A DNA stretch of 64,000 bases, from positions 282,747,341 through 282,811,340 of the forward strand of contig CM060990.1 in the NCBI GenBank assembly GCA_030765065.1, in the 5' to 3' direction. Positions within the stretch are counted from its first letter, which is position 1; each line of letters begins with the position of its first letter. Below are positions 1 to 64,000 of the stretch, in pieces. The notes under the pieces were generated by a model that saw only the letters and a list, made by a program, of their open reading frames with translations, did no database searches and had not been told where the DNA came from. The translations under genes and the position numbers were made by a program. This stretch comes from Deroplatys truncata. Its lineage: Eukaryota > Arthropoda > Insecta > Mantodea > Mantidae.

Positions 1-99
1 AGGCCTGCGAAAAAGAGTGCCCTTTAGTAAGTACACAGGAAATCTGGCGTGGCCTTCTGCTTCCAGCATCTGCCAGCAAGTGAAGTCTTCTGGAAGATG

Positions 100-405
100 A
101 TAATATGATCTGACGAAAAAAGTTTTTTCGTCAGACGAGGATGAGAGACTGTCTTTATAGTGACCCGATAACACTCGCTTTGACCCTAAACACACTGTTG
201 ACACTGCACGGAGTGGGAGGATCAGTTTAGCTGTGTGCGACTGGATGAGCACCGGTGGAGTAGGTGAGCTTGTTGATGTCTCCTCTAACATGGTCTCCCA
301 GGAATACGTCGCAGTCCTGGAAGAATGCATGCTCCTAACGGTGCGATCCATCCATCCATCCGTCCGTCCATCCATCCATCCATCCATCCATATCAATCTA
401 TCATC

Positions 406-493
<88 letters not shown>

Positions 494-530
494 GTCTATC
501 TATCTATATATCTATCTATCTATCTATCTA

Positions 531-613
<83 letters not shown>

Positions 614-618
614 GTCTA

Positions 619-655
<37 letters not shown>

Positions 656-985
656 TTATCTGTCTGTCTGTCTAACTATCTATCGGGAAGAGGATATGTC
701 TGTGATACGTTTCATGCACGACAACAACAGTGTGCACACATCCCGGATCACGGAGTCTTGGCTTGAGGAGCACCCAGACAATTCGGTTTTGGAATGACCT
801 GCGAAGTCTCCAGAGCGTAATCCAACTGAGAACGTTTGAGCATTAATGGCTCGGAACTGGAAACAACGTTAAGAACGCACCAATGAGGCACTGAGGGAAC
901 ACATCTGAGAAGTATGGGAGAGTAGGAGGAGACGACCGGAACTCTGCAGCACATCAGTTTCCTCAATGCCTCGGGGACTAAATGA
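100..985 (+). pseudogene. Decayed Tc1-like transposase
   Basis: Three collinear pieces of a Tc1/mariner DDE transposase can be read on the plus strand. The first, near 128-165, encodes a stretch like the FSDE motif that carries the first catalytic Asp. The second, at about 250-345, reads VSQEYVAVLEECML, the usual stretch before the second Asp. The third, at about 711-985, contains FMHDNNSVHTSRITESWL, then PAKSPE and NPTENV, the second and third catalytic motifs. Stops (for example in the codon after the LE at about 796) and frame changes run through it, and a tetranucleotide repeat separates pieces two and three. This family cuts and pastes DNA in the nucleus, but this copy cannot make a protein. 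I see no clean terminal inverted repeats, and the left end may lie outside the window. Confidence 0.7.
345..684. repeat. (TCTA)n / (TCCA)n / (TCTG)n microsatellite
   Basis: About 340 bp of tetranucleotide repeat: TCCA units first, then a long TCTA tract with interspersed TCTG units. It lies inside the decayed transposase between its second and third conserved blocks. Open frames across it (Ser-Ile-Tyr-Leu repeats) are not genes. Confidence 0.97.
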
Positions 986-1356
986 GGTCACTGAAAGTCA
1001 AGGCTGGGGCTTTCCTATTAAAGAAATAAAAACAAAGTCACACAAAAATGCTTTGCATTATTGTTATTATTGCATTTATTGCAAACACATTGCTATTGCA
1101 TTGCACACTTGGTGGATTTGTGTTAAGGGAAATAGTTTTCATCTATATAAATAGAAATATTAAACATAAGTATAAAAATTAAACTCTAGTTTTGAGCTAT
1201 TAGTGTTATTAAAATTATATCCACGATGTTAATCTTTGTATTTCATGCAGTTTGCCGTCTCTGTGAGCTAGTGTAGTGAAAAGGAACGTTAAACGTTATA
1301 AATAAATGGAGAGAGTTTAATTTTTATATAATTCATAATTATGTTTATAATGGTAA

Positions 1357-1357
<1 letters not shown>

Positions 1358-1427
<70 letters not shown>
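1358..1427. repeat. (ACT)n microsatellite
   Basis: About 70 bp of nearly pure ACT trinucleotide repeat. Confidence 0.97.
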
Positions 1428-1449
1428 GTAATTTACTATGGAAAACATT

Positions 1450-1530
1450 CAAGGCGAATTCCGGGATTCGAACCACGGATCTTTAGCTGCTCATGCCGAC
1501 ACTTGGCCACTGAGCTCTAGGTCGCTTATC
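1450..1530 (-). repeat. tRNA-derived SINE-like fragment
   Basis: On the minus strand an A-box-like AGCTCAGTGGCCAAGTG is followed about 35 nt later by GTGGTTCGAATCCCGG, a good Pol III B box and tRNA T-arm. The ends do not pair as an acceptor stem, so this is a SINE head or decayed tRNA-like sequence rather than a tRNA gene. Confidence 0.5.
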
Positions 1531-1975
1531 GCCACCACAACCGAATCTAATGCATATGATTCTGCCTCTAACCCTTGTCTACACACCAACAAATTCTTTC
1601 CACTTTTCCGAGGAGGGACTGCCAAATGTGACATAGCATAATAAACTGTGTCTAGCACACAGTGTAAGCGTGAAAATATAATAATCAGTAAATTGATAAA
1701 ACTCTAAAGAGATGGCAAAAATAAAACGAAATTATGAGTGAAAAATCGAGCAAAATACATACACACATTACAACTATATTTATTTTATAGGTGTATATAG
1801 ATACTTGAAAATGACAAGTGAACCTCTTACAGCAACCGCTATCCTATAAATGGAATCAGTATTGCGCTGGAAACGTTCGCAGAATTCTACTAAGAAGCTC
1901 GATATTATGCCTCTCCAATCCATCATTAGCCAAATAATTTTAATTTAGGTAGGTGTTGTTTTTCACATAAAATGA

Positions 1976-2135
1976 ATTATTATTATTATTATTATTATTA
2001 GTATAATATAATCATCATTAACAGAAGCATTCACTAAATAGAATATTAGTTTGGCTTTTGTACACTACAGCAGTAGTAGTAATAATAATACTAATGGTAA
2101 TAATAATAATAATAGTAATAATAGGACATTGATAT
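1976..2135. repeat. ATT/AAT-rich simple repeats
   Basis: Two short trinucleotide tracts, (ATT)n near 1977-2000 and a degenerate AAT/AGT tract near 2070-2125. Nothing else is visible between the SINE-like piece and the next transposon. Confidence 0.8.
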
Positions 2136-2178
2136 GTCAAATCACTTATGTAACAAAAACATATAAAAGGAGTAAATA

Positions 2179-3821
2179 TACAGGATGTAACAAAAATATA
2201 CGGCACAAATTGTAAGACACATTCCTCACACGTAGACGAAGAAATTATGTTATACGAACATGGGTCTGGAAACGTTTTGTTTCCATGTTACAACTAATTT
2301 TCTCCAAATCATTAATCATGGGAAACACACACGAACAGAACGTTAGAATAATGGGGAACATGCACTCTTGGTTACGTCTGGTTACGTTGTCATTATCGTA
2401 AGTACACCGCCAGTGTTTTGTTTTACATGTCATTGCTGCCATGCGACTTACGTCCTTGCTTGTTTACAGGTAACATCAACTGTTGCAGTGAGCAATACGA
2501 CCTTGGTAAGCACACGGGTTACTACGTACTAGTAGAGTTGATCACAGACTCGGCTCGTGCAATGACAGTGTACACAAATCCAATGATGCCAGATGCCCAT
2601 TAGATGTATGGATTAGCAGGGCAATGGCGCTTGCGCTCAACGTTTGTACCGGGAGAGATTTCCAGGACGAAGTTGCCCCGACAGGAAAACGTTTGAAGTC
2701 ATTGATCGTCGTCTTAGTGAACATGGGGCATTTCAGCCTCATACTCGCGACCGGGGGAGGCCTAGAAGGGCGAGGACACCGCAACGGGAGGCGGCAAATC
2801 TTCGGGCAGATGACGATGACCCAAGTGTCAGTACAAGATAAGTAGCTGCAACAATGAGTGTTGACCACATGACTGACTGGCGAGTGCTACACGAGATCGG
2901 GTTGTATCCATACCATTTACAGCGTGTGCAGGCACTATCAACAGCTGATTTTCTTGCACGGGCACGCTTCTGCAAATGGTATATGAAACAAAGTGTTAAC
3001 CCTAATTTTAGTGCAACGGTGCTATTAACACATGAGGCGTCGTTCCAACGAGATCAGATTGTAAATTATCACAATCGGCATGTATGGGCCAACGTCAATC
3101 CTCACGTAACTGTTGAAGCAAGTCATCAACAAAGATTTTCTGTCAATGTTTGAGCCAGCATTGTTGGTGACTGTTTGGTAGGGCCTCATGTTGTTCCACC
3201 GAGGCTGAACGGACAAAGTTACCATAATTTCGTAGAGAATGTTGTACCTGATCTGTTAGCAGATATGCCTTTATCTGTGGGACAAAACATGTACTTCATG
3301 CACGATGGAGCACCTCCCCATTTTAGTGTTAATGTTCGTCGGCTTCTAAATAACAGATTCGGTGACAGATGGATAGGTGGAGGTGGGCCAATTGCCCGGC
3401 CTCCACCCTCCCCGGACCTCAAACCACTGGACTTTTATTTGTGGGGGCATTTGAAAGCCCTTCAGTACCGAACCCCAGTACCAGATGTTCAGAGTCACCG
3501 TACCCGTATTGTGGAAGGCTGCGAAACCATACGCAATACTCCAGGGATACATCAGCGCATCCGGGATTCACTACGACTGCAGGTTGATGCATGTATTAAT
3601 GATCAAGGAGGGCATATTGAACATCTCCTGTGAGAAAGAGTTGGATGTGGTAAGCTGGTACGTTCTATTCTTGTGTGTTTCCCATGATTAATGAGTTGGA
3701 GAAAATGAGTTTAACATGGTAAGAAAGCGTTTCTAGACCCATGTTCATATAATATAATTTCTTCGTGTACGTCTGAGGAATGTGTCCTGAATTTATACCG
3801 TACATTTTTGTTACACCTATA
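2179..3821 (+). mobile_element. Mariner/IS630-type DNA transposon with long inverted ends
   Basis: The two ends are inverted copies of about 165 bp (2181-2345 and 3657-3819), both containing, on the appropriate strand, CACATTCCTCA and AATCATGGGAAACACACA. A TA dinucleotide flanks each end (2179-2180 and 3820-3821), the target duplication of the Tc1/mariner superfamily. The interior holds one broken transposase. The ends differ at many positions, so this is an old, inactive copy. Confidence 0.8.
2640..3633 (+). pseudogene. Mariner/IS630-type transposase, broken
   Basis: A DDE transposase readable in several frames. The N-terminal DNA-binding part (RERFPGRSCPDRKTFEVIDR, near 2650) is followed by IGLYPYHLQRVQALS (near 2900). 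Next come LTHEASF, where the first catalytic Asp appears replaced by His, and NYHNRHVWANVNPH. The last 152 codons (3175-3633) stay open and contain MHDGAPPH with the second Asp, then PSPDLKPLDFYLWGHLK with the third acidic site. A stop near 3151 separates the blocks. In arthropods this transposase type commonly carries a helix-turn-helix N-terminus. The altered first Asp and the stops mean it is inactive. The assignment rests on motif recognition. Confidence 0.75.
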
Positions 3822-3854
3822 TACTTCTAAAAACCACAGAAGCAGCTTATTTGG

Positions 3855-3960
3855 CCAAAAAGGCAAATTTTATCCCGGGACTTGAACACCGGACTTCTGC
3901 AATGCAAAGCTTTGACGCTTCCCTTTACACCAAAGCGGACAACACTAGAACTGTGCTTAT
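3855..3960 (-). repeat. tRNA-derived SINE-like fragment
   Basis: On the minus strand the segment ends in GTGTTCAAGTCCCGGG, a B-box/T-arm type sequence, preceded about 40 nt earlier by a weak A-box-like stretch. It resembles the fragment at 1450-1530 in layout but not closely in sequence. Confidence 0.4.
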
Positions 3961-5499
3961 TTTTGCATTTGATATCTCTGGCATCCCCTTTCCCCTCTTC
4001 CACACCACCATCGAAAGGGTGAAAAAGGTACATGAAACAGCTGTGCGTGTTACGGCCCCAGATGCATTTGAGAGACAGTGTATTATGGATAAAGAGCCTG
4101 TTTTTTGAGTGCTGTTCGAAGAACCACTACTACCTAAAGTAGCATTTGCACATTTTACATAATACGGTTAGTGCATTTTGTACATAGCTCATCGCATCGA
4201 TGATATTGTGTTTAATATGTTATGGGATAGTTGCACCATTGGATGTACGACCTGCATTAAGGAAATTGTGAGGATCTACGATAACGTTACGGTTGTCTTC
4301 ATGTAGTATCAGGTCTTTGTGTTTCTTAGACACTTTTTCATATTTGTACAGTATAGTTTTACAGCTGTGGACGTTAAAGGCCATAATGGCATAGCTTTAA
4401 AATATCTTCTGAAATTATCTCAGATCGTCTGTGGATAACTAGCTATCTTTAGTGCAGCCTATAGCAGCCTATAAATTTTTGAACTCACATTAAATGATTT
4501 AGAGTGATAGGGAGAGTTATAATGATTGCTAAATATGTGGTTTTCCAATAAATTCTCTTTGACAAAAATCACCACATCATTTAACACTTGAGACACCCGC
4601 TGCAGAGGATCTGGCTCTTCGGACATCGATCGCGCCGATATGTCCGTTTCTATATAACCCCCGAGTATAACCCTTTTACATTTGGTTGTGTTCTAAGACG
4701 TCAAATGTGAGTTGCAAAGCTATATTATGACTTATCAAATACCGCGCCTCCATGTTCTTTCTGGGTTGCCCCCAAAAAGCTTTAGTTTCCGTGAACGCAC
4801 AAGTATATTAGCAATGCACTCTTTATTTTTACTTTCCCTACCACTTAATAGTAGGTAGAGAAGGTATTACATTCCGCCCAAAATTTCAATATCGGAAATA
4901 CATGCTTTGATGTACCCTGAATCCAAGAAAACACTCTTAGAAAAAAGTCCACGCGCGCGTATGTGTGTCTGTGTGTCTATGAACAGCATAACTGAAAACC
5001 GGAAAGTCGGATAAATACCAAACGGTATTTATCCAACATTTCATCTAACATTTATATGGAACATATTCAAACTTTATATTTTCTCAAAAGTATTTTTATT
5101 ATCTCTACGATATTTATATGAAAAATGAAATGTGTATTTGAGTTTACTGGGAATAGACTGTGAAGTCCTCTTCATTCTGAAGAAATGCTGTATATACTTG
5201 TATAGCTGATAGATAAACGGTACATTAAGCGTTAGACGAAAACGCACTACACAAAAAGTATAGATCTCTTTATAACACAGTTTATTTCAAGTAACATTTG
5301 TGGCATTAGCCATTTACGAGATATCCGTATTAAGAGCTCGATGTGTTGAATACTTTGTCATTCTTTTAAAGTTCTGTGGATTTTCAGTGATTTCTCGAGA
5401 TTGCATGGACAGAGTATGGAATTTTAAGGCCACCCTATAACGTTCAGTCCTTAAACACTTGGTATCTCCATTCCCTTGGTATCTATAACGAAATGTGTA
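3961..5499. other. Flanking DNA without a recognisable gene
   Basis: AT-rich DNA with no coding region I can support. One exact inverted repeat at 5009-5034 (11-bp stem GGATAAATACC, 4-nt loop) is the only structure seen. The last 6 bases before PAL-A (5494-5499, TGTGTA) may be its decayed target duplication. Confidence 0.6.
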
Positions 5500-5533
5500 A
5501 GTAGAATATAATAGGGGGAGCGAGCTCACTTTT

Positions 5534-6640
5534 TGCGTTTATATGGGAAAGGATAGGGAAAACGAGGGTATATGATAGGTTGAGAGGCCCTTCAAGGAGG
5601 AAAATGCGTTTATATGGGGAAGATAGGGACTACGAGGGTTGATGGTAGGCTAGGCAGGGGTTGAAGGAGTGTGGATGTGCTTTATACGGTAGAGATAGGG
5701 AATACGAGGAGAAGTGCTAGACTAGACAGGGCTTGAAAGATAGAATGTGGGTTTTATATGGAAGAGCTAGTAAATCGAGGAGAGGTATTAGGCCAGGAGG
5801 GGTTGAAGAGACGAGGAAAATGATGGTAGATGCTAGGTTGAGAGAGCCTTCAAGGAGGAAAATGCGTTTATATGGGGAGATAGGGAAACGAGATGAGATC
5901 CGAGGTAGGGCAGGTGTTTCGCCCTTTATATGATAGAGGTAAGGAATACTAGGAGAGGTAGTAGGTTATGAAGTTGGAGAATGCGTCTTATATGATAGAG
6001 GTAGGGAATATGAGGAGAAGTGCTAGACTAGACAGGGCTTGAAGGATAGAATGTGGGTTTTATATGGAAGAGCTAGTAAATCGAGGAGCGGTATTAGGCT
6101 GGGAGGGGTTGAATAGTAGATTATGCGTTTATATGAAGAGACGAGGAAAACGATGGTAGATGCTAGGTTGAGTGAGCCTTCAAGGAGGAAAATGCGTTTA
6201 TATGGAGGAGATAGGTAAATGAGGTGAGGTCCGAGGTAGGATAGGGGTTGAAGGAGGGAAATAGCCTTTATATGATACAGGTAAGGAATGCGAGGAGAGG
6301 TAGTAGACTAGGCAGTGGTTGAGGAGTACGGTATGCATCTATGTATGGAAGATATGGAAAACGGAAAGAGATCCTATGCTAGGAGAGAGTTGAAGGATGG
6401 GTTAATGTGCTTTACATGTGAGAGGTTAAGAATACGCTGAGAGATAATAGGCTAGACAGATGCTGAAGGAGGGAAGGATTCACTTTATACGGGCAGAGAT
6501 AGGGGAAACGTTGAGAAGTGCTAGACTAGACAGAGTTAAAGGTAGAATGTGATTTATATGAGAGAGATAGGAAACCGAGGAGAGGTATTAGGATAGCAAG
6601 GGTTGAATGGTAGAGTATGTGTTTATATGAGAGAGACGAG
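5534..6640. repeat. PAL-A left terminal minisatellite
   Basis: Degenerate tandem units of roughly 60-65 bp. Each contains a TTTATATG-type core followed by purine-rich text such as GATAGGGAAACGAGG and a GCTAGACTAGACAGG block. The mirror copy is at 59140-60255. The same unit type forms the ends of PAL-B, so it is a family feature. Confidence 0.9.
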
Positions 6641-6649
6641 GAAGCACTT

Positions 6650-7150
6650 AAGAAAGTAACAAGACGTAACACCACGTAACAAGACGTAACGTAAACACGT
6701 AACCACGTGACAAGACGTAACACCGTGTAACACCACGTAACATACACATCCACGTAACAAGACGTGACACCATGTAACAAGACGTGACACCATGTAACAA
6801 GACGTAACACCACATGACAAAAGCACGTAAGCACGTAACACATCGAAGCAAACACGTAACCACGTGACAAGACGTAACATCGTGTAACACAACGTAACAA
6901 GCCGTAACACCTCGTAACAAGACGTGATACCACGTAACAAGACGTAACACCGTGTAACACCACGTAACAAGACGTAAAACCTCGTAACAAACAAGTAACC
7001 AACGCAACACAACGTAACACAACGTAATGCCACGTGATCTAACTACGTAACAAGACGTAACACCACGTAACCTAACCACGTAACAAGACGTAACACTACG
7101 TAAGAAAGTAACATAAACACGTAAAAAGACGTAACATAACCAAAAGACGT
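6650..7150. repeat. PAL-A left GTAAC/ACGT array
   Basis: About 500 bp of short units such as ACGTAACAAG and ACGTAACACC, with many runs at close to 10-bp spacing. CACGTG palindromes are frequent. Mirror copy at 58625-59140. PAL-B has a different array (21-bp units) at the same place. Long open frames here are low-complexity and not genes. Confidence 0.9.
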
Positions 7151-7268
7151 AACACCTAATCTCCCTAACCAGAGATAACCTCGAGTTGTTTTAGTGAAAT
7201 TGATACGTTTTATTCAGGTTTTATTATTATTTGAGAGTCTTAATTGAAAAGTTTTACATCAACATACC

Positions 7269-7274
7269 TTTATT
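7269..7274 (-). terminator. Poly(A) signal of PAL-A left polB
   Basis: AATAAA on the minus strand about 200 nt beyond the polB stop codon. The surrounding block is conserved in all four polB copies, which argues that it is the real 3' end signal. Confidence 0.6.
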
Positions 7275-7479
7275 TTAGTTCGTTGTAGGTGTCTCCCCTT
7301 TTTATCTAGGCTTGAGACTAGCACTAGGATTACTCCTAATGGCAGGGTTACCACCTTCCCTTCCATCTTCTTCTTTCTTCATCGGTCGTCAGCTAGCTGC
7401 ATATACAGCACACGGATAACCTCCATTTTTTTAAGATTGTAGACTCAGGAGAAAATCTTCATATTCGACTTACATTCTC

Positions 7480-9326
7480 TTATGCACTGCTTGTAATGCT
7501 GTAATGTCCATAGGCGTATGTCGTTATACCGTCCTCAGCAATAATTCTTTTATCGTCGGATGGTGTCAATGTAATTTTATTCACTTGTACTGTGGCAAGA
7601 GCATGCTGTCGCGACAGGATCAGATTCATGGGCATTCTGATAATTTCTCTGGTTTTAAGGCAGTCAGTATAGCTCTCGAACGTGACGTACTGCTTAATAA
7701 CACTACGTTTTATACCTTTAATCTTTTTTATCATTGAACCGTCGATATCTAGGGCATACATTTTAGGTCGTAGCCCTACAAAGCGTTGTATGATTTTACT
7801 ATTAGCCTCATCTTTAAATTTCCCAAGTACCTTCTTGTTTAGAGGTGAATAGCATATATGGCTTGTAGGATAATCAGCAGTATCTAGGTGCTCAAGAAAA
7901 CGTAGCTTATCCTGGTACACATCTTCAGTTGTAACACGATGAATGAAGGAATCAGTGTCCATATACATAAGCTTCAGGTTTTCAGCTCCATAATACGGTA
8001 ACAACACATCATAGTGATACCGGTACATTAATGTCTTGGAGATATCCAACACACTCATACCGATGTATATAGGCTTGTTGAAAACGATCTGTGGGGAAGC
8101 CATATGTACAGCAGCTAGATTAGAAGCATATATAGTCTTGTCGATAAACGTTGGCTTTGCAATTAACTTTTCCAGAGTCTTCTCATTTGTCACCAGCCGT
8201 ATATCCATACGATTACGCAGGTTCTCCATAGTTTTTCCGAACATAGCATTGTTGAACAATTTGTAGAGATCCTTCTCAAAATCATTTGCGGCCTGTTGTC
8301 GTAGTCTGTTGTTAAATTCCACATACGTTTTTAACCATCGAGACTGTTGGAATTGTAGCACACGACGGATTTTTGTTAGCCGTAGTCCATGATCAAGAGC
8401 TTGCTTCAACGCCATGTAATGTAGTACATACTTATTTCGAGGTCCTAGATGAGGTATCAGTTTCTTTGTAGGAGAGTCCTTAGGCGTCATACACTCAGGC
8501 AGGAAAGGTAGATCGTTGTGTAGATCGTGAAGTTCTACAGGACACTCGATGTCGACTTCTAATATGTAGCCGTAAGGATCATCTTCTTGTAGTCTTTCTA
8601 AGTCAATTTTTTCAGGCGATACCCACTCAAATCCACCATAAGGGAGAGCGTGACTCATTGCCCACCCATATTGGTTGTTGGCGTCCTCATAGGTAATAAA
8701 TTGGGTTGGTCTCGACGGATCATACTTCTCCATGTAGGTGTTATTAGCCTCTGCATAGCGGTGGGAAACTTGACATAAACCTCCTCTTATACCAGATTCC
8801 ACCATGAGTAATTGATCATAATCCTGTAACAATTCCAGCTGAATTCCAGTGTACAGTAACATGGCATCCCATGTAAGTCCTGGAGAGGTGAAATAATGTG
8901 CTGGGTCGACGTTGTGTGTTTTGAGTGTTTGCTCCCTAAATGTCTCAAAAACATCAGCTAGGAGAAGCACATCAGAGGTTAAGTAGAGGTCGCTGTACTC
9001 GCCCAGGTTTCTGACATTAAACAGCTCCCATACATTTTTAGCATGATCGTAGTCAGCATCACTAATTTCCTCTTCATTTAATTTATTGTACAAGGAGTCC
9101 TTAGGAGGCAAGCAGGTTTCGTTCAAAACATCCCATGAAGTGATGTAATCATAGGGAAATACCCCCTTACGAGTCATCAAGTTCAACTTGTCTTCTCCGA
9201 AGTGTTTCAGTGTTTCAGGATACAATGTCAGATTTTTCACCAGCTTATCCAGGCCTGTACTGAGGAATCGGAAGCTATCCACAAACCGGAGCTTTATATC
9301 TCCAACATACTTGGAGAATGATATAT
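7480..9326 (-). pseudogene. polB: Family B DNA polymerase, C-terminal half (PAL-A left arm)
   Basis: This is the catalytic half of a protein-primed type B DNA polymerase (DNA_pol_B_2 type), cut from its N-terminal half (46788-48601) by the LTR insertion. The 3'-5' exonuclease motif III is visible as YLTSDVLLLADVFETF. Polymerase motif A is EDANNQYGWAM, motif B NNAMFGKTMENL and motif C YMDTDSF with both catalytic Asp. The frame is open from the insertion point to the stop, so this half carries no lesion of its own, unlike the right-arm copy, which has a stop at 56959-56961. Family members copy linear DNA from a terminal protein primer. Here the gene is dead because its promoter and exonuclease domain are 37 kb away. 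Confidence 0.9.
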
Positions 9327-9692
9327 TGTCACGTTATACCGGTAAGGAGCTGGGTCTTGAATTTATAATTACACACCAATTGGTGATATCTTAATATTCG
9401 GTCACATTCTTCTAAATTTATGTAGAATCTTATTCTACTTATTTCTTAGTTTATGATATTTCTGTTAATCTTGTGTGCGTGACCGGACGCTAGCGGTTGC
9501 TTATTTCCTAGGAGTGTTTCTTGGGATTTACAGTGACGTCAACTTCTCCATGTAAACTAATGGAACAATGTTCCAGAAATGAATATGTGTATCCGGGAAA
9601 GTCATGCGCTCTTGCGTAACTCTAGGGCGGCTTCGAACCATATAGGTAATATTAGCTCGGACAATATGGAGACCCCGATAGAGCCGGGCGTC

Positions 9693-9699
9693 TATATAA
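9693..9699 (+). promoter_or_regulatory. LTR TATA box
   Basis: TATATAA within TCTATATAAGC. The same box is kept in the 3' LTR at 46456-46463. It should place the start of genomic RNA near 9725, upstream of the LTR splice donor. Confidence 0.65.
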
Positions 9700-9816
9700 G
9701 CAAGCGAGCGAAGCCGCTCGGGGGTCTTGCTCTTCTTAGTACGCATGGGAATCGTGTACCGCTGGTCACGATTGACATCGACTTGCAACTCCTTCCGGCG
9801 CCACGCACATATCTCC

Positions 9817-9824
9817 AAGGTAAG
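9817..9824 (+). promoter_or_regulatory. LTR splice donor
   Basis: AAG|GTAAGC, close to the metazoan donor consensus, inside the transcribed part of the LTR. It is the natural partner for the acceptors at 16282 (ADAM), 22698 (env1) and 42359/42446 (env2). Confidence 0.6.
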
Positions 9825-10023
9825 CCCAGAAGGGTTTTATTAGTAATAGCTTTTACTGTCTGAAGTCATGTAGGTACAAAGTCATTGCCAAAATATTGTA
9901 AGTCACCATCTCAGGGTTTCCCGTCAAAATATATTCATGCGGTCGGTAGCTTAAGCGAGTGTCTTTGCCTTCTGATCCTGTCCACCTACGCTTCCCGATC
10001 ACACCCAGTGGTGGGTTGTGACA

Positions 10024-10504
10024 TATGGTGGAGGGCCGGCTTTTCATAATACTTTTTTGAGAAGTATCGTTTCGCTCCCGGCCCTTTCAAACCTTCCTAA
10101 TTTGCGGAATGGTAAAGGCTTCCGGCTTTTCTACAGTTTTCTTTAAGTCAAACACCACGCAAAAGCGGCATGGTTCAATCCCATCCTCTTGATGTTGTTT
10201 TTCATCTGGTAATAGCATTTGTAGGCCCGAGTTTACCTGTCGCCGAAGCACGGTTCGCTTCCTTACTTCGGGCAAGTCATTAGTTGCAGCACCCACAGTA
10301 AATACCGCAGTGTTTCATTTTCGGCTTGTCTACTTTTAGATCAGTCATTATTTCACATCATGAGCGTTGATACTGTAACGGTAGGATTGATCTTTTTAAT
10401 TTGGCTAACGATGTGCTGTCTTTGTTATCTCATTTTGCGGATTACAGGACTTGTGAGACTTCCTAACGGTAGTTATTGTAGGGGTTCTCCTCCATCTTAA
10501 GTAT
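10024..10504 (+). other. Untranslated leader of the LTR element
   Basis: Between the 5' LTR and gag. It begins with a possible primer binding site (TGGTGGAGGGCCGGC from 10026). No coding region is recognised. Confidence 0.5.
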
Positions 10505-11874
10505 ATGGAGTTGTTGTCACAGTTTTCAAGTAATAGTCCGGTCAGCACAGAAATACGCAAATTGATCAGGGAACACCAGCAGACATTGCAGGGTAATGTG
10601 CAGACTTATGCTGTTGCTCTCAATGATGTTCAATTGATATCATCTGATCTGGCCGATTTATACCGGTCCATGTCCCGCATCCGAACTCGACACAGTCGTC
10701 GACTACAACAACAACCGCCGATTATTTACTTTCCAGCTCGCCAGCGTAGCCTTAGCGCTGGAGATTTGACTCAAGCTACCCCAATTCCCACATTGGAACC
10801 ATTGTCCCCTTATCCTCGGAAAAATCTATTTCGGACCTCTCTTTGGAATCCGTTCCGATGGCAACTTCTGAGGCATCCGCTGGGCACTCCGCCTTTGACC
10901 AGGCCCCGCAAAAACCCTTAATTACTCATTCGGTGCCCTTTGCGCGCCCCTTCATAGATCCAGGCATTTTTGAGGGTAGGCCCGGTCAGGACGTGACAAC
11001 ATACTTGTATAACTTTGAAACTATAGCTGCTGCCAACGGTTGGGACGATAACTGCAAGAAGCAATATCTGCCGTGTTATTTGCGGGAGGCGGCCGCTAAC
11101 TGCTTCAAGACGTTCACCCATCGACATGCTTCGCATGGGTGGGAAGAACTTAAGGCGGCCTTACGGGCTGCGTTTGTTCCAGCAGCCCAGGAGGAGGTGC
11201 TTGAATGTCGTCTCCGGCAACGAGTCCAAGATCTCGTTGAACCCACGGAGCATTACATCTACGATGTTTTGTCACTTTGTGACCAAGTTAACCCTGCCAT
11301 GAGTGAAAGGGAGCGCATTCGCCATGTTATGCGTGGTTTAAAACCATTCCTGCTTGAACAGGTACTCCCTGCTGACCCACAAACAGTAGGGGATTTAACA
11401 AAATTTGTGCGCCGTATAGAGGCTGCACGATATCTTGCTGGGCAACGGGTAGATCTTCTCCCGTTGCCAAGGCCTCAGGCCGTGGCTCTCGTCAATCAGA
11501 CAGGCGCACCAGATCCCATAACCGATTTGACACAGGAAATTCGTACTCTCCAGCAACAAATGAGAAAATTGCAGATGGACTGTACCCCGCAGCGAGGGAA
11601 GTTTGGTAATCCGGGGCAACGTAACTTCCCAATGGGGCGTGGTCGCACCCGGGGTAATTTCGAACCCCGTAATTTTATTCCTCAACGGAATAATGTCAAT
11701 CAGACACGGAATTTTCAGCCAACGGCTAGAAATACATGGCGCAGGGTCAATTCGGGTGGTCGCACGTCGGACGGTCGTCCCACCTGTTTTTTGTGTAAGA
11801 GACCTGGACACATGGCCCTCAATTGTAGACAACAAGGCACGCACCCAAACGGGCAAGGTACGTCACGGGAATAA
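10505..11874 (+). pseudogene. gag: Gag polyprotein (one frameshift)
   Basis: This is the structural protein of the retroelement particle. The N-terminal 138 codons (10505-10921) are in one frame; the rest (10843-11874) is in another, so one frame change lies near 10850-10920. The retrotransposon-gag region runs from about RPFIDPGIFEGRPGQDV to LKPFLLEQVLPADP. The C-terminus is basic and Gly/Arg/Asn-rich, and contains one CCHC zinc knuckle, CFLCKRPGHMALNC (C-x2-C-x4-H-x4-C, near 11784-11826), which binds RNA. A single knuckle is common in Ty3/gypsy Gag. It ends just before the protease frame, which sits in the -1 frame relative to Gag, suggesting frameshift expression of Pol. Confidence 0.88.
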
Positions 11875-11879
11875 ATTCC

Positions 11880-12554
11880 GTGACGTCCAGCACAGAATCT
11901 ACGCATAATTATGTAACCTCATTCATTCGTCCGGTCAATGTGTTGACCATACCTGGTACATTGTCCAACGAACAATCAGTTAGTATTTTGTTCGACACAG
12001 GGAGTGTCGTCAGTATCATTCAAGAGAAGTTTGTTAACACGCCCACCCAACCCGTCCCTCAAAGCTTGATATTACGCACAGCCGATAATAAATTGTTAAA
12101 TGTCTGTAACATTACGAGACTCTGCTTTCAAGTGGAAGGCGTATCTTTCCAGGAGGATGTTCTAGTAGTTAAGGAGTTCGCGCACGATCTCTTGTTAGGG
12201 ATGGATTTCCTGAATCGGTACAAGGCGATCATTGATTTGCACACTCATACAGTCACACTTAACTTGCCTGACGCATCCACGTTAAAGTTAAAGTGTGGGG
12301 AAAAACACGATTGCCCATTGGCACAGATCACGTTAGAGCCCGACACTGATTCAGACGTATGTCATAAAGCCTGCTGCATAGAAGACATTCGTATTCCCCC
12401 CTTTACATCTATCAATGTACCGGTTAGACTTCCTGCCGAAATCGGTAGCCGCATTCTTCTAGAACCCAAGGATGCCATTATGCAGAAAAAAAAACATTCA
12501 GATGTCCCCTGTATTCTGCATAGCACAGAAAAGATGTGTCATTCCCGTTCATAA
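11880..12554 (+). CDS. pol: Retroviral-type aspartic protease
   Basis: This is the first part of pol. The catalytic aspartate loop is seen as ILFDTGSVVSII (D-T-G, near 11985-12020). The flap/second conserved region, DLLLGMDFLNRY, lies about 80 residues later, the usual spacing for a retropepsin subunit that works as a dimer to cleave Gag and Pol. The frame then runs into a 9-A homopolymer (12485-12493), after which the reverse-transcriptase frame is +1 shifted. Upstream of its first Met the frame overlaps the Gag end. The downstream neighbour is RT. Confidence 0.85.
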   Translation: MTSSTESTHNYVTSFIRPVNVLTIPGTLSNEQSVSILFDTGSVVSIIQEKFVNTPTQPVPQSLILRTADNKLLNVCNITRLCFQVEGVSFQEDVLVVKEFAHDLLLGMDFLNRYKAIIDLHTHTVTLNLPDASTLKLKCGEKHDCPLAQITLEPDTDSDVCHKACCIEDIRIPPFTSINVPVRLPAEIGSRILLEPKDAIMQKKKHSDVPCILHSTEKMCHSRS

Positions 12555-13996
12555 CCCCACGGCCGAGCCAAAAGCAATATTTGCTGGTACTACCTTGGCT
12601 CACGTGCATGAAGTAGCTTTAGTACAGTCTGCCAATTGGTCGTCCGCAGACACAGAAACTGTCGACATTCAGGAAGCAAAGTTTAACCTCAATTCGGAGC
12701 TTACACATATACAAAAGACTCAATTGAGCACCCTTTGGCGGCGATACCGTAACATATTTGCTACAAAATTGCAGGACCTAGGGGCCACTTACATTGGTGA
12801 GTTTAAAATACAAGTAACTGACAGTAAGCCTATTAAACAAAGACCCTATATGGTTTCGCAGGCGCAGAGGGAAATCATTCAAAATCTGGTGGAAGAAATG
12901 CAAGAAGCCGGGATCATCAGGGAATCGCACAGTCCCTGGGCCTCACCTGTGGTCCTGGTAAAGAAAAAAAACGGCGAAATGCGTTTCTGTGTGGATTATC
13001 GCAAATTAAATGCGGTAACGGTAACCTCGGCATACCCTTTGCCCTTAATTGACGATTTACTTAGTTATCTTGGCAATTCCCGGTGGTACTGCACTTTAGA
13101 TCTCTTAAGTGCATATTTTCAGGTACCTATCGAGGAGGATAGCGGGAAGTTACGAGCTTTGTTACGAGTCAAGGTCAATGGGAATTTTCGAGACTTTCGT
13201 TCGGGCTCGTTAACGCGCCGCGTTTGTTTTCTGAGATATCTGGTAAGTTGTTGGGAGAGTTGAAGTATAAGAAAGCCCCGGTATACCTCGACGATATCGT
13301 CGTGTTTGCCTCCTCTTTTTCGGAACTCTTAAGTAATCTGGAGGACGTTTTTTGCAAATTGCAGATGCATAATTTTAAACTCAAACCAGAAAAGTGTTTT
13401 TTCGGCATGTCTCGCATTAAGTTGCTCGGTTTTGAAGTTTCGGTCAAAGGTATTGAACCTGATTCGGACAAGATCCGAGCCATCATGAATTTGCCGACCC
13501 CCAAAAACGTACGTGATGTACGGAGGGTGTTAGGTCTATTTAGTTTTTTAGGCGTTTTGTTCCTAACTTTGCATCTATTGCAAAACCTTTACATGACCTA
13601 ACTCGGAAAAATCAGGATTTCGAATGGACTAAGACTCAGCAGGAGTCGTTTGAAGAGCTCAAGAAATTGCTAACCACACCGCCTGTTTTGGCACACTATA
13701 GACCAGGGGCCTATACCGAAATACACACGGACGCCTGTTCCATTGGCATAGGGTCTGCCTTGCTTCAACGAATACAGGGCGAGCTTCACCCTATTGCTTA
13801 TTGCTCGCGCTCCCTGAACAAACACGAGAGAAATTATAGCATCTCGGAATTGGAGCTTTTGGCTATTGTGTACGGCTTAACGCATTTTCGACCATACATA
13901 TATGGTTACCCGTTACTATGGTTAGTGATCACCATGCATTGTGTCATTTACGCAATCTCAAAGACCTCACGGGTAGATTGGCCCGTTGGGCATTGA
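12472..13996 (+). pseudogene. pol: Reverse transcriptase and RNase H (several frameshifts)
   Basis: A Ty3/gypsy reverse transcriptase spread over three frames. The first block (12472 to about 13150) has WASPVVLVKKKNGEMRFCVD and DYRKLNAVTVTSAYPLPLID, the fingers region, then TLDLLSAYFQVPI, the palm motif with the first catalytic Asp. A single-base change near 13150 breaks the frame. The second block (13224-13601) contains the catalytic box YLDD. After another shift near 13550, RNase H follows (13667-13996) with the TDACSIGIGSALLQ and SELELLAIVYGL motifs. A further shift occurs near 13920. The domains are complete but the gene is dead in this assembly. It would copy the element's RNA into DNA. 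Confidence 0.9.
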
Positions 13997-15396
13997 AATT
14001 GCAGGAGTATGAATACTCTATACATTACAAATCAGGTGCAAAACACCTGGACGCAGATGCACTGTCCCGGTTCCCCGTGGACGAACCAAAGGCACAAATA
14101 GTTGAACAAACAGATGAGATAATCACTTGTTTACTATCTCCTGTAAAAGTAGCCCAAAAGCAGCTTGATGACCCTCAATTACAGCCCTTAATGGGAGAAG
14201 TAAACCACCCGGGGACAGGTGTACCTAAGATACATCGGCAAGCCGCATCATATATACTGAAGTCTGGTGTTTTATACCGTAAGAATGCGGGAGCCTCTGG
14301 TCCCTTACATTTGTTGGTCATCCCTGAGTCCCTGAAACAGGAAGTCCTATTTTCCTGCCACGATGATCCTCTTTCTGGCCATCTGGGATTTTCGAAATCG
14401 TTCCATAAAATTCATTCCCGCTACTATTGGGTGGGAATGAAAAAAGATATTGAAAAATATGTTAAGGGATGCCCGAGCTGTCAGACTCGTAAGGGCCCTA
14501 AAAACGTGCGGCCCGCGGGCCTGTTACAACCCCTCCCAACTACCACGGTTGGATCCATGTGGGGAATCGATCTTTTGGGTCCGCTAAAGCGCTCCAGGTC
14601 TGGGAACACCATGATCTGTGTTGCGACGGACTATGGTTCTTGTTGGGTTGAAGCAAGAAGCATGCCTAGGGGTTCCATCCAGCATGTTTCCAAATTTATT
14701 TTGGAAAATATTATATGCCGACATGGAGCCCCTGCTACCTTATTGAGCGACAGGGGTGCTGTGTTTCTTAGCGACGTAACCCAACATCTTCTCAAATCCA
14801 TGGGGGTGAAGCCTACTTTCACCTCCGCTTACCATCCCAATTGTAACGGCTTAACCGAGAGGGCTAACCAGACGATTATTAATATGATTTCCCAGTACAC
14901 TTCAACTAACCAAACAGACTGGGACGTTTGCTTATCCCATATTATTTTTGCATACAATACTAGTAAGCAACAGTCCACAGGGATGACCCCCTTCTTCCTT
15001 ATGTATGGACGTCATCCTACCCTACCGGAAGAGGTACAATTGAAACATACGTCCGATAACCTTTTCGTTCAACAAACCCAACAACGGATTAAGGAAGCCC
15101 GACACATTGCTCAGGAAAACATCCGACGCCAACAGGTTAAGGATAAACGTATATTTGACAGGAAACGGCGTAATGTGAAGTTTCGGCCTGGGCAATTGGT
15201 CAAAGTATTTACCCCAACTCGAAAAAAAGGAAAATCCACCAAACTGCTGCATAGATTCTACGGACCGTATGAGGTAGTTCATCAAACTTCTCCAGTAAAT
15301 TATCGTGTTCGGAAAGGCACGGGTATCAAAACAAGGGAGTCGATCGTGCATGTTGCACGGTTGTACCCATATTATCGACCCTTTAAACGAAGTTGA
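13918..15396 (+). CDS. pol: RNase H tail and integrase
   Basis: A continuous 492-codon frame. It begins with the end of RNase H (SDHHAL, then HLDADALSRFP). The integrase follows. Its HHCC zinc domain shows His residues in GHLGFSKSFHK and cysteines in KGCPSCQTRK. The catalytic core has the three acidic sites in WGIDLLGPL, LLSDRG and LTERANQT, a D,D-35-E arrangement. The C-terminus has the GPY/F module (RFYGPYEVVHQTSPVNYRV) and ends YPYYRPFKRS; no chromodomain is seen. It would insert the cDNA into host DNA, here with a 4-bp duplication. This is the best-preserved part of pol. Confidence 0.93.
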   Translation: MVSDHHALCHLRNLKDLTGRLARWALKLQEYEYSIHYKSGAKHLDADALSRFPVDEPKAQIVEQTDEIITCLLSPVKVAQKQLDDPQLQPLMGEVNHPGTGVPKIHRQAASYILKSGVLYRKNAGASGPLHLLVIPESLKQEVLFSCHDDPLSGHLGFSKSFHKIHSRYYWVGMKKDIEKYVKGCPSCQTRKGPKNVRPAGLLQPLPTTTVGSMWGIDLLGPLKRSRSGNTMICVATDYGSCWVEARSMPRGSIQHVSKFILENIICRHGAPATLLSDRGAVFLSDVTQHLLKSMGVKPTFTSAYHPNCNGLTERANQTIINMISQYTSTNQTDWDVCLSHIIFAYNTSKQQSTGMTPFFLMYGRHPTLPEEVQLKHTSDNLFVQQTQQRIKEARHIAQENIRRQQVKDKRIFDRKRRNVKFRPGQLVKVFTPTRKKGKSTKLLHRFYGPYEVVHQTSPVNYRVRKGTGIKTRESIVHVARLYPYYRPFKRS

Positions 15397-16282
15397 AATG
15401 TGATGCATTGAAGAAACGTCAATAACCACAACACTGTCCATGTTGGACGCCTAAGATAAATTTACCTATGCCTATATATGTGTCTATCTATATAAATAGT
15501 TTAACTGATTGCATGAATTATAACATTTGCTTATTTGTATATTACCTATAATGCTAAGTTTTTTTATATTCCAATATCAAGAATGGGTGTGCAGAACGGA
15601 CATACCCACCTCCTATGAGTATATAAGTTTAAATATTGAAATTGAAAGGATATATGTATATACTTATGATATTGTTTGCTGTGGTATAAATATGTATAGT
15701 AATCATAGCAATTTTAAAATCCATGCGTATGCAAGGAATCTTACATTTAAAATAATCGAGGAAGTAGTACTAATGAGCAATATGTATTTTCTATGTGTAC
15801 TCCTATATTAATCCAGATAATTAGATTACTCACCATTTCAAACTAGCCGTATTGATTGACTCGATTATGTTAACGGCCTATACTATTGGCTGTGAGTGCA
15901 GTTCATGCTAGTATGAGAGCATGACTGACGAGAATAGTTTTTCGGAATGACCTGCGGGGGCATGTAAATATATATCAATAAACTTAGTTGTTGCGACTGT
16001 ATTAACACAATTAAAAACCATGTTACACCATGCTGACATTTTACAGTTTCGAACTACATTGTTGCGGATGTTAGTTGGGCACTCACTAATACATACTAGG
16101 AAAATACATTTAGGGGTGCCACCGGATGGTAGTTACGTAGTTAAAGGAACATGTCGCTTGAATTGATTATACATGACATCCGTAGAGCATAGTGTCGCAA
16201 ATAAGTATAATAAATTCAATCGCAGAATGTCAAGTGTATGTCTTGAATTCACCGGTTTGTTTTGTTTACATTCTTTGCACAG
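15397..16282 (+). other. AT-rich spacer ending in a splice acceptor
   Basis: No gene recognised. The segment ends with a strong 3' splice site (pyrimidine-rich TTTACATTCTTTGCACAG, AG at 16281-16282) about 50 nt upstream of the ADAM start codon. Confidence 0.5.
16260..16282 (+). promoter_or_regulatory. Splice acceptor for the ADAM mRNA
   Basis: A T-rich tract followed by GCACAG, at the expected place for joining the LTR leader (donor at 9819) to the ADAM-like reading frame, which starts at 16332. Confidence 0.5.
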
Positions 16283-16331
16283 AACGCACTCAACAGGGAT
16301 TGTCTACGATCCGCGACTTTGTTGTTAAGGA

Positions 16332-18584
16332 ATGCTGAGAGGAAGGATGTGTCAAGTACAAACGATAGGGCGATCAACCCTTCCACTTAAGAAGGTTAGC
16401 ATTTTTATTGGCCTTTGCTTTTGTTATTTTTTTTCTTGCCCTTGTTCAACACTTTATATTCCGGGACATAATAACGGAATAGGGCACCATCACCCTGACA
16501 TTCAGTCACATGACAACTCACATACACAGCTGCCTAATTTTACTTTTGTATATCATGCACACGGTAGAAATTATACGGTAGACCTCCGCCTGAATGATGA
16601 AATAGTCCCCACTAATTTTTCTGAAAAATACATGAAGGATAATCAATTCGTGAGTACCGGAACCCCCGAGGTTTGTCAATATATATGAAAAATCCGTGGT
16701 GTATCTAATTCTTGGGCTGCAGTATCCGTCTGCAACGATCTGAGAGGGATTATTTATGATGGTAATGCTGTTGTACACTTACGCCAACCGAATTTCCACA
16801 GTGCAGTATTAAATGGTAGTCCCGACATTTTATTTGTCCAAATATCTAACACATATATTTCCAGACAACACCGCACATGTGCACTTTCAATTCACCCCAG
16901 GAACAATTACCCTAGATCACACCGGCAAAATCAGATACCCTATTATACACACCGAAGTCCAAGTAACATACAAATACTTGATAAGCATAATGACATAACC
17001 CGCCTGGTACAACTATTTTTTGTCGTGGATCACTCACTTTATCGGGAATTAATATTAAAGGGACGCAGTGTCACTCAACATTGCTTAAATCTAGCTAACC
17101 TTGTTAGCGCTTTGTATGCCCCATTGAATATATCAATCGCATTAGTGGGTGTACTGGTTTGGACAGATTACAATCAAATATATATTACTGATGATAGTCG
17201 TCAGGTTTTAGATGATGTTTTACGTTATCGTAGAGAATTTTTGATTCAAGCTAATCCTCATGATTATGCGCAGTTATTAACTGTAACTAAATTCCAACGC
17301 GGAGTTGTTGGTGAGGCATACCCGTATTCACTATGTACGTATGAACATTCTGGCGCAATCATATCTGATGGCGTTGAGAATGAAGAATTAGTAGCCGTCA
17401 CAATCGCACATGAACTGGGTCATTCGTTCGGAATGCATCATGACAACAACTGTTGTCAATGTGAACGCTGTTGTATAATGGCGGGATCGTTAGGCTCTGA
17501 AATCCCTACCCAGTGGAGTCCCTGCAACGTACAGGAATTAGGTGACTCTTTAAGTCATCATATTGATTCTTGCCTTCACAATAAACCATTTAACCTATAT
17601 TCAGGCCCGAGTTGTGGAAATGGTTTTGTAGAAGCAGGGGAACAATGCGACAGTAAAAACCATTGCTGTCATTCAGATACGTGCATGTTACATCCGAATG
17701 CCTCTTGTGCTACAGGCAAATGTTGTGATATTAACACATGCCTTCCAAAAGGTAGAAGCACAATTTGTCGCAAAGCTATTGATGAATGCGACTTGCCTGA
17801 ATACTGTGATGGTATATCAGAGTACTGTCCAGAGGATATCTATAAGATGGATGGTAGTAGTTGTAAAAGAGGTCAAGCATTTTGTTATCATGGTTCATGT
17901 ACGACACATTCAGATCAATGTCAAAAATTGTGGGGAAACACTTCAAAAAGCATGGATATGGAATGCTATCAAAATAATGATCGCGGTAGTCTTAATGGAA
18001 ATTGTGGATATGATTATTTAACCAATCGATATACTAGATGCAAGATAGAAGATTTATATTGTGGAATATTACACTGTAACAATAACCAAGTAAACTTCAG
18101 TTTGGAGTGCATAATTATGCTAGAGTAGGGACAATGCTCAAACATAGCACTTATGAAAGATGTACCACTGTTATGGTAGATGTAGGCCCGCAGGTACTTC
18201 AACCTGGATTAGTACCGAATGGCGCTAAATGTGGAAAACATAAAGTGTGCATAAATCAGACTTGTATCCCCGTTAAATCGATTCGACACCATGGATGCTA
18301 TTGCAACGGTAACGGCGTATGTACTAATAAGAACCAATGTCAATGTTATAAGGGTTATGCCCCTCCATTTTGTAATATAACTACGACGAGGGATAACAAA
18401 AATAATCACCCACCTATTCGTCCACCCACCTTTATAATATTTGTACTGGTTTTTTATCTCTGTTGGTGATATTTTCTATATTTTCCACCGTATTCCTGAT
18501 TATAAATCACCTAAAAGGTATACATCTGTCACGTTCGACTACCACCCCCTTACCCCTCCCTCATTGGATGAGGATATTCACTAA
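16332..18584 (+). pseudogene. ADAM-type metalloprotease/disintegrin inside the LTR element
   Basis: One frame runs from 16332 to 18128 with a single TGA (16686-16688). A frameshift near 18105 then leads to 18107-18469, and another near 18465 to a short tail ending at 18584. The domain order is that of a whole ADAM. A hydrophobic signal segment lies at residues ~22-40 and an M12B prodomain at ~70-220. The reprolysin domain starts at VVDHSLY and has the zinc site HELGHSFGMHHD (His360, 364, 370) and the Met-turn CIMAG. The disintegrin domain runs from SCGNGFVEAGEQCD to DECDLPEYCDG. A Cys-rich domain, an EGF-like repeat (CYCNGNGVCTNKNQCQCYKG) and a membrane segment (FIIFVLVFYLCW) follow. ADAMs are membrane sheddases and adhesion proteins. 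No intron interrupts it, so it probably came from an mRNA. I know of no LTR element with such a gene. Confidence 0.9.
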
Positions 18585-18603
18585 TTGTTACAGACGGTTA
18601 AGG

Positions 18604-18909
18604 CATTTGGTGAGTATATGTCACTATATATATATATCTATATATATTTAAAAATATTCCTAATAAAAACCAAAATATTAATAATAAGATCCTAAGTTCC
18701 CAAATTACTCCCACTATCCGCAAGGAGAATTCCATTGTACATACAAGACAACTACCCATATTAATTCAACATAAGTGTTGTTATGTCAACCAACGTATAT
18801 AGTGCTAAAGTATACTAAGTTCCCATATAATTTTATTTCTGCATATTAGAAAACTGAATATCTGCTAATGTGTAAATTGCAATATGTTTTTTTCTCTTTC
18901 TTCCCTTAG
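18604..18909 (+). other. Possible intron after the ADAM frame
   Basis: TTTG|GTGAGT (GT at 18610-18611) is a good donor. TTTTTTTCTCTTTCTTCCCTTAG (AG at 18908-18909) is a good acceptor 300 nt later. They may form an intron just beyond the ADAM stop, either one kept from the donor gene or part of the element's alternative splicing. What follows 18909 is not recognisable as a continuation of ADAM. Confidence 0.35.
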
Positions 18910-21150
18910 TTATAAAATTATAAACACTTTGTTTCACAAAACAACCAGTGACTTGACGTCAAGATTTCTTTTTTATATAATTCTTTTCATGTATATTTTC
19001 GAGCATTATCCTATGTGCTCTACTTCTTGGATGCGTCGTATTTCGTGTACTAATTCCCTTCGGCCGACGCCCTCACATACAAATTCTAATACTGATATTT
19101 ATTATGTTGATAACAATCAGCATCATAACTACAATCATAACAATAATTATAATACTGCTTACCACATTCATACTAATATTATGCGAAGGACAGAGTGTAA
19201 CAATCATTATAGCAGTAGCGGCAGATGACGAAGTGAAACAAGCATAACGAGGAGTCGGAAACGCGAAGGTATAAACTAAATAATAGTTTCTTAAGTGATA
19301 TAAAATTAATTATTCTTGTAAACACTTTAAACATAACACATTATACGACATTATCATCCTTTGTTGTTTGAATTCAAAGTATACATATGGCAATCAACGA
19401 TAATATACGCTGATACGTAAGATGACTTCCACTAAGTTTATGCGACTTCAACACCTTTTTACTATTATTATTTCTAACCCCAAGTTCCGTTTGGAAAATA
19501 TAAATAAATCCTTGTAGTGAACGTCACCGTTAATTTTAACAAAGCACTTTGTGAGCACCTTTATTGGCACGAAGCGTTTGTGAACGTAGGAAAATATAAG
19601 AAATACGAGCATGAGATAGCTTAAGGGTTGCGTAAACTGCGATCCTTAAAACTTTTTCGCACCAAGTGAAAATAATTTTCTGAAATCACTAGATAAGTGT
19701 CCAATAGTAAAGAATTAACTTATTAACGAAAATAAGGATTCTCATACCAGATATAGTAAGTTTTTTTCCTCTCCTCTTTTTCCTTTTCAGGAAATACGCT
19801 TCACTTGGAAATAGTGACCAAATGTATTTCGTATAATAGATACACATACTTAAGCAAATCATAATGTCATGTGTATACATTCCCAATTCATGCAACTTTT
19901 TAAAGCGCTGCATAATTCATGTCTAATATTTATAGTTTTGGTGATGACATGATTCACTTTTAACAAAAATTACAAGGCATTATCACTGCTTTATGGTCCG
20001 GCCACATGATTTGGCATTCGACTTTGCCCAAAGTAATTTTATATGCATGGCCTTTTATGTTAATTTAGATTTCTGCAATGCATGAAAAATTATGTACCCC
20101 CACGATATTAAAATCTATCTACGTGTTCATATATCACATATAAATATTTTTTGTACAATTGTTATTACTTTAGATGTTATTTTCAGTCATGTTGTTTGTT
20201 ATCTATCCTCATATCTCGCTCTATGCTTCTTAATTCAGACCATACATGGAATTTGTACTGTTGTCTAACTTCAATTCGGCTCGATTTATTAATCGGACAT
20301 GATAGTACTTCTGTTATTTCATGTCTGGATTTTACGGATATATTTTTGTAACATTTTGCTCCTCACTGTATTCGTCGCACTTTGGTATGCCTCCTTCTAT
20401 GATTAAAGCACTTTGTTTAATAATGTTAAGTTTGTACTCACCGGTAAGAAGATATCCCATAGCTGGTATAGATATGTCCGCCTTCACTTACTTAGTCCAA
20501 CTGCTGCTCGCACTTTGATTGCAGGCCTGACCGGACGGCTGTTATCTGCAGCGGTTCTCCAACTTTTCCGGTTCTGTCATTTCAGAATTGGTTCGTTTAT
20601 TTTCTGTGACTCTTAATCGTACAATTTGGCCACATTACTAAATATTTATACATCTCTTCTAATGACCCTATATTTCTGAGACCATCCTTTTTAATGAATA
20701 AATTGTATCAGATTACAAGCTTTAATGGTAGTACATTAAACTAAATAACCACTTCACAAATTTTATTGGATTTTTTTTCTTCTTCTTCTTATAAGTACCC
20801 TTGCAGCTGAAAAGCGCTACTACTGAACTTTTTATGCGCTCCGGCAAAAGCCAGTTTTCTCCCTTCTGTTCTATTTGTCTACTGAAATTGTTTACTGCAT
20901 TTCAGCTGCACACTTTATCTTAAACCCCAGATCTCAGTGCAAGGGTTGGGCCTTTTCCTCATCACCCCTGTTACCCCCTATATTCCACACTTCCCCGTTT
21001 TCAATTTCAAAAGGATAGATGTACCTGGAATATGATTTTGGAAGGGACGGCAATCTTCAATACAACTCCTTCATTCTTTCGTCCACCTACACATTTTTAT
21101 TCATTTTTTTTCTCCCTCTCCTTTCATATCTTATTTTTAAGCTAAGTTCT
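18910..21150. other. Long AT-rich spacer of the LTR element
   Basis: About 2.2 kb without a coding region I can support. Short frames (for example 18884-19228, Asn/His-rich) look like chance. From about 20760 onward the plus strand becomes strongly pyrimidine-rich, with many T/C tracts, as in the spacer after env2. Confidence 0.5.
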
Positions 21151-21154
21151 GTAA

Positions 21155-21160
21155 TTTATT
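21155..21160 (-). terminator. Poly(A) signal of the minus-strand gene
   Basis: AATAAA on the minus strand, about 20 nt after the stop of the two-exon antisense reading frame. Confidence 0.5.
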
Positions 21161-21179
21161 GGTTTTTTTTCTCACTCCT

Positions 21180-22099
21180 TTACTCCACAACACTCATCTC
21201 CCCTGCTACGGAAGACAGGCTGCCACCTTCCTCCTCCGGTTCTTCCACGGAGTGGCTCCTCTCCTCCCGGCTATAGGCAGGGGGCCGCTGCCGCAGCTCC
21301 CCTATTCGGTAGCACTGTAATGTCCAAACGCAAGAAAAAAAAACAACTTTTATTACTCGCCTCATTGTGTTTCTTTCCACCCTCCTATTTTATTCTTTTA
21401 CTTATTCTCCCCAACAGAGATGAGTACCCGTTATGTATGTTAATCGCCTGTATTTTTTTTTTCTTTCTGAACTTCGATTTTTGGTGTAATAGTTCTATAT
21501 TTCCTTCGGTTTTTTTTCTCATAAGATACAGATATTAAAATTCCTGGCCCGACGTTCTCAGACAGACGAAAGCTCAACAATAATAGACAAATGGACAATA
21601 TGCATACAGCTCCATCTAATCTATCTTTTATGCTTTCTCATAGTTTATATTGCACCCCTTCTTATATGTAGGTTTCATTCTTATATCAAACGTTTATATG
21701 TCAAGTTACATTTCATTCCTGTCACTGTAATATCCTGACTCGGAATCTGCCTCAGGTAAATTTTCCCCATGTTATCACTTTATTTCTTGTTTCTTTTTTT
21801 TAAGATTCTCTTGGTTTGTTATTTCCCTATTGCACTCTCTTATTTATATGGAAAAGAATATCACTTACCACAACATCGCTGGCGGTCTCCTGTAGTTCCA
21901 GGAGAAGGTCCTGGACGCTCGCACGGGCGCTCTCATTAAACATCCCGGTAGGGATGCCGATTATTAGAGGTGGCAGTAAATTCTGCAGATTTATCAGACG
22001 CCGGAATAGAGTTGCATCGCAACCCACCTCCTGCAGGTGCGGGATTAACCGCTGGAGTAGCACCTCCCAGCGTCTCAACCTGGCGCCTAGACTTTCCAT
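21180..22099 (-). CDS. Unknown two-exon antisense gene in the LTR element
   Basis: The function is not recognised. Exon 1 (22099 down to 21869, 77 codons) starts MESLGARLRRWEVLLQRL and is Leu/Arg-rich and probably helical. It ends at a perfect donor, GTG|GTAAGT. The acceptor is a T-rich tract followed by GGACATTACAG (AG at 21316-21315). Exon 2 (21314-21180) is joined in the same phase and encodes 44 residues. They include a PPAY motif, a possible WW-domain/late-domain site, and an acidic stretch EEPEEEGG, before the stop. AATAAA follows 20 nt later. A TATAAA at 22135-22130 is a weak promoter candidate, leaving almost no 5' leader. Matching phase, strong splice sites and a poly(A) signal make chance unlikely. 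It lies antisense to the element, as HBZ does in HTLV-1; homology to HBZ is not claimed. Confidence 0.6.
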
Positions 22100-22680
22100 T
22101 TCTGCCCTATTACTCGGCTCTTACCTGCATTTATATGAGGATGTCACCTAGGAAGCGTAACCACAATGTTACGGATGCAACGTCGGTGCATTTGCACTTA
22201 GTTGGAATTTTTTTTCTCTTTCTCTCTCACTCTTTTCTCCTCTTGTCTCATCAGTACATTCTTCTTAGTTGTAATTTTGTCAAAACTAATTCATATAGTC
22301 CCTATTTAATATACTTTTTCTCCCTATTATTAATCCTCCTCGCCACTTTTATGCATTGACGCTGTCCCCATGTTATATATTTTTTTGGTCACCAGGACCT
22401 ATTATTTGGTGTTATGTCACGTTACCTCGTGCCTCTGAGTCATGTGTATATTAGTCCGGGATTCGATTCCCGTATAATTTATTTCTTTTTTTTATTTCTT
22501 AACTCTGCCTGGTATTAGCCTTGTTTAACGTGTAGAGATATATCACATGCGGCACGAACTACTGCCTTTGCGATTTCCCTTCCTAATTTTCCCTCCTTTT
22601 CACCATCTTTCCCGTTCTTTCATTTTCCTACCTTCCGCTCCTGTTTTTCCTTTTATTTACGGCGATAGCGCTAAGTTTAT
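22100..22680. other. Pyrimidine-rich spacer before env1
   Basis: A T/C-rich plus strand without a gene. A T-arm-like CGGGATTCGATTCCCG occurs near 22457 and may be a tRNA-derived scrap. Confidence 0.5.
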
Positions 22681-22698
22681 TATGTACTTTTCTTGCAG
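22680..22698 (+). promoter_or_regulatory. Splice acceptor for env1
   Basis: The text TATGTACTTTTCTTGCAG lies directly before the ATG at 22699, so the mature env mRNA would begin its coding region at the exon junction. Errantivirus env genes are known to be expressed from spliced RNA. Confidence 0.65.
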
Positions 22699-23654
22699 AT
22701 GTACCTCCTACATGCCAGCCTTCCCTTGTTCGTCGCTCTGATTTCCGCCGTTACGATGGACGATTTACCTGATAGGCAGGTTCGGATCGCTGCAGGAGCG
22801 GCTATGAGGCGATTGCCGGATTCCATCAATTATCAGGCCTCTATTCCACTAGCCTTTAAAGTGCTACGGGAAAGGGTTGATATTGCACAGCTGACGACAC
22901 CGCGCTCGCTGGGGATACGCTCCCCTCCGGCCGCCCTTATTAGATTGGAGGATGACATTGCATATGTCGGCAGTACTCTTGATAGAGAACTGAGTAAGTT
23001 ATATGATGCCATCTTCAATTTTACTAACAAAGAAACTGCCCGCTCCAAACGTGGCATTACTTTTCTTGGTGACATATTACATTTTTGCTGTGACGTAGCC
23101 ACCGCTAACCAAATTAATGCTTTGGCGGCTACTGACAAACAGCTCTTGGAACACTTTAAGCAAATGGAGCGCGTAATTAGTCAAGATCATACCTGGTTTT
23201 CAACCACAAAGGATAAATTAAACGATTATAGTGAAAAGATTGCTCAATCTTTTGATAAAATTAATGATAGATTATCCTTTGTGATGGCTACTGCCAATCA
23301 GAGTTTTAGTTCTTTACGACGCAGGTCGACGCTGTATTTGATCATCAGTATTTATCCTTTTGGGAGATTTTACAAAATACTCAAAGATCCATTCATACCA
23401 TACTTTTCCTTAAGCAAATGGACGCGATGATGCCATGTAGGAATCATTTGTTTCCCTTATCTATTGTCTCAGCTGATATCTTTGAGCAGGAATTAAACTC
23501 TTTAGAACGTAGCTTACGTAACACTTTCTTTGAACTTGCAATTGATGTGTCCGATATACATCGATATTTTGAATTAGAAATTACTTCATGCTCCTTTAGC
23601 AAGACGTATATAATGGTCACCATCAAAATTCCAGTTAAACAACAAGGCTTGGAA
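22699..23654 (+). pseudogene. env: Envelope gene 1, 5' part (split by PAL-B)
   Basis: Baculovirus-F/errantivirus-type class I fusion envelope, N-terminal part. A signal peptide (MYLLHASLPLFVALISAV) starts at the ATG just after the splice acceptor; this start is preferred to the upstream TTG. The surface part is short (about 118 residues) and ends in a furin-type site RSKR (23041-23052). A glycine-led fusion-peptide region, GITFLGDILHFC, follows, then a long heptad-like helix region. Cleavage would expose the fusion peptide for membrane entry. A one-base frame change lies near 23325; the reading continues in another frame to the insertion at 23654. The other part is at 40829-41915. The gene is inactive here. 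Confidence 0.88.
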
Positions 23655-23685
23655 GTAGGATATATAGGAGAGAGCTGGCACAGTT

Positions 23686-24600
23686 TTTTGCGTTTATATG
23701 GGAAAGGATAGGGAAAACGAAGGTAGATGCTAGGTTGAGAGAGTCTTCAAGGAGGAAAATGCGTTTATATGGGAGGGATAGGGAATACCAGGGCTGATGC
23801 TAGGCTAATCAGATGCTAAAGGAGGGAGGGATATGCTTTATATGAGACAGATAGGGAATACGTGGAGAGGTGCTAGGCTAGACAGAGGCTGAGTAATGTA
23901 TGGTTTATATGAGCGGTATAGGAAAACGATGAGAGGTGTTAGACTAGACAAGGCTTGAAACGTAGTGCATGGTTTATATGAGAGATATAGGAAAACGAGG
24001 AAAGGTGTTAGGCTAGGCAGAAGTCGAGGAGTAGAGTAAGGTTTATATGAGAAGTATAGGAAAACGAGGAGAGGTATTAGGTTAGGAGAATTGAGTTTGT
24101 GTTTATAAGGAGAGACGAGAAAACGGAGAGAGATCCTATGCTAGGATAGACAGGTGTTAAAGTTAGGTTAGATAGGAAACCAAGGAGTGATACTCAGCTA
24201 GAGGGGGGGGTAGGAGGGAATGAGCTTTTGAGAGGTAGGGGATACGGGGAGTGGTGTTAGACTAGACAGGGCTTGAAACGTAGGGCATGGTTTATATGTA
24301 TGAGAAGTATAGGAACAGGAAGAGGGGTGCTAGGCTAGACAGAGGTTGAGGAGTAGAGTATAGTTTATATGAGAGGTATAGGAAAACGAGGAGAGGAGTT
24401 AGACTAGACAGAGGTCGAGGAGCAGAGTATGGTTTATGTGAGAGTCATAGGTAAACGAGAGAGGCGTTAGGCTAGACAGAGCTAGAGGAGTAGAGTATGG
24501 TTTATATGAGAGGTATAGGAACAGGAGGAGAGGTGTTAGGCTAGACAGGTAGTGTAGCAGTAGGAATATGGACTTATATACAGGAGAGATAGGGAATAGG
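23686..24600. repeat. PAL-B left terminal minisatellite
   Basis: Degenerate 60-65-bp units with TTTATATGAGAGGTATAGGAAAACGAGG-like text cut into shorter variants and a GCTAGACAG block. Mirror copy at about 39880-40790. Same unit type as PAL-A. Confidence 0.9.
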
Positions 24601-24689
24601 AGGTGCTAGACTTGAAAGCGACTTTAGAAGTGAACATAGTGGAAAACTGTTTCATGTCAATGTTCTAGACATGCCCATCACGTAACCTA

Positions 24690-24975
24690 TTCAGGGAAAA
24701 GGTGACTCGTTCAGGGGAAAAAGGTGACTGCTCAGGGAAAAAGGAGACCCACAAAGGGAAAAAGTTGACTAGCAAAGGGAAAAACGTAACCAGCAAAGGG
24801 AAAAAGGCGACCAGCAAAGGGAAAAATGTGACCAGCAAAGGGAAAAAGGCGACATGCAACGGGAAAAAGGTGACCAGTAAAGGGGAAAATGTCACCAGCA
24901 AAGGGAAAAAGGCGACCACCAAAGGGAAAAAGGTGAGCCATAAAGGGAAAAAGGTGACCTGCAACGGGAAAAGCT
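24690..24975. repeat. PAL-B left 21-bp tandem array
   Basis: About 13 units of 21 bp built on CAAAGGGAAAAAGGTGACCA. The Lys/Gly-rich open frames here follow the 7-codon repeat and are not genes. Mirror copy at 39499-39784. Confidence 0.95.
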
Positions 24976-24979
24976 AACC

Positions 24980-26285
24980 CACTAACACTAACAGGTAAGT
25001 AATTCAGGTAGTATTGCAAGAGGCGGACTGGATCATAGCAGTGTATGATTTCACAGGTAATTCAGCTAGTATCGTATGCATTTAGGCTAATTCGTCTAGT
25101 AACACAGGATAGATTCCAGATGCTAACTGCATCATGGCTCTGCATGATTTCACAGATAATTCAGCTAGTATCGTAGGTGTTTAGAGTAATTAAGCAAGTA
25201 TCACAGGAGGCTAGATTCCAGGGTTGGGTATAGCATAGTTTCGTATTTCAGAGGGTATCGTAGGTATTTAGGATAATTCAAGTAACATAGGTGTTTAGAG
25301 TAATTAAGCAAGCATTACAGGAGGGTAGGTTCCAGGGGTTGGTTATAACCTAGCTTCGTATTTCACAGATAGTTCAGGTAATATCGTAAGTATTTGAGGT
25401 AATCGACAGAGCTTCACAGATATTATTGATAATTTCGATCAGAGATTTGTATCACAGCTATTTAAGGTAAATGCAGATGATTCAGGTTGTATCAATGGTA
25501 TTTGAGTCATTTTAACAGGTAATTCTGATAGTATCACAGGTGCTCGTGCTAATTTAGAGCAGGAATTCGTATCAGAGCTAGTTAAGGTAATTTCACATGA
25601 TTCGGGTAGTATCACAGGTATTTAAATCATTTTCATAGCCAATTCAGCTAGTATCGTGAGCATTTAAGCTAATTCAGCTAGTATCACAGGAGGCTAGATT
25701 CCAGAGGCTAACTGCATCATAGCTATGCATGATTTCACAGCTAATTCAGCTAGTATCGTAGGTATTTAGGCTAATTCAGGTAGTATCACAGGAGGATAGA
25801 TTCCAGGGTTGGGTATAGCATAGTTTCATATTTCAAGGTAATTCAGAGGGTATCGTAGGTATTTAGGATAATTCAAGTAACATAGATGCTTAGAGTAATT
25901 AAGCAAGCATTACAGGAGGGTAGGTTCCAGGGGTTGGTTATAGCCTAGTTTCGTATTTTACAGATAGTTCAGGTAATATCATAAGTATTTGGATAATCAG
26001 CATAGTTTCACAGATGCTCGTAATAATTTCGATCAGAGATTTTGTATCACGGCTATTTAAGGTAAATGCAGCTGATTCAGGTTGTATCAATGGTATTTGA
26101 GTCATTTTAATAGGCAATTCTGATAGTATCACAGGTGCTCGTACTAATTTAGAGCAGGAATTCGTATCTGAGCTATTTAATGTAATTTCACACGATTCGG
26201 GTAGTATCACAGGTATTTAAGTCATTTTAACAGGCAATTCAACTAGTATCACAGGTACTCATGGTAATATAGAGAGTAATTCGAT
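24980..26285. repeat. PAL-B left degenerate repeat region
   Basis: About 1.3 kb made of variants of AATTCAGCTAGTATCGTAGG and TATTTAGGCTAATTCA, with a longer period visible where GAGGCTAGATTCCAG recurs. No gene. Mirror copy at about 38190-39490. Confidence 0.85.
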
Positions 26286-26436
26286 TATAAAACTTTTCTC
26301 ATCCAACGTTACAACAATTTATATACTTTTTTCTAAATCTTACAAACTTATTATATTTTAAGCACTTATTGTACGATGCGGAGAGGGATAAACTGCATAT
26401 TGGTTCACAAATTGAAAAGCTTTACGTCAACATACC

Positions 26437-26442
26437 TTTATT
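26437..26442 (-). terminator. Poly(A) signal of PAL-B left polB
   Basis: AATAAA on the minus strand about 200 nt past the final stop, in the block conserved between PAL-A and PAL-B. Confidence 0.6.
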
Positions 26443-26645
26443 TTAGTTCGTTATAGATGTCTCTCCCCTTTTATCTAGGCTTGAGAGTAGCACTTGGATT
26501 GCTCCTAATGGCAGGGTTACCACCTTCCCTTCCATCTTCTTCTTTCTTCATCAGGCGTCAGCTATCTGCATATACAGCACACAGATACCTTCTTTTTTAA
26601 GATTGTAGACTCACTAGAAAATCTTTATCTTTAACTTACATTCTT

Positions 26646-29600
26646 TTAAGCACTGTTTGTAATGGCGTAATGTCCATACGCATATGTTGTTATCCCGTCC
26701 TCAGCAATAATTCTTTTATCATCAAACGGAGTCAATGCAATTTTATTCACTTGTACTGTAGCAAGGGCATGCTTTCGTGATAGGATCAGATTCATAGGTG
26801 TTCTGATGATTTCACTGGTTTTAAGACAGTCTGTATAGCTGTCAAACGAAATGTACTGCTTAATAGCGCTACGTTTTATACCTTTAATCTTTTTTATCAT
26901 TGACCCTTGAATATCTAAGGCATACATCTTAGGACGTAGTCCAACAAAGCGTAGGATGATTTTGCTATTAGCCTCATCTTAATATTTTCCCAATACCTTC
27001 TTGTTCTGAGTAGAATAACATATATGGTAGGCAGGGTAATCAGCTGTATCGAGATGTTCAAGAAAACGTAGCTTGTCCTGGTACACATCTTCAGTTGTTA
27101 CACGATGAATGAACGAATCAGTGTCCATATACATAAGCTTCAGGTTTTCAGCTCCATAATAAGGCAACAAAACGTCGTAATGATAGTTATACATTAATGT
27201 CTTGGAGATGTCCAACACACTCATACCAATGTATATAGGCTTGTTGAATACAATCTGACGAGAGGCCATATGTACAGCAGCTAGATTGTCAGCATATATC
27301 GTCCTGTCGATAAACGTAGGCTTGGCGATCAGCTTCTCTAGAGTTTTTTCATTGGTCACCAGTCGTATATCCATACGATTACGCAGGTTCTCCATAGTTT
27401 TTCCAAACATAGCGTTGTTAAAGAGTTTGTAGAGATCCTTCTCGAAATCATTTGCAGCTTGTTGTCGTAGCCTGTTGTTAAATTCCACATAAGGTTTCAA
27501 CCACTGAGACTGTCGGAATTGTAGCACACGATGGATTTTTGTTAGTCGTAGTCCATGACTAAGAGCTTGCTTCAAAGCCATGTAATGCACTACATACTTC
27601 TTTCGAGGTCCAAGATGAGGTATCAGTTTCTTTGTAGATGATTCCAATGGTTTCATACACTCTGGCAGGAAAGGTAGATCGTTGTGTAGATCGTGAAGTT
27701 CTGCAGGATACTCGATGTCGACTTCTAATATGTACCCATGAGGATCATCTTCTTGTAGTGTTTCTAAGTTGATTTCTTCAGGTGACACCCACTGAAATCC
27801 ACCAAAAGGAAGGGCGTGACTCATTGCCCACCCATATTGGTTATTTGCGTCCTCGTATGTGATAAATTGGGTTGGTCTCGTCGGATCAAACTTCTCCATA
27901 TAAGTGTTATTAGCCTCAGCATACCGATGAGAAACTTGGCATAAACCTCCTCTTATACCTGATTCCACCATGAGTAGTTGATCATAATCTTGTAACAGTT
28001 CCAGCTTAATTCCAGTATACAGCAACATGGCGTCCCATGTAAGACCTGGAGAGGTAAAATAATGGGCAGGATCAACTTTGTGTGTTTTAAGGGTTTGCTC
28101 TCTGAACGTCTCAAAGACATCAGCTAGAAGAAGTACATCCGAAGTTAAGTAGAGATCGCTGTACTCTCCCAGGTTTCTCACATTAAACAGCTCCCATACA
28201 TTTCTAGCATGATCGTAGTCAGCATCAGTAATTTCTTCTTCATTTAATCTATTGTAGAAGGAGTCCTTAGGAGGCAAGCAGGTCTCGTTCAAGGCATCCC
28301 ATGACGTAACAAAATCATATGGAAATACACCCTTACGGGTCATCAACTTCAATTTGTCTTCTCCAAAGTACTTTAGTGTTTCAGGATACGAGGTTAGATT
28401 TTTTACCAACTTATCCAAGCTTGTACTGAGGAATCGGAAGCTATCCACAAATCGAAGCTTTATATCTCCTACATACTTGGTGAATGAGATATAGCTTTCT
28501 TCAGAGTTAGGAATTACCTCCACACGTTCACTTGTACAACCCAGCTCCTTAACAATGAAATGAGAGTCATATCCGCTAAGGTTATGCATGAAGACTGGTA
28601 TATATTTAGGTGTTTTACAGGCTAAATTACATTCATTATGAAGACTTCCACGATATTCACCGCTGATGTGATCATGGTCGCGTACTTTATAGTTCTCTTC
28701 TGTAAAGGGTTTTCTACACAAGTAGCATGTCGTAGAAGACTCGAAATCCTTTTGCTGTTGATCCGTAAGTTTCAGAGGCTTAGCAGATTTGTATATATTA
28801 CCAATCATTTTTGCAAGAGATGTAAGGTACAGCATAAACGTCTGAGCAGCATCAGCACCACGATACACATAGGGATGCTTAGGAAGATCAGTTTCGAGAT
28901 GTTCAACCCTGGATGTAGGTTTCACGTAAACACAGAAGCTCATTGGTGTGTGCTCTTGATAAGGTGTTGTATAGGAAGTTTCAGGATTGGGTGTACACGT
29001 ATGGCATGGAGTGAGAATACTCTCAAAATCCGCATAGATGACATAAGGTACTTTCAGCATCCTCTCAACATTTTTAAACTGAACAATTGATTTCTCCTTG
29101 GTAGGCATAACTACCCTTGCAACACCATGTTGAATACAGACGGCTGCATGTTCTTGTAGTTTTTCCTGTCCACTTCGTCCATATCGATCATCAAAATGTG
29201 TAAAGCAGCGCTTACAAGTATAAACCCGTCCATTATGGTTAGTTTTCTGGCGTCGAACGAGTTTCTCAAAATTCTTTATATACACGTAGTGATGTTTTCC
29301 ACTGCTGTCATTCAATAGTAGCAGGTCGCGATGTTCAGGTAGTTCAATATCAGCAACCTTTATCGGATACACTTCATGCTTCTCATCCAGCCCGAAAACG
29401 TTAATGGATATCTTGTTAAACTTCTCAAATTTAGGTATTTGAGAAAGTGGAGTAGGGTAGGAAACACAGCTGAAGTCGTACTTGTCTTGAAGTTGTTTGT
29501 ATTTGTTCACACGCTGTACATTCTCCCCTATGAATTTAGCTAATACAGAGTACATGAAACATTTCTCGTCGCTAAAGTTCTGGATGTTTATACATGCTTT

Positions 29601-30299
29601 CCTTGCTTCAACAGCTGACGGTAGTGGTATGTAGCTACTTCCTCGTAACGGGTTGTACTTGTTGATACGAAGTCGAACTCCTTCCACAGCAAGCAAAGCC
29701 CAGCTGCTACCCTTAAGCTGAGACTCCTCCATTTCAGTCACCAATTTCTTGAATTTCACTTCCATCGTTGAGTCCAGATCAGTTTCCAGGAAAACAGCTT
29801 GATTCCGTGTTTTAAATGTTTTGTCACAGGTTTCTCCAATACTGTTAACAAATCGACACTCAGCAAGCAGATTAATTTTAACACTCTTATGAATGCTAAG
29901 CTCTTTATGCACAGCATGGATTATACGTTGTTTTGCCTCTTGCAGATACATATTTAGGTCCTTAGCTGATTCGCATCGTATAAAATACGATTTCAATCGT
30001 CCTTCGAATGAAGTTTCGTATTCTTTCATATCGCAGTCCTCCATTGTTGACAGCAACTGATGTTTAGTTGGCTCCAATCTTCTTTTCTTCTGAGGGCTGC
30101 TTATTTCACATATATCTTCGTGTCGCTGTCCCTTATAACAATCTTTGAAGGTTACATTACAATGTTTACATTTGAAGAGCTTCTTGCAGCTCATCTCGTG
30201 TCTTCTCTTGTGATAACCTCGGAGGAACTTCTTCCCACATTTTCCGCATGCATATCCAGTAGCGCTTGGAATAATATCCTTATACGCTGAGTTATTCAT
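26646..30299 (-). pseudogene. polB: Family B DNA polymerase (PAL-B left arm), one internal stop
   Basis: Mirror image of the right-arm gene at 34175-37828; see that entry for domains. It starts near the palindrome centre and runs outward, so the two genes diverge. The frame is open for 1106 codons, then meets a TAA (26979-26981), after which the same frame stays open for another 111 codons to the terminal stop. The stop is in both arms at the same codon. The only protein difference I see from the right copy is Pro instead of Leu in the stretch SYTT(P/L)YQEHTP. Confidence 0.9.
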
Positions 30300-30457
30300 C
30301 TTTATTCTTGATGTAATAACGTATTAATCACTGATCAATGAAATGTAGACCTCTTCACCTTGACACCACTTTAGAAAGCTGATTATTCTTGGAGAGAACA
30401 CGATGTTAACACCTCAAGACTAATTAGCACAATGAAGTCCAATGCCCTAGATCACCA

Positions 30458-30465
30458 TATTTATA
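30458..30465 (-). promoter_or_regulatory. Core promoter of PAL-B left polB
   Basis: TATAAATA on the minus strand, with a TCATTG initiator-like site about 31 nt downstream and the polB ATG about 160 nt downstream. Mirror image of 34009-34016. Confidence 0.7.
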
Positions 30466-31199
30466 GAGGGAGCACGAACCTTTTAGATCAATCATAAACT
30501 CGCTCCATAACCACGGGTATATGATCGCTCAACGTGTACTAACCCCCCAGCCATATAACCTCAAGTCTAGAGACAGGATGTTTATGACGTCACACCCAGA
30601 GACAGGATGTCTGGCAGCATCAAACACGTTTAAAATCGTCTCATAACTACCTGCTTATGCTGTCACACCAGCAAGAGAAGTATTCCCACACGCTCATTCA
30701 GACATATATTTCAAATTCAAAGCCTACCACCACCATCACCACCTATTGTACCAAGGTTAATTCCAGCTGTATTATCACAGTACTTAAAGTAAAAGCTTAA
30801 AAGGTAACGAGAAGATGTCCCCCTTATTTACTTAATTATCTCATGTTTTCATTCCCTTTTCAATTCTTCCTTTCCATCTTCTCACAGAAAGCCCATTACA
30901 TTTAACTACAATCACGAGAAAAGCAATTTTTCCAGAGTTACACAGATTCTAAGCTTCTAAATAGAACCCGGTAATACTTTTAATAAATGTATTTTAGCTC
31001 CCCAATATCAGCATCTACCATTTAATCTTTACTCGAACCTGATATGATCCATAAGCTTGAAGATATATGAAATCACCCCTTCGGGATTCTATCTAAGTAC
31101 TTTAAAGTAATTTTTATAACGATAACGATATTTAAGAACTAGATACTCTGTTTACGTTTACCTTGACATGTCTATCTAAATTAAATTACGAGTTATTAA

Positions 31200-32080
31200 A
31201 CGTTTGCAAGTAAATTTCATTGAATCGGTATTCGAACTCAGAACACCAGGAACAAAATAATTTATAATATTAGTCTGACATGTTAAACAAAGCTGTATGC
31301 AGTTACATCATCGATCTAAGTGATATATTCTAGTGTACAGAGGAAAATTAAGGAAGTCATTAAAAAATCGGGAATCGAACCAAGCACAACTGATTGACAA
31401 TTATATACAGCATTAATCACCCAGTACAGAACCTATCAATCATGCTTTGCTGCACTCCTCTACCTCACTTAGTTCCCGAGATAATGAAAATTTAAAAATT
31501 AAGGATCGAACCCAGGACGTCAGGTATCTAATTACACATTTACAAGATACTACCTAATAACATAAACGCAATAAAGTTTATTTGGCGTCTTTGTCTTAAT
31601 TGGTTTAGGAGTTATTAAATTTATAAGTAAATTCCATCGAATCAGTATTCGAACCCAGAACACCAAGAACAAAATAATTTATAATATGAGTTTGGTATGC
31701 CTAAAGGTGCTGTATGTAGTTACAGCATCAATCTAAGTGATATTTTCTAGAGTATAGAGTAAAATTAAGGAAGTCATTAAAAAATCGGGATTCGAACTAG
31801 AGACAACTGATTAAAAATTATATACAGTATTAATTACACATTATAACAGCTATCAAACATGCTTTGGTCCATTCCTCTAGCTTTCTTAGTTTCCGAGATA
31901 ATGAAGTTTTTAAAATTAAGGATCGAACCCAGGACACCAGGTACCAAAATATACATTTACAAGAAACTAGCTAATGACATTAATGTAATAAAGTTTATTC
32001 GGCGTCTTTATCTTAATTAGTCTCTGAGTTATTAGAAGATGAATTTGCATTCACTCCTAGGATTCGAACCCAGGCATCCC
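31200..32080. repeat. PAL-B left array of B-box-like motifs
   Basis: Seven TTCGAAC/ATCGAACC-type motifs (Pol III B-box or tRNA T-arm like, read on the minus strand as GGTTCGAT/GTTCGAAT) start near 31223, 31370, 31503, 31641, 31787, 31921 and 32060. The spacing is 133-147 bp. A higher-order unit of about 420 bp (three motifs) is repeated twice. There are no complete tRNAs. Confidence 0.75.
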
Positions 32081-32202
32081 GGTCAACTTGAAACAATGTC
32101 CTAATGACGCGGCGCATTCCAAAGAATTGATTAGTTTTATTCCTATTGTTCTATCTCTTTTCATTCGTGAGATATCAGCGATTAAACAGTAGCAATAGAA
32201 TG

Positions 32203-32271
32203 GGCGGAGCTTGCCGGCATAGATCAAAGAACTTTATCAGATGTCGGCATCTTCCTTTGCGCTCAAACCGG
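32203..32271. other. PAL-B palindrome centre (loop)
   Basis: A 69-nt stretch that is not part of the inverted repeat, between CAGTAGCAATAGAATG and its inverted copy. It contains GCCGGCAT and a related GTCGGCAT, so some local symmetry exists. Confidence 0.85.
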
Positions 32272-32393
32272 CATTCCATTGCTACTGTTTAATCGCTTAT
32301 ATCTCACGAATGAAAAGAGATAGAACAATGGGAAAAAAACTAATCAATTCTTTGGAATGCGCCGCGTCATTAGGACATTGTTTCGAGTTGACC

Positions 32394-33260
32394 TGGATGC
32401 CTGGGTTCGAATCCTAGGAGTGAATGCAAATTCATCTTCTAATAACTCAGAGACTAATTAAGATAAAGACGCCAAATAAACTTTATTACATTAATGTCAT
32501 TAGCTAGTTTCTTGTAAATGTATATTTTGGTACCTGGTGTCCTGGGTTCGATCCTTAATTTTAAAAACTTCATTATCTCGGAAACTAAGAAAGCTAGAGG
32601 AATGGACCAAAGCATGTTTGATAGCTGTTATAATGTGTAATTAATACTGTATATAATTTTTAATCAGTTGTCTCTAGTTCGAATCCCGATTTTTTAATGA
32701 CTTCCTTAATTTTACTCTATACTCTAGAAAATATCACTTAGATTGATGCTGTAACTACATACAGCACCTTTAGGCATACCAAACTCATATTATAAATTAT
32801 TTTGTTCTTGGTGTTCTGGGTTCGAATACTGATTCGATGGAATTTACTTATAAATTTAATAACTCCTAAACCAATTAAGACAAAGACGCCAAATAAACTT
32901 TATTGCGTTTATGTTATTAGGTAGTATCTTGTAAATGTGTAATTAGATACCTGACGTCCTGGGTTCGATCCTTAATTTTTAAATTTTCATTATCTCGGGA
33001 ACTAAGTGAGGTAGAGGAGTGCAGCAAAGCATGATTGATAGGTTCTGTACTGGGTGATTAATGCTGTATATAATTGTCAATCAGTTGTGCTTGGTTCGAT
33101 TCCCGATTTTTTAATGACTTCCTTAATTTTCCTCTGTACACTAGAATATATCACTTAGATCGATGATGTAACTGCATACAGCTTTGTTTAACATGTCAGA
33201 CTAATATTATAAATTATTTTGTTCCTGGTGTTCTGGGTTCGAATACCGATTCAATGAAAT
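32394..33260. repeat. PAL-B right array of B-box-like motifs
   Basis: Mirror image of the left array. Here the motifs read in tRNA orientation on the plus strand, for example CTGGGTTCGAATCCTAGG near 32401, CTGGGTTCGATCC near 32543 and GTTCGAATCCCGA near 32677. Confidence 0.75.
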
Positions 33261-34008
33261 TTACTTGCAAACGTTTAATAACTCGTAATTTAATTTAGAT
33301 AGACATGTCAAGGTAAACGTAAACAGAGTATCTAGTTCTTAAATATCGTTATCGTTATAAAAATTACTTTAAAGTACTTAGATAGAATCCCGAAGGGGTG
33401 ATTTCATATATCTTCAAGCTTATGGATCATATCAGGTTCGAGTAAAGATTAAATGGTAGATGCTGATATTGGGGAGCTAAAATACATTTATTAAAAGTAT
33501 TACCGGGTTCTATTTAGAAGCTTAGAATCTGTGTAACTCTGGAAAAATTGCTTTTCTCGTGATTGTAGTTAAATGTAATGGGCTTTCTGTGAGAAGATGG
33601 AAAGGAAGAATTGAAAAGGGAATGAAAACATGAGATAATTAAGTAAATAAGGGGGACATCTTCTCGTTACCTTTTAAGCTTTTACTTTAAGTACTGTGAT
33701 AATACAGCTGGAATTAACCTTGGTACAATAGGTGGTGATGGTGGTGGTAGGCTTTGAATTTGAAATATATGTCTGAATGAGCGTGTGGGAATACTTCTCT
33801 TGCTGGTGTGACAGCATAAGCAGGTAGTTATGAGACGATTTTAAACGTGTTTGATGCTGCCAGACATCCTGTCTCTGGGTGTGACGTCATAAACATCCTG
33901 TCTCTAGACTTGAGGTTATATGGCTGGGGGGTTAGTACACGTTGAGCGATCATATACCCGTGGTTATGGAGCGAGTTTATGATTGATCTAAAAGGTTCGT
34001 GCTCCCTC

Positions 34009-34046
34009 TATAAATATGGTGATCTAGGGCATTGGACTTCATTGTG
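34009..34046 (+). promoter_or_regulatory. Core promoter of PAL-B right polB
   Basis: TATAAATA at 34009-34016, an arthropod-type initiator TCATTG with the likely start A at 34041, and the polB ATG at 34175. The block is homologous to each promoter unit of PAL-A. Confidence 0.75.
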
Positions 34047-34174
34047 CTAATTAGTCTTGAGGTGTTAACATCGTGTTCTCTCCAAGAATAATCAGCTTTC
34101 TAAAGTGGTGTCAAGGTGAAGAGGTCTACATTTCATTGATCAGTGATTAATACGTTATTACATCAAGAATAAAG

Positions 34175-37100
34175 ATGAATAACTCAGCGTATAAGGATAT
34201 TATTCCAAGCGCTACTGGATATGCATGCGGAAAATGTGGGAAGAAGTTCCTCCGAGGTTATCACAAGAGAAGACACGAGATGAGCTGCAAGAAGCTCTTC
34301 AAATGTAAACATTGTAATGTAACCTTCAAAGATTGTTATAAGGGACAGCGACACGAAGATATATGTGAAATAAGCAGCCCTCAGAAGAAAAGAAGATTGG
34401 AGCCAACTAAACATCAGTTGCTGTCAACAATGGAGGACTGCGATATGAAAGAATACGAAACTTCATTCGAAGGACGATTGAAATCGTATTTTATACGATG
34501 CGAATCAGCTAAGGACCTAAATATGTATCTGCAAGAGGCAAAACAACGTATAATCCATGCTGTGCATAAAGAGCTTAGCATTCATAAGAGTGTTAAAATT
34601 AATCTGCTTGCTGAGTGTCGATTTGTTAACAGTATTGGAGAAACCTGTGACAAAACATTTAAAACACGGAATCAAGCTGTTTTCCTGGAAACTGATCTGG
34701 ACTCAACGATGGAAGTGAAATTCAAGAAATTGGTGACTGAAATGGAGGAGTCTCAGCTTAAGGGTAGCAGCTGGGCTTTGCTTGCTGTGGAAGGAGTTCG
34801 ACTTCGTATCAACAAGTACAACCCGTTACGAGGAAGTAGCTACATACCACTACCGTCAGCTGTTGAAGCAAGGAAAGCATGTATAAACATCCAGAACTTT
34901 AGCGACGAGAAATGTTTCATGTACTCTGTATTAGCTAAATTCATAGGGGAGAATGTACAGCGTGTGAACAAATACAAACAACTTCAAGACAAGTACGACT
35001 TCAGCTGTGTTTCCTACCCTACTCCACTTTCTCAAATACCTAAATTTGAGAAGTTTAACAAGATATCCATTAACGTTTTCGGGCTGGATGAGAAGCATGA
35101 AGTGTATCCGATAAAGGTTGCTGATATTGAACTACCTGAACATCGCGACCTGCTACTATTGAATGACAGCAGTGGAAAACATCACTACGTGTATATAAAG
35201 AATTTTGAGAAACTCGTTCGACGCCAGAAAACTAACCATAATGGACGGGTTTATACTTGTAAGCGCTGCTTTACACATTTTGATGATCGATATGGACGAA
35301 GTGGACAGGAAAAACTACAAGAACATGCAGCCGTCTGTATTCAACATGGTGTTGCAAGGGTAGTTATGCCTACCAAGGAGAAATCAATTGTTCAGTTTAA
35401 AAATGTTGAGAGGATGCTGAAAGTACCTTATGTCATCTATGCGGATTTTGAGAGTATTCTCACTCCATGCCATACGTGTACACCCAATCCTGAAACTTCC
35501 TATACAACACTTTATCAAGAGCACACACCAATGAGCTTCTGTGTTTACGTGAAACCTACATCCAGGGTTGAACATCTCGAAACTGATCTTCCTAAGCATC
35601 CCTATGTGTATCGTGGTGCTGATGCTGCTCAGACGTTTATGCTGTACCTTACATCTCTTGCAAAAATGATTGGTAATATATACAAATCTGCTAAGCCTCT
35701 GAAACTTACGGATCAACAGCAAAAGGATTTCGAGTCTTCTACGACATGCTACTTGTGTAGAAAACCCTTTACAGAAGAGAACTATAAAGTACGCGACCAT
35801 GATCACATCAGCGGTGAATATCGTGGAAGTCTTCATAATGAATGTAATTTAGCCTGTAAAACACCTAAATATATACCAGTCTTCATGCATAACCTTAGCG
35901 GATATGACTCTCATTTCATTGTTAAGGAGCTGGGTTGTACAAGTGAACGTGTGGAGGTAATTCCTAACTCTGAAGAAAGCTATATCTCATTCACCAAGTA
36001 TGTAGGAGATATAAAGCTTCGATTTGTGGATAGCTTCCGATTCCTCAGTACAAGCTTGGATAAGTTGGTAAAAAATCTAACCTCGTATCCTGAAACACTA
36101 AAGTACTTTGGAGAAGACAAATTGAAGTTGATGACCCGTAAGGGTGTATTTCCATATGATTTTGTTACGTCATGGGATGCCTTGAACGAGACCTGCTTGC
36201 CTCCTAAGGACTCCTTCTACAATAGATTAAATGAAGAAGAAATTACTGATGCTGACTACGATCATGCTAGAAATGTATGGGAGCTGTTTAATGTGAGAAA
36301 CCTGGGAGAGTACAGCGATCTCTACTTAACTTCGGATGTACTTCTTCTAGCTGATGTCTTTGAGACGTTCAGAGAGCAAACCCTTAAAACACACAAAGTT
36401 GATCCTGCCCATTATTTTACCTCTCCAGGTCTTACATGGGACGCCATGTTGCTGTATACTGGAATTAAGCTGGAACTGTTACAAGATTATGATCAACTAC
36501 TCATGGTGGAATCAGGTATAAGAGGAGGTTTATGCCAAGTTTCTCATCGGTATGCTGAGGCTAATAACACTTATATGGAGAAGTTTGATCCGACGAGACC
36601 AACCCAATTTATCACATACGAGGACGCAAATAACCAATATGGGTGGGCAATGAGTCACGCCCTTCCTTTTGGTGGATTTCAGTGGGTGTCACCTGAAGAA
36701 ATCAACTTAGAAACACTACAAGAAGATGATCCTCATGGGTACATATTAGAAGTCGACATCGAGTATCCTGCAGAACTTCACGATCTACACAACGATCTAC
36801 CTTTCCTGCCAGAGTGTATGAAACCATTGGAATCATCTACAAAGAAACTGATACCTCATCTTGGACCTCGAAAGAAGTATGTAGTGCATTACATGGCTTT
36901 GAAGCAAGCTCTTAGTCATGGACTACGACTAACAAAAATCCATCGTGTGCTACAATTCCGACAGTCTCAGTGGTTGAAACCTTATGTGGAATTTAACAAC
37001 AGGCTACGACAACAAGCTGCAAATGATTTCGAGAAGGATCTCTACAAACTCTTTAACAACGCTATGTTTGGAAAAACTATGGAGAACCTGCGTAATCGTA

Positions 37101-37828
37101 TGGATATACGACTGGTGACCAATGAAAAAACTCTAGAGAAGCTGATCGCCAAGCCTACGTTTATCGACAGGACGATATATGCTGACAATCTAGCTGCTGT
37201 ACATATGGCCTCTCGTCAGATTGTATTCAACAAGCCTATATACATTGGTATGAGTGTGTTGGACATCTCCAAGACATTAATGTATAACTATCATTACGAC
37301 GTTTTGTTGCCTTATTATGGAGCTGAAAACCTGAAGCTTATGTATATGGACACTGATTCGTTCATTCATCGTGTAACAACTGAAGATGTGTACCAGGACA
37401 AGCTACGTTTTCTTGAACATCTCGATACAGCTGATTACCCTGCCTACCATATATGTTATTCTACTCAGAACAAGAAGGTATTGGGAAAATATTAAGATGA
37501 GGCTAATAGCAAAATCATCCTACGCTTTGTTGGACTACGTCCTAAGATGTATGCCTTAGATATTCAAGGGTCAATGATAAAAAAGATTAAAGGTATAAAA
37601 CGTAGCGCTATTAAGCAGTACATTTCGTTTGACAGCTATACAGACTGTCTTAAAACCAGTGAAATCATCAGAACACCTATGAATCTGATCCTATCACGAA
37701 AGCATGCCCTTGCTACAGTACAAGTGAATAAAATTGCATTGACTCCGTTTGATGATAAAAGAATTATTGCTGAGGACGGGATAACAACATATGCGTATGG
37801 ACATTACGCCATTACAAACAGTGCTTAA
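34175..37828 (+). pseudogene. polB: Family B DNA polymerase (PAL-B right arm), one internal stop
   Basis: Protein-primed type B DNA polymerase, about 1216 residues if the internal TAA (37493-37495) were read through. The start ATG follows TATA and Inr elements. Two C2H2-like zinc fingers lie at residues ~18-38 and 44-64 (CGKCGKKF, CKHCNVTF), and another Cys/His cluster near CKRCFTHF. Exonuclease motif I is YADFES (Asp424, Glu426), motif II SGYDSHF (Asp578) and motif III YLTSDVLLLAD (Asp721). Between I and II sits a CYLC...RDHDHISGEYRG...CN module (525-560) resembling recombination endonuclease VII/HNH zinc sites. Polymerase motif A is EDANNQYGW (Asp817), B NNAMFG (961-966), C YMDTDSF (Asp1059, Asp1061). 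The stop removes the last 110 residues, which contain the conserved-looking segment GSMIKKIKGIKRS. Such enzymes replicate linear DNA from a terminal protein. Confidence 0.92.
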
Positions 37829-38031
37829 AAGAATGTAAGTTAAAGATAAAGATTTTCTAGTGAGTCTACAATCTTAAAAAAGAAGGTATCTGTGTGCTGT
37901 ATATGCAGATAGCTGACGCCTGATGAAGAAAGAAGAAGATGGAAGGGAAGGTGGTAACCCTGCCATTAGGAGCAATCCAAGTGCTACTCTCAAGCCTAGA
38001 TAAAAGGGGAGAGACATCTATAACGAACTAA

Positions 38032-38037
38032 AATAAA
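38032..38037 (+). terminator. Poly(A) signal of PAL-B right polB
   Basis: AATAAA about 200 nt past the final stop; mirror of 26437-26442. Confidence 0.6.
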
Positions 38038-38189
38038 GGTATGTTGACGTAAAGCTTTTCAATTTGTGAACCAATATGCAGTTTATCCCTCTCCGCATCG
38101 TACAATAAGTGCTTAAAATATAATAAGTTTGTAAGATTTAGAAAAAAGTATATAAATTGTTGTAACGTTGGATGAGAAAAGTTTTATAA

Positions 38190-39490
38190 TCGAATTACTC
38201 TCTATATTACCATGAGTACCTGTGATACTAGTTGAATTGCCTGTTAAAATGACTTAAATACCTGTGATACTACCCGAATCGTGTGAAATTACATTAAATA
38301 GCTCAGATACGAATTCCTGCTCTAAATTAGTACGAGCACCTGTGATACTATCAGAATTGCCTATTAAAATGACTCAAATACCATTGATACAACCTGAATC
38401 AGCTGCATTTACCTTAAATAGCCGTGATACAAAATCTCTGATCGAAATTATTACGAGCATCTGTGAAACTATGCTGATTATCCAAATACTTATGATATTA
38501 CCTGAACTATCTGTAAAATACGAAACTAGGCTATAACCAACCCCTGGAACCTACCCTCCTGTAATGCTTGCTTAATTACTCTAAGCATCTATGTTACTTG
38601 AATTATCCTAAATACCTACGATACCCTCTGAATTACCTTGAAATATGAAACTATGCTATACCCAACCCTGGAATCTATCCTCCTGTGATACTACCTGAAT
38701 TAGCCTAAATACCTACGATACTAGCTGAATTAGCTGTGAAATCATGCATAGCTATGATGCAGTTAGCCTCTGGAATCTAGCCTCCTGTGATACTAGCTGA
38801 ATTAGCTTAAATGCTCACGATACTAGCTGAATTGGCTATGAAAATGATTTAAATACCTGTGATACTACCCGAATCATGTGAAATTACCTTAACTAGCTCT
38901 GATACGAATTCCTGCTCTAAATTAGCACGAGCACCTGTGATACTATCAGAATTACCTGTTAAAATGACTCAAATACCATTGATACAACCTGAATCATCTG
39001 CATTTACCTTAAATAGCTGTGATACAAATCTCTGATCGAAATTATCAATAATATCTGTGAAGCTCTGTCGATTACCTCAAATACTTACGATATTACCTGA
39101 ACTATCTGTGAAATACGAAGCTAGGTTATAACCAACCCCTGGAACCTACCCTCCTGTAATGCTTGCTTAATTACTCTAAACACCTATGTTACTTGAATTA
39201 TCCTAAATACCTACGATACCCTCTGAAATACGAAACTATGCTATACCCAACCCTGGAATCTAGCCTCCTGTGATACTTGCTTAATTACTCTAAACACCTA
39301 CGATACTAGCTGAATTATCTGTGAAATCATGCAGAGCCATGATGCAGTTAGCATCTGGAATCTATCCTGTGTTACTAGACGAATTAGCCTAAATGCATAC
39401 GATACTAGCTGAATTACCTGTGAAATCATACACTGCTATGATCCAGTCCGCCTCTTGCAATACTACCTGAATTACTTACCTGTTAGTGTT
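38190..39490. repeat. PAL-B right degenerate repeat region
   Basis: Inverted copy of 24980-26285, with variants of CCTGTGATACTAGCTGAATT. No gene. Confidence 0.85.
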
Positions 39491-39498
39491 AGTGGGTT

Positions 39499-39784
39499 AG
39501 CTTTTCCCGTTGCAGGTCACCTTTTTCCCTTTATGGCTCACCTTTTTCCCTTTGGTGGTCGCCTTTTTCCCTTTGCTGGTGACATTTTCCCCTTTACTGG
39601 TCACCTTTTTCCCGTTGCATGTCGCCTTTTTCCCTTTGCTGGTCACATTTTTCCCTTTGCTGGTCGCCTTTTTCCCTTTGCTGGTTACGTTTTTCCCTTT
39701 GCTAGTCAACTTTTTCCCTTTGTGGGTCTCCTTTTTCCCTGAGCAGTCACCTTTTTCCCCTGAACGAGTCACCTTTTCCCTGAA
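39499..39784. repeat. PAL-B right 21-bp tandem array
   Basis: Inverted copy of 24690-24975; units read CTTTTTCCCTTTGCTGGTCA on the plus strand. Confidence 0.95.
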
Positions 39785-39879
39785 TAGGTTACGTGATGGG
39801 CATGTCTAGAACATTGACATGAAACAGTTTTCCACTATGTTCACTTCTAAAGTCGCTTTCAAGTCTAGCACCTCCTATT

Positions 39880-40790
39880 CCCTATCTCTCCTGTATATAA
39901 GTCCATATTCCTACTGCTACACTACCTGTCTAGCCTAACACCTCTCCTCCTGTTCCTATACCTCTCATATAAACCATACTCTACTCCTCTAGCTCTGTCT
40001 AGCCTAACGCCTCTCTCGTTTACCTATGACTCTCACATAAACCATACTCTGCTCCTCGACCTCTGTCTAGTCTAACTCCTCTCCTCGTTTTCCTATACCT
40101 CTCATATAAACTATACTCTACTCCTCAACCTCTGTCTAGCCTAGCACCCCTCTTCCTGTTCCTATACTTCTCATACATATAAACCATGCCCTACGTTTCA
40201 AGCCCTGTCTAGTCTAACACCACTCCCCGTATCCCCTACCTCTCAAAAGCTCATTCCCTCCTACCCCCCCCCCTCTAGCTGAGTATCACTCCTTGGTTTC
40301 CTATCTAACCTAACTTTAACACCTGTCTATCCTAGCATAGGATCTCTCTCCGTTTTCTCGTCTCTCCTTATAAACACAAACTCAATTCTCCTAACCTAAT
40401 ACCTCTCCTCGTTTTCCTATACTTCTCATATAAACCTTACTCTACTCCTCGACTTCTGCCTAGCCTAACACCTTTCCTCGTTTTCCTATATCTCTCATAT
40501 AAACCATGCACTACGTTTCAAGCCTTGTCTAGTCTAACACCTCTCATCGTTTTCCTATACCGCTCATATAAACCATACATTACTCAGCCTCTGTCTAGCC
40601 TAGCACCTCTCCACGTATTCCCTATCTGTCTCATATAAAGCATATCCCTCCCTCCTTTAGCATCTGATTAGCCTAGCATCAGCCCTGGTATTCCCTATCC
40701 CTCCCATATAAACGCATTTTCCTCCTTGAAGACTCTCTCAACCTAGCATCTACCTTCGTTTTCCCTATCCTTTCCCATATAAACGCAAAA
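39880..40790. repeat. PAL-B right terminal minisatellite
   Basis: Inverted copy of 23686-24600. A net 3-bp length difference between the arms falls somewhere in this outer part, since the outermost paired positions sum to 64477 instead of 64474. Confidence 0.88.
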
Positions 40791-40828
40791 AACTGTGCCA
40801 GCTCTCTCCTATATATCCTACTCTTGGA

Positions 40829-41915
40829 ATGGGACGTTTATCACTTTATTGCTACGCCCTTTGGATAGGGTTCTTCTACTTGTGTAATTATTAATTAACC
40901 TACTTATGTTGCGGTTAGCGGTGATCAAGTTCGTCCTATTACGGGAGCTGCTATCCATCAGTGTGATCCGTTTAAAACTGGCTTATGTTATATTCCTCGC
41001 TTTAGTAATGATTTGCTCTTTAGCCCGCTTTGTGCGAACAAAATGATTCATGGCCTTACGGCCACGGAAATGAATGATTATTGTCCTTTTCAATGTCACG
41101 CCGCGGAGAAAATGCTGATTACGGAAGTAGAACGGGATACTTATGTTATCACCCATCCTCTTGAGCCTATAGCATTTATATGCGATAATATTACACACTT
41201 AATTCCCAATTTACCTGCGGGATCACCTGGTGCTTTACAAATTAAACTACCTTGCTCGTGTGAATTACGGTTGGGTCACGTGGTGCAAATACCAAAGCGT
41301 TTTCCATGCTTTACCTTCTCTGTAACTAAACCACAAACCCTCCACCTTATCCCTGCAGGCTGGTCTAGCTTAACATCGCTCAAAATTTCCCCCTTTGCTA
41401 ACAGTGAACATCTCACATTTACTAACCTTTCTCAATGTCTTAATACTAACTGGTCATTGGAAATTCCACACCTTAATTTATCTCATGTACCGTACAATGA
41501 GCTTCTAACACCTGTTTCCGACTCTCGTTATCCCTCCCCAATAATACAGTTGCTTTTCTTATGGACTTCTCTCTTAACAATTCTGGTGGGCGTCATTCTA
41601 TTCCGAAGCCCTGAACGTTTGATTGCAACCCGCATTACAGGGGTGGCTGCCACCGGAGGATTACCAGATGCGGTATACGTTGGATTTGTTATTTTCCTTG
41701 CTCTTATTATATTTTTCTTGAATGGGGCAGTTGTTTATCGTGATGTTAAGTTATGGTTACAGGTATTTCGCATGCATCGAACATCGGTTACTTCGGCAAC
41801 AACAGCTGAAGGACCTGGGACTCGTGGTGTTCTCCTCTTATCGACGCCGCCTGTTGCTGCACGCCGTGTACCACCTACACCTTTGAGTACTTTGGCTGAG
41901 GACACTTTGGCATAG
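40829..41915 (+). pseudogene. env: Envelope gene 1, 3' part
   Basis: Continuation of env1 after the PAL-B insertion. A coherent frame is readable from about 40907 to the stop at 41915. The ectodomain has a Cys-rich pattern (HQCDPFKTGLCYIP, LPCSCELRLG) and then LIPAGWSSL and NLSQCLNTNW. The same motifs occur in env2, so the two are homologous. Two hydrophobic segments follow (IIQLLFLWTSLLTILVGVIL and YVGFVIFLALIIFFLNGAVV), then a basic tail ending TLAEDTLA. The first 80 bases after the insertion do not continue the frame cleanly (TAA near 40893), so another small lesion lies there. This would be the membrane-anchored fusion subunit. Confidence 0.83.
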
Positions 41916-42462
41916 TTCGGCCTTGTTTGGTAAGATCATTTTATTTTGCACAATTACGTTAACCTTGTCCATCTTCGTAGTTCTACACGAACTCCGGGGA
42001 CTTTTAATGGATGTGGTTTACCTGCCACTTCCTGTTTTGCTACTTGCTGAGCCTAGCTGTCACTCCTTGTCCTGTTGCGTAACATACCAAGTTTGTGCAA
42101 ATTTCCAGTTTGTAAGCATCTAAGTGCTTAATTATTTTATGTGTATACCGAACATTCGTCAGAGTTTATTGTTCTTATCATTTATCACATATCTGTTGTT
42201 CGACACCTCTTACCCTGGATCAGCCTTGCGGCTCCAATGGTATTCCGGTTGTCAATAATTTATTGATATACCTCTTCCTTTCATCGTTAGACCGTGAGGT
42301 CCGGTGATCGTGTACGTTGCGAAGAATTTTTTTTCTCTCTCTCTCTCGTTATACGGCAGAATATAAGAGTAAAACGTGAAGCTTATGCTATCTTGAGGGA
42401 TTAACCGTAAGGCCCCGTCAAGTCCTAATTTAGTAATATTTTGCAGACAGGGACTCCCGATT
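41916..42462 (+). promoter_or_regulatory. env1-env2 spacer with splice acceptors
   Basis: No gene recognised. Good acceptors are TTTCTCTCTCTCTCTCG...ACGGCAG (AG at 42358-42359) and AATATTTTGCAG (AG at 42445-42446). A further CTGTGCACAG lies at 42485-42494. Any could join the LTR donor to env2. Confidence 0.5.
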
Positions 42463-44476
42463 GTGTGTTTCTTTTCCCCTTTTCCTGTGCACAGGTATTT
42501 ATCTCACTTTCTTTTTACCAGAGGCGCGGGTCGCTTCCTGGTTCGTTTTTATGTGAATGTATTTTTGAGTCCCGGGACATGTGATTTCGAACATTTTTGG
42601 TTCGAATATGTTATTTTAATTGTGATTGGAGTTGTCGGCTCCGTGAGAGTTTTTGTGCCGTTACGTTTAATGTGCCCGATCCGAGCAATGGCTGCTCGCT
42701 TCCTCCTTTCAATTATATGTTGTACTCTGACGTCTGCGAGTGTATCACATCGACCTATGGAGAATCCCTCCATTGAGGTGACAGCTGGTGCCGACTTTTA
42801 TCGTTTACCAAACATGACTTTTTATGAAAGTTCTGTGCCGGTATTGTTTTTTGCGACCCAGTGCTGGGTTCGTTCGCCAGTGACAGCCTTTTGCAAAATT
42901 AATGCGAGTACTGCAGCATTTTGTGACTGGTTAACGTCTCGTTTTCACACGTTACAGGGTGCCTACCCTTCCCTATTTGACTCACATGATCTCCCATTAC
43001 AGGGAGACGGATCCATTTTTGGGTCACAATTTCTGTTAGCTGACAAACAACACATTGATAATCTCTTTGTCTCTGACTCAATCATGCACAACGTACTGCA
43101 GTTAGCTCGCCAGCATAGTCCTTTTGTTTCTATATTTAATGCCTCATTTTGTGACAAAAGTTTTAATCTCAACGATGCCATCGTCACCCGTCCTTCCGGA
43201 GCAGATGCATTATATGAATTGCTCTTTCAAGCCAGTCGCATAGACTTAGTCTATAGAACCTGTGCTTCACGTTTTTTGAGCCCTTGGGTGGTGACACCCT
43301 ATCTGTTAAGACAGGCTCTGGATTCCGTATTACGCAGTAATTCGGGATTCCGGTTGGTATGGGGAAAACGAACTTAGGCAAGTATTATTCCGTTCCTATT
43401 GTGGATTGCTATTCTCCCCGCAACATATAATGGTCGGAATGCAGATACCCTTGGTTCGCGATGAAGTACAGGAAATAGCCGGCCGATACTTTACCCCGAC
43501 CCCATTTGCATTTTTACAACAAACTTGCATGATAAATTTCGAGGGACGCGTCCTCGCCATCCTACATTCGCCGGGAAATTTGAGAGTTTTTCTCAAGCAA
43601 TGTGACACTTCTAAATACAGTCTTTGCTTGGTCACCCCTGCATATGGAATTCCCGCATTACTGACGTCTTGTGCGATAAACGTTCTCCGGGGAACATCCG
43701 TAGCACAGTTATCTCAAGTCTGTCCCATGACCTGCATGACTGCTGCTAAACCCATGGTATCACCGTTCGATGCCTTTATATTTATCCTAACACATGTTGA
43801 TTCTTTTACTGTTCAATGTCCAGACTTCATTCGCACATATTATTTACAGAGCGACATAGGCGCGTATAGAGTGCGTATTCCATGTCGATGTAATGCAACG
43901 GCTGCGCACTATTTCTTCTCCCCTCCTCGATTGTGTACGCCCACCCCGTCCCTCACGGTGGAAATAAGACGACTAATTCCTGCTCCGTGGTCCTCTATAG
44001 ACACCACTATTCTACCCCCTTATGCATCGGCAGCCTACCCTACGTATACCTCACTTTCTCAGTGTTATAACTACGAATGGCATCCTCGAGATTACACTCC
44101 TACGCTCACTCTCTCTTTAATTGGTATCCTATTCGGAATGAATATTTTGATTCTTATTTATTTGTTTTGGATGGCGCTCTCTAATGCTCTCCATCCCATG
44201 TTATGGCGTAATATAACACCCTGGTCAGCTGCTATACCTCGCACCGATCCCCCGTCGTCTCACGCCTCCCACACTCGGCGGGAGTATGATGACATACCCG
44301 CTCCACCTTCTCCATCACCATCCACACCGTCTGCACTTTCTACCGCCTCTGCACCCCTACACATCTATGAATCCTTACAACCCGCGGATGGCGGCTACAT
44401 CTTACCCCGTAGTGTTAAGCTACCACGCGCTGTGACGCGTCCAACTAACCAAGCATATGTAAATACACCTTGTTGA
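42463..44476 (+). pseudogene. env: Envelope gene 2 (one frameshift)
   Basis: A second envelope-like gene in tandem with env1. The likely start is the ATG at 42688, giving the signal peptide MAARFLLSIICCTLTSASVS; the frame is open from 42463. It runs to 43377, then continues in another frame from about 43385 to 44476. Shared with env1 are the early LPNMTFYESSVPVLF block (compare LPDSINYQASIPLAF), the IPCRCN Cys motif, LIPAPWSSI and SLSQCYNYEW. One membrane segment, LSLIGILFGMNILILIYLFW, is followed by a long Pro/Ser-rich tail with tyrosines (REYDDIP, HIYESL). I see no RxKR furin site or fusion-peptide-like stretch, so if active it might act in attachment rather than fusion. The frameshift inactivates this copy. 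Confidence 0.78.
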
Positions 44477-46102
44477 CAATTGATATCCGACTCAGCCCCA
44501 TTCTTTATAATCCAGTTTTTATTTTAAGACTATGTTTTATGTTTTAATAATTCCAATGTTGTTCTTAATCCTTATATATGTATACCTTGATGTATTTTTT
44601 TATTTGGGGGGGAAGCTGTTCCGCTCCTTCCTCACTATGTATATATATACCTGTATATGTATATCTATATATATTCAATTCTTAGCGGTAAGCTAAACTT
44701 CTGTCCCGCACCAGCGTTAGGGGATGTAGGTGTGCCAATTTCTTTTGTACTTTAGTACAGAAACGAAAAATAAAAATTCTTCCCACTCCCGTAACTGAAC
44801 AAACAAATTTGTTTTTCTTTTCATTTATTTCCGGGACGTGTATTAACTGCTTCGTTTCGTTTTCTTTATCTTTTTCTTTTCATGCGTTCCGGCACACGCA
44901 CCCCTCTCTTCTGCTACCGGGCGGATGTTTTGCCCTTGTTGGGCGACAGGCCGATTACTCGGTCAATGGTTATAATAATTGTAATATTTAACTTATGTGA
45001 ATGTCCACTTATGCATTTCTTTCTTTTATATGTATACTGTATTGTTTACCCCCCCCCCCGCCTTCTAGTGGTAGTATTACTCTTACCAGTGCTGTTTTCC
45101 TTTCCTTGTTGCTCCCCTGCATTTTTCTTTCATTCCTTTTCCATTCGTCTTTTCCCCTCTCTACCCTGTATGCTCGGTCTCTGATTCAGCCTTCATTTTT
45201 TTTCCCGGTCGTCCACCTGGTCTGCTCCGACACCCACGAGACACTCACACCCAGCATGAACGTCGCCTGTATCGTCGGTGAGCGCCGCCAGGGCCTTGAA
45301 TGCATCTCTTCGCGGCCTGCAGTACCTTTCCCGAGGCTGGCCTAGCCGTCTCATTGGTACGGACGTACACATGCTTGGCAGTGCCAACGGACGATATGCA
45401 CCAATATGTTCCTAGGACCCTTGGCGGGCTCCGTATGTCTTCCCTATGCTGCCTCATCTGATGGTGACTGCCGTAATGGTACAGACTGGGGGATGCTTAT
45501 TGGACATGTTTGCCTCACCGCATCCCCATGACACTTCTGGTGCACCGTACCTGGTGTTCGTGCACTTCGGACAGTGAGTTGTGTCTCGTGCGTGTGTGTG
45601 TTTAGCAGGAAACTATTATGGACTGATGATTACTTCCTGGCATATTGGACTTCATCTTCTCTTACTCCAGGGAATGGAACTGGGCCGAGTCTCCCTTTCG
45701 TCTTTGCGCCCCCTTCTTTTCCTTCGCCGTTGGAGTCCCCTTCCTTTCTCCTCTCCTTTTTTCCCCTCTCTTTCTTCCCTGTTTTTTTTTGTTGTCCACC
45801 CAACAGACCTTTTCTGGTTTTCTTCCTTGGCGGGTATACTCGGTTGCCTATGGGCGCCGGGATGTGTTTCTCATTGTATGTTTTATGACTGTCGCTTATT
45901 TTGACTCAGCCCTTCTGGCTGTGTATCTTGTATATCCTTCCTACCACATAGTGGTTTACTTATGTTTTGCTGTACACATTTGGATTGTACACTTCTCCTG
46001 AGATGTGTGGTTTCCTCATTAGGTATATTTATTTTTGTCCCCTATTGGTGCTCATTATTGTTTTGCAAGCGCCAGGGGTCGCTTTTCTTGTTTTGGGGGA
46101 TA
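44477..46102 (+). other. Pyrimidine-rich spacer before the 3' LTR
   Basis: No gene I can support. The plus strand is rich in T/C tracts with a C10 run near 45050. A less biased island at about 45190-45460 has short open frames on both strands without recognisable features. The last bases before the LTR (TTTTGGGGGATA, 46091-46102) are the likely polypurine tract for plus-strand priming. Confidence 0.55.
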
Positions 46103-46787
46103 TGTCACGTTATACCGGTAAGAAGCTGGGTCTTGAATTTATAATTACACACCAATTGGTGATATCTTAATATTCGGTCACATTCTTCTAAATTTATGTA
46201 GAATCTTATTCTACTTATTTCTTAGTTTATGATATTTCTGTTAATCTTGTGTACGTGACTGGACGCTAGCGGTTGCTTATTTCCTAGGAGTGTTTCTTGG
46301 GATTTACAGTGACGTCAACTTCCCCATGGAAACTCATGGAACAATGTTCCAGAAATGAATATGTGTATCCGGGAAAGTCATCCGCTCTTGCGTAACTCTA
46401 GGGCGGCTTCGAACCATATACGGTAATATACGCTCGGACAATAGAAGCCGGGCTTCTATATAAGCAAGCGAGCGAAGCCGCTCGGGGGTCTTGCTCTTCT
46501 TAGTACGCATGGGAATCGTGTACCGCTGGTCACGATTGACCTCGACTTGCAACTCCTTCCGGCGCCACGCACATATCTCCAAGGTAAGCCCAGAAGGGTA
46601 TTATTAGTAATAGCTTTTACTATCTGAAGTCATGTAGGTACAAAGTCATTGCCAAAATATTGTAAGTCACCATCTCAGGGTTTCCCGTCAAAATATATTC
46701 ATGCAGTCAGTAGCTTAAGCGAGTGTCTTTGCCTTCTGATCCTGTCCACCTACGCTTCCCGATCACACCCAGTGGTGGGTTGTGACA
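46103..46787 (+). repeat. 3' LTR
   Basis: A 685-bp LTR, the partner of 9327-10023, about 98% identical by eye plus one roughly 12-bp indel just upstream of the TATA box. The TATA box (46456-46463) and the AAG|GTAAGC donor are kept. It is followed by the second copy of the ATAT target duplication. Confidence 0.95.
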
Positions 46788-48601
46788 ATATAGCTTTCTT
46801 CAGAGCTAGGAATTACTTCCACGCTCTCACTAGTGCATCCCAGCTCCTTAACAATGAAGTGTGAGTCATTTCCACTGAGGTTGTGCATGAGGACTGGAAT
46901 GTATTTAGGTGTTTTGCAAGCTAAATTACATTCATTATGTAGACTTCCACGATATTCCCCGCTGATATGATCATGGTCGCGTACTTTGTAGTTCTCTTCA
47001 GTAAAGGTTTTTCCACACAAGTAGCACACTGTAGAGGAGTTGAAATCCAGCTGCTGTTGATCCGTAAGTTTCAAAGGCATGACAGATTTGTATATATTAT
47101 TAATTTCCTTTGCAAGGAACGAGAGGTATTCCATAAACTTCTGAGCAGCATCAACACCACGATATACATAGGGATGCTTAGGAAGACCAGTTTCCAGATG
47201 TTCAACGTCGGATGACGGTTTAACGTAAACGCAAAAACTCATGGGTACATGCTGCTGATAAGGAGCTGTATATGAAGTTTCAGGATTGGGGAGACATGTA
47301 TGACATGGAGCGAGAATGCTTTCAAAGTCAGCGTAGATGACGTAAGGTAGTTTCAGCATCCTTTCAACATTTTTAAACTGACAATCGATTTCTCCTTTGT
47401 AGGCATAACTACCCTTGCAATACCATGTTGATTACAGACGGATGCATGTTCTTCTTGTAGTTTTTCCAGTCCACTTCGTCCGCATTGATCATGAAAATGT
47501 GTAAAACAACGCTTACAGGTATAAACACGTGTATTATGCTTAGTTTTCTGACGTCGAATAAGTTTATCAAAATTCTTTATATATACGTAGTGATGTTTTC
47601 CACTACTGTCGCTCAATAGTAAGAGGTCACGGTGTTCAGGTAGTTCAGTCTCAGCTACCTTTATCGGGTACACTTCTTGCTTCTCATCCAAGCCGAAGAC
47701 ATTGATAGACATACTGTTAAGCTTCTCAAATTTAGGTATCTCTGAAAGCGGAGTTGAACAAGTAACACAGCTGAAGTCATATTTATTTTTAAGCTGCTTG
47801 TATTTGCTCGGCCGTGGCGCATTCTTCTCAACAAATTTGGCCAATACAGAATATATAAAACATTGCTCATCCTTATAGTTTTGGACGTTAATGCAGAGCT
47901 TCTTTAGCTCCAACAGATAGAGGTAGGGGTATGTAGCTACTTCCTCGTAGCGGATTGTACTTGTTAATACGAAGGCGCACCCCTTCCACAGCAAGCAGAG
48001 CCCAATTGGTTCCCTTTAGTTGTGATTCCTCCATTTCAGTAACCAATTTCTCCATTTTGGTTTCCAGCATAGAGTCCAGATCCGTTTCTAGGAAAACAGC
48101 TTGATTTCTGGTTTTAAATGTCTTGTCACAGGTTTCTCCGATACTGTTAACAAATCTACACTCAGCTAACAGATTAATTTTCAAACTCTTGTGAATACCA
48201 AGTTCTTTATGCACGGCCTGGATTATCCGCTGTTTTGCTTCATGCAGGTACATATTCAGATCCTTAGTTGATTCACGGCGTATAAAATACGATTTCAAGC
48301 GTCCATGGAATGAAGTTTCATATTCTTTCATGTCACACTCCTCCATTGTAGATAACAACTCTTGTTTTGTAGGTTCTAATCTACGTTTCTTCTCAGGCAT
48401 GGTTATTTCGCACGCATCTTCGTGTCGTCGGCCCTTATAACTGTCTTTGAAGACTGCATTGCAGTATTTACACTTGAAGAGCTTCTTACCACGTACCTCA
48501 TGCCTTCTCTTATCATAACCGCGAACAAACCCTTTGCCGCTTTTACCACAAGAATATCCTGTTGCACTAGGAATGATATCCTTATATGAGGACTTATTCA
48601 T
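46788..48601 (-). pseudogene. polB: Family B DNA polymerase, N-terminal half (PAL-A left arm)
   Basis: N-terminal half of the PAL-A left-arm polymerase, reading away from the palindrome centre until the LTR insertion at 46788. It contains the N-terminal zinc-finger region (the first finger has Ser in place of the second Cys: SCGKSGKGF), the exonuclease I motif YADFES, the CYLC...RDHDHISGEYRG module and the exonuclease II region, here LSGNDSHF. Frame changes occur near 47930 (shared with the right arm) and near 47385 (left arm only; one base missing compared with the right arm). Translation would stop after 237 codons. Confidence 0.88.
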
Positions 48602-49110
48602 CTTTACTGCGATGTAATAGCGTATTAATCCTTCTTTAAGGTAATGTACTCCTCTTCACCTTGATAACACTTTATATTATTTTCTGAGAGAACGAAGTTG
48701 TCACCTCGGAGATACCTAGCAGAATGAAGTCCAATGTCGTGGATCCTGCTATTTATAGAGGAGGCACGTACCTTTTTTGATTAATTGTCTAACGTATTAA
48801 TCCTTCTTCAAGGAAATGTACTCTTCTTCACATTGATAACACTTTAGATTATTTTCTGAGAGAACGATGTTATCACCTCGGAGATACCTAGCAGCATGAA
48901 CTCCAATGTCAGAGATCCTGCTATTTATAGAGGAGGCACGTTCCTTTTTTGATTAATTGTATAACGTATTAATCCTTCTTCAAGGAAATGTACACCTCTT
49001 CACCTTGATAACACTTTATATTATTTTCTGAGAGATCAGCGATGTTAACACGTCAGAGATAGCTAGCAGAATGAAGGCCAATGCCCGAGATCGTGCTATT
49101 TAAAAAGGAG
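48602..49110 (-). promoter_or_regulatory. Triplicated polB promoter (PAL-A left arm)
   Basis: Three tandem copies of a 170-175-bp unit. Each has a TATA-type box (minus strand, at 48757-48750, 48929-48922 and a decayed TTTAAATA at 49104-49097) and a TCATTC/TTCATG initiator about 30 nt on. Each also has the block CTTCAAGGAAATGTACTC and variants. PAL-B has a single copy. Confidence 0.75.
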
Positions 49111-49439
49111 ACACAGACCTTTTTTGATAGGTTTTGTATTGAATTGTTAATACTAAAATGATGATTAAGCGTCTAAACTCATATATTTAAAAAAAAGGTG
49201 TTAGACAGATGTTCGGACGTATTCGTAGGTCTTCGAGCATGTTCAGGTATTTAGAGCGTTGATCAGAGGTATTTATGTATGTTTATACATGATTGGAGGT
49301 GTGTGCGTTCGCATGTGTGAGGAGATGCAGAGTAGCTAGTAAGGCTGATGAACGACCTGTTAACAGAGCAAGGAACAAGTGTTTCTAAACAAACAATCAG
49401 CTAGAATCACAAAGATACAAATGAAATAGACTGAAAGGA

Positions 49440-50400
49440 AATCGTGATAGCAAACACCTTACAGCATTCGACAGCAGCCAAGCAAAAACCATGAAAAGAT
49501 CTGTGATCAGAGTAAACGACAGACAGAAATCTAACCCCTGAACCCTAGAAATTTACGTGAAAAATGTAAATAAAAATGGATTGAAAGGGAATCGTGACAG
49601 CAAATGCCACTACAGCATTCGACAACAGACCAGAGGAAAAACCACAAAAAATCGAGATCAGAGTAAACGACAGGCAGAAATCTAACCCCTGAACCCTAGA
49701 AATTTACGTGGGAAATGTAAATAAAATGGATTGAAAGGGAATCGTGATAGCAAATACCACTACAGCATTCGAGAGCAGACCAGCGAAAACCATGAAAAGA
49801 TCCGCGATCAGAGTAAACAATCGTTGGAAATCTAACCCTGTACCCTAGAAATATACGTGAAAAATGCAAATAAAATGGATTGAAAGGGAATCGTGATAGC
49901 AAATACCACTACAGCATTCGCCTGCAGACCAGGGAGAACCATGAAAAGATCCGCGATCAGAGTAAACAATCGTTGGAAATCTAACCCTGAACCCTAGAAA
50001 TTTACGTGAAAAATGCAAATAAAATGGATTGAAAGGGAATCGTGATAGCAAATACCACTACAGCATTCGACAGTAGACCAGCGAAAACCATGAAAAAATC
50101 CGCGATCAGAGTAAACAATCGTTAGAAATATAACCCCTGAACCCTAGAAATTTACGTGAAAAATGCAAATAAAATGGATTGAAAGGGAATCGTGATAGCA
50201 AATACCACTACAGCATTCGACAGCAGACCAGCAAAAACCATGAAAAGATCTGCGATCAGAGTAAACAATCGTTGGAAATCTAACCCCTGAACCCTAGAAA
50301 TTTACGTGAAAAATGCAAATAAAATGGATTTAAAGGGAATGGTAATAGCAAATACTACTACAGCATTCGACGGCAGACGGGCGAAAATCGTGAGAAACCT
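49440..50400. repeat. PAL-A left 149-bp tandem array
   Basis: About six units of 149 bp, each with TAGAAATTTACGTGAAAAATG, here cut to its core, and GGGAATCGTGATAGCAAATA. Short open frames repeat every 149 bp and are not genes. Mirror at 52860-53830. Confidence 0.93.
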
Positions 50401-50490
50401 AAGGCCAGAGTACTCGTCCCTACGGGAATCGAATCCGAGACCTCCCGGATGCAAAGTGCTAACGTTATGGACTAAACAAAACAGTAAAAA
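50395..50490 (-). repeat. tRNA-like sequence in PAL-A left arm
   Basis: On the minus strand TAACGTTAGCACTTTGCAT is followed by CTCGGATTCGATTCCCG, a T-arm/B-box with a perfect short stem. The D-arm part matches an A box only loosely. It is probably a tRNA-derived SINE head. Mirror at 52760-52855. Confidence 0.5.
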
Positions 50491-50499
50491 CAGACCTCA

Positions 50500-51598
50500 T
50501 TCGCAGTCGACAATGCTTAAACATGTTAACTTTCACCATATCACGTCACAGTTGGGGACAGTTTGACTATCGCCATGTCGAGACATGCACGTTTTAGGCA
50601 TCTCATAACAAGAGAAGCATATTCTAGCGTCATATACAAAAGTTTCATGCCAACGTACTCACTACGCTCGCAAAGATAATCTAAAATTTCATCCTTGAAA
50701 TACTTTGGAAATAGCGTAGAAGCTTTTCCACCCTTATTTAATTAAATTCAAGTGTATACCCTATTATTTAGTGATTTTTTCAATAGTTTCTTCCTCTCAT
50801 CTCAATCATTCTTCAAAGAATCAGTGTACAATATGCATTTTTATACGTTTTAATGTTCGTTTATTTTTAAAACCGCTGCATTTGCCTGTAATTACGAGCA
50901 ATAATTTTTTTTCAGATTTACACCGATTTTTAGCTTGTAGAATCGAATTAGGAAATGTTTTAATAAATGTATTGTATTTTTTTAGCTTTAAGTATCTACA
51001 TTTTTAAAGTTAGCATGCCCGTGAATTGTATTTAGCGTAAAGATTATCATATATCAGTTTTAAATCCCTCTTCTTAAATATAATGTATCGCAATCCATTT
51101 TTAAAATCAAATCATACATGCGTTTAATGCATATAATGGATGTCTTCATATACCCAATATGGCTGCCATGCACGTTAAACATTCAATATGGACGCGTCAG
51201 GCATCTTTTTCATTGAAAATGCTTCCGACTCTCTCCGCTAGGTGGAGCGCATGATGCCTGCTACGAGGATGGAGGGGGACAAAACAGATTTATTTACGCC
51301 TGCATTGAAGATACCAGTCGGCCTGAGAGCCTCGTTCAGGGAGGTCGTATAGCTTTCGCAGCCATGTTAATACGCATCGTCCTATCGCGTGTTCGTTACG
51401 TAATTCTTTTTTTACCTTTCTTAGTCATACATTCATCTAAGAGATATAATATTCGTCAGGATGACAGATGTCCACATATACATAACAAAGAAATTAGTTA
51501 CTGATATAAATGTAATATCGTACGTTCACCATTTTATTTTAATTACTTTTTTTATTTTATTCGAGGATGACTTTGTATTCATGTCACTGGATTCAATC
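50500..51598. other. PAL-A left inner arm without genes
   Basis: AT-rich single-copy part of the arm between the tRNA-like motif and the palindrome centre; mirrored at 51648-52750. No coding region. Short frames are symmetrical accidents. Confidence 0.6.
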
Positions 51599-51647
51599 CT
51601 AGTCCGCGCGTTATTGATTGTTGTTCCAAGTCGGACTGGAGGACCAT
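51599..51647. other. PAL-A palindrome centre (loop)
   Basis: A 49-nt non-palindromic spacer between ACTGGATTCAATC and its inverted copy. A small AGTCCG/CGGACT stem can form inside it. Confidence 0.85.
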
Positions 51648-52750
51648 GATTGAATCCAGTGACATGAATACAAAGTCTTCCTCGAATAAAATAAAAAAGT
51701 AATTAAAATAAAATGGTGAACGTACGATATTACATTTATATCAGTAACTAATTTCTTTGTTATGTATATGTGGACATCTGTCATCCTGACGAATATTATA
51801 TCTCTTAGATGAATGTATGACTAAGAAAGGTAAAAAAAAGAATTACGTAACGAACACGCGATAGGACGATGCGTATTAACATGGCTGCGAAAACTATACG
51901 ACCTCCCTGAACGAGGCTCTCAGGCCGACCGGTATCTTCAATGCAGGCGTAAATAAATCTGTTTTGTCCCCCTCCATCCTCGTAGCAGGCATCATGCGCT
52001 CCACCTAGCGGAGAGAGTCGGAAGCATGTTCAATGAAAAAGATGCCTGACGCGTCCATATTGAATGTTTAACGTGCATGGCAGCCATATTGGGTATATGA
52101 AGACATCCATTATATGCATTAAACGCATGTATGATTTGATTTTAAAAATGGATTGCGATACATTATATTTAAGAAGAGGGATTTAAAACTGATATATGAT
52201 AATCTTTACGCTAAATACAATTCACGGGCATGCTAACTTTAAAAATGTAGATACTTAAAGCTAAAAAAAATACAATACATTTATTAAAACATTTCCTAAT
52301 TCGATTCTACAAGCTAAAAATCGGTGTAAATCTGAAAAAAAAATTATTGCTCGTAATTACAGGCAAATGCAGCGGTTTTAAAAATAAACGAACATTAAGA
52401 CGTATAAAAATGCATATTGTACACTGATTCTTTGAAGAATGATTGAGATGAGAGGAAGAAACTATTGAAAAAATCACTAAATAATAGGGTATATACATGA
52501 ATTTAATTAAATAAGGGTGGAAAGCTTCTACGCTATTTCCAAAGTATTTCAAGGATGAAATTTTAGATTATCTTTGCGAGCGTAGTGAGTACGTTGGCAT
52601 GAAACTTCTGTGTATGACGCTAGAATATGCTTCTCTTGTTATGAGATGCCTAAAACGTGCATGTCTCGACATGTCGGCAATAGTCAAACTGTCCCCAACT
52701 GTGACGTGATATGGTGAAAGTTAACATGTTTAAGCATTGTCGACTGCGAA
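51648..52750. other. PAL-A right inner arm without genes
   Basis: Inverted copy of 50500-51598 with scattered substitutions, so these arms are visibly more diverged than those of PAL-B. No gene. Confidence 0.6.
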
Positions 52751-52759
52751 TGAGGTCTG

Positions 52760-52855
52760 TTTTTACTGTTTTGTTTAGTCAATAACGTTAGCACTTTGCA
52801 TCCGGGAGGTCTCGGATTCGATTCCCGTAGGGACGAGTACTCTGGCCTTAGGTTT
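52760..52855 (+). repeat. tRNA-like sequence in PAL-A right arm
   Basis: Mirror of 50395-50490, in tRNA orientation on the plus strand, with the B-box CGGATTCGATTCCCG near 52811. Confidence 0.5.
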
Positions 52856-52859
52856 CTCA

Positions 52860-53830
52860 CGATTTTCGCTGGTCTGCCGTCGAATGCTGTAGTGGTATTT
52901 GCTATCACGATTCCCTTTCAATCCATTTTATTTGCACTTTTCACGTAAATTTCAAGGGTTCAGGGGTTAGATTTCCAACGATTGTTTACTCTGATCGCGG
53001 ATCTTTTCATGGTTTTCGCTGGTCTGCTGTCGAATGCTGTAGTGGTATTTGCTAACACGATTCCCTTTCAATCCATTTTATTTGCATTTTTCACGTAAAT
53101 TTCTAGGGTTCAGGGTTAGATTTCCAACGATTGTTTACTCTGATCACGGATTTTTTCATGGTTTTCGCTGGTCTGCTGTCGAATGCTGTAGTGGTATTTG
53201 CTATCACGATTCCCTTTCAATCCATTTTATTTGCATTTTTCACGTAAATTTCTAGGGTTCAGGGTTAGATTTCCAACGATTGTTTACTCTGATCGCGGAT
53301 CTTTTCATGGTTCTCCCTGGTCTGCAGGCGAATGCTGTAGTGGTATTTGCTATCACGATTCCCTTTCAATCCATTTTATTTGCATTTTTCACGTAAATTT
53401 CTAGGGTACAGGGTTAGATTTCCAACGATTGTTTACTCTGATCGCGGATCTTTTCATGGTTTTCGCTGGTCTGCTCTGGAATGCTGTAGTGGTATTTGCT
53501 ATCACGATTCCCTTTCAATCCATTTTATTTGCATTTTCACGTAAATTTCTAGGGTTCAGGGGTTAGATTTCTGTCTGTCGTTTACTCTGATCACGATTTT
53601 TCTTGGTTTTTCCTCTGGTCTGTTGTCGAATGCTGTAGCGGCATTTGCTGTCACGATTCCCTTTCAATCCATTTTTATTTACATTTTTCACGTAAATTTC
53701 TAGGGTTCAGGCGTTAGATTTCTGTCTGTCGTTTACTCTGATCACAGATCTTTTCATGGTTTTCGCTTGGCTGCTGTCGAATGCTGTAGGGTGTTTGCTA
53801 TCACGATTTCCTTTCAGTCTATTTCATTTG
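52860..53830. repeat. PAL-A right 149-bp tandem array
   Basis: Inverted copy of the left 149-bp array, about six units, with small differences between units and between arms. Confidence 0.93.
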
Positions 53831-54129
53831 TATCTTTGTGATTCTAGCTGATTGCTTGCTTAGAAACACTTGTTCCTTGCTCTGTTAACAGGTCGTCCAT
53901 CAGCCTTACTAGCTACTCTGCATCTCCTCACACATGCGAACGCACACACCTCCAATCATGTATAAACATACATAAATACCTCTGATCAACGCTCTAAATA
54001 CCTGAATATGCTCGAAGAGCTACTAATACGTCCGAAGATCTGTCTAACACCTTTTTTTTAAATATATGAGTTTAGACGCTTAATCATCATTTTAGTATTA
54101 AAAATTCAATACAAAACCTATCAAAAAAG

Positions 54130-54646
54130 GTCTGTGTCTCCTCTTTAAATAGCACGATCTCGGGCATTGGCCTTCATTCTGCTAGCTATCTCTGACGTGT
54201 TAACATCGCTGGTCTCTCAGAAAATAATATAAAGTGTTATCAAGGTGCAGAGGTGTACATTTCCTTGAAGAAGGATTAATACGTTATACAATTAATCAAA
54301 AAAGGTACGTGCCTCCTCTATAAATAGCAGGATCTCTGACATTGGAGTTCATGCTGCTAGGTATCTCCGAGGTGATAACATCGTTCTCTCAGAAAATAAT
54401 CTAAAGTGTTATCAATGTGAAGAAGAGTACATTTCCTTGAAGAAGGATTAATACGTTAGACAATTAATCAAAAAAGGTACGTGCCTCCTCTATAAATAGC
54501 AGGATCCACGACATTGGACTTCATTCTGCTAGGTATCTCCGAGGTGACAACTTCGTTCTCTCAGAAAATAATATAAAGTGTTATCAAGGTGAAGAGGAGT
54601 ACATTACCTTAAAGAAGGATTAATACGCTATTACATCGCAGTAAAG
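54130..54646 (+). promoter_or_regulatory. Triplicated polB promoter (PAL-A right arm)
   Basis: Three units with TATA-type boxes at 54144 (TTTAAATA), 54319 (TATAAATA) and 54491 (TATAAATA), each followed about 30 nt later by TCATT/TTCATG. The last unit leads into the polB ATG at 54647. Confidence 0.75.
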
Positions 54647-57600
54647 ATGAATAAGTCCTCATATAAGGATATCATTCCTAGTGCAACAGGATATTCTTGT
54701 GGTAAAAGCGGCAAAGGGTTTGTTCGCGGTTATGATAAGAGAAGGCATGAGGTACGTGGTAAGAAGCTCTACAAGTGTAAATACTGTAATGCAGTCTTCA
54801 AAGACAGTTATAAGGGCCGACGACACGAAGATGCGTGCGAAATAACCATGCCTGAGAAGAAACGTAGATTAGAACCTACAAAACAAGAGTTGTTATCTAC
54901 AATGGAGGAGTGTGACATGAAAGAATATGAAACTTCATTCCATGGACGCTTGAAATCGTATTTTATACGCTGTGAATCAACTAAGGATCTGAATATGTAC
55001 CTGCATGAAGCAAAACAGCGGATAATCCAGGCCGTGCATAAAGAACTTGGTATTCACAAGAGTTTGAAAATTAATCTGTTAGCTGAGTGTAGATTTGTTA
55101 ACAGTATCGGAGAAACCTGTGACAAGACATTTAAAACCAGAAATCAAGCTGTTTTCCTAGAAACGGATCTGGACTCTATGCTGGAAACCAAAATGAAGAA
55201 ATTGGTTACTGAAATGGAGGAATCACAACTAAAGGGAACCAATTGGGCTCTGCTTGCTGTGGAAGGGGTGCGCTTTCGTATTAACAAGTACAATCCGCTA
55301 CGAGGAAGTAGCTACATACCCCTACCTCTATCTGTTGGAGCTAAAGAAGCTCTGCATTAACGTCCAAAACTATAAGGATGAGCAATGTTTTATATATTCT
55401 GTATTGGCCAAATTTGTTGAGAAGAATGCGCCACGGCCGAGCAAATACAAGCAGCTTAAAAATAAATATGACTTCAGCTGTGTTACTTGTTCAACTCCGC
55501 TTTCAGAGATACCTAAATTTGAGAAGCTTAACAGTATGTCTAATCAATGTCTTCGGCTTGGATGAGAAGCAAGAAGTGTACCCGATAAAGGTAGCTGAGA
55601 CTGAACTACCTGAACACCGTGACCTCTTACTATTGAGCGACAGTAGTGGAAAACATCACTACGTATATATAAAGAATTTTGATAAACTTATTCGACGTCA
55701 GAAAACTAAGCATAATACACGTGTTTATACCTGTAAGCGTTGTTTTACACATTTTGATGATCAATGCGGACGAAGTGGACTGGAAAAACTACAAGAAGTA
55801 CATGCATCCGTCTGTAATCAACATGGTATTGCAAGGGTAGTTATGCCTACAAAGGAGAAATCGATTGTACAGTTTAAAAATGTTGAAAGGATGCTGAAAC
55901 TACCTTACGTCATCTACGCTGACTTTGAAAGCATTCTCGCTCCATGTCATACATGTCTCCCCAATCCTGAAACTTCATATACAGCTCCTTATCAGCAGCA
56001 TGTACCCATGAGTTTCTGCGTTTACGTTAAACCGTCATCCGACGTTGAACATCTGGAAACTGGTGTTCCTAAGCATCCCTATGTATATCGTGGTGTTGAT
56101 GCTGCTCAGAAGTTTATGGAATACCTCTCGTTCCTTGCAAAGGAAATTAATAATATATACAAATCTGTCATGCCTCTGAAACTTACAGATCAACAGCAGC
56201 TGGATTTCAACTCCTCTACAGTGTGCTACTTGTGTGGAAAAACCTTTACTGAAGAGAACTACAAAGTACGCGACCATGATCACATCAGCGGGGAATATCG
56301 TGGAAGTCTACATAATGAATGTAATTTAGCTTGCAAAACACCTAAATATATTCCAGTCCTCATGCACAATCTCAGTGGATATGACTCACACTGCATTGTT
56401 AAGGAGCTGGGATGCACTAGTCAGAGGGTGGAAGTAATTCGTAGCTCTGAAGAAAGCTATATATCATTCTCCAAGTATGTGGGAGATATAAAGCTCCGGT
56501 TTGTGGATAGCTTCCGATTCCTCAGTACAAGCCTGGATAAGCTGGTGAAAAATCTGACATGGTATCCTGAAACACTGAAACACTTCGGAGAAGACAAATT
56601 GAAGTTGATGACTCGTAAGGGGGTATTTTCCTATGATTACATCACTTCATGGGATGTTTTGAACGAAACCTGCTTGCCTCCTAAGGACTCCTTGTACAAT
56701 AAACTAAATGAAGAGGAAATTAGTGATGCAGACTACGTTCATGCTAAAAATGTATGGGAGCTGTTTATTGTCAGAAACCTGGGCGAGTACAGCGACCTCT
56801 ACTTAACCTCTGATGTGCTTCTCCTAGCTGATGTCTTTGAGACATTTAGGGAGCAAACACTCAAAACACACAAAGTCGACCCTGCACATTATTTCACCTC
56901 TCCAGGAATTACATGTGATGCCATGTTACTGTACACTGGAATTCAGCTGGAATTGTTATAGGATTATGATCAATTACTCATGGTGGAATCTGGTATAAGA
57001 GGAGGTTTATGTCAAGTTTCCCACCGCTATGCAGAGGCTAATAACACCTACATGGAGAAGTATGGTCCGTCGAGACCAACCCAATTTATTACCTATGAGG
57101 ACTCCAACAACCAATATGGGTGGGCAATGAGTCACGCTCTCCCTTATGGTGGATTTGAGTGGGTATCGCCTGAAAAAATTGACTTAGAAAGACTACAAGA
57201 AGATGATCCTTACGGCTACATATTAGAAGTCGACATCGAGTATCCTGTAGAACTTCACGATCTACACAACGATCTACCTTTCCTGCCTGAGTGTATGGCG
57301 CCTAAGGACTCTCCTACAAAGAAACTGATACGTCATCTAGGACCTCGAAATAAGTATGTACTACATTACATGGCGTTGAAGCAAGCTCTTGATCATGGAC
57401 TACGGCTAACAAAAATCCGTCGTGTGCTACAATTCCAACAGTCTCGATGGTTAAAACCGTATGTGGAATTTAACAACAGACTACGACAACAGGCCGCAAA
57501 TGATTTTGAGAAGGATCTCTACAAATTGTTCAACAATGCTATGTTCGGAAAAACTATGGAGAACCTGCGTAATCGTATGGATATACGGCTGGTGACAAAT

Positions 57601-58305
57601 GAGAAGACTCTGGAAAAGTTAATTGCAAAGCCAACGTTTATCGACAGGACTATATATGCTTCTAATCTAGCTGCTGTACATATGGCTTCCCCACAGATCG
57701 TGTTCAACAAGCCTATATACATCGGTATGAGTGTGTTGGATATCTCCAAGACATTAATGTACCGGTATCACTATGATGTGTTGTTACCGTATTATGGAGC
57801 TGAAAACCTGAAGCTTATGTATATGGACACTGATTCCTTCATTCATCGTGTTACAACTGAAGATGTGTACCAGGATAAGCTACGTTTTCTTGAGCACCTA
57901 GATACTGCTGATTATCCTACAAGCCATATATGCTATTCACCTCTAAACAAGAAGGTACTTGGGAAATTTAAAGATGAGGCTAATAGTAAAATCATACAAC
58001 GCTTTGTAGGGCTACGACCTAAAATGTATGCCCTAGATATCGACGGTTCAATGATAAAAAAGATTAAAGGTATAAAACGTAGTGTTATTAAGCAGTACGT
58101 CACGTTCGAGAGCTATACTGACTGCCTTAAAACCAGAGAAATTATCAGAATGCCCATGAATCTGATCCTGTCGCGACAGCATGCTCTTGCCACAGTACAA
58201 GTGAATAAAATTACATTGACACCATACGACGATAAAAGAATTATTGCTGAGGACGGTATAACGACATACGCCTATGGACATTACAGCATTACAAGCAGTG
58301 CATAA
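54647..58305 (+). pseudogene. polB: Family B DNA polymerase (PAL-A right arm), several lesions
   Basis: The uninterrupted copy of the PAL-A polymerase, closely similar throughout to the PAL-B enzyme. All motifs are present: YADFES, the RDHDHISGEYRG module, SGYDSHC, YLTSDVLLLAD, EDSNNQYGW, NNAMFGK and YMDTDSF. Lesions: a frame change near 55335 (after SVGAKEALH, shared with the left arm), a one-base insertion near 55537 (right arm only) and a stop at 56959-56961 where the left arm has a Gln codon. The C-terminal 441 codons (56980-58305) are open and, unlike PAL-B, lack the internal TAA. It cannot make the full enzyme. Confidence 0.9.
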
Positions 58306-58510
58306 GAGAATGTAAGTCGAATATGAAGATTTTCTCTTGAGTCTACAATCTTAAAAAAATGGAGGTTAATCGTGTGCTGTATATGCAGCTAGCTGACGAC
58401 CAATGAAGAAAGAAGAAGATGGAAGGGAAGGTGGTAACCCTGCCATTAGGAGTAATCCTAGTGCTAGTCTCAAGCCTAGATAAAAAGGGGAGACACCTAC
58501 AACGAACTAA

Positions 58511-58516
58511 AATAAA
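58511..58516 (+). terminator. Poly(A) signal of PAL-A right polB
   Basis: AATAAA about 200 nt after the stop codon; mirror of 7269-7274. Confidence 0.6.
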
Positions 58517-58624
58517 GGTATGTTGATGTAAAACTTTTCAATTAAGACTCTCAAATAATAATAAAACCTGAATAAAACGTATCAATTTCACTAAAACAAC
58601 TCGAGGTTATCTCTGGTTAGGGAG

Positions 58625-59140
58625 ATTAGGTGTTACGTCTTTTGGTTATGTTACGTCTTTTTACGTGCTTATGTTACTTTCTTACGTAGTGTTACGTCTT
58701 GTTGTGTGGTTATGTGTATATGTTACGATGTGTTACGTCTTGTTACTTTCTTACGTAGTGTTACGTCTTGTTACGTGGTTAGGTTACGTGGTGTTACGTC
58801 TTGTTACGTAGTTAGATCACGTGGCATTACGTTGTGTTACGTTGTGTTGCGTTGGTTACTTGTTTGTTACGAGGTGTTACGGCTTGTTACGTTGTGTTAC
58901 ACGATGTTACGTCTTGTCACGTGGTTACCTGTTTGTTACGATGTGTTACGTGCTTACGTGCTTTTGTCATGTGGTGTTACGTCTTGTTACATGGTGTCAC
59001 GTCTTGTTACGTGGATGTGTATGTTACGTGGTGTTACGTCTTGTTACGTGGTGTTACACGGTGTTACGTCTTGTCACGTGGTTACGTGTTTACATTACGT
59101 TTTGTTACGTGGTGTTACGTCTTGTTACTTTCTTAAGTGC
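58625..59140. repeat. PAL-A right GTAAC/ACGT array
   Basis: Inverted copy of 6650-7150; reads GTTACGTCTTGTTACGTGGT on the plus strand. It differs from the left array in unit number and order, so the arrays have drifted apart. Confidence 0.9.
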
Positions 59141-60255
59141 TTCCTCGTCTCTCTCATATAAACACATACTCTACCATTCAACCCTTGCTATCCTAATACC
59201 TCTCCTCGGTTTGCTATCTCTCTCATATAAAACACATTCTACCTTTAACTCTGTCTAGTCTAGCACTTCTCAACGTTTCCCCTATCTCTGCCCGTATAAA
59301 GTGAATCCTTCCCTCCTTCAGCATCTGTCTAGCCTATTATCTCTCAGCGTATTCTTAACCTCTCACATATAAAGCACATTACCCCATCCTTCAATTCTCT
59401 CCTAGCATAGGATCTCTTTCCGTTTTCCATATCTTCCATACATAGATGCATACCGTACTCCTCAACCACTGCCTAGTCTACTACCTCTCCTCTCATTCCT
59501 TACCTGTATCATATAAAGGCTATTTCCCTCCTTACAAACCCTATCCTACCTCGGACCTCACCTCATTTACCTATCTCCTCCATATAAACGCATTTTCCTC
59601 CTTGAAGGCTCACTCAACCTAGCATCTACCATCGTTTTCCTCGTCTCTTCATGTAAACGCATAATCTACTATTCAACCCCTCCCAGCCTAATACCGCTCC
59701 TCGATTTACTAGCTCTTCCATATAAAACCCACATTCTATCCTTCAAGCCCTGTCTAGTCTAGCACTTCTCCTCATATTCCCTACCTCTATCATATAAGAC
59801 GCATTCTCCAACTTCATAACCTACTACGTCTCCTAGTATTCCTTACCTCTATCATATAAAGGGCGAAACACCTGCCCTACCTCGGATCTCATCTCGTTTC
59901 CCTATCTCCCCATATAAACGCATTTTCCTCCTTAAAGGCTCTCTCAACCTAGCATCTACCATCGTTTTCCTCGTCTCTTCAACCCCTCCTGGCCTAATAC
60001 CTCTGCTCGATTTACTAGCTCTTACATATAAAACCCACATTCTATCTTTCAAGCCCTGTCTAGTCTAGCACTTCTCCTCGTATTCCCTATCTCTACCGTA
60101 TAAAGCACATCCACACTCCTTCAACCCCTGCCTAGCCTACCATCAACCCTCGTAGTCCCTATCTTCCCCATATAAACGCATTTTTCTCCTTGAAGGGCCT
60201 CTCAACATATCATATACCCTCGTTTTCCCTATCCTTTCCCATATAAACGCAAAAA
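59140..60255. repeat. PAL-A right terminal minisatellite
   Basis: Inverted copy of 5534-6640, with units such as CTCCCATATAAACGCATTTT. It ends at the PAL-A tip (60285). Confidence 0.9.
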
Positions 60256-60285
60256 GTGAGCTCGCTCCCCCTATTATATTCTACT

Positions 60286-62033
60286 TAAGTAATGTAGCTA
60301 TTTCTGCAAAGGTTTATCTCAATTAAAATGAAGTAAAAACACTAGCTTTCGTAGGAACAGTTTGTATACCCATTAAGAAACAATAGAGGGTAAAGAAAGT
60401 CGCGTGAATGTAACACATAGGATTCTTTAAAGGCAAATACTACTGCTTTGTTCAGTTTAATAACTATTTACTTTGGAATTCAAATCAAAACCTTAAGGAA
60501 TGTTTACTACGTGAATCATATAATCAGTTTCCAATCTGCAATTACAGTATTGGTTTATTGACTGATCTTTTGAGAATAAGTATAAATTTAGATTTACGCG
60601 CGCAAATTTGTATTCCTCGCCGCTTCTAAGCTGATGTCTTACTTTGGCATAGGTTGTTAACATTAACCTTTTACAATCGGTCAGTCATAACCGCAGATTC
60701 CCACTATGAAGAAGACCGTTACCAGGCATTATTGCCATTCAGCCGCTGCTGAAACCGTAACTTTCGACTATTATCAAAACCGGCACCGGAAGTCTTTAGC
60801 ACCCATTCGCTTATCGCACCGCAGTGTTTTAAGTAGTAATACGTGTTGTTCTGGGGCACATCCACTTAAATACGCTACATCCGTCTTCGATGCGGAACAC
60901 GTTTAGTCGCTATCTATCACAACCACAAATGCAAAGGTTCTGTTAATAAGTTTTCCCCTTTCAGCCACTTTAAAACGCTTTTTCTCCATTAGCTACCAAT
61001 TCCATCTAAATACTCGCGATATCATACCAGCCCGTTTTTCTGAAATGATTTCAGATTTCCCCAAATGGGAGGGATATATGCGTTACTTTTCTATACAACC
61101 GTACGATGTTAAATTTTATCACTATGATGCTTCAGCGGACTAAATGCACAACTATATATATATATATATACATACATACGTAATACATACATAGTACATC
61201 GACAGAATTATAGATCCAACGGATGGTGAAATGGGCTGTGCTTTTTTCGTGAAACTGTCCTGTCGCGAGGCAACTTTGATAATCTTCTCATTTTTACACT
61301 GTGCTATATAAACCTCTGAATTTCGTCCTGAGCATGTGGTATCATGTCAGCGCTCTCGATACCATCAGCCTAGTTGGTTCAAATGCTGTACACGGAGGAT
61401 TTATCTGTGAACGATACACACACACACACACATATTGCTAGCTTGGATATTCTTATCTGAAAATACATCATTTAAAAACAGGAGGAACGACTCCGTAGTT
61501 CTCAGATTGTCATACTCCATATAGTGGGATAGTCTTCTTGAGAAATTGGGCGAGTATAGACAGTACGTCCGTCTCAATCACGACGGTTTCTTTCGGAATT
61601 GATCGCCCTTCTGAAAGTCTACCCAACAACATCACCTAAAAGACAGCAGCACCCTGGAGGATTCACAGCAGACAGTGGCAGTTCCAACCAACCTCAAAGA
61701 GTAGGGGCGAGGCTTCCGGCTCGGGACACCAAAAAGGTTTAAACAATTTTGACTAATTAGAAATATAAGGCAACATCTTATAAGGTGTTGCTTGACTGAT
61801 GTAGTCCCGATGAATGGAACAGTTTGTTGAATAAATATGACCAACCTTACCTATTAAAATATAGTATTAATTCTTCAGTATATATTAAATAAAACATTGA
61901 TTGTATATAGAGGATCACGATCGATTTGGTTTTACCTATTAAATTGTGCAGACAATGTATATAGCCATAGAAGAGGTGCAATTAGCCAATTACTTATTAT
62001 AAATAGCATTGTTCCTAATGGTTTTCTCTTAGC
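60286..62033. other. Right flanking DNA without a recognisable gene
   Basis: Nothing coding that I can support; the 66-codon frame at 60706-60906 has no recognisable motif. It contains a (TA)n tract at 61153-61176 and a (CA)n tract at 61414-61432. Confidence 0.6.
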
Positions 62034-62434
62034 GACCTTGATAAAATTCTTAATTCCGATAACCAGAGGATCAACTGCATGTTTCTTGTAGGACCTGTTA
62101 GCTCCAGAAAGAGTTTTGTATCACAGGGTATAGCAGATCATTTCATAACCGGATATGCCCCATGTTCTAATACTTTGTCGGAATTTTCGTATGAAAGCTT
62201 TTTAAATACATCCTTAGTTATACTGGAAGAACCCTTTCTCACAGAAGCAACGTGTGACGATATGAAAAGTATATGATCCTGAGCTGTGATACAGGTTGGA
62301 AAGAAATACATGTGTAAATAAGACCTGTGTCGCACTCCTGTCATAATGACGGGTAACCATGAAACAATGGAAATTAGTAGAGGGTATTTGAGTCCAAAAG
62401 ATGAGGAAGCATTGAGGAATGGGATGATAGTGTA
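62034..62434 (+). pseudogene. Fossil of a parvovirus-type superfamily 3 helicase
   Basis: One frame reads INCMFLVGPVSSRKSF, a Walker A loop in which the usual Gly before Lys-Ser is Arg. It continues to SFLNTSLVILEEP (Walker B with the Glu-Glu pair) and, after three stops, CRTPVIMTGNHE, which resembles motif C with its Asn. Order and spacing match the SF3 helicase of parvovirus NS1 proteins, which unwinds viral DNA. The stops and altered Walker A show a dead endogenous viral copy. No rolling-circle nuclease domain or capsid gene is visible nearby. Another SF3 virus (for example a bidnavirus or other small DNA virus) is possible. Confidence 0.5.
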
Positions 62435-63200
62435 AGCTTACGTATTAGTTCTTGAACAATTAGCTTGATTCAGAGAACAAGCGAGCCGGGATCTACCTTC
62501 TCTCTCTCTGTCCTGTATTTAGCGAACTTATAGCTCGTGTTACTTGATGCAATACGTAGTGTGAATCGTCTGGCCTTAGCACAGTTCAGTGTAAAGTATT
62601 GTAGAACGGATGTTAATTTTGTGATTATGTGTCCTTTAATTTTAAAAGTTAAGAAGAAAAACACTTCATATTCACATTGGTGAGGTGATTGCTAATGTTC
62701 AGAAATATAGGTACATACATGAAAGAAGAGGCTAGAAATAAGGATCGCTACTCTCCTGAGCACTTCAAAGAAATCCAAAACCTGGAAGAAGTAGTTGCTG
62801 TAGCCACTAAACGTCTCGCACAGTTCTGTTCGCAGAATTCTGCAAGTAAAGCAAAACCATGAAGAAGAAGGAGCATCTTTTAGAACTCATAGGAAAAACC
62901 ATAACGTCCCGACAAGAATAACAGAAATTGACAAAAGATGAGGGAAAGGTGGTCTAATGGAGATGGAATGGAAAGAATTATAATTGAAAGCAATGGGATG
63001 GAAAGCAGTGTCAAGTATAACATTGATAGTAATTCCACAGAAGACATGTCCGGCATAGAAGAATTAAAATGTGATAAAATACTAAACTATTGTTTTGCTC
63101 GGTGCAAAGGGTTGCGTGGAAGTGAAATCGTTACTGGAACTATGGTATTTGATTTGATAGTGACTGTAGGAATTCTCTATATAAAGATATATGAAAGTCA
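62435..63200. other. AT-rich flank without a supported gene
   Basis: Short frames only (for example 62938-63240), with no recognisable motif. The 3' end of that frame runs into a SINE-like copy. Confidence 0.5.
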
Positions 63201-63202
63201 AA

Positions 63203-63275
63203 TGTTAGATCCGTGGTTCAAATCCCTGATATGTCATTGAGTTCTTCATTTGTTGATTCTACCTTTCCAACCTTG
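63203..63275 (+). repeat. SINE fragment, copy 1
   Basis: Shares GATCCGTGGTTCAAATCCCT and the following CATTGAGTT...GATTCTACC...TTCC with the copy at 63455-63570, but lacks the A-box part. Confidence 0.55.
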
Positions 63276-63454
63276 TCCTACACACGGCTTATGTGGAAGA
63301 ACAAGTAATTCCATTAATTGAACTAATAGAGGCTTAAGTACTTACGGCATTGTAAGTCGCCATTGGGGTATGTCATCTCAAAACTATTTGAGATCTCCTT
63401 GTGGTTTACCGGTAAAATGAGAGGCAGCTGGATAACTTAATGTCCTGCCGGCAT

Positions 63455-63570
63455 GTTGCCATGGTAGCTCTGCTGGTTAGAGCAACCGGACGGAAACCGC
63501 GAGATCCGTGGTTCAAATCTCTGCTATGACATTGAGTTTTTCAGTCGTGGATTCTACCCTTCCATGTGAC
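63455..63570 (+). repeat. tRNA-derived SINE, copy 2
   Basis: An A-box-like TAGCTCTGCTGGTTAGAGC, then about 30 nt later the B-box GTGGTTCAAATCTC, spaced as in a tRNA, followed by the tail shared with copy 1. The acceptor stem is not preserved, so it is a SINE rather than a tRNA gene. Confidence 0.65.
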
Positions 63571-64000
63571 ATTTAGTTTTGTTTAGCGTTCGTGGGAAAA
63601 ATTGATACCAGTCAGCACTTTACATCATCACTTCTTCACTATTGTTCCAACTCACACATCGAATTGAATAAATAAACAATTAAAAACCATAGCCTTTGTA
63701 GCTTGCGCATCATACTACGAATTTTTACTGTTACACTGACAAAAACAATAAATTAAGAATAAAATAGGAAAAATATCAAATTTAAGAGAATAGTGAACAT
63801 ATAGAATATAGGAGGAATCTTATTATAAAAATAATTGTTGGACAAAAAATTTTAAAAGCATTTCTTGCATTTTTAATAAAACATTTTAAGTGCAATTTCA
63901 GAAGTGGCTTAAGATGTGAATTTTACAGACAACAATTTTACAAAATGATATTTTTGTTTTAGTAAAAATATGAATTTTTATCATCTAAGCTTTTGCTACG
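63571..64000. other. AT-rich right end
   Basis: Very AT-rich DNA with nothing recognisable. Confidence 0.6.

Follow-up and report, generated by a model that had tools for sequence, protein, structure and literature searches.

Does an insect LTR retroelement carry an ADAM as one of its own genes? The question is raised by the window (the whole 64,000-nucleotide stretch of Deroplatys truncata DNA analyzed here), in which positions 16332-18584 of the plus strand form an ADAM coding region, with metalloprotease, disintegrin, cysteine-rich and EGF-like parts, between the integrase and the envelope of an LTR element. Our preferred answer, to which we assign a probability of roughly 0.9, is that an env-bearing element of the Ty3/gypsy type captured one host ADAM mRNA in the distant past, and that the gene has since been retained as a spliced accessory gene.

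An ADAM coding region inside a large LTR element

The element is bounded by plus-strand LTRs at 9327-10023 and 46103-46787 (697 and 685 bp, TGTCAC...GTGACA), which are identical at 669 of 684 aligned bases and are flanked, in the one copy examined, by a 4-bp target-site duplication read directly from the sequence (ATAT, 9323-9326 and 46788-46791). A putative primer binding site, TGGTGGAGGGCCGG (10026-10039), lies behind the 5' LTR, and a GGGGG run (46095-46099) precedes the 3' LTR. Open reading frames and Pfam matches place gag (10756-11874; PF03732, 2.4e-10) ahead of a pol region (11829-15396) consisting of protease (11829-12554; PF08284, 8.4e-11), reverse transcriptase broken into two frames (12463-13601; PF00078, 6.7e-8 and 2.9e-14), RNase H (13544-13996; PF17919, 4.4e-35) and integrase (13840-15396; PF17921 and PF00665). 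Pol, too, is thus interrupted by frame changes in the window. An Rfam search returned nothing at gathering scores. The span of 9327-46787 is far larger than the sequence-only reading had described and includes a nested 17.2-kb palindrome (23654-40822); with this insert subtracted, the element measures ~20 kb. Its LTR was found at at least 40 places in the genome (40 scored of 249 candidates).

The nested palindrome splits the first envelope gene, carries a 6-bp duplication (CTTGGA) and is missing from the corresponding empty site in a related copy (L040). Its arms are 100% alike, each with a frame of 1114 codons that we read as PolB-like on our own interpretation of the translations; the only Pfam match on the palindromes is Endonuclease_7. 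A second palindrome of this kind encloses the LTR element from outside (5498-9326 with 46788-60287; arms 98-99% alike). The termini, AGTAGGATATAT and AGTAGAATATAA, and the duplication are Polinton-like, yet these elements are almost wholly inverted repeat. Of 28,816 candidates, 41 matches were scored, and 13 further loci among them have a minus/plus PolB pair; the palindromes therefore belong to a family of high copy number and do not result from an assembly artefact.

The ADAM lies on the same strand as pol, between the integrase and the envelope pieces (22675-23430 and 40899-44476), as had been proposed. The gene had also been called complete. Its domain anatomy bears this out, with propeptide, Reprolysin, Disintegrin and ADAM_CR following one another on the plus strand, but the copy itself is broken by one stop (16686-16688) and about two frame changes (~18086-18128 and ~18406-18469), so the gene is not complete in the window. 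The N-terminal part (16332-16688), a hydrophobic lead and a propeptide just under the Pfam cut-off (PF01562; E 2.5e-4, 22 bits against 23.7), ends at this stop. Within the main open frame (16689-18128, 479 aa) lie the metalloprotease domain (17004-17588; PF01421 Reprolysin, 4e-50), whose zinc site HELGHSFGMHHD (17409-17444) is followed by a CIM Met-turn, then the disintegrin domain (17634-17837; 1.4e-14), with six residues fewer than two insect host ADAMs, and the cysteine-rich domain (17850-18095; PF08516, 2.5e-19). The remainder (18086-18651), comprising the end of the cysteine-rich domain, the EGF-like part and a hydrophobic tail, runs in shifted frames. Positions 18086-18466 match L011, L020 and other copies by tblastn. 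Of the signal-to-membrane order described earlier, Pfam thus recovers the propeptide, zinc site, disintegrin and cysteine-rich parts, while the EGF-like part and hydrophobic tail are readable by eye and had no Pfam match. The propeptide model likewise falls just under its cut-off in L011 and is not among the matches for L020.

By sequence, the best solved relative is vascular apoptosis-inducing protein 1 (2ero; E 2.4e-63). A predicted structure (mean pLDDT 68.9; within the catalytic domain, ten-residue means between 67 and 96) also returned 2ero first in Foldseek, and further down the ranking came the ADAM33 and ADAM8 catalytic domains.

The same gene order in diverged families

Of 169 candidates in the 4.29-Gb genome assembly (G000), 150 were scored, giving 124 Reprolysin matches; 20 of the strongest loci were fetched for inspection. 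A relative of the window integrase lies upstream on the same strand at 18 of these 20; the exceptions are L018, with no integrase in the stretch and a gap of about 2 kb inside the ADAM, and L010, with only a distant integrase (26-28%). Seen from the other side, the integrase search (83 of 14,416 candidates scored) gave 84 matches. All 84 were compared with the Reprolysin matches ranked 1-70 by strength out of the 124, and at 20 of them the same strand carries a Reprolysin match 1.3-1.8 kb downstream.

The ADAM-bearing copies fall into four families: A (the window and L010-L016; ADAM at 93-95%), B (L019-L027; about 60%), C (L017, L018 and L028) and E (L009). Uninterrupted ADAM frames, measured from stop to stop, reach 713 codons in family A, and six B copies have frames of 774-776 codons. 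At all 20 loci an open frame contains the zinc motif HELGHSxGMxHD, and the Met-turn is retained in families A, B and E. A membrane segment followed by a proline-rich tail is, by eye, clear in B and E; the open frames of family A, to which the window belongs, have no clear counterpart of either and end in a hydrophobic stretch of 14 residues. L030 is a further family A copy, in which the end of a PolB palindrome lies within the ADAM (at about 3060), the second such insertion in elements of this family.

The full order of pol, ADAM, env1 and env2 was read in the window and in one further copy per family, in A (L040 adjoining L011) and in B (L039 adjoining L023). The family B LTR (816 bp, 99.1% identical between pieces of two copies) has no blastn match to the family A LTR. 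The two families nevertheless share a near-identical primer site, TGGTGGAGGCGCCGG behind the B LTR. Other elements with the same order, which the sequence-only reading had proposed to seek, are therefore present in this genome in two families with unlike LTRs. Searches of phage records and of IMG/VR viral contigs (one of the two by means of two peptide patterns) gave no ADAM relative.

Among the family A copies, L011 and L013-L016 share one and the same sequence over 8995 bp, from which L012 departs at 3 places; the six are therefore treated as no more than one or two copies. Four of the identical copies lie on short contigs (C781, C797, C803 and C811) and match the copy at 303.6 Mb of C7 (L011) over the full 8995 bp; they may be assembly duplicates, or else stem from a very recent burst. 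An assembly artefact was considered for the multiplicity and rejected, the nine family B copies lying on six large contigs and being mostly ~1% apart (L026 ~4%). Between ADAM and env1 sits a short unit, single in the window (20377-20517) and repeated in several tandem copies in L011-L016 (L011, 8498-9282). Separately, about a dozen near-equal partial matches to positions 18-100 of the Reprolysin profile, in frames of ~90 aa on many contigs, perhaps represent an older repeat with an ADAM fragment.

Origin of the ADAM and its absence from relatives

In a 43-row ADAM tree, the eight element rows form one clade (100/100), placed within a larger group (100/99) in which every named row is an insect and some database rows are unnamed; the stem of the clade is 2.02. 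Six disintegrin residues of P0001 and P0003 are missing from L020, L011 and L009, and this stretch is present in the ADAMs of Cryptotermes and Hetaerina. A host ADAM gene on contig C8 has one exon 94% identical to the Cryptotermes protein over 65 residues and, ~4.6 kb away, a neighboring exon at 88% over 60 residues. By this similarity the host probably stands close to termites and cockroaches. The intron between them, the one host intron tested, is missing from the element ADAM copies, in agreement with the earlier statement that the gene has no introns. Another locus fetched as a host ADAM (L038) held only a weak match. The missing intron and the single clade among insect ADAMs support the proposed capture through mRNA; the gene also lies within a host clade, between LTRs and in several copies, as expected of a retroviral capture of host mRNA.

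Relatives of the element also exist without the gene. No ADAM was found in the 2.9-4.2 kb after the integrase at five loci of family X (L029, L033, L034, L035 and L037), nor in the roughly 3 kb after it in families G (L032) and H (L031 and L036). The integrase tree places G and H outside A, X and B/C/E, and X between A and B/C/E with moderate support (93/94; 83/90). Because X, an ADAM-less sister family, exists, the gene is dispensable and not essential; because of its position, either X lost the ADAM or the gene moved by recombination. The latter course, passage of the ADAM between A and B/C/E with no loss in X, draws on that placement and on a low bootstrap count (3% of 200 trees separate the ADAM-bearing families from the rest by a single branch), while the starred branches still permit one clade. 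Against it stands the divergence of A and B, which is large in both genes (55-61% identity in ADAM, 72-76% in the integrase region) and therefore suggests long co-residence; we regard recombination as possible but doubtful. Under single capture, an env-bearing insect element of the Ty3/gypsy type would have taken up the host mRNA once, before A split from B/C/E, and would have retained it between pol and env.

Envelope genes and the possible role of the protease

Two envelope genes follow the ADAM. In the window, the first is read as an N-terminal part with the cleavage-site sequence RSKR/G (22675-23430) and a C-terminal part with a hydrophobic segment (40899-41915), on either side of the nested palindrome. 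Its uninterrupted frame in L040 matches the baculovirus F family above the cut-off (PF12259 Baculo_F, 2.9e-9); the same model gave no match to the other four of the five members of the envelope alignment (A2) or to the four env pieces of the window. Two relatives of env1 were found in the protein database, at 30 and 32% identity, and the envelope profile gave chance-level matches only, mostly coiled coils, against the PDB. The second gene, env2 (42397-44476, in two frames here; 2706-4526 in L039), is a paralogue of env1 at about 23-29% identity (29% for 43310-44473 against the env1 region of L039 and L040) and lacks an RxKR site at the aligned place. The label errantivirus given to the element is partly supported, by the F-type envelope of L040, the LTRs and the 4-bp duplication; for pol, the 120 public relatives listed out of 553 are 36-50% identical, the named ones being mostly from beetles, ticks and spiders.

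The translations predict a zinc metalloprotease of the secretory route, probably held in the membrane, with disintegrin and cysteine-rich domains. It is likely to be a working protease, since zinc site and Met-turn are preserved, as are most of the cysteines and domains. Particle release, receptor shedding and cell adhesion were all suggested earlier as what such a protein might do for the element. We tentatively favor, at somewhat under even odds, a role in spread: by cleaving surface or matrix proteins of the host on infected cells, the protease would aid passage between tissues, for example from soma to germ line. It is also conceivable, if less likely than not, that the element is an infectious insect retrovirus whose ADAM, as both protease and adhesion protein, acts together with two envelopes as one of three surface proteins, for entry or for crossing tissue barriers toward the germ line.

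Two other targets deserve mention. Shedding is the known role of the ADAM family, and with its zinc site intact the protein might clear infected cells of their entry receptor, or of haemocyte surface proteins and in this way modulate immunity; we hold this to be a doubtful alternative. An action on the element's own particle, through processing or shedding of Env or through attachment by the disintegrin and cysteine-rich domains, would suit the presence of two env genes behind the ADAM in families A and B and the retention of the adhesion domains. It seems unlikely to us: the disintegrin domain is shortened, ADAM-less families persist, and env1 has its own RxKR/G site, so the ADAM is not needed for env1 cleavage.

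Splicing and selection

Locus L010 preserves a splice junction of a family A element at the DNA level. Positions 1-493 of its LTR, ending in CTCCAAG, are joined directly to window position 16283. The window reads CTCCAAG/GTAAG at the donor within the LTR (9819-9820) and TTTGCACAG/AACGCACTC at the acceptor (16282-16283; TTTGCACAG/AACGC at the junction), and because a GT donor and an AG acceptor stand at the exact break points, a GT-AG intron has been removed. The acceptor noted earlier just upstream of the ADAM is hence real, and precisely this AG, 49 bp before the ADAM start codon, was used. A CAG/A acceptor stands at the aligned place in one B copy (L020) and one C copy (L017), and the B LTR holds a donor-like AAG/GTAAG. 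In the preferred reading, the ADAM would be expressed as its own spliced message, from a donor in the LTR leader to an acceptor just ahead of its start.

How L010 itself arose is a separate matter. Its partial LTR is preceded by 727 bp from the 3' end of the element (window 45377-46103), and a full LTR ~13 kb beyond is 99.8% like it over 496 bp; this reading combines two stretches, L010 and L041, that lie 6 kb apart. Together, L010 3075-4279 and L041 1335-2056 resemble a reverse-transcription product in which a spliced ADAM message is joined, through R, to the 3' end of a second element RNA. A spliced RNA could not start standard reverse transcription, its primer site having been located behind the donor; we infer that the strand under synthesis, on reaching the 5' end of the spliced message, jumped through R to the 3' end of a different RNA. 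However the locus formed, it shows LTR-to-ADAM splicing in family A.

Comparison of the ADAM across element copies, as earlier proposed, reveals purifying selection between families. Nei-Gojobori dN/dS is 0.05-0.27 in all between-family comparisons, including 0.208 for B-E (563 codons, dS 0.76) and 0.156 for A-B (666 codons), the latter rough because dS is about 2 (2.0), near saturation; YN00 gave no value for most of the distant pairs, A-B ones included. Ten near-copy comparisons gave 0.06-0.79, with few changes each.

These data weigh on the idea that the ADAM is a passenger, captured and copied along to no use of the element. Most integrase matches (64 of 84) indeed have no Reprolysin match close downstream, and among nine of these that were fetched, eight (five X, three G/H) have no ADAM in the stretch and the ninth is the insert-cut L030. 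A passenger would nonetheless have kept its frame, catalytic site and most cysteines through protein differences of ~39-45% at a dN/dS of 0.05-0.27, and its acceptor CAG in three families, which makes this very improbable. A processed retrogene that landed by chance in one LTR element would share the missing host intron, but an ADAM confined to one copy and marked by a separate target duplication and poly(A) is not what the genome holds: the same position, strand and upstream integrase recur in many copies and diverged families (18 of 20 loci; 20 of 84 integrases), the gene is spliced from the element's own LTR and purifying selection acts between families, leaving this explanation a negligible chance.

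Comparison with known systems

The retention of a host surface protease by such an element, until copies differ by ~40% in protein, parallels the way in which complex retroviruses keep accessory genes. The presence of ADAM-bearing and ADAM-less families in one genome makes a direct test of the effect of an accessory surface protease possible. It also carries a warning for annotation: many ADAM-like matches in such a genome are element genes and not host paralogues.

Literature searches for an ADAM in a retroelement gave none among the matches listed, some of which were the top of longer lists, in keeping with the earlier remark that no described errantivirus with such a gene is known. An ADAM as a retroelement accessory gene thus appears, from these searches, to be undescribed, although gene capture and spliced env messages in insect endogenous retroviruses are known. 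Gene capture by retroelements is reported for Burro and other giant Gypsy-like elements, which resemble the present element in extra host-like domains and env homology; Burro's extras include BIR, BCL2, MATH and ankyrin domains in a polyprotein, and section 7 of the paper that describes them names no metalloprotease (PMC6431247).

The closest host proteins are the insect ADAM group with Cryptotermes B7P43_G12631 and the host exons on C8, which share domain order, zinc site and cysteine pattern at 43-53% identity. Unlike them, the element ADAM lacks a host intron, has the six-residue disintegrin gap and a stem of 2.02, and is multicopy and LTR-bounded. Baculovirus enhancins and the granulovirus MMP are virus-borne metalloproteases that work outside the cell, an idea the element ADAM would share; they belong to other protease families and to DNA viruses.

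The nearest retroelements are errantiviruses such as gypsy and ZAM, with their Ty3/gypsy-type gag-pol, baculovirus-F-related envelope, LTRs and spliced subgenomic message; F-type envelopes and spliced env messages are described for insect endogenous retroviruses (PMC12992720). The element differs from them in its ADAM gene and second env paralogue, in a splice donor that lies inside the LTR and in its length, ~20 kb once the nested insert is subtracted. The usual description of insect endogenous retroviruses comprises gag, pol and env, and a spliced ADAM under selection goes beyond this plan.
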